DNA from: Desulfobacteraceae bacterium
GTDB taxonomy: Bacteria; Desulfobacterota; Desulfobacteria; Desulfobacterales; Desulfobacteraceae
NCBI GenBank assembly: GCA_003353855.1
Contig: PIVS01000009.1
Location: 1 to 34,327, forward strand
DNA: 34,327 nucleotides
Direction of reading: 5' to 3'
Part shown: positions 1-34,327 of the stretch, in pieces
Layout: every line of letters begins with the position of its first letter
Numbering within the stretch: the stretch's first letter is position 1
The notes under the pieces: generated by a model
Seen by the model: only the letters and a program-made list of their open reading frames with translations
Databases searched by the model: none
Told to the model about the DNA's origin: nothing
Translations under genes and position numbers: made by a program

Positions 1-435
1 AATTTGTATCTGAATCCATCCAATGCCTGCTTAAATGAGCAGCCCACAGCTCCGCCGTACTCCCGGTGCTTAAAGCATCTATTTTTTTTCTTAAGCAGCG
101 CACTTCCGGAATACGATCCCGGCCAAGTAGTTTTCCAAATTCCTCTGGCGCTTGTCCCCTCATTTTTTCCATCGTTTCAATACGACAAAGACCAGTGAAC
201 GCCAACAATAAAAGAACATGGAATGTCGTATAATATCCTTTAACAGTACCAAGAAGCTGCTCTGCTCCCGTTCTTAAGCGATCTCCCTTCTCGCGAAACC
301 TTGATCAAGAAGACTCTGGGCTTTTTCAAGCACTTTGGGCCTCAATACCCTTCCGCCTTTACTAGGACCTCGATTGTTACTAAAAAACGCTTCAAGACCA
401 CCTTTTCTCTGCTTATTCTGAGCACGAATAACACT
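1..435 (-). pseudogene. HTH-containing transposase-like gene, 3' part; interrupted by the IS66 element and also frameshifted
   Basis: Minus strand reads SVIRAQNKQRKGGLEAFFSNNRGPSKGGRVLRPKVLEKAQSLLDQG, then continues in another frame as REKGDRLRTGAEQLLGTVKGYYTTFHVLLLLAFTGLCRIETMEKMRGQAPEEFGKLLGRDRIPEVRCLRKKIDALSTGSTAELWAAHLSRHWM to the window edge. The family resembles DDE-type putative transposases with L-G-x-D-R-x-P-E-V; family assignment is tentative. Confidence 0.6.
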
Positions 436-443
436 ACGTTTGG

Positions 444-1854
444 GTATTCATTCACGGGATATCAACTAGTAATCATTGATCAGATCCATGACAGATCTGC
501 TTCTTGCTCTTTGAAATATGAATCCAGTAGTTCAACCAATAGTGGGAAAGAATTCAATGACCGGATTGAACATGTTTGTTTGAATGACAAGATACGCTCG
601 ACCCAGCGATTCCCTTTATCACTTTGTGTGCCGTTGCTCCTCTTTCTCCATAGGACACCATAACGAAGTGTTCGCTCTGCAAGATTATTGGTCGGTTCAA
701 CTTCAATAATATCAAGGAATAGCCAAAGAGATTCAATTTGCCTGATCAGGGAACGGGCCAGTGTGCCCACTTCTCCTTTATCTTTCTGATGTTCAAAGAT
801 CAAATCCATGAAACGTTGATAAAAATCTCTCCACTCTTTGTTGTCTGGGGGCGATTTTGCCCAATGACAGAGCAACTGAAGATCCTGCACTATTTGTTTG
901 CCGAATTGTTTGGTCACCTTGTCTTTTCGGATCAAGTGGGCCAAACATGTTTGCCTGAGGTTAATCCATTTTGCATAAACACCATAATTGTCGCTGACCA
1001 AAATCCCTTCCCAATCCTGAATAAGTTCCAGGAAGGCCACTTTCGATCGATTCTTGTGAATCATGAAGTATGCAACGGTACCGTTGACCATAACCCACAA
1101 CCAGTTGAGCGCACCATGCTGAAACCATGACGTTTCATCGATGTAATTGACCTCGCTATTGCGGGCCTTATCTCCTATCTTATCGTATACGGGTTTCAAT
1201 GCCGCTGATGCCCGGTCAATAACCTTTTGGATAGCGCCTGAAGATATTGAAAAACCGAGGACTGATTGACAAAACGTACGTACCGTATAACGACTGTTTC
1301 CCTGTATCCCGCTGACTTCAGCGATTAGAGCACTAAGCCTTGGGCCATATCCGGTTTGGCGTTCTTTGGGAAGCTGAGCTTTCACCACATTCCCGCATTG
1401 AGTACATTTACCCTGGTTGAGAATAAAATGCAGAACATCCATTTTGATTTCCGGCAACTCTATCACCTGATGTGTATAAAAGGGCTTTATGCTTTTAGGG
1501 TCGAACGAAGAACGCCCACAACTACATGTGCCAGGAAATAGCAGATCTTCAGAAGTTGGTTCCAATAACTTTTGCTTATGCCCTTTATGGCCTATCTGCC
1601 CCCCTCGTTTACGCTTACCAGTCTTTCCAGCCTTTCCTTTTTTGGGAGGCTTATTGTATGGGGGATCCGACGATGACGGTTTACTGGAAATCTTCGTCTG
1701 AAAATGGCCTTTTTAACTTCATAAAAAGGAGTTTAGCATATAGATAAGCAAAAATCTAGTTTTTTATTAATGATTTCAGGGGCTTATATTTTACCAATAA
1801 TTTACTATAATTTCAATTACTTATGATTCATTAATTCCCCCCGTGAATGAATAC
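444..1854 (-). mobile_element. Complete IS66-family insertion sequence, single-ORF type without visible tnpA/tnpB
   Basis: GTATTCATTCACGGG at 444-458 and its exact reverse complement CCCGTGAATGAATAC at 1840-1854. The 8-bp direct repeat ACGTTTGG flanks the element at 436-443 and 1855-1862. It encloses an IS66-type transposase. Confidence 0.93.
480..1565 (-). CDS. IS66-family transposase (TnpC-like)
   Basis: 361 aa with IS66-like CGNVVKAQLP zinc-ribbon region, YIDETSW, VSDNYGVY and NNLAERTLR. The frame stays open upstream of the TTG start to about 1720 (SKPSSSDPPYNKPPKKGKAGKTGKRKRGGQIGHKGHKQKLLEPT), so the true N-terminus is longer and probably uses a non-ATG start. Confidence 0.9.
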   Translation of the reverse strand: MEPTSEDLLFPGTCSCGRSSFDPKSIKPFYTHQVIELPEIKMDVLHFILNQGKCTQCGNVVKAQLPKERQTGYGPRLSALIAEVSGIQGNSRYTVRTFCQSVLGFSISSGAIQKVIDRASAALKPVYDKIGDKARNSEVNYIDETSWFQHGALNWLWVMVNGTVAYFMIHKNRSKVAFLELIQDWEGILVSDNYGVYAKWINLRQTCLAHLIRKDKVTKQFGKQIVQDLQLLCHWAKSPPDNKEWRDFYQRFMDLIFEHQKDKGEVGTLARSLIRQIESLWLFLDIIEVEPTNNLAERTLRYGVLWRKRSNGTQSDKGNRWVERILSFKQTCSIRSLNSFPLLVELLDSYFKEQEADLSWI

Positions 1855-1962
1855 ACGTTTGGATATATCCAAAGCATTAATGACTTTTATCTGCCGACAG
1901 GCACCCGATTCTATCAACTGTGCAATTGTCAGTCGAAACAATGAAGTAAAAAAACTCTTTTC

Positions 1963-2160
1963 CTAAATCAAGATTCCTGAACTTGCGGTCACAATTTCTT
2001 TTTGCGGATTAAACATTAAAGAACATATATCCATTAAAGATTCTTTCTCCATGAGGTGGGCATCATCAATAACAAATACTGGAAACACACTGTGGGGTTC
2101 CGATGCCATGTTCGTGATCTGTTTTTGCAGGCTGATTAACAAAGGAACAGTTCTTCCATC
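1963..2160 (-). pseudogene. Remnant of an ExeA/TniB-like AAA ATPase (transposition-helper type)
   Basis: Minus strand reads VPLLISLQKQITNMASEPHSVFPVFVIDDAHLMEKESLMDICSLMFNPQKEIVTASSGILI*, with Walker-B-like VFVIDDAHL; no Walker A in the remaining fragment. Confidence 0.55.
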
Positions 2161-2433
2161 GCTTTGGCGGAGTTAAAAACAGGAATATAAATTCCTTTTT
2201 AAAAGCAACTGCATCTAAAGAGTGGGGTGAAAATGGCATTCCCGGCTTTATTTGATTATTGTGATTTTATTGTTAACCACATTTGTCTGCATGGGCACGG
2301 CCATGGCGGCATCCCGGAAAGTTATGAATACAAAACCAGTGACGCTTCTGGCAAACAGGTGACTCCCGGTGCCCTTTTTTTAATACACCTTAACCAGAAA
2401 AATAATAAGAAATAATAACAGGAGAATAATAAT

Positions 2434-2697
2434 ATGGTCCGCCATGAACTAAACCAATATCTGCTTGAATCCAAAACAGATATCAATTACAAATCCATTG
2501 ACCATCTTGTCATGGGAAATGAAGCCGCTGACCTGGATTCCATGGCATCCGCCATTGCCTATGCCTATCTTATGGCTGCCAAGGAAAGCGATAAAACCAT
2601 TGTACCGGTCATGCCTATTCCAAGGGCTGATTTTAAGCCCAGGACTGAAGCGGTCTATGTCTTTGGCCTGCTGCGCAAGGATTATAAAACATGTTAA
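2434..2697 (+). pseudogene. N-terminal fragment of a DHH-family phosphoesterase (exopolyphosphatase/pyrophosphatase-like)
   Basis: 87 aa including DHLVMGNEAADLDSMASAIAYAYL. Truncated; directly followed by unrelated transporter-like sequence. Confidence 0.6.
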
Positions 2698-3036
2698 GGA
2701 CAATCCATTGAAACCACAGCATATTTCCATAAAAAACCTGGTTATAAGATTTAAATGGCGGATATCTTTTACCCTTGGGTTGGTGATTCTTGAGTCTGTT
2801 TTGGACCTGTTTTTTCCTTTGCTCATCGGCCTGGCAATCAACGATTTAATTGCAGAAAGCTATGGCGGTACCATCCATTTGGCCATTCTGGGTTTTTCTC
2901 TTCTGACCATCGGAACCTGCAGAAGATTTTATGACACCAGGGTTTAGGCCGGTATCTATGCTGTCATCGCAAAGGAGATGGTGGCCCGGGAGCAGCAAAA
3001 CAATAGTTCGGTTTCCAAAATTTTGGCCAGGGGGGT
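2698..3036 (+). pseudogene. ABC transporter six-TM domain remnant
   Basis: NPLKPQHISIKNLVIRFKWRISFTLGLVILESVLDLFFPLLIGLAINDLIAESYGG...RRFYDTRV, an in-frame TAG, then AGIYAVIAKEMVAREQQNNSSVSKILARG; no ATPase domain follows. Confidence 0.6.
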
Positions 3037-3098
3037 TAATTTCCCGGATAAAAAAATGTTCAGTGTATTGGCCGCCTTCAGCCTTGCCGGAGAACTTA

Positions 3099-3130
3099 TT
3101 AAGGGGTTTGTCCAAAAACAAACCCCTTAA
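3099..3130. terminator. Strong dyad, likely terminator downstream of the 3170-4729 gene
   Basis: Perfect 13-bp inverted repeat TTAAGGGGTTTGT (3099-3111) / ACAAACCCCTTAA (3118-3130) with a 6-nt loop, about 40 bp past the minus-strand stop at 3170. No long U tract. Confidence 0.55.
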
Positions 3131-3169
3131 CCATACCAGTAACATCTATAGTTATTGCTTAATTATAAT

Positions 3170-4729
3170 TTAACTTTTGGCCTCTGCAAAAGGATACACA
3201 ACCCCAACTGAAACAAGATTAGACAGGGATTCTGTGATGCCCCCGCCTCCTCCGGGAGTATAGCCCGGCGGATTGGGCTTCAGTGTCACGGTGATGGAAG
3301 TATCGGTTTCATGGCTGTAGTTGTAGGAGTAGCTCGAGCTTTCACTGGCACCGCCCAGGGGGATGCCCAAAAAACTAATGGAAGCACTGGCGTGCTGCTC
3401 AAAGTATTTTCTGACCTCTTTGCTCTTACACTGCTCAAACTTCAGGTTCAGCTCCATGAACTGGCTGAGCACATAGGTGCTGATATATCCAAAATCACCG
3501 CCTTCACCAAAATCAAATGTCGGGGGACTGTCAAAAACATAGCCGGTAACATCTGTTTTACCCTCATTTTCCAATGCCTGGAGAACAGGGGTGGGATTCA
3601 TCCAGCCCACACCGGTTGAAATATTGTAGAGGGTGGGTGTGACGGTAAAATCCGGCTGTAGGGTGGGATTATTTAACACCACCCCAACGGTGAATTTAGA
3701 CCCTGCAAAATCCTCCTTAAAAATACTGGTCCGGGCCCCGCCTGAAACATCAAGGGAGAAAAAACTTAAAATCGGTATGGAGATGCTGGTACCGCCGGAG
3801 GCTTCAAAATTCAGAGTTGTATCCTCTGTTTTGGTGATGGTGGCATCATATTTTAATACGCCTGTGGGGGGCTGGGTTTTCAACTCATTCACAAGGGTGA
3901 GGGGATCTGCCGGTGTAAATTCCATACCCGGAACCATCCGGGTGGTGCCGGTGATGGGCAATCCGCCGTTTTGTGCTGTTGGCATTTTAATATTCCCCCT
4001 GATCCCATCTATGGTCTGGGTGGCATTGGCTACCCGTGCGGTGAGTCCGCCGGCTGCGCCCTGGGCAGAATACACGTCCTTAATCTTGTCCCGCATCAGT
4101 CTGGGAACGGAAAGGGGGATCTTATTAAAAATGATGTTAAACTCAGCCATATGCTCATAGGGATAGGATGGATTTTCCTCAAGGTTTTTTACATACTCAG
4201 GGTTGATCCACTTGGTCTGTACAACGGCCGTCATTTGAATCAGGGCAGTATATGTATTGGTATCATCTAACTTTGGCACTCCTGAATCCGGGAAAGCACC
4301 CACCCAGGCATTCCAAACGGGCCTCAGCTCTTTTATGCTCCCTGCCACCTCAGCTTCCAACTCCTGTTTTGTGGCTTCATCCTGCTGGGACAGGTGGTAT
4401 CTTAAACTAAGATAGAGCTGGTTATAAGCGTTTGTGAATGGAGAGGAGAGTACCTTTACCTGGCCCACGCCATATTTTTCCCCAAGCCCCTGAATCCGCT
4501 GGCAAAGCTGATTGTTATAAAAAGTGGCATTCAGCTCATTGGTTATGGGGGACTTAAAATAAAAAGATACCTGGGAATTTGCTGTCCCTGTAAGAACCTT
4601 AAACTGGCCCGGAGACGGCATCTTCTTAATGATATTGGCCATGTAGTCAGAATATACCTGCTGGATCGGGTCGGTAACTTCTGCTGCCTGGTTCTTTGCC
4701 GGAGCCCCTAAGATATTCGATAAATCCAT
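3170..4729 (-). CDS. Conserved-looking protein of unknown function, about 519 aa
   Basis: Long ORF. Internal ATG at 4729 (MDLSNILGAPAK) preceded by AAAAAAGGAGAATCATA is a better start than 4822. C-terminal half is rich in alternating Ser/Thr/aromatic strands (SASISFLGIPLGGASESSSYSYNYSHETDTSITVTL). Confidence 0.75.
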   Translation of the reverse strand: MDLSNILGAPAKNQAAEVTDPIQQVYSDYMANIIKKMPSPGQFKVLTGTANSQVSFYFKSPITNELNATFYNNQLCQRIQGLGEKYGVGQVKVLSSPFTNAYNQLYLSLRYHLSQQDEATKQELEAEVAGSIKELRPVWNAWVGAFPDSGVPKLDDTNTYTALIQMTAVVQTKWINPEYVKNLEENPSYPYEHMAEFNIIFNKIPLSVPRLMRDKIKDVYSAQGAAGGLTARVANATQTIDGIRGNIKMPTAQNGGLPITGTTRMVPGMEFTPADPLTLVNELKTQPPTGVLKYDATITKTEDTTLNFEASGGTSISIPILSFFSLDVSGGARTSIFKEDFAGSKFTVGVVLNNPTLQPDFTVTPTLYNISTGVGWMNPTPVLQALENEGKTDVTGYVFDSPPTFDFGEGGDFGYISTYVLSQFMELNLKFEQCKSKEVRKYFEQHASASISFLGIPLGGASESSSYSYNYSHETDTSITVTLKPNPPGYTPGGGGGITESLSNLVSVGVVYPFAEAKS

Positions 4730-4748
4730 TATGATTCTCCTTTTTTGC

Positions 4749-4765
4749 CAATCCCAGTGGGATTG
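4749..4765. other. Small hairpin in the 5' leader of the 3170-4729 gene
   Basis: CAATCCC-AGT-GGGATTG, 7-bp perfect stem upstream of the GGAGAATCATAATG start region. Confidence 0.35.
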
Positions 4766-5127
4766 AATAATTACTGAAAACACTGAATGACATTGGGCCA
4801 AACAGTGTACTCCTGACCCCAAAAAGCTATGCGTTAGTTGATGCTGATTAAATGGGACTGGCGCGGATCAGCTGATACATCAGACCACCTCCTTTTAAAT
4901 GAGATAATTTTTAACAAAAATCGCCATTGCCTCTCCACAATGTGAGAACAAAAAAAATCCGAGCAGAACCGGAATAAATTACAAAGGGGACGACGTTAAA
5001 TCAACAATTCAATAGTGACTTTGAAATTAAGAATGCTTGAATTCAAAAACGTCGATGGAGCGTATTAGAACGAACAACAAATGGCTTTATATAATAAATC
5101 CCAATGGGAAAATCAATGGAAAAAACT

Positions 5128-5445
5128 TTATTTATATTTTATCCCAGCCGGGCCAGTGAAAAGGCATCTTCGCGGTTCATCCACCTGTTCTGAGCAGACG
5201 GGTCCTGGAACAAAATCTCCAGGCCTTTGACAAAACCCACCTGAAATGAGGCAACTTCCCCTGTCTGCCATCACCTTGATAAACACAGAAGAGTACATGT
5301 CTGTGCATGCCCGGAACAAAGTATAGCATGGCACCTGGATTTCACATCCCCGGTCATACCCACCGTCCACCAGATAGACACAGGATTCATTTCGCCCCAA
5401 AAGACGTATACGGTCACAGACAATTCCCGGCTGGTCAATTCTCAT
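5128..5445 (-). CDS. Small Cys-rich hypothetical ORF
   Basis: 105-aa ORF with many Cys; no family recognised, so it may be spurious. Confidence 0.25.
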   Translation of the reverse strand: MRIDQPGIVCDRIRLLGRNESCVYLVDGGYDRGCEIQVPCYTLFRACTDMYSSVFIKVMADRGSCLISGGFCQRPGDFVPGPVCSEQVDEPRRCLFTGPAGIKYK

Positions 5446-5582
5446 TGTCCCTCATATGCGCGTGTTCGATTCAATTCTCACACACCAGCAAAATAGCTGT
5501 AAAAGGCATATAAAAAAGCCCCGTGTAAAACAAGGAAAAACATAAAAAAACCTCCTGCTCCAGGGAGACAATTACAAGTTTT

Positions 5583-5634
5583 GACTTGGTATGTAGCTAT
5601 ATTGTATTTAATGGATATCCATATAATAGCTAAG
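5583..5634 (+). promoter_or_regulatory. Putative promoter with overlapping nested dyads
   Basis: TTGACT (5583-5588) with TGTATT about 16 nt downstream. Nested palindromes: TAGCTAT (5596-5602)/ATAGCTA (5628-5634) around TGGATATCCA (5614-5623). Precedes the 5679 ORF. Confidence 0.35.
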
Positions 5635-5678
5635 CGGTATCCATGAATGGAATCGGAGTCACCAGGGGGTTGCCCGTT

Positions 5679-5858
5679 ATGACCGATACAAAAAAGACAG
5701 ATGCCAATGACAACGCAGGCCATTATCGCAGAAAAGTAAAATTTGAGATCTACGGCGAGGAAATGATTGAAAAAAAGGTTAACTCAGGCGGTAACAGCGG
5801 CCGGGTGTATCTTCCACCGGACTGGATCGGCACACGGGTAAAGGTAATCAAATGCTGA
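5679..5858 (+). CDS. DUF2080-like transposase-associated small protein
   Basis: KVKFEIYGEEMIEKKVNSGGNSGRVYLPPDWIGTRVKVIKC matches the remembered DUF2080 pattern (SGNSGRIYLP..W.G..V.V). Start taken at MTDTKK rather than the ORF-track start at 5643. Confidence 0.6.
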   Translation: MTDTKKTDANDNAGHYRRKVKFEIYGEEMIEKKVNSGGNSGRVYLPPDWIGTRVKVIKC

Positions 5859-5877
5859 CTCAAACACCAGGAATGAT

Positions 5878-6219
5878 ATGGCACTAGAACAATTCAAAAA
5901 ATGGTATGGGTCCCGCCATGACTATCAAAAGAGGTGGCAGGAAAAAACCGGTCAAAAAATAGTGGGCCATTTCTGCACCTATACCCCGGAAGAGATTTTT
6001 TATGCCTTTGATATCCTGCCGGTTAGACTCATGGGGTCACACGAACTCCAGAACATAACCGATCCCCATGAATCAGACCTGCCCTTTGTAAAACAGGCCC
6101 TTGAATCCATTGGCCTGCCCCATTGTTTTTTTGAATTTGATGTGGCCACACCTGTGGGGGCCTTTTCCCTTCGGGTGGTTGAGCATAGTTCAACGGTAAT
6201 TCCACAAATCAATTTTTAA
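5878..6219 (+). pseudogene. 2-hydroxyacyl-CoA dehydratase (HgdB/BcrBC-like) with in-frame internal deletion
   Basis: N-terminus GHFCTYTPEEIFYAFDILPVRLMGSHE is joined in frame to a C-terminal-like segment DLPFVKQALESIGLPHCFFEFDVATPVGAFSLRVV. Only 113 aa, whereas such subunits are usually several-fold longer. Confidence 0.6.
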
Positions 6220-6241
6220 AATATATTCTGGAGGTAAGTCA

Positions 6242-6541
6242 TCAACTCCGAGAGTTTTTCCCAATTGCATTTACTCTGGTACCGATTCGCGACGGCAAAA
6301 GAGACACTAGCAATACGGATTCAATTCCTACCTGATGATTCGCAAGAATAAGACAAGGCTGCTCTTTTATAGATGATAAAACGTTCTCATTTTCCAAATA
6401 GATGATAATTACAAAACGCTGATTCAGCCCATAAGCCAAAGAGGCCGGGAACTCTGAATAGCTGTCTCGCCAAAACTCAAAAACTCCAGGCTGGTCTTCT
6501 ACTCTGTCCAATTGAACATAGCTATTTGATAGACAATCCAT
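6242..6541 (-). pseudogene. Truncated PlsC-like acyltransferase
   Basis: KEQPCLILANHQVGIESVLLVSLLPSRIGTRVNAIGK resembles the N-terminal NHxxxxD region (here NHQVGIE); the protein ends after 99 aa. Overlaps the upstream gene end by 20 bp. Confidence 0.45.
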
Positions 6542-8327
6542 ACAATCTGTCTAACACAATTTGACAAAAATCATCGATACCATTTTGTTGCTGATAGTGA
6601 TCAAATTTTGCTTTGAATTCAGCGAGTTGCTTGCCTTGTGCCATGCGTCTCAAAACCACCATCATTTCTTTTGGCTGTTTCACGGCAAAGGCAAAACCCA
6701 ATTGCTTCACATGCTCAGCCACTTCCTTTTCCTGGGGCAGGATACTGCGGCTTTCGTTAACAAGAATGCCTGTTTTCAAACTCAATGCTTGTTGGCAAAG
6801 CCCTGGTCCAGGTTTTGTTAATACGAAATCCGAAATATGCAATAAATATTGAATGTCCTCTGCCCACATGATAGGAACAATTTTAATAGATGACGATATT
6901 GCGATCCTTTGGACCTCTTCAAAAGAAGACCTATTGTTGTGGCACAGCACCAACACTTGATACGGAAGCGCTGAAGTCGCAATGGCCTTGATAAACGCCA
7001 TGTCGTTTTCGGATGCCGATGCCACCAAAAGCGTTAATAAATTTTCCTTCAGTTGCATGCTGTCATATAAGGTTTCTTTTGGAACATTGATATTTTCGGC
7101 TAAGAATTTTGGGTGATAGATGGGATAGCCCACTTCAATATTTTCTGTGCCCATTTTTTTAATCAAATAATCCGCATTTATTTGAGAGGGACAATACACG
7201 AGGTCGGCGGCAGTGTTTCCCCACTCTTTTAAACAATGACCAAACCAATCTGATACCGCCGTAATGAAGGGCACCTTGGGTGCCAATCGTTTAAATTCAC
7301 CCGCCAATGCCGAAACCATGCTATGCACCGAGATAATGAGTGCGGGATCATGCATACGCATAATTTTTTCCACCCTTGGCGCAAAAACCTGGGGAACAAG
7401 GTCCTGCCCTTCCTCAGTTTCGTTTAAAAAATCGTGCCAGAACACGTAGAGAGCAGGGTGATTTTGGCTCAAATAATTGTATAGCTTGGACCAAGCAGCA
7501 GACATAATCGACACGTCATCGGTGTTTTGAATGACAATGCGATATCCCTTTCCATCACTTAATAAGTCAGACAAAGCGTATTTGATGGCCTTTGCCGTGG
7601 CCGTGTGTCCACCACCAGTGGATGCAGTCAGGATAAGAACTACCTCTTTTTCAAATGACACCGCTGATTCGGGGCTGTCAATAATTGGCCATTTTTGGGC
7701 CTCAGCTTCCTGTTTTAACAGATCATCTGGATATGTGACCCTCGGATGCCCAACAACTGAGAGTAGAGCCAAATCGTCAATGGCGTCCGTATAAAAATAG
7801 GTGTCTTTTGGATCGATGCCTATTTTATCGCAATGACGTATTGCGTAAAGCAGTTTTGCCTTACCGCCCGTTATATGTGACGCAACACCTGTAAATTTCC
7901 CTGCTGTTTCGTATAGCCTAAGGCCAGCATATGCCTCAACCCCAACTTCCTCTGCGATCATTTTGACCAATGGTTCAGCTGAACAAGATAAAATAAGCAG
8001 CTGATCGCCTCTATCTTGATGAAAGCTCACGAGCTGTTTGATCTCTTTTCGGATACGAGAAAGTAGCGGTTTCTTTATAGCATCACAGAGTCGATTAAAA
8101 TCCTCTACTGACACGCCTTTAAGGCAACGGTACCCTACCAGAAAAAGCTCAGGCAAGGGATGTCCGGGCGATAAATGATGGATGAGTTTACTTTGAAAAG
8201 GCAAAAATTGCAGCTCTGTGTCGATCTTACGATGTTTGATTAATTCCTTAAACAGTTTCGACGATAAATCTATGTCAACAAGACAATGATCCAAATCGAA
8301 AATGGCTAGCTGTTTATTTTTCTTCAT
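6522..8327 (-). CDS. HAD-IB phosphatase fused to an MGDG synthase/MurG-like glycosyltransferase
   Basis: N-terminus AIFDLDHCLVDID...LSCSAEPLVKMIAEEVG...YTDAIDDLALLSVVG (HAD). C-terminus VVLILTASTGGGHTATAKAIKYAL...SVHSMVSALAGEFKRLAPKVPFITAVSDWF...FVLTKPGPGLCQQALSLKTGILV (MGDG synthase/GT28-like). Confidence 0.8.
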   Translation of the reverse strand: MKKNKQLAIFDLDHCLVDIDLSSKLFKELIKHRKIDTELQFLPFQSKLIHHLSPGHPLPELFLVGYRCLKGVSVEDFNRLCDAIKKPLLSRIRKEIKQLVSFHQDRGDQLLILSCSAEPLVKMIAEEVGVEAYAGLRLYETAGKFTGVASHITGGKAKLLYAIRHCDKIGIDPKDTYFYTDAIDDLALLSVVGHPRVTYPDDLLKQEAEAQKWPIIDSPESAVSFEKEVVLILTASTGGGHTATAKAIKYALSDLLSDGKGYRIVIQNTDDVSIMSAAWSKLYNYLSQNHPALYVFWHDFLNETEEGQDLVPQVFAPRVEKIMRMHDPALIISVHSMVSALAGEFKRLAPKVPFITAVSDWFGHCLKEWGNTAADLVYCPSQINADYLIKKMGTENIEVGYPIYHPKFLAENINVPKETLYDSMQLKENLLTLLVASASENDMAFIKAIATSALPYQVLVLCHNNRSSFEEVQRIAISSSIKIVPIMWAEDIQYLLHISDFVLTKPGPGLCQQALSLKTGILVNESRSILPQEKEVAEHVKQLGFAFAVKQPKEMMVVLRRMAQGKQLAEFKAKFDHYQQQNGIDDFCQIVLDRLYGLSIK

Positions 8328-8335
8328 ATTTCACC

Positions 8336-8557
8336 TTATGTATAATATTGATGGAAACGCTTCACAATCTTACTATGCCTGCAATAGCATTCTTTTGCAA
8401 TGCCAAACCTCACATAGGATTGCAGGATTTCGCGTGCAACAACAATAGCTTGTGCCCTGTCCACTGAATATTTTGCTATAGTGGCCAACAATTCTGCTAT
8501 TTGCTGATATAAATGCCGGCCTTGGTTTTTTTCTAATTCGTTTAAACCGATTTTCAA
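8336..8557 (-). CDS. Small hypothetical protein upstream of the HAD-GT fusion
   Basis: 73-aa ORF ending 9 nt before the HAD-GT start; no family recognised. Confidence 0.3.
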   Translation of the reverse strand: MKIGLNELEKNQGRHLYQQIAELLATIAKYSVDRAQAIVVAREILQSYVRFGIAKECYCRHSKIVKRFHQYYT

Positions 8558-8604
8558 AATATTTAATAAATTTCATCATTTTAGAAATTTTCGAATATGT
8601 TATA

Positions 8605-8970
8605 ATGCCAAACCATATTCATATGATTTGCCCTGGAAGGGATAACCCGGTCAGCAATATTTTGAGGGAATTTAAATCATTTACATCGAAGGAACTTTAT
8701 AATACAATCAAGAACAATTCAGGAGAAAGTCGCCGGAAGTGGATGATTTCATCATTTAATGAAAACGGTAAGAAAAATAACCTGAATCGGGATTTCCAGG
8801 TATGGCAAAATTTTAATAGCCCGACAATGTTAACTTCAAATCATATCATTGATCAAAAAGTAAATTACATCAAAAAAAATCCGGTGAAAGCGGGATTTGT
8901 TTCTAAGCCAGAAGATTATTTGCACAGTAGTGCACATCCCGATAACCAGTTACAATTATCTTTACTTTAA
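8605..8970 (+). pseudogene. REP-associated tyrosine transposase (RAYT/Y1_Tnp), N-terminally truncated
   Basis: MPNHIHMI (HUH motif), KSFTSKELYN, VWQNFNSPTMLTSNHIIDQKVNYIKKNPVKAGFVSKPEDYLHSSA. The frame just upstream reads LEIFEYVIMPNHIH and the expected N-terminal region is absent. Confidence 0.75.
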
Positions 8971-8983
8971 GCGGGACGCTTAA
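8967..8983. other. Perfect hairpin overlapping the RAYT stop codon (terminator or REP-like)
   Basis: TTAAGCG-GGA-CGCTTAA, 7-bp stem. Confidence 0.45.
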
Positions 8984-9197
8984 GGCCGTTACTTAGTTCT
9001 TCAAGTGGGCGGGAGCAGTATTTGGGAATGCCCTTCAAACAAACTTGATGGTTCAGAAAAATGCCTGGAATAAATTGAGTTTTCCGCTTAATACTGTAAA
9101 TTTCGTTTATTATCCCGCAATTTGCAGTTTTATGTTACAAACAAGAGCGTTATTCCGATTACGCTTGCATACTATGTTTATTATGCAGATATTTATA

Positions 9198-9216
9198 GCT
9201 TAACAATATGTTATGC
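9198..9216 (+). other. attC right-half-like sequence / cassette start boundary
   Basis: GCTTAAC (L'-like), AATAT, GTTATGC (R'-like) resembles the right half of known attC sites (GCTTAAC-TCAAGC-GTTAGAT). No convincing left half found. Confidence 0.45.
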
Positions 9217-9250
9217 AGAAACAAAACATTAAACATAAGAAGGATTGATC

Positions 9251-9643
9251 ATGTTAAAAAGGGAATACGTAAGGGAATTATTTGAGAATCTAAAGACTGA
9301 CTCTTCTAAATTTTTTGACAAAGTTTCTGAAAATGTGCACTGGACTGTCATGGGAACTCATCCCCTGGCGGGGGAATATTTTAGTAAAGAGACTTTTATA
9401 AATAGTACTTTTAGGAGATTGAGCAAAATACTGAAAGAGGGAGCGCTTCTGGAAGTGAAAAATATTTTTTTAGATGAAAAGCATGCCATTGTGGAAATGA
9501 AATCAATTTCTACGGCAAACAATGGTAAGCCTTTTACTAATACATATTGTTGGATTGTGAAATTCGACAGCAAAATAATTACAGAAGTTACTGCATACGT
9601 TGATTCGGCAATTGTGCAACAAGTTGTTGACGAAAATGAATGA
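9251..9643 (+). CDS. SnoaL/NTF2-like protein, probable integron cassette ORF
   Basis: About 130 aa with small ketosteroid-isomerase-like pattern (VRELFENLKTDSSKFFDKVSENVHWTVMGTHPLAGEYFSKETF). ATG at 9251 preceded by AGAAGGA; the ORF-track start at 9245 is a TTG. Confidence 0.65.
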   Translation: MLKREYVRELFENLKTDSSKFFDKVSENVHWTVMGTHPLAGEYFSKETFINSTFRRLSKILKEGALLEVKNIFLDEKHAIVEMKSISTANNGKPFTNTYCWIVKFDSKIITEVTAYVDSAIVQQVVDENE

Positions 9644-9654
9644 ATAAATTACTC

Positions 9655-9715
9655 GTATAACTAGTCATTGCACTGAACTGGCTGAACGCCAGTCGGTGAA
9701 TTCAATCGTTGGGAT
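9655..9715 (+). other. Integron attC recombination site
   Basis: R'' GTATAAC (9655-9661), 5-nt spacer TAGTC, L'' ATTGCACT with bulged G9670, central stem GAACTGGC/GCCAGTC with bulged A9676 and loop TGAAC, L' GGTGAAT (9695-9701), 6-nt spacer TCAATC, R' GTTGGGAT (9708-9715). Confidence 0.82.
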
Positions 9716-9744
9716 GCATAAGAAGAAATCAGAGGAGATCTAAT

Positions 9745-10581
9745 ATGCCAGAAGATAAATTCGGAGAAGATATCAACAGTGAACTCTTTACACAATGGGT
9801 TAAAGTTCTAGACACACAAGTAAAGTTGTTTTCTCCCAAAGAAGTCGCAATATTTGAACGCTTCGGCTTGGGCAATAACATCCATTGCTTACTCGACATT
9901 GGTTGTGGCGTTGGGGCATACACCCAAACACTTCGTAAAAGATACCCTGCAATGAAAGCCATTTGCACTGATATCAATGCCCAGTTTCTAACTGAATTCA
10001 AAAAACGCCTTGAAAACGATCCTGATCCATCCATTGAAATCCATCAATGGAACACGCTCGAAGAACCATCACCTGTGCCATTAAAATCGTGTAACGCAGC
10101 TGTTTTGAGGCTCATGCTTACTTTCTTCAATAACCCTTATGATGTCCTCAAAGTACTCAAAGAACAACTCTCTCCCGGCACACTGCTCTTCATTGTCGAA
10201 GAAGAAGACCGTTTGGCTTTCATCGAACCTGGTTTGCAGGCCTTTGACAAAATATTGGAAATCTGGAGAGCCGTACGCAAAGAATTAGATATTCCAAGCT
10301 TAGGGCGTCACATGCCAAACCTTATCAAGCAAGCTGGTCTTGAAGTTATTCATTCAGAACTTGTCGCACATTCGTCCTATGACGTCGGCCCTGCCGACTT
10401 ATTAGAATACTACATCACAACCCTGCGTTTGACACATCACTACATACCCAATTATGCCAGCCTGAAAGAAATAGAAGAAATCGAACAATCCCTCAGAAAC
10501 CATCTTGCCGAATTTGGTAAAGGATGCTTCTTTATCTATCCTCAAATCCTGACTATCGCGAGAGTCCCGGACGCACCCTGA
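9745..10581 (+). CDS. Class I SAM-dependent methyltransferase
   Basis: CLLDIGCGVGAYTQTLRKRYPAMKAICTDIN motif I and following. ATG at 9745 preceded by AGAGGAGATCTAAT. Confidence 0.8.
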   Translation: MPEDKFGEDINSELFTQWVKVLDTQVKLFSPKEVAIFERFGLGNNIHCLLDIGCGVGAYTQTLRKRYPAMKAICTDINAQFLTEFKKRLENDPDPSIEIHQWNTLEEPSPVPLKSCNAAVLRLMLTFFNNPYDVLKVLKEQLSPGTLLFIVEEEDRLAFIEPGLQAFDKILEIWRAVRKELDIPSLGRHMPNLIKQAGLEVIHSELVAHSSYDVGPADLLEYYITTLRLTHHYIPNYASLKEIEEIEQSLRNHLAEFGKGCFFIYPQILTIARVPDAP

Positions 10582-10664
10582 CAAAAAAATATAGCCGACA
10601 GCTTAACTGTAATAGGTCAATTGCTTTTCTTTGTTCGTCTTGCTCCTTTATTTGCTTATGGATT

Positions 10665-11615
10665 TTATTTGGGAAAAATATTATCCAATTTTCTCAACAC
10701 GTCCGTAGACAGATCCAGGGAGAGGGCTTTAGCATTTTCCTGAACTTGCAGTGAATTCTTTGCCCCCACCAGGGTATAGATAAAGGAATGCCTCAGCGTC
10801 CAGGCAATAGCAAGTTGCGCACTGGTCACTCCGATTTTTTCAGCAATGGACCCAAGTCGGTTTGCCTTTTGGATATTGCCTTCAAAGTTGCCTGGGGAAA
10901 AGTAATTATTTGTAGGACTGTTCCCGCGCCTTCGCCAATCCTCGGAGCTGAATTCTTTTGATTGATATTTTCCACTTAACAAGCCGTAGGCCAATGTACC
11001 GTAGGATAAAAATTGTGTGTGTTCCTCCTTAAGATAATCGAAGAATTCCCCCTCGTATTCCCTGGAAAGCAGATTGTACTGGCCTTGAACAGCATCCAGG
11101 GGGCTGTCCCCTTCGATTTCCTTGATCCCGGCCAGGCTAAAATTGCTTACCCCGACAAAGCGTATTTTTCCCTGTTCTTTTAAATGATTCAAACTATCCA
11201 TGGTTTCTTGAACAGGCGTTACAGGATCCGGCCAATGAACCTGGTACAGATCGATATAATCGGTTCTCAGCCGGCGCAAGCTCCCTTCTACTTCCTTAAG
11301 CAGGGCTTTCCCCGATGTGTTTCGAATCATGGTCCTGGTACCGGAAGATGTTGTTTTCCAACTCATTCCAAACTTTGTGGCGATAAAAACATGGTCCCGG
11401 TCCCGGGATTTTAAAAATCGGCCGATGAGTTTTTCCGAATGGCCGTTGCCATAAACCGGTGCTGTGTCAATAAGACGAATACCCAGATGATAGGCGGTCT
11501 CCAATGCTTCAAGGGAATTGGAGTCGGACACTCCAGTGGTAAATTGACCGCCGATGGCCCAACCACCGAAGGCGATCCTTTTACAATTATGCCCGCTGAC
11601 CGTTATACCGAACAT
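10665..11615 (-). CDS. Aldo/keto reductase
   Basis: AFGGWAIGGQ, GIRLIDTAPVYGNGHSEKLIG, DYIDLYQVHWPDP, IRFVGVSNF. Start set at MFGITVSGHNCKRIAFGGW (11615); the ORF extends to 11714. Confidence 0.88.
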   Translation of the reverse strand: MFGITVSGHNCKRIAFGGWAIGGQFTTGVSDSNSLEALETAYHLGIRLIDTAPVYGNGHSEKLIGRFLKSRDRDHVFIATKFGMSWKTTSSGTRTMIRNTSGKALLKEVEGSLRRLRTDYIDLYQVHWPDPVTPVQETMDSLNHLKEQGKIRFVGVSNFSLAGIKEIEGDSPLDAVQGQYNLLSREYEGEFFDYLKEEHTQFLSYGTLAYGLLSGKYQSKEFSSEDWRRRGNSPTNNYFSPGNFEGNIQKANRLGSIAEKIGVTSAQLAIAWTLRHSFIYTLVGAKNSLQVQENAKALSLDLSTDVLRKLDNIFPK

Positions 11616-11653
11616 TTCAGCATGCCCCTTCATAAAAGTCCTGGATACACATG

Positions 11654-11830
11654 TCAGCCAATCGACTGAATATGTGGGTGGCTCCTCCTTGATATGGCTG
11701 AGCCGGGGGAACATAGGAAGCCGTCTGTATTGAGACCGGATTCGGACAAGACCTTTATCCAGGTATTAAAATTGATTTTCTCAGAGTCTATTAAGACTCC
11801 GTCACAGTCGAATAACAGGGTTGTCAGCAC
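11654..11830 (-). pseudogene. N-terminal fragment of a HAD-superfamily (beta-phosphoglucomutase-like) phosphatase
   Basis: GTG start at 11830: LTTLLFDCDGVLIDSEKINFNTWIKVLSESGLNTDGF, then unrelated sequence to a TGA. Starts about 7 nt after the GT8 stop. Confidence 0.65.
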
Positions 11831-11837
11831 AGAATTA

Positions 11838-12653
11838 TTATCCTTGATTTACAGGAACAGGATTCGGTAGATTCTCAATGAAGCCCGTGGGGATTTCTCC
11901 TTTCTCGAAGAAGAGAGACCAGAGCTCAATGAGGTCTTTGAACAGCTCTTTTTTTTCATGAAACAGATCCCATGGCTTTTCATACTGAAAATGAATGATC
12001 TTAAGATTATTCCATACCCAGATTTCCGGAAGATTCATATACAGGTATTGCAAGGCATTGTAGATATAAGGAAGACCATGCCAATCCGGAAAATAGGTCT
12101 GAAGAAAGGTTTGGTCGGTCCTCTTGTAAAAGGAATCCGGATGATTCAAATTTTCGAGCATATTCTCATAAATTTTCCTTTCCGGCTTGAACACGAAAAC
12201 ACCGGCATTCATTCGATTGAGATCTTCCACGGCAGCATATAGATTGGGTGCCGCAGAAAAGACCGGAAACTTAAACAGGAGATCGGGATTCTTCAAGACC
12301 AGCGTATCCGTATCCAAAAAAACCATTTTATCGAATTCTTCAAGATTCCATATTTCGATTTTCGAAAAATTCTCCAGGGTATTGTGAAATGAGGGCTTGC
12401 TCCCCAGGAAAGGATTTTTATGAATGCTTTCGGTACAGTGGCGCTTCTGAAAATCCCCCGACAGCCTTGGCGGCGTAAGGAGGATAGTTCTTGCTCCGTG
12501 TCGTTGGATATCGTTGATTGCCGTGACATTATCCGTAAAACCCACCAAAAGTTGATATTCGGATTGAACAAAACGAAGCGATCGATATAGAGCGATTACA
12601 CCGGGCACATATTCATTATTCGTTACCACTGTAATATAAGCTTTCATCTGCAC
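11838..12653 (-). CDS. Glycosyltransferase family 8 (glycogenin-like)
   Basis: AYITVVTNNEYVPGVIALYRSLR...MVFLDTDTLVLKNPDLLF (DxD) ...MNAGVFVFKP...DQTFLQTYF...YIYNALQYLY. Confidence 0.88.
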   Translation of the reverse strand: MQMKAYITVVTNNEYVPGVIALYRSLRFVQSEYQLLVGFTDNVTAINDIQRHGARTILLTPPRLSGDFQKRHCTESIHKNPFLGSKPSFHNTLENFSKIEIWNLEEFDKMVFLDTDTLVLKNPDLLFKFPVFSAAPNLYAAVEDLNRMNAGVFVFKPERKIYENMLENLNHPDSFYKRTDQTFLQTYFPDWHGLPYIYNALQYLYMNLPEIWVWNNLKIIHFQYEKPWDLFHEKKELFKDLIELWSLFFEKGEIPTGFIENLPNPVPVNQG

Positions 12654-12677
12654 TCCTTATTGTAAATCGATGGAAAG

Positions 12678-14297
12678 TCAATCGGTTGCTTTCACCGTCC
12701 CAAAGGCTCTATGATAAATCACGGGTGATCCGGTTTTAATGATCGTTTTGGACGATAGTTTTGCTTTGGCGATAATATTGGCCTTTGAATGAATAACGCA
12801 ATCTCTTCCGATATGGGTAAAATCGTTGATATACTCACCCGCAACTCCACCGGCCAGCATATGACCCGTGATCCTGACATTATCGTTGATAAGTGACCGA
12901 GCTCCGATGCTTACAAGATCCCAGTCGTTAATAACCTGTGTGTTGATGATGGCATCTTTCCCGATGCTGGCACCCAGAAGCCTGAAAATCTGATTCAAAA
13001 CCATAGTCCCTTTCCATTCTGCAAAGATATAGGACTGGCACATCCAGGTGTAGGGAATAAAAAATATATAATCTTTTTGTATGCCGGGATCCATTAGGGA
13101 GTTTTTACGAGGCCTGAATTTGAATTTTACAAGCCATTTTACAAGGATTAATTGAAATAAATAGGTGAACTTTGCAGTCCAGAAACCGATCACAAACGAC
13201 AATAGAAAGGGCATTTCCATACTGGCTCTCGTGAGTTGAACGGCGCTTAAGGTAAGAAAAAGAGTAAGGGAAAAGCACAGAACACGAAGCAGATGGAACA
13301 AAAAAAGCTTTAATTTGCTATTATGAAAAGCCGACTTCTTTTGAACTTCACGTTTGACAGCAGACCTGCCGTTGTAAAGGGAACCTTCCCGGATACTATA
13401 CTGCGGAGGGACGTATACAAATGGATAGGTGCCTGCGTCTTTCTCAATTTTAACGCCCCGGTCGATAAACGCCTCCAGGGAGATGAAACTGCCATGACCC
13501 ATGACAATGGGTTGATGCTGGATGTTTCCCTGTCTATCTTGAAAGCTTGTGTTTAATTGACATGTGCTGAAAAAGACCCCATCGCCGATGGTAACCCAAT
13601 CGACATGATGGATCAGATTGGTACCCGGTGTAATGGCACAATTTTTTCCCATTTTCAGTCCGCAGCATTTTAACCAAAAATAATAAATTTCACTGGCCCC
13701 GAATTGGATTAGCAGGTTGTCGGAGATGGAGAGAAGCTTGCTCACAAGATTTTTTTTAATATCGTAAAAATGATTCTTCGCGTATTTAACCTGCTTGGGT
13801 GTGAGCAGCCTTTTCAACACGGTGGTCAGCAAGGGAATGGTTATGAGGCTGATTGCGATACTCAAGAAGATCCTGCCGGTGTTCTCCACGGCAAAGGGCA
13901 TTAAGTATAGAATGAGATCACTTAAAAAAACAGCCAAATAAATAGCAAAAAGGAGAATATAGGGAACCAGAACAAACGCTGTTAAAAGGGATGAAATGAC
14001 AGACAGGAAGCGGCGAAAGGAGGAGATAGCCTCGAAAGGAGGATTGGAATCCTGCACGGCTTGGGTATGTAAAGGATGTAAAACACAATCGCCGGGTAAT
14101 CTTTGCCCCTGGGTCAGCAGGGAGTTGTTTCTCAAGGTTGAATTCGATTCGATTGTAATGGGTTGAATGACGAGGCCTTCATGGGTCAATTGTGATGGCT
14201 GGATCAAAGCGTTTTCCTCAATATGGACATTGTCATGAATCGTAATGCAGTCAAAATCATCCAGGGAAAGACTTTGTATGTCCACATTCTTACCCAT
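12678..14297 (-). CDS. Pls-like/NRPS terminal-domain protein (TM helices plus left-handed beta-helix repeats), continuation of the upstream ORF
   Basis: Hexapeptide-like repeats (GKNCAITPGTNLIHHVDWVTIGDGVFF; GASIGKDAIINTQVINDWDLVSIGARSLI) alternating with TM segments. Overlaps the upstream ORF end by 8 bp. Confidence 0.75.
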   Translation of the reverse strand: MGKNVDIQSLSLDDFDCITIHDNVHIEENALIQPSQLTHEGLVIQPITIESNSTLRNNSLLTQGQRLPGDCVLHPLHTQAVQDSNPPFEAISSFRRFLSVISSLLTAFVLVPYILLFAIYLAVFLSDLILYLMPFAVENTGRIFLSIAISLITIPLLTTVLKRLLTPKQVKYAKNHFYDIKKNLVSKLLSISDNLLIQFGASEIYYFWLKCCGLKMGKNCAITPGTNLIHHVDWVTIGDGVFFSTCQLNTSFQDRQGNIQHQPIVMGHGSFISLEAFIDRGVKIEKDAGTYPFVYVPPQYSIREGSLYNGRSAVKREVQKKSAFHNSKLKLFLFHLLRVLCFSLTLFLTLSAVQLTRASMEMPFLLSFVIGFWTAKFTYLFQLILVKWLVKFKFRPRKNSLMDPGIQKDYIFFIPYTWMCQSYIFAEWKGTMVLNQIFRLLGASIGKDAIINTQVINDWDLVSIGARSLINDNVRITGHMLAGGVAGEYINDFTHIGRDCVIHSKANIIAKAKLSSKTIIKTGSPVIYHRAFGTVKATD

Positions 14298-16245
14298 CTT
14301 GACCCCTAAACACCAGCCCTTTCAAGGTTGTACTTGTTTTCGTTTTTTTCAGAAGAATAAAGAAGGGCCAACAATTGATGTGAAGAAAGTCGAATAGGCG
14401 TGACACACTCCACCATCGATAATAATAGAGCCCGAAAATAGGATAGACCCCGGGCCGGAAGCGACCAATAATAATCCATTTGAGCAGGATTGCCAAAGAA
14501 AGCAACAAAAGAAACGAACCCATTGCGTAAAAGGGCATAAGAAACAGGTTGAGCCCATGGCCTAGCCGAATCGAAATATGCTGGAACAATTGCAGAACAG
14601 GAAACAGCGATCCTGCAATCAACAAGGGCAGAAATAAAATGAAACCGATTTGGTAGAAGCTGCCCAGAATTTGGGAAAAATATGTTGATCTAAAATAGGG
14701 TGGGCCGGTGCCTATCCTATCTTCCCTGTCACTTTCCTGGACGGGATCAGGCTTGTCGCTTAAGTTACGAGCCTTGGCCCGCAGTTGATCAAAGAGCTCG
14801 GCCATATTTTTTATCGTTGGATCAGAGAGAAAGGAATGAAAATGTTCGGGCTCATATTCCGGCAGATGAAAATGTTCCGACAGGGTTGCCACGATATCTG
14901 CCAGCTCCAGGGAATCACCCCCCAAGGCAGAGAAGTGATCCTCGCCTTGGTGTACTTCAATATTTAATATCTCTTTCCAGCATTTGTATACAACACGCTC
15001 GGTTTCGGTTGCAGGGGAGAAGGGTCTTTTTTGATCCGGCAAAAACAATTGGGGATCCAATTTTTCGCATCGTTTCCTGATCTCTCCCCGACGTATCTTG
15101 GAGAGCCCTGTCATGGGGAAGTCCTCCAGAAAACATACCTTCTGGATTCTCATATACATGGGAATATCGGGAAATCCATTCAAGATACTCTTTTCAATCT
15201 GCTCCTTCACTTTTTTTGTATTTTTCTTCTCCTGCCCTATGCGAGCAAGGTCCAGGGCGGCACCACCGCAACTTATTTTTTCTAATTTACCGCCGAATTT
15301 TTTTTGAACGCCGGAAAAGAGATAACGGTTTATATTGATTCGTGTGGCCCTGTGAATTTGATGGCCAAGGGAGGCCAGTCCCAGGATTGCCCAACGTTTC
15401 AGGAAGAAAAGATCATTTATTTTGGCATTGATGCCACTGTGGAAGAGATATAAGATGCGGGGCACGAGGCAAACAACCGTGGGTTTGGATTGTTGAAGCG
15501 TTTCTGTAATGCTTGCAGCATCGATTTTTTCAACAAAGGTGTTGGTCATGCCGGCAATTAAGGGTACAAGGATGGAAGAAATAAAAGGATAGATGTGGTG
15601 TATGGGCAGGACGGTGACGATGGAGTCCTTTTGGTTGACCTGAAAGGTTTTTTGTATCTGAATGAGATGCTCCAGCATGGATGACTCGGAATGCATGATG
15701 GCTTTATATCCGGCAGTGGTCCCGGAACTAAAGAGAATTGCACCCAGGGAAGTGTCAGGATCCTGGGTTTCGGGAAAACCGGGGTCAACAGCCTGGGAAA
15801 AACCATCGATCACCTTGAAACCATCGTTCAGGTTAAAAGCGGGTCTTTGCAAAAATTCTGAACAGGGCAGTTTCTTTATGTTCTGTTCGGACAGGAAGGC
15901 GGCACGCACATCACTTTTTGCAATCAAATGCATCAGGTCTGCCGGCATAAGTCCTGGATCCAATAAAACAGGGGTGCAGCGGTTTATCAGAAGGCCCAGA
16001 TAAGCGGCAACAGCCTCGGGGCGGCCCTCGGAAAGAATGGCCACGCGATCACCCTGCCGAAGGTTTTTTTGTCCCAGGGTATCTGCCAAGGCAAGGGATG
16101 TTTTTATCAGACCCCTGAACGTATACTCAATTTGAGTACTATTTTCTTCCATGTGAAGACAGATTTTATCCGGATACCTTCTACTGGTCGATTCGATATA
16201 AGAAAAGAGAGGGGACTGCTGTGAATTTATATTTTTCCTGATCAT
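14290..16245 (-). CDS. AMP-binding (shortened) - peptidyl carrier - membrane protein, N-terminal half of a Pls-like synthetase
   Basis: ILFSSGTTAGYKAIMH (A3-like), ISCGGAALD, C-terminal DFPMTGLSKIRRGEIRKR, carrier FSALGGDSLELADIV, then TM helices and YYYRWWSVSRLFDF. Starts 1 nt after the upstream stop. Confidence 0.75.
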   Translation of the reverse strand: MIRKNINSQQSPLFSYIESTSRRYPDKICLHMEENSTQIEYTFRGLIKTSLALADTLGQKNLRQGDRVAILSEGRPEAVAAYLGLLINRCTPVLLDPGLMPADLMHLIAKSDVRAAFLSEQNIKKLPCSEFLQRPAFNLNDGFKVIDGFSQAVDPGFPETQDPDTSLGAILFSSGTTAGYKAIMHSESSMLEHLIQIQKTFQVNQKDSIVTVLPIHHIYPFISSILVPLIAGMTNTFVEKIDAASITETLQQSKPTVVCLVPRILYLFHSGINAKINDLFFLKRWAILGLASLGHQIHRATRININRYLFSGVQKKFGGKLEKISCGGAALDLARIGQEKKNTKKVKEQIEKSILNGFPDIPMYMRIQKVCFLEDFPMTGLSKIRRGEIRKRCEKLDPQLFLPDQKRPFSPATETERVVYKCWKEILNIEVHQGEDHFSALGGDSLELADIVATLSEHFHLPEYEPEHFHSFLSDPTIKNMAELFDQLRAKARNLSDKPDPVQESDREDRIGTGPPYFRSTYFSQILGSFYQIGFILFLPLLIAGSLFPVLQLFQHISIRLGHGLNLFLMPFYAMGSFLLLLSLAILLKWIIIGRFRPGVYPIFGLYYYRWWSVSRLFDFLHINCWPFFILLKKTKTSTTLKGLVFRGQDG

Positions 16246-16246
16246 T

Positions 16247-17521
16247 TTATTTGTTACACCTATTTTTATGAGTCCTTTTTTGTGGAAAAAACCTTGTTTT
16301 GGAAGGGATCTCCTGAACGGGCGATTTTCTCCATGGGGGACTGTTCAGGATCTTCGATACATCACATTGATGCTTGTATTTTCTGGCAATGGAAACCTCT
16401 TCTTCACAAAGAACGCCCTGTAAACAAATCGGATGTAATCCCAGTTCTTGCAGTGAATCGGCGATGACATTAAGGTCGTTGCAAACCGGTTCCCGGCGGG
16501 GATTTTCTAAATATTCAATTTTTGCCCCGGTCAGGTTGGAAACAAACCGGGCAAGTTCTTCCACAGAATGGGTTTCCGTTGCCTGGTTAAATATTCGAAC
16601 ACGGTCGCCATCGGGAGGATTTTCGATGGCAAGGCGGATGCATTCAATAGTATTTTCAATGTGAATGAAAGCTCTGGTCTGGCCTCCTGTACCATAAATT
16701 GTCAAAGGATATCCAAGGGCGGATTGCATGAGAAAGCGATTCAAAACCGTTCCGTACATTCCATCGTAATCAAAACGATTTATCAAGATAGGATCAAGAT
16801 GGGTTTCCTTTGTGTTGGTGCCCCAGACAATGCCTTGATGAAGGTCCGTAATGCGGATCTGATCATTCTTGTTATAAAAATAGAACATAACTTCATCAAG
16901 ACACTTGGTTGTATGATAGACACTGCCAGGATACATGGGATGCAAAATGCTCCGAGTGCTGCTCCGTTTGCCTTCCTGAACAACATCAACATCAATATAC
17001 CCCTCTGAAATACTGAATCCTTCGCTGTTATAGCCGTATACTCCCATGGTGCCCAGATGAACCAGGTGGATATCAAGATCTTTTTCAACGATGGCACAAA
17101 GAATATTGTGGGTTGCGTTTACGTTGTTGTTCACCGTGTATCGTTTTTGTTTAGAGCCCATCATTGAGTAGGGCGCAGCCCTTTGTTCGGCAAAATGTAC
17201 TATTGTGTCAGGCTGGATCCGTTCAATAAGTTCGGCCAGCCGGGTATATTCCTGGGCGATATCGATGTTAAAGTGTTGGATGGTATCCCCTGAGATGGAT
17301 TTCCATTTTGCAAGACGCTCTTCGATGGTCGCGACGGGTGTCAGGGAACAGGTCCCCAATTCGTTATCAATATTTCGCCTGGACAAATTGTCAATAATTG
17401 TAACGTCCATCTTGTTTCTTGATAAATGAAGCGAAGTCGGCCAGCCGCAAAAGCCGTCTCCACCCATGACAATGATTTTTTTTTTTTGACATGTTATCCT
17501 CCACCTTTCATAAATATTCAA
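16247..17521 (-). CDS. sqdB: UDP-sulfoquinovose synthase-like (SQD1/SqdB) extended SDR
   Basis: IIVMGGDGFCGWPTSLHLS, VHFAEQRAAPYSMM, HLGTMGVYG, YHTTKCLDE, TDLHQGIVWGTNTKET, RFDYDGMYGTVLNRFLMQSALGYPLTIYGTGGQTRAFIHI, matching remembered SQD1 motifs closely. Confidence 0.85.
   Translation of the reverse strand: MNIYERWRITCQKKKIIVMGGDGFCGWPTSLHLSRNKMDVTIIDNLSRRNIDNELGTCSLTPVATIEERLAKWKSISGDTIQHFNIDIAQEYTRLAELIERIQPDTIVHFAEQRAAPYSMMGSKQKRYTVNNNVNATHNILCAIVEKDLDIHLVHLGTMGVYGYNSEGFSISEGYIDVDVVQEGKRSSTRSILHPMYPGSVYHTTKCLDEVMFYFYNKNDQIRITDLHQGIVWGTNTKETHLDPILINRFDYDGMYGTVLNRFLMQSALGYPLTIYGTGGQTRAFIHIENTIECIRLAIENPPDGDRVRIFNQATETHSVEELARFVSNLTGAKIEYLENPRREPVCNDLNVIADSLQELGLHPICLQGVLCEEEVSIARKYKHQCDVSKILNSPPWRKSPVQEIPSKTRFFPQKRTHKNRCNK
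17476..17487 (-). repeat. Poly(A) 12-mer (coding strand) at the 5' end of the SQD1-like gene
   Basis: T12 on the + strand. Just upstream on the minus strand is GGTGGAGGATAAC-ATG-TC followed by A12. Confidence 0.9.
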
Positions 17522-17542
17522 GAAAAAATTTATCCGGGCAAA

Positions 17543-20500
17543 TTAATCTTCTTTGCGCAATAAAAACTCTAGTTTCGGCTGTAATATTGGCCGTGTGAGG
17601 CGATACCATAACTTGCTTGATAAAAACATCGCAAGCAGGAAACTAAAACCAAACATTACTATGTTGTTTAAAATGCCATGAACCTCCTGAAAATAACCCC
17701 CAATTAAAAATAAAAAAACAAAAAGAGGATGCCACAAATAAGCATACAAAGATCTCGTACCCATTTCGCTGAATATTGAGTAACTTGAAGGTATCATCCA
17801 GATGAAGGCAAGGGCCTGGACAAACATAATAGCCATGGCAATACCCCGCTCCAGCACGTTATGCAATAGGGTGTTGGATAGAGGGTAGGGATATGACATG
17901 AGAACAGGCAGACGGCTGTATGGATATAAAATCCATAGGAGCATAAAAGATGCTGCTAATATAATCACACTATACCGCAATTTAACTTTTTTTATTAACA
18001 GGTGCTTGTAGCTAAAGCCAAACAGAAAAAAAGGATAGTAGTAGAAAAATTTATCTAAGGCTAAAAAAATATTAACATGTGGAATCGCTCCCGAAAAAAG
18101 GCATACAATAATGCTAATCCACAGGGCGTAGCGAACAGGGTAGAGCAGCGGCAATGTCAGTTTCCATAATATCAGGCACAACAAAAACCAACTGATAGTA
18201 GAGGGCCGGAAAAAGATTTGATCTATATTGGTTGGGAATAAGGATTGCGCTATAATATTATAAACCAGATAAGGTACTAATATACCTGAAAATAAATGTT
18301 TGTAATCATTTGCATTCAGTCTTTCTTTAGAGTAATAACCAACCATCATTGAAAAAGCTGCCATGGAGAAAAAAGAAAAGGTATTATTAAACATTGTCAA
18401 AAACTGAATATTTGTTTGATGATAAAAGGAACCCTCCCACAGAGTAAACCCTGAAAGGAAGTGGGTTGCAACAATTAAAAAAATCAGCCAGAATCTAGCT
18501 GTATTAAGCTTACAAGTTACCGATTCTACGGCACTAATTGGTGTTGATTTTTTTTTGACGGGTTTAATTTTTTTACCAGGACTATCTTTTATTTTCAGAT
18601 TACTTAATTCAACCTGCTGATCCAATAGATATTGAGCCAAACGGTTTATCGTAGGATAAGCTGTAATAGTCTGGCTGCTGATCTTAACCGACTTGGGTGC
18701 ATATTGTTGAACCTTGTTGATCAGCTCCACTTGAATAAGTGAATCCAAGCCCATTTCTTCAAAAGAACGCTGATAATCTTCTTTGGTTCGCATATCATAA
18801 CCTGTCACCTGATGTATAATCACTTTGAGGTTTTTGCGCACCTGATTGATAGCGTCGGATTCTTTGAGCTTTGATATAACTTTATTTTTTGTGAACATTT
18901 CTTTGGAAGATCCGGATTTATCTTTAAAAGCTTTTAACCAGACAGCCTGTTTGGCTACTTTTATTTTTTCTTTATCCAGCCTTGCAGCTTGTATCACAGC
19001 TTGTGATTGCTGCAAAGCTTGAACGAAAGCTTCACTGCCTGTTTTCTCATCAAAGGATAAAAAACCCCTGCGGGCATGCTCATCTGCTAAATCAGCCGCC
19101 ATACCGCCAACTGCCCAGGGACCCCAGTTAATACTGGTTGCGGCAAGATTTTTAGCCCGCCTGTAATGTGATAGTTGATCCAAATAGCTATTAGCTGCTG
19201 CATAATTACCTTGGCCGGCGCTGCCTAAGCTGCCGGCAACGGATGAGAATAAAACAAAATAATCAAGTTTGATTTTTAAAGCCTGACTTATTTCATGCAG
19301 GTGTTTTCCACCAAGCAATTTAGGGGCAAACACCCTGGCAAAACGCTCTGGTGTCTGGTTGCTGATAACGCCGTCATCTAAAACACCGGCTAGATGAAAA
19401 ATGCCTTTTAGAGTTGGTTGGTATTTTTCAATGAGCTGCTGTACTTGTGCTTTATCACTTACATCAGCCGATTCTATGCCTATGGTGAGATCTGCAAAAA
19501 CTGATTTTATTTCATCTAATTTTGTTTGTTGCAGGTCATTGGGTGCATGGCGGGAAGTTAGAATACAGGTCCTGGCACCCGCCTTTGCCAATGTTTTTAA
19601 CACAATGATACCCAGTGCACCCAAACCGCCTGTGATCAGATAGCTGGCCCGGTCATTAATCTGCACCCCAAGGGGTAATGTCTGTGTGATAACAATTTTA
19701 CCCATATGCCTGGCTTGTTGCATAAAAGAAAAAGCGTCCCTGGCCTCTTCAATGGGATAATGTGTCACAGGTAACGGCTGAATGACCTGCTCAGTTAACA
19801 TGGCATTGATCAACTGGATAAGCTCGCCAATATACTCTGGTTTATCCTGGGTCAGTTGGTCCATGGCAATGATGTGATAATCTACATCTTTTCCGGCTTC
19901 TTGCATCTCAGCCCGGGTGTAAATATTGCGTTTAGCTATTTCCAGGAAAGTGCCGGACGGTTTTAGTGCTTGTAAACTTGCCTCAATAAAGCCTTCACTG
20001 GTTAATGAATTTAAAACAATATCAACGCCTTGCTGTTTTGTGTCGGCTAAAATCTGCTTGCTGAACCCGGTCTTTCTTGAGTCATAGATATATTCAACGC
20101 CCAAAGCTTTAAGTTGAGATTGCTTATGCAGGCTGGCTGTCGCATAGATAACAGCGCCGCAATGCTGTGCCAATTGTATCGCTGCCATACCAACGCCGCC
20201 GGCACCAGCATGAATTAATACCTTGCTGTCTTTTTTCATGCCTGCAAGCTTGATCAGGCTGTGATAAGCCGTCAAATAAACCGTGGAGATGCCTGCGGCC
20301 TGAGCTAAACTAATGGATTCTGGCACTTTAGCTAAAAGGCAGGATTTTGTAAGGGCGTATTGTCTAAAACCGCCCGGGCACAAACCATAGACGCTATCTC
20401 CTATCACTATATTTCTTACCTTTCTGCCGACACGGGATACAATGCCCGCCACCTCACCCCCCAGGGGACCCGGGTCACCTGGATATAACCCCATCGCATT

Positions 20501-23500
20501 TAATACATCACGAAAATTTAATCCAGTGGCTTTTACTGCAAGCTCAATTTCATCAGCCTCCAGTGCATCAGATAGTTCAGCCGGCTGCAGCTTTAAACCT
20601 GACAAGGTGTTATTGGCTGATTTTGCTAATTGCCAGGGCATGTTATCTGATCGGTGTAGCCGGCCTGCCTGGGTAGGCGTTAGTAAGCGATGCACAAACA
20701 GACGGCCTTTATGGCAGGCAACAAAGGGCTCAGATACTTCCAGGGCTTTGGGTAATGTTGATAAATCATCAAGATCAATTAAACGTAAATTAAGTTCGGG
20801 ATTTTCTATCAACGCGGTTTTAACAAGCCCGAACAAACAACCTGATTCAATGTTTTGTTGGGTATAGAGGCCTTGTGTGAGTAAAATCAACATTGAAGGT
20901 GGTGTCTGCAAATAACCAAGCACCTGGCCGGCTAAATTTAATGCGGGCCGATTGGCGCAAACATATATAACAGCATCACAATTATCGGTAAGCTGTAAAA
21001 CCTCAGCCAAAACAGTTCGTTCCTTGTCACAAGCTCCTGCAACCTGCCAGGTTTTTGGTAAAGACCCATGGATTTTATCAATGGAATCATGTTCCGTGTC
21101 GGGCGTCACTGCCTGCCAGAAAGGTATCAGTGGTTCAGCGATTTTTGGGTGCAAAAGATTTGCAAGCTGAGCCATTGTTGCTCGACGTGATTGTAAACCA
21201 TTAAGAGTAAGCAATAAAGTGCCTGCTGAATCATAAAAATAAAGATCAGCATTTGCTTTTTCCCCATCCGAATGGTTTTGGAGAACACGCACCCACACCT
21301 CTTCGGGCAGGTCGTGATAGTAAATACATTGCTCAATGCCAATTGGCAGCATTGGATCTTTATTTTCATTTTTTAAGCCAATGACAGAAGCTTGCAGCCC
21401 ACCGTCAATTAACAGGGGATGGGCAGCATGGCCTTCAAGTGACAGCTTTGTATTGAGCAATGCCCACACTTCAGTCTTGCCAATGTGATAAGCGGATATG
21501 GTTTGAAAAGCTTTGCCAAACTGCAAACCCTGCCTGGCAAAACGTGCATAGAGCTCTTTTACACCGGTATCGTTTTGCAGTTGCTGCTGTAGGGCAGCCA
21601 TGTCTATTATACTGTCTTCAGGCCCATGGGCCTTTGCCACTAACAACCACCTGGCTTGCAATTGCCAGCCGGTCTCTTGATTATCAACAATGGCCTGACT
21701 GTAACAGCTCACGCTATACCCGCCTTCTTCCATGGGTTTAACCATGGTTTGCAGGTCGGTGTCATCTTCCAGGGATAAGCGCAGTGGACGCAGAATCGAT
21801 AAATCACGCACACAAAAAGATTGATTTTCCATTAATTGTCTTGCCACTTCAATTGCAATTTCAAGATAAGCGGCTCCGGGGAATAATAAATAATCCAAGA
21901 CTTTATGATCATTTAAATACCCCCGTTCATTGAAATCTATATTTTGTATGTAACAATGTTCATCACCTGCCAGGGGAAGGGTTACACCCAGTAAAGGATG
22001 CAGTGGTTGCCCAAAGCCTGTAACAGCAGATTTTCTCTTTTCTTCTGCCTGCACCCAATAGCGCTGTCGCTGAAAAGGATAAGTGGGTAAGTTTGTTTTT
22101 TGTAAATCAGCTTGATAGGGTGCATAAAAGCCGGCCCAGTCAATGGGCACGCCGTGAAGATAAAGGAGGCTCACACTTTGAAGTAAAGTTTTCCAGGGAT
22201 TGTGTTTTGGGCGTAAGGATCCCAGCCATAATGGTTCCAGGTTATGCTCGGACTGCTCTGCGCCTTTTTGATCACCCCTTTGCCAACATAGAGCACCCAA
22301 GCCCGTTAAGACCGTATTGGGGCCCATTTCAATAAACACCCTGCAGCCTTGTTCCTGTAAAGTCTGCATGCTTCCCAGAAAATTTACCGGCTGCCGTACA
22401 TGCCTCACCCAATAGTCCGCATTCATCTCTTGGGGCTCTATTTTTTTGCCGGTAACATTGGAAATAAGCGGCAATTGTGCCTCATGGTAAACAATGGTCT
22501 CTGCAATTTTTTGAAACTCATCCAGCATGGGTTCCATCAAGTGTGAATGGAAGGCATGTGATACCCTAAGCCCTGTGCTGGAAATTTTTTGCTGTTCCAA
22601 CCTCACTTTAAGGCGGTCAATAGCCGGGAATTCGCCCGAGATCACGGTTTGCTGCGGGTGGTTAATGCCTGCGATACTGATCTCATGTCCGGCATCTGCA
22701 GCCTGGATGGCAGCTTGTACATAGGCAAGATCAGTTTGCACGGCCAGCATTGCGCCGCCTGCAGGTAAGGCTTGCATCAGACCTCCGCGTGCAGCAATTA
22801 ATTTGAGCCCATCCATAAGGGTCAGAATACCCGCAACAGTGGCTGCAACGTATTCGCCAACGCTGTGTCCTAGAACATAATCGGGTTTAACACCCCAACT
22901 GAGCCAAAGCTGCGCCAGGGAATACTCCAATGCAAACAATGCAGGCTGGGTGTAAGCGGTTTGATTGAGCAACCCTTTGTTCTTATCTAAAAATAACAAC
23001 TCCAATAAGGGTTTATCCAAATAGGCGGCAAGCTTGTCTGCACACCTGTCTAATGCTGTTTTAAAGACAGGTTGCGTATCATAGAGTTCTTTACCCATCC
23101 CGGTGTATTGTGCACCTTGTCCGGTAAATAAAAACGCTGACAAAAGTTTAGCCCGGCCTTGTTCAATGTGCTGAACTTTAAACACCGAATCAGCTATCTG
23201 GGCTTGTAAATCAGCATGGTCCTTAACAATCAAGGTGGTTCGGAAATTGTGATCTCCTCGACCCACACCGGCGGTATAGGCTATATCTTTTAAACTCGGT
23301 TTGCCGTTATCCGTATAGTAAGAGGCGTATTGCTGCCTTAATTGTATAACTGCAGCTTCAGTTTTAGCGGAAATAGGAACAAGGTAAAAAGGCAGATCCA
23401 TTTGTGTTAAGGGCTGGCCAGGCTGCCGGGATTTTTTTTCCCCAATGACCGGAGCACTTTCCAAAATCGCACAGGCATTGGTTCCGCCAATTCCCAGTGA

Positions 23501-24760
23501 GTTAACAAGGACTCTTTTTGGTCGAGGGTCCTTTGCCAATGGCATCGACTCTTTTATAATACGAAAGGGACTTGTCTTAAGCTTAAGCCTGGGGTTGGGT
23601 GTTTCAAAGTTAGCACTGGGCGGCATCAAGCCTTTATCTAGGATAAGAACGCCTTTAATGAGACCTATAACACCTGATGCCGCGTCTAAATGTCCCACAT
23701 TACTTTTAACCGAGCCCAGGATACAATAATTTTTTTTGTCAGAAAATCGGTTAAAAACATGGGCCAGGGCCGACACTTCTACCGGGTCACCCATGCTGGT
23801 GCCTGTTCCATGCGCTTCAACGTAATTGATGGTTTCCGGTGAGATATCGGCAACATCAATGACCTCCTGCATACAAGCCACCTGACCTGAAAAACTGGAG
23901 GCGGTGTAACTGAGTTTGTCGGAACCATCATTGTTGCTGGCAGTCGCAAGAATGGTGGCATGGACATAATCACCGTCTTTAACAGCCTTGGACAAAGGTT
24001 TTAATAAGACGATGCCGGCACCGCTGCCGAATATCGTACCATCTGCTTTTTCGTCAAAAGTACGCACGTGGCCATCTGACGAATAAATACCTCCTTCCTG
24101 CCGTAAATAACCTTGTTTCTGTGGTACTTTGATATTGATGCCGCCGGTTAAGGCCATATCACATTCACCCGCCAATAAAGCCTGACAGGCTAAATGCACC
24201 GCGACTAAAGAAGTGGAACAGGCTGTTTGTACCGAGATGCTTGGGCCGGTAAGGTTTAATTTATAGGATAACCTGGTTGCCAGATAGTCTTTATCATTGG
24301 CTATATGGGCGAATGAACCACTTTTTTGCTCAAACTCCGGGTAAGCTTTTAAGTAGGTCAATAAATAATTACTGACAACATCACCCGAGCCTGCATATAC
24401 ACCGATGGATTGTGCGTTCTTGCCGGCATAGCCTGCCTGCTCCAATGCTTCCCAGGCAATTTCCAAAAAAATTCTTTGCTGGGGATCAAGGGCCGTTGCT
24501 TCCCGGGGCGAAAAATTGAAAAATGAGGCGTCAAAATCAGTGATGTTCTCCAGGACAGGCGAGGCTTTAACATAATCAGGATCGGTCAAAAGTTCGCTGG
24601 ATACACCTGCCGACAAGAGTTCTTCTTCAGTAAAAGAATCGATGCAATCTTTTTTTTGGCAGAGATTATCCCAAAACCTTTCGATGGTATCGGCGTGGGG
24701 AAATCTTCCTGCCAGACCGATCACGGCAATTCTATGATCATCGACATCTAGTTTATTCAT
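17543..24760 (-). CDS. Highly reducing type I PKS: KS-AT-DH-(psiKR)-ER-KR-ACP-[multi-TM acyltransferase-3-like]
   Basis: KS TACSTSL, EAHGTGT, SNVGHLDAASG; AT GHSVGEY and HAFHSH (malonyl type); DH YLNDHKVLDYLLFPGAAYLE; ER LIHAGAGGVGMAAIQLAQ; KR SYLITGGLGALG and LFSSVAGSLGSAGQGNYAAAN; ACP EEMGLDSLIQVEL; C-terminus NTARFWLIFLIVATHFLSGF...YAYLWHPLFVFLFL with about ten hydrophobic helices. No thioesterase seen. Confidence 0.93.
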   Translation of the reverse strand: MNKLDVDDHRIAVIGLAGRFPHADTIERFWDNLCQKKDCIDSFTEEELLSAGVSSELLTDPDYVKASPVLENITDFDASFFNFSPREATALDPQQRIFLEIAWEALEQAGYAGKNAQSIGVYAGSGDVVSNYLLTYLKAYPEFEQKSGSFAHIANDKDYLATRLSYKLNLTGPSISVQTACSTSLVAVHLACQALLAGECDMALTGGINIKVPQKQGYLRQEGGIYSSDGHVRTFDEKADGTIFGSGAGIVLLKPLSKAVKDGDYVHATILATASNNDGSDKLSYTASSFSGQVACMQEVIDVADISPETINYVEAHGTGTSMGDPVEVSALAHVFNRFSDKKNYCILGSVKSNVGHLDAASGVIGLIKGVLILDKGLMPPSANFETPNPRLKLKTSPFRIIKESMPLAKDPRPKRVLVNSLGIGGTNACAILESAPVIGEKKSRQPGQPLTQMDLPFYLVPISAKTEAAVIQLRQQYASYYTDNGKPSLKDIAYTAGVGRGDHNFRTTLIVKDHADLQAQIADSVFKVQHIEQGRAKLLSAFLFTGQGAQYTGMGKELYDTQPVFKTALDRCADKLAAYLDKPLLELLFLDKNKGLLNQTAYTQPALFALEYSLAQLWLSWGVKPDYVLGHSVGEYVAATVAGILTLMDGLKLIAARGGLMQALPAGGAMLAVQTDLAYVQAAIQAADAGHEISIAGINHPQQTVISGEFPAIDRLKVRLEQQKISSTGLRVSHAFHSHLMEPMLDEFQKIAETIVYHEAQLPLISNVTGKKIEPQEMNADYWVRHVRQPVNFLGSMQTLQEQGCRVFIEMGPNTVLTGLGALCWQRGDQKGAEQSEHNLEPLWLGSLRPKHNPWKTLLQSVSLLYLHGVPIDWAGFYAPYQADLQKTNLPTYPFQRQRYWVQAEEKRKSAVTGFGQPLHPLLGVTLPLAGDEHCYIQNIDFNERGYLNDHKVLDYLLFPGAAYLEIAIEVARQLMENQSFCVRDLSILRPLRLSLEDDTDLQTMVKPMEEGGYSVSCYSQAIVDNQETGWQLQARWLLVAKAHGPEDSIIDMAALQQQLQNDTGVKELYARFARQGLQFGKAFQTISAYHIGKTEVWALLNTKLSLEGHAAHPLLIDGGLQASVIGLKNENKDPMLPIGIEQCIYYHDLPEEVWVRVLQNHSDGEKANADLYFYDSAGTLLLTLNGLQSRRATMAQLANLLHPKIAEPLIPFWQAVTPDTEHDSIDKIHGSLPKTWQVAGACDKERTVLAEVLQLTDNCDAVIYVCANRPALNLAGQVLGYLQTPPSMLILLTQGLYTQQNIESGCLFGLVKTALIENPELNLRLIDLDDLSTLPKALEVSEPFVACHKGRLFVHRLLTPTQAGRLHRSDNMPWQLAKSANNTLSGLKLQPAELSDALEADEIELAVKATGLNFRDVLNAMGLYPGDPGPLGGEVAGIVSRVGRKVRNIVIGDSVYGLCPGGFRQYALTKSCLLAKVPESISLAQAAGISTVYLTAYHSLIKLAGMKKDSKVLIHAGAGGVGMAAIQLAQHCGAVIYATASLHKQSQLKALGVEYIYDSRKTGFSKQILADTKQQGVDIVLNSLTSEGFIEASLQALKPSGTFLEIAKRNIYTRAEMQEAGKDVDYHIIAMDQLTQDKPEYIGELIQLINAMLTEQVIQPLPVTHYPIEEARDAFSFMQQARHMGKIVITQTLPLGVQINDRASYLITGGLGALGIIVLKTLAKAGARTCILTSRHAPNDLQQTKLDEIKSVFADLTIGIESADVSDKAQVQQLIEKYQPTLKGIFHLAGVLDDGVISNQTPERFARVFAPKLLGGKHLHEISQALKIKLDYFVLFSSVAGSLGSAGQGNYAAANSYLDQLSHYRRAKNLAATSINWGPWAVGGMAADLADEHARRGFLSFDEKTGSEAFVQALQQSQAVIQAARLDKEKIKVAKQAVWLKAFKDKSGSSKEMFTKNKVISKLKESDAINQVRKNLKVIIHQVTGYDMRTKEDYQRSFEEMGLDSLIQVELINKVQQYAPKSVKISSQTITAYPTINRLAQYLLDQQVELSNLKIKDSPGKKIKPVKKKSTPISAVESVTCKLNTARFWLIFLIVATHFLSGFTLWEGSFYHQTNIQFLTMFNNTFSFFSMAAFSMMVGYYSKERLNANDYKHLFSGILVPYLVYNIIAQSLFPTNIDQIFFRPSTISWFLLCLILWKLTLPLLYPVRYALWISIIVCLFSGAIPHVNIFLALDKFFYYYPFFLFGFSYKHLLIKKVKLRYSVIILAASFMLLWILYPYSRLPVLMSYPYPLSNTLLHNVLERGIAMAIMFVQALAFIWMIPSSYSIFSEMGTRSLYAYLWHPLFVFLFLIGGYFQEVHGILNNIVMFGFSFLLAMFLSSKLWYRLTRPILQPKLEFLLRKED

Positions 24761-25104
24761 GTTAATTTACCCCGCCTATGAACGGCTCTTTTTGATACCC
24801 GGGCAGGCTTGGTGTCATCAAATACTCCTTCCAATGGTGATCTATTATTGATCACATTGTCATAGACCCGACACACCTGACCAACCGTTTTTATATCAGT
24901 GATCGGCGCATCACCATTGGTAAAGGGCTCGCATTGAAACTCCATTTCCAGCTTTGTTGTCAGGACAGCAACTTCCAATGAAGTAAACCCCAGATCATCA
25001 ACAATTTTATCTTGCTCTTTGATTGCGGCAATTGCTGTGCCATAGTCCCGTGCAACTTCTTCAATAATTTTACATAACCTTTGAAATGTTTCTTGCCTGC
25101 TCAT
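24757..25104 (-). CDS. Discrete acyl carrier protein
   Basis: KIVDDLGFTSLEVAVLTTKLEMEF, with the DLGFTS Ser site. Overlaps the PKS start by 4 nt (ATGA). Confidence 0.8.
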   Translation of the reverse strand: MSRQETFQRLCKIIEEVARDYGTAIAAIKEQDKIVDDLGFTSLEVAVLTTKLEMEFQCEPFTNGDAPITDIKTVGQVCRVYDNVINNRSPLEGVFDDTKPARVSKRAVHRRGKLT

Positions 25105-25115
25105 ATACCGACTCC

Positions 25116-25850
25116 TTAACAGTTAATACCACCGTCTATGGTGATCACCTGGCCTGTAATAAACCGCGCATCATCAGATAATAAAAATGCCACCATGCCA
25201 ATAATATCCTTGGTTTTCCCTAAACGATTGAGGGGTGTCCTCCGTATGATCTGCCCCCGTTTTTCATCATTTAAGGTGCTGGACATTTTAGTATCCAGAT
25301 AAGAGGGTGCAATTGCATTGACACGGATATCAGCGCCACCCAATTCCCTTGCCAGGGATCGCGTCATTCCGTCCAGTGCAGATTTGGTTGCGCTGTAAAC
25401 GCTTAGGCCCGAATAACCTTTTTGCCCGATAATCGAAGAAATATTAAGAATGACACCCGTACCTTTGCTCATCATATACCGCAAAGTTTCCCGGGTTAAA
25501 TAAATGCTGCCTGCTAAATTGACGGCCAGCATTTTTTCAATTTGATCATAGGGTTGCAGGACCAATAGACCGTCATAGGCAACAGCCGCATTATTAATCA
25601 AAGCATCAATGCGGTTAAATTTTTTATAAACCGATTGAATAAATTTTTTAACCCCATGGCGATCGCTGATATCCAGCGGTTGCCAGAAAAATTTTTTTGG
25701 GTGGTTTATTTGCATTTGTTTAGTGAAATCATTTTCATGTCTACTGCAGGTTGCTATTTTGAAATTATTCTCCATCAAGGAGACCACAATACTTTTACCC
25801 AGCCCCTGGCTTCCTCCGCTGATCACAATGACTTTATTCATTTTTTCCAA
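25116..25850 (-). CDS. SDR, FabG-like 3-oxoacyl-ACP reductase
   Basis: GGSQGLGKSI, NNAAVAYDG, ISSIIGQKGYSGLSVYSATKSAL, GQVITIDGG. Confidence 0.88.
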   Translation of the reverse strand: MEKMNKVIVISGGSQGLGKSIVVSLMENNFKIATCSRHENDFTKQMQINHPKKFFWQPLDISDRHGVKKFIQSVYKKFNRIDALINNAAVAYDGLLVLQPYDQIEKMLAVNLAGSIYLTRETLRYMMSKGTGVILNISSIIGQKGYSGLSVYSATKSALDGMTRSLARELGGADIRVNAIAPSYLDTKMSSTLNDEKRGQIIRRTPLNRLGKTKDIIGMVAFLLSDDARFITGQVITIDGGINC

Positions 25851-27169
25851 ATAATCCTTTTCTTTTTATTGACAAAGGAGGTTGCTATCTCATCAACAAA
25901 TTCTATGATATGAGGCCCTGCATATTCCGGTAATGTTTTTTTTGCCAGGGCTAGTATATTCCTTTTAATTTTGCCTGTATCAACCCCCTGCCTGGTTTTA
26001 ACCTCTACCTTTACCAGGTTGCCGAGCATTGGATTTTTACGGCCCGTGGCTATCACATCTTCTACACCATCAACAGAAAGTACCAGGTTCTCAATGGTTT
26101 GGGGATTAACTTTGTATCCGCCAACATTGATTATTTCATCTATCCTTCCGCAAAACAGGATACGGTCACCATGCTGTTTAACAAGATCATTGGTGGCAAT
26201 CCAATCGGCTTGTGCAGGTTTCCCCAAATAGTTCTCCATGGCGGCAGTGGAACGTTTAATAAACAATTGTTCATCTTCGATTTTGAAATGGTTGCCGTCA
26301 ATAAGCTTCGCACTAAAACCCGCTTGTTCATCATTTACCTGAATGGCTGCACCGGCTTCACTGGAGGCATAAATATGGGTGATTCCTGTTTTCGGCATAT
26401 AGCGCTTAATACGTTCTAAAATAGTTTGATCAGCCATTTCTCCACCCAGGGTGATTCGATGCAAAGATAATTTTTGCAAGGCTTCCGGGGTGTGAGCCAG
26501 TAAAAAACTGCGCATCAACGTCGGGGTGCCGTTCATGTAGTCTGGTTTAAATGTCTGCAATGTTTGATAGATCACAGAAGGAGTAAGGGATTCAGCTATA
26601 ATTAAAACACCGCCATTTAAAACAGCTTGCAGCAATACCTGAATGCCGGCAAAGCTGGCAAGGGGATAGGTGCAAAACCAGCGTTGATGATGAAACCTGT
26701 CTGCACATTTAATTTTTGCCGTTAACGACTCCAGTGTATGACAAACGCATTTGGGTTTGCCGGTGGTTCCGGAGGTTAATAAACCCAAGCCTGATTTATC
26801 ATAGGAGCCGGAGGCTTGTGATGGTCCGTCAATGGGGATTATCGTGACAGAACCATTAATGAAGCTGATCAAAACATCGCAGGCATAATCCTTGAGCATC
26901 CCCATTGCCTGTTCTTCATTATAGTAGTTGGGCACTACAATAAGGAATAAGTCGGATATTAATGCTGCCAGTATAAGCGCAACATGGTCGCTATTTTGTT
27001 GTACTACGCAGGCTGTCATTTTATGCTTAAGGGGCTTAAGGGCGGCAGTGTAGAGGTCAATTTTTGCAATCAACTCATTTGCCCGGCATCGCCGATCTAT
27101 TGAGCCCACACTCAACGCATGATCCGTGGATAAGCTGTCCAACAATTTTATTAGCTGATTTTTATTCAT
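25838..27169 (-). CDS. Acyl-CoA synthetase / acyl-AMP ligase
   Basis: LLTSGTTGKPKCVCH, YASSEAGAAIQ, DRILFCGRIDEIINVGGYKVNPQTIE, catalytic-Lys-type C-terminus. ATG preceded by AAGGAGGTTT. Confidence 0.88.
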   Translation of the reverse strand: MNKNQLIKLLDSLSTDHALSVGSIDRRCRANELIAKIDLYTAALKPLKHKMTACVVQQNSDHVALILAALISDLFLIVVPNYYNEEQAMGMLKDYACDVLISFINGSVTIIPIDGPSQASGSYDKSGLGLLTSGTTGKPKCVCHTLESLTAKIKCADRFHHQRWFCTYPLASFAGIQVLLQAVLNGGVLIIAESLTPSVIYQTLQTFKPDYMNGTPTLMRSFLLAHTPEALQKLSLHRITLGGEMADQTILERIKRYMPKTGITHIYASSEAGAAIQVNDEQAGFSAKLIDGNHFKIEDEQLFIKRSTAAMENYLGKPAQADWIATNDLVKQHGDRILFCGRIDEIINVGGYKVNPQTIENLVLSVDGVEDVIATGRKNPMLGNLVKVEVKTRQGVDTGKIKRNILALAKKTLPEYAGPHIIEFVDEIATSFVNKKKRIIWKK

Positions 27170-27281
27170 AAACCTCCTTCTTGGCTGGAGAGATATCCTG
27201 GCTTCAAGCTGTGCCCCCCCATCATACCAATTTTCTGCATCGCCATCTCAAGTTCCACCGCCGCCGCTGATACCCATATCG

Positions 27282-27668
27282 TCAACGCCGAGTCCACCGC
27301 CGCAGTTTTCCGGTACTCAACGCTGAGTTGAAAAAGTCGCCTGTCTCGCCATGATAAAGCGAATCGTGGAGCCGGGAGGTATAGCGCCCGCTCCTGAACC
27401 GATCAAGAAGCTTCCGGCGAAAATCGCCCCCTGCCCCGTCGTTGGCATCGTGTTCCTGGATCAACATGCTGTCGTTATAGTAACGCCTGCCACCATCACA
27501 GCCTTTGGCGGCAAGATAGATTTTGCCGCTCTGCACGTCTCCGGGAAGGGCTGCCTCTTTGTAATAGTCAGCCATGTGATCCAAGGTGATCTTCTTCCCG
27601 TTAACGACGGGAAGAAGCGAGGCATCTGCCTGGCTGCTGATCCGGCTTGCGGTGAAACTGAATAACAA
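27282..27668 (-). CDS. Hypothetical ORF, possibly a remnant
   Basis: 128-aa ORF with no recognised motif; overlapping frames are also open, so weak support. Confidence 0.2.
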   Translation of the reverse strand: MLFSFTASRISSQADASLLPVVNGKKITLDHMADYYKEAALPGDVQSGKIYLAAKGCDGGRRYYNDSMLIQEHDANDGAGGDFRRKLLDRFRSGRYTSRLHDSLYHGETGDFFNSALSTGKLRRWTRR

Positions 27669-27849
27669 GGAAAGTGCAAAATACCTGGTGCAACAGCATA
27701 GGATGGGGAGATACTTTTTGTCAAGAAAAATTTTATACGGTAAGTTTCATCTACTTAATGGATGATAAATTTTTCTTATATAACGGCAGTCCAAGCCGGG
27801 CATCCGATTGGTTATGACGATAAAATAACTGTCATCGGTGCCGGAGCCG

Positions 27850-27879
27850 CCGGATTACACAGCCATCGGCGTAATCCGG
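27850..27879. terminator. Hairpin immediately downstream of the isocitrate dehydrogenase gene
   Basis: CCGGATTAC (27850-27858) / GTAATCCGG (27871-27879), 9-bp perfect stem, 12-nt loop, 14 bp beyond the minus-strand stop. No U tract, so the terminator role is tentative. Confidence 0.4.
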
Positions 27880-27892
27880 ACGTTTGAAATTA

Positions 27893-30172
<2,280 letters not shown>

Positions 30173-30279
30173 TTAATAGCTCCGAAAGTCTTTTTCCAGA
30201 AAGCTTTCCTCAAGCAACCCTGTTAGGGGATAACGAAAGGAGAACCAGTGAGTAATCCTGTGAGACTAATCCAAACAAA

Positions 30280-30834
30280 ATGGAATTGCAAGAATCATTT
30301 AATTCTCACATTTTATCATTCGCCTATGGGGATAGTACCACTCATGAAGCAGGTGCAAAAAACCTTTTGCTATCGACGCATCCAGACAGTACCATGGACA
30401 AAATATGGGAACAAGTCAGTGCTAACCTCAAGCAACAATTCCAACAAATGGGTGAGCCCGAAGAATTGAAACCTATTTACTCCAGGCGTACTAAGGCTTT
30501 CTATGGATGCAAAGATGTGAAACTAACAAAAAAGGCCATGAGAAAAATTGAAGAGTCAATCCATCGAATAACTTTTGGACGATTTTATTTTGATGTGGTG
30601 CCTTACCTGGGTCATGCGGACCATGACCATGTCCGTGGTATAGGAGTTGTACTGGCGAGGATTGTTCAGAAGGACGGGTTGGCTCCATCGCCGAATTTGC
30701 GTACAATTTCGACCATGTTACGTTGTTTATTGACGCTGCGGAGCCACCGGCAGATGATTACTCCTATTCGTGGAGTAGCTTCCAATCGCTCCGAAGTATG
30801 TGCGAAACGAGCAACTTCGTCGAAGGGGTCATGA
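30280..30834 (+). CDS. Hypothetical protein, likely chimeric or truncated
   Basis: 184-aa ORF: LTKKAMRKIEESIHRITFGRFYFDVVPYLGHADHDHVRGIGVV... The tail overlaps the next ORF in a different frame. Confidence 0.3.
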   Translation: MELQESFNSHILSFAYGDSTTHEAGAKNLLLSTHPDSTMDKIWEQVSANLKQQFQQMGEPEELKPIYSRRTKAFYGCKDVKLTKKAMRKIEESIHRITFGRFYFDVVPYLGHADHDHVRGIGVVLARIVQKDGLAPSPNLRTISTMLRCLLTLRSHRQMITPIRGVASNRSEVCAKRATSSKGS

Positions 30835-31589
30835 ACATGTATCCCATCATCGCGTGCCAGGGAACACCCGATTATACGACAACCTTGATCTTCTGCGGGA
30901 ACCCCGAGTGCGAAGACATGAATTGCGTAGACGGCACGATCTACACCATCAGAAATACGGCCAGGGTCACGCCGATCGACCTGGCGTTGACGTCCACCGG
31001 GACGCCTCTCCTTGTCTACTTGGACAACGACAGTACGCCCTGGCTGGCTCGCCTGGAGAACGGTGCCTTCCAGAAGATTCAACTGTCGGTTTCGAAGGTC
31101 GACAATTACCTTCTTAAACATTCACTGCGGCTCGCGCTCACTCTCGATGACATACCGATCGCGATGTTCGTGAGCGTCAGCAATTATCAAGCCCAAGTCC
31201 AAGTCGTTGCATGCACCGACGGGTCTACGATGAACATCCTCTTAAACTGTGATGACGTGGGGTGTTCACTGTCGGATAACGTGGCATTGCCACCCATTGC
31301 GAACGTCATGAACTTTCCAATGGCGTACCTGAACCCACAATCGGAGAATCCGACTCTCGTGATCTTTGGGCCGCAAATCGCCGTCTTCTGCCCCACGACA
31401 ACGTCGGAGCCGATGTGTCAACAAAAGTCGTTCCAGGAGCTGCCATCTACCGCCGTCTTCGCAGGGGGTGTTGCGGTTTGGTTTGGAATCTACGAGGACC
31501 CGTCGGAGCAAGACCCATCGCAGCTCGTAGGCGTCTATCCCGCGGGTACAATAGGAATAGGTATGGGGATCGCTGTGGGGACCCCATAA
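30723..31589 (+). CDS. Hypothetical beta-rich protein fragment of higher GC
   Basis: Long ORF, open upstream as CPWYRSCTGEDCSEGRVGSIAEFAYNFDHVTLFIDAAEPP. Repeat-like TPLLVYLDNDSTPWLARLENGAFQKIQL and DIPIAMFVSVSNYQ. The 30723 start is a TTG. Confidence 0.5.
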   Translation: MFIDAAEPPADDYSYSWSSFQSLRSMCETSNFVEGVMNMYPIIACQGTPDYTTTLIFCGNPECEDMNCVDGTIYTIRNTARVTPIDLALTSTGTPLLVYLDNDSTPWLARLENGAFQKIQLSVSKVDNYLLKHSLRLALTLDDIPIAMFVSVSNYQAQVQVVACTDGSTMNILLNCDDVGCSLSDNVALPPIANVMNFPMAYLNPQSENPTLVIFGPQIAVFCPTTTSEPMCQQKSFQELPSTAVFAGGVAVWFGIYEDPSEQDPSQLVGVYPAGTIGIGMGIAVGTP

Positions 31590-31594
31590 ACAAG

Positions 31595-31615
31595 CCAGAG
31601 AAAAAATGTCTCTGG
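31595..31615. other. Hairpin just downstream of the 31589 stop
   Basis: CCAGAGA-AAAAATG-TCTCTGG, 7-bp perfect stem. Confidence 0.35.
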
Positions 31616-32200
31616 ATCCTGAAAAAAGGCCTGTAAAACCAGGCTGCACGTCGTCAAATCAATTCGGACACCTTGTTCAATTGGTATGTGGTAGGGTCCT
31701 TTATTACCAATAGATATCCAAGCTACATACCCCAGGCGGGGCCGAAATGTCCGGGGAAGAAGGGGGGGGCGATGTGGGTATCCGGATTTCCCCACTGGGT
31801 GGTTGTGCAGGGACCGTTGATCGTATCGGGGCAGATATTGCTGCTATCCGTGGAGGGAAGCACGGTATCATTATTGATTTATTTGTCAGTTTATAGATAG
31901 ATACCATTTCTGCCTCACGAATACAGTTAATTGGAGAGTATCAATACCACACCGAAAATTGCAACTGTAAAGATAATACACAGAAAAGTATCCACTAAAA
32001 CATATGTTCATTACACATATAAGTTGATCGTTGGAGAGTTACACATACGTGCATCATTAATGAGATTCAGCTGTAGAATTTTTCAGTATGAATTTGCGAC
32101 AACACCTGTCAGAGGGAATTCAGATTTTTACATTTAAATAGTTCCAACGGTTATTTCCCTTTTCTCGCTTTTCCAGCTCTTCTCGCGTCTCTCGCTGCTC

Positions 32201-32653
32201 TTAAATAAACTTAGGCAAATCCATTTTCATGCCCTTGCCCGGCAGGGTCATGAGCGAAGAGGTGCCGTGGGCAATGAGATTGCCGGCCTCATCCAGAACC
32301 TTTGCCTCGGCATAGGAAATTGTTTTCCCCGGCCGGATGCAATGGCCCTCTGCGGTAAGACGGCCCTCCACAACGGAGTTCAAATAGTTGAGTTTGAGAT
32401 CAACATTCACGAGTCCCGCATCTTCAGACACACGTAAAAACCCGGCCCAGAAGGTGGCCGTGTCAATGAGTGTGGCAATAACCCCGCCGTGGACAATGCC
32501 GTAGGGCTGGAGATGACAGCGGTGGAGATCCATGGCAATCTCAGCATTATCATAGCTGATTTCCGCCAGGGACATGTGCATGTGATGGGGATAGGGGCTG
32601 GTGTTGACCACCTGTTTCAAGGCCCTGATAAATTCAGGATTAGGCGTTTTCAT
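32201..32653 (-). CDS. PaaI-type hotdog thioesterase
   Basis: YGIVHGGVIATLIDTATFWAGF (HGG motif), LNYLNSVVEGRLTAEGHCIRPGKTISYAEAKV. Start at MKTPNPEF, with AAGGA upstream. Confidence 0.85.
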   Translation of the reverse strand: MKTPNPEFIRALKQVVNTSPYPHHMHMSLAEISYDNAEIAMDLHRCHLQPYGIVHGGVIATLIDTATFWAGFLRVSEDAGLVNVDLKLNYLNSVVEGRLTAEGHCIRPGKTISYAEAKVLDEAGNLIAHGTSSLMTLPGKGMKMDLPKFI

Positions 32654-32675
32654 GGGGGTTCCTTGTCTATTCATT

Positions 32676-34327
32676 TTATTCAGAAGAGGCGGCTTCCACC
32701 CGGCAGGGCACAAACCGATGAAGCGGGGTGCCTATGGGATCCCTGTGGGTATTCAGGGTGAGCCGGTTCACATTAATGCCGTGGACCTTGCCCTGGTAGT
32801 TGAGTCCGAATCCATGGGGGATCAGCACCATACCCCGGGCCACCTGCTCACTGACCTGAATCTCTCCTGTCTCACTGCCTGCGGCTGTGGTGATAATTGC
32901 CGGCTGCCCGTCTTTAAGCCCAAGTGCTTCAGCATCAGCAGGATTTACGGCAATGGTACAGTCCCGTTTGCCGTCATTCCACGCAGGATTCCGCATCAAT
33001 GAATTCATATTGAACCGGGAATGCCTGCCGGCATTGAGAACCATGGGGAATTCGCCCGGCATTTCAAGGTCCCGGGCCTCGTCCCCGGGATTCAGATCGA
33101 AGGCCTGATCCGCCAGTTCCGGAATATAAATCTCCAGTTTCCCGGATTCCGTCTTGATATCAGCCATGGGGTTTTCGGTATCAACCTTGCCCACCCATAG
33201 TCCCTGGGGGGTATCGATCAGGGCCTGAAACATCTTGTCGCCCTGGAAAATATCCGGTTCAAATCCGGCGCGGGCACCATGGTTCTTGAATTGTTCAGGT
33301 GCCGTCATAAGAAGTCCCCACAGGGCCGCCTTGGCCGCACTGTCCCACGCTGCGCCAAGGGTCTTGGCCAGAACAAAGGGCATGGCCTTGAATGCCCGCG
33401 GTTCCTTGGAGGCCCAGGTCATGAGTTCCCCGCCAAAGGTCAGGCGGTCCCCTTTGGCAGCCTCGTACAGGGCATCGGGGATTTCCGGGATAAGTCCCAG
33501 ACGATCGGCCAGTTTCGTATGGATCTGGGCCGCCTCCAGGCACTCTCCGGGCACCGGAACCACAGGCTTTCGCAGCTGCAGAAAGATTTCCGGATAGGTC
33601 CAGGGGAAAAAGGTGGTGTCCCAGGCTTCGTAAAAGGATCTGCAGGGCAATACATAATGTGCCAGACGGGCGGTCTCGCTCATGACAATATCATTGACCA
33701 CCAGCAGATCCAGACTGCCGAATGCCTTTTCATAGGCAGTGGTGTCCGGATAGGACCGCAGGGGATTACAGGCAGAGACATACACGGCTCGGAGTCGTTC
33801 CGGATGATCGGACAGGATCTCTTCCGGCATGACCGCCGGTGGGAAAGAGCCTGCGGCTGCCGGCGGCATGCCCGTGGCAAGGGTCCGCCAGACCTTCGGA
33901 TTCCGTTCGTCGGCATGAAAGCCCATGGGCATGGCCATGCCCGGAATAAAATTTCCGCCCGGCGTCTGAAACACCCCGCAGACCGCCCCAAGTATATAAA
34001 GGAAGTAGGAGTTCAGGGTGGAGTGGCGGCCCATGTAAATGCCCAGGTCATGATGGAAACTCCAGCGTTTGGTCGCCATGAGACGGCAGAATTCCAAAAC
34101 CGTATCGTATTCCAGGCCGCATACTTCAACCGCCCTTCCGGCATCAAAATTCTCAAACCAGGGCCGGACCTGATCCCAGCCTGCTACATGATCATCCAGA
34201 TAGGTTTGGTTTTCACAGCCCTTTTCCAGAATAATGGCAATCATGGCCTTGATCAGCAGGGCATCGGTGCCCGGCCGCAGGGCCAGATGGATATCGGCAA
34301 TGGCAGCGGTTTCGCTCCGTCGCGGAT
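32676..34327 (-). CDS. Molybdopterin-dependent oxidoreductase (DMSO reductase/formate dehydrogenase family), 5' end outside the window
   Basis: ADIHLALRPGTDALLIKAM is in frame upstream of the ORF-track start and runs to the window edge. VVNDIVMSETARLAHYVLPCRSFYEAWDTTF; C-terminal NPADAEALGLKDGQPAIITT...QVARGMVLIPHGFG. Confidence 0.88.
   Translation of the reverse strand, partial: PRRSETAAIADIHLALRPGTDALLIKAMIAIILEKGCENQTYLDDHVAGWDQVRPWFENFDAGRAVEVCGLEYDTVLEFCRLMATKRWSFHHDLGIYMGRHSTLNSYFLYILGAVCGVFQTPGGNFIPGMAMPMGFHADERNPKVWRTLATGMPPAAAGSFPPAVMPEEILSDHPERLRAVYVSACNPLRSYPDTTAYEKAFGSLDLLVVNDIVMSETARLAHYVLPCRSFYEAWDTTFFPWTYPEIFLQLRKPVVPVPGECLEAAQIHTKLADRLGLIPEIPDALYEAAKGDRLTFGGELMTWASKEPRAFKAMPFVLAKTLGAAWDSAAKAALWGLLMTAPEQFKNHGARAGFEPDIFQGDKMFQALIDTPQGLWVGKVDTENPMADIKTESGKLEIYIPELADQAFDLNPGDEARDLEMPGEFPMVLNAGRHSRFNMNSLMRNPAWNDGKRDCTIAVNPADAEALGLKDGQPAIITTAAGSETGEIQVSEQVARGMVLIPHGFGLNYQGKVHGINVNRLTLNTHRDPIGTPLHRFVPCRVEAASSE

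Follow-up and report, generated by a model that had tools for sequence, protein, structure and literature searches.

Gene content and arrangement of the locus

The window analyzed here, a 34,327-nucleotide stretch of DNA from a Desulfobacteraceae bacterium, contains nine open reading frames (ORFs) that follow one another on the minus strand from an AMP-dependent ligase at position 27169 to an aldo-keto reductase (AKR) ending at position 10665, the coordinates being those of the original prediction. Between these two lie genes for an SDR, a free-standing acyl carrier protein (ACP), a PKS, an SQD1-like protein, two Pls-type ORFs (Pls-A and Pls-B) and a GT8 glycosyltransferase. The domains of these ORFs were borne out by Pfam and NCBIfam profiles. 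All of the parts originally named (ligase, ACP, PKS, SDR, SQD1-like, GT8, AT3-like and Pls-like) were thus recovered by profile matches, the acyltransferase-3 (AT3) part when the tail of the PKS was searched alone.

The junctions were recomputed from the coordinates, and seven of the eight overlap or are at most 24 nt wide, in agreement with the head-to-tail run, mostly with gaps or overlaps of 4 to 24 nt, that had been described. The ligase and the SDR overlap by 13 nt at a TTG start, or by 4 nt at the ATG at position 25841. Gaps of 11 nt, 21 nt, and 24 nt lie between SDR and ACP, PKS and SQD1, and Pls-B and GT8, respectively. The 4-nt ATGA overlap of ACP and PKS, the 1-nt gap between SQD1 and Pls-A, and the 8-nt overlap of Pls-A and Pls-B were measured as first reported. 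The sole wider gap, of 123 nt, separates GT8 from the AKR, and a strong ribosome-binding site (AAGGAGG) is present at the ligase. This spacing is that of an operon, and the genes are likely to form a single one.

The AKR (10665 to 11714, minus strand), assigned by its domain profile, is the last gene, behind the 123-nt gap, and its membership in the pathway is uncertain. A HAD phosphatase fused to a UgtP/MGDG-synthase-like glycosyltransferase (6522 to 8327, minus strand), which falls outside the range first considered, is a possible associate of the cluster.

The acyl module and the Pls-type pair

The ligase (25838 to 27169, minus strand) is complete and of the MenE/aryl-acyl type, with Pfam AMP-binding and C-terminal domains and intact A3 (TSGTTGKPK), A5 (YASSE), and A8 (GRIDEIINVGG) motifs. 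The solved structures closest to it are aryl-CoA ligases. It is followed on the same strand by the SDR (25116 to 25850), a FabG-like ketoreductase by Pfam and NCBIfam, and by the ACP (24757 to 25104), which carries the motif GFTSLE and scores 20.9 bits, at the cut-off. These three genes plausibly form a starter module. A pair of ligase and SDR genes is also present in two genomes of the phylum, one of which has KAS III genes with it.

The PKS (17543 to 24760, minus strand) has 2405 residues in an open frame, with every motif intact, and its Pfam domains and motifs give the order KS-AT(malonyl)-DH-ER-KR-ACP followed by a C-terminal AT3. The KS carries TACSTS, EAHGTGT, and NVGH, the AT the malonyl-type GHSVGE and HAFH, and the DH HxxxxxxxxP and DGGLQ; the ER motif is present, the KR is of the LDD type, and the ACP motif is GLDSL. 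The protein appears to be of the iterative type, and its one fully reducing domain set, together with an AT specific for malonyl, would be expected to yield a saturated chain without branches.

No thioesterase is found in the PKS; instead, the AT3 domain starts approximately 40 residues past the ACP. This membrane tail (17546 to 18583, minus strand), with its hydrophobic segments, makes a PKS that ends in a transmembrane AT3 rather than in a thioesterase, which is the most unusual part of the cluster. Searched alone, the tail matches PF01757 over its full length with 31.6 bits (cut-off, 31); within the whole PKS the match falls to 25.2 bits, below the cut-off. As in the AT3 family, where R-X10-H is absolutely conserved and RXXR highly conserved (PMC9833829), the first helix of the tail contains R-X10-H (RFWLIFLIVATH). 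The tail has no RXXR at the usual position, on the cytoplasmic side of helix 3, and the only RXXR lies at residue 2387, near the C terminus; this displacement weakens the putative AT3 assignment without excluding it. A single-sequence fold prediction had a mean pLDDT of 51, and the model was too poor to use.

The AT3 fusions that have been reviewed involve SGNH or racemase domains (PMC9833829 among the sources), whereas the AT3 in the window sits behind a PKS carrier domain, and the reviewed AT3 enzymes take acyl-CoA as donor. Since the termini of AT3 proteins are described as cytoplasmic (PMC9833829), a cytoplasmic carrier domain ahead of helix 1 would be topologically reasonable. No PKS-AT3 fusion was found elsewhere in the 341 genomes of the same class that were searched (340 others) or in a plasmid collection, and an open-access literature search returned no pathway that combines a PKS with AT3 or with sulfoquinovose. 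Going by the title of a 2017 study by Hang, listed among the references of PMC6158276, a fungal PKS is said to be released by a fused acyltransferase of the carnitine acyltransferase type.

In enzymes of the Pls type, which polymerize amino acids, three membrane-helix pairs interspersed with hexapeptide domains come after an adenylation domain and a carrier domain (PMC10522769). The same order, from the carrier domain onward, is found across the two Pls ORFs, which differ from Pls/PosA synthetases in being split over two frames, in an incomplete adenylation domain and in a score under the family cut-off. Pls-A (14290 to 16245, minus strand) holds the adenylation domain, the carrier motif GGDSL, and the first helix pair, and Pls-B (12678 to 14297, minus strand) holds the left-handed beta-helix hexapeptide domains and the other two pairs. 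On TIGR02353 they score 48.0 and 119.6 bits, and when joined 170.2 bits over positions 8 to 682 of 695, against a cut-off of 423.1 bits. Moreover, in the frame of Pls-B the conserved LGxK that precedes MGKNV is encoded ahead of the Pls-B ATG, and it continues an LGxxxGKx motif that is repeated later in the protein. Because the joined score rises and LGxK runs upstream of this start, the two ORFs are best read as one Pls-type protein, with the 8-nt overlap as an internal frame change. A ribosome-binding-like AGGGG precedes the Pls-B ATG, so coupled translation would also be compatible with the sequence.

The adenylation domain of Pls-A extends no further than position 300 of the 384-position profile and is missing the A5, A7, and A8 motifs, which indicates that it is probably inactive in adenylation. 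The protein may receive its load in trans, may be in decay, or may reflect an assembly error. The pair had originally been named as a Pls-like carrier with a part in transfer or export at the membrane. The Pls-type domains are indeed there, but the case for the pair is weaker than first stated, the gene being split by frame and its adenylation domain truncated.

The sulfoquinovosyl module and the distribution of the gene set

The SQD1-like protein (16247 to 17521, minus strand) was identified by profile, homologues, and motifs. It aligns over its full length with SQD1 of Arabidopsis, and three motifs are retained, GGDGxxG for NAD binding and TMGxYG and YHxxK of the active site. It scores 331.8 bits on NCBIfam NF041015, far below the curated cut-off of 575 bits, as does the protein of the Sinorhizobium meliloti sqdB locus, which we take, judging by its neighbors, to be the characterized sqdB gene; no paper turned up under its locus tag. 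Since the S. meliloti protein itself reaches only 332.1 bits, the cut-off omits its clade. The nearest bacterial SqdB-type proteins are 54 to 60% identical, and assignment as a putative UDP-sulfoquinovose synthase of the SqdB type is supported.

The GT8 protein (11838 to 12653, minus strand) has a DTD motif and is 42 to 44% identical to the glycosyltransferase directly after SqdB in Sinorhizobium and Marinovum. It has matches in 10 of the 72,556 records of the plasmid collection, and all seven matches with at least 41% identity adjoin a SqdB gene. In the window, this sqdD gene is not directly adjacent to sqdB; the Pls ORFs intervene, and the two genes are about 3.6 kb apart on the same strand and in the same gene run. 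The Rhodobacter sqdBDC operon makes SQDG (PMC11346425), and SqdD has been named as a glycosyltransferase (PMC10315480). These comparisons give good support for reading the SQD1-like and GT8 genes not as an odd pair but as sqdB and sqdD, the established module for the head group of sulfoquinovosyl lipids.

The presence of this module inside a PKS cluster is our best-supported claim, and we hold it with good confidence. Compared with the alphaproteobacterial sqdBDC systems of Rhodobacter sphaeroides and S. meliloti, which share the SqdB-type synthase and the SqdD-type GT8, no SqdC homologue was found in the window, sqdB and sqdD are parted by the Pls ORFs, and PKS-AT3 and ligase/ACP are extra. 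Caution also comes from SqdB-type relatives about 60% identical, which sit beside epimerase, LegC-type aminotransferase, and cytidylyltransferase genes in polysaccharide-like loci, with no SqdD-type GT8 within reach. In a SqdB tree the window protein falls on a long, unresolved branch, so the tree does not decide between lipid and polysaccharide, and the lipid reading rests on SqdD.

The full gene set was absent from every other sampled genome. SqdB, searched in 57 other relatives, gave two matches at 58 to 60%, both without the cluster's other genes, which were also missing from the 13 SqdB loci of a wider genome collection. Pls-B had no full-length match in 291 other genomes, and Pls-A had only adenylation-domain matches in 344; the PKS, GT8, and ligase were searched in 290, 281, and 286 other genomes, respectively. 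With the set in no second genome, the argument for co-function is one of gene spacing, and conservation provides no evidence of function.

Homologous PKS loci devoid of SQD1 and Pls-like genes had been named at the outset as an observation that would speak against a joint pathway. To the letter, this is what was seen, given that 11 neighborhoods of the nearest PKS homologues, some of which lie on short contigs, contain no SqdB, SqdD, or rear Pls gene; yet these homologues are 35 to 47% identical to the PKS of the window and are not orthologues, so that their neighborhoods show rarity, not falsity.

The right end of the window (32201 to 34317) is syntenic, with approximately 78% DNA identity, with a genome of the same genus. 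All that lies to its left, the IDH, the cluster, the HAD-glycosyltransferase fusion, and an IS66 transposase included, is missing from the corresponding stretches of two genomes of this genus, which places the cluster in accessory DNA. The IS66 transposase and a decayed ORF lie near the cluster. The MAG has a contamination of 6.7%, and the best match of the IDH (72%) comes from another family; by its syntenic right end, however, the contig belongs to this genome unless it is chimeric. Tetranucleotide frequencies set against those of other contigs gave no decisive answer by themselves. Sulfate reduction was considered as the source of sulfite and rejected, since no dsrA scored over the cut-off in the genome.

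A candidate sulfonoglycolipid pathway and its alternatives

Our tentative preference, to which we give slightly short of an even chance, is that the ligase/ACP/PKS chain, the AT3, and sqdBD belong to one sulfoquinovosyl glycolipid pathway, with the AT3 as a presumed release and acylation step. The head-group function is well supported, and the starter, the acceptor, release by AT3, and the product are predicted from gene content. SqdB would convert UDP-glucose and sulfite to UDP-sulfoquinovose, and the SqdD homologue would pass sulfoquinovose to an acceptor, either a lipid or a small polyol. The ligase would activate a starter acid and load it on the ACP, and the PKS, assisted by the SDR, would lengthen it with malonyl units and full reduction to a saturated chain. 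The AT3, which is joined to the carrier domain of the PKS, would take the chain straight off the carrier in place of a thioesterase and, at the membrane, attach it to the sulfoquinovosyl acceptor through one of the acceptor's hydroxyls. The split Pls-type protein might add another acyl or aminoacyl group, if loaded in trans, or may have stopped working.

Several observations count against this reading, namely the absence of the set from any second genome sampled, the weak AT3 match, the misplaced RXXR, the acyl-CoA donors of the reviewed AT3 enzymes, a window with no SqdC homologue, the SqdB relatives in polysaccharide-like loci, and a Pls gene that looks damaged. We regard it as unlikely that the island instead serves two independent lipid functions, sqdB/sqdD making ordinary SQDG on a diacylglycerol acceptor and the ligase-SDR-ACP-PKS-AT3 set placing an unrelated acyl group on a surface sugar. 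That division would fit sqdB and sqdD as specific head-group steps of a known pathway, the ligase-SDR pair found elsewhere without SqdB, and the PKS relatives with no SqdB nearby. The gene order speaks against it and in favor of joint expression of PKS, sqdB, and sqdD, since sqdB is 21 nt from the PKS and 1 nt from Pls-A and sqdD follows later on that strand.

An improbable alternative is a PKS/NRPS-like secondary metabolite decorated with sulfoquinovose, to whose polyketide the Pls-type protein adds amino acid units. The activity of the Pls family, the intact GGDSL, and the full complement of three helix pairs and hexapeptide domains over the two ORFs are consistent with it; the adenylation domain without A5-A8, a cluster with no other amino-acid-activating gene, and AT3 and SqdD, which indicate lipid acylation and glycosylation, are not. 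It is also quite improbable that SqdB and GT8 supply a sulfonated sugar for a surface polysaccharide, with the PKS chain as a lipid anchor or unrelated, as the gene neighbors of the SqdB relatives about 60% identical might suggest, given that those loci have no SqdD-type GT8 nearby and that neither a polysaccharide polymerase nor a flippase is among the genes annotated in the window. An island gained by horizontal transfer and now in decay, without a functional pathway, would account for the split of Pls over two frames with its truncated adenylation domain, the nearby IS66 transposase and decayed ORF, and the absence of the cluster from relatives, but is very improbable with a 2405-residue PKS open and all its motifs intact and SqdB, SqdD, ligase, and SDR likewise intact.

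The preferred single pathway resembles, in its working as read from the genes, mycobacterial sulfolipid-1 (FadD23-Pks2-PapA-Chp1), in which a ligase feeds a fully reducing PKS and a membrane-associated acyltransferase loads the chains on a sulfur-bearing sugar (PMC9989471). The differences are a sulfonated glucose here and a sulfated trehalose there, malonyl here and methyl-branched extension there, and an AT3 fused to the PKS here and separate Pap/Chp proteins there. Among NCBIfam models, Pks2 ranks second for the PKS, with 954 bits, far under its cut-off of 2400, and Pfam detected no sulfotransferase (Stf0) or PapA-type domain in the cluster. By these profile scores, the cluster is not a member of the sulfolipid-1 system.

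A sulfo-glycolipid pathway, as first proposed, is still the best reading, now with firmer support because the GT8 is identified specifically as a SqdD homologue, and its product continues to be a prediction. The original view that no described pathway has this combination holds for PKS-AT3 with sqdBD and Pls, which were found together nowhere else in the searched data, but not for SqdB and SqdD, already known as a bacterial sulfoquinovosyl-lipid module. That a PKS releasing its chain via its own transmembrane AT3 onto a sulfoquinovosyl acceptor defines a new class, a polyketide-acylated sulfonoglycolipid, is possible but doubtful.

The cell may thus make an undescribed sulfonated glycolipid. 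If true, this would be a second, independent route to polyketide glycolipids that bear sulfur, with a sulfonated sugar in place of a sulfated one, and a new mode of PKS release, in which the carrier-bound chain is handed to a membrane acyltransferase of the same protein. It would also bear on the ability of AT3 enzymes to use ACP-bound donors, and sulfoquinovosyl lipids would reach past the diacylglycerol types.

Flanks of the cluster

The accessory stretch carries at its far end an IS66 family transposase gene (window 480-1565, minus strand); this stretch is the DNA left of 32201 that lacks a counterpart in the matching stretches of two same-genus genomes. A 550-aa ORF is also present on the minus strand (3170-4822); searches of Pfam, NCBIfam and PHROGs returned no match for it. 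Close to the cluster, a minus-strand gene (6522-8327) encodes an enzyme of glycolipid type, in which a HAD-IB phosphatase and a UgtP/MGDG-synthase-like glycosyltransferase are fused in one protein; no full-length counterpart was found among 55 other relatives.

On the right, the monomeric isocitrate dehydrogenase gene (27893-30115, minus strand) is missing from five same-genus genomes and is nearest (72%) to a different family of the order. Between this gene and the cluster lies a minus-strand ORF without a family match (27282-27668), which looks like a decayed coding sequence.

Relatives of cluster genes elsewhere

A ligase-SDR pair resembling that of the window (outside sequences L163, 16938-17672, and L164, 3-1367) forms part of an operon-like array that also contains two KAS III-type genes, a hexapeptide gene and a CMAS-like methyltransferase gene. 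AT3, PGA_cap and GDSL lipase domains are combined in one 990-aa protein of a same-family genome (L088, 237-3209, minus strand).

On a Pelagovum plasmid (L005, 14998-16904), the gene immediately after an SqdB-type gene encodes a phosphoadenylyl-sulfate reductase, a possible local source of sulfite.
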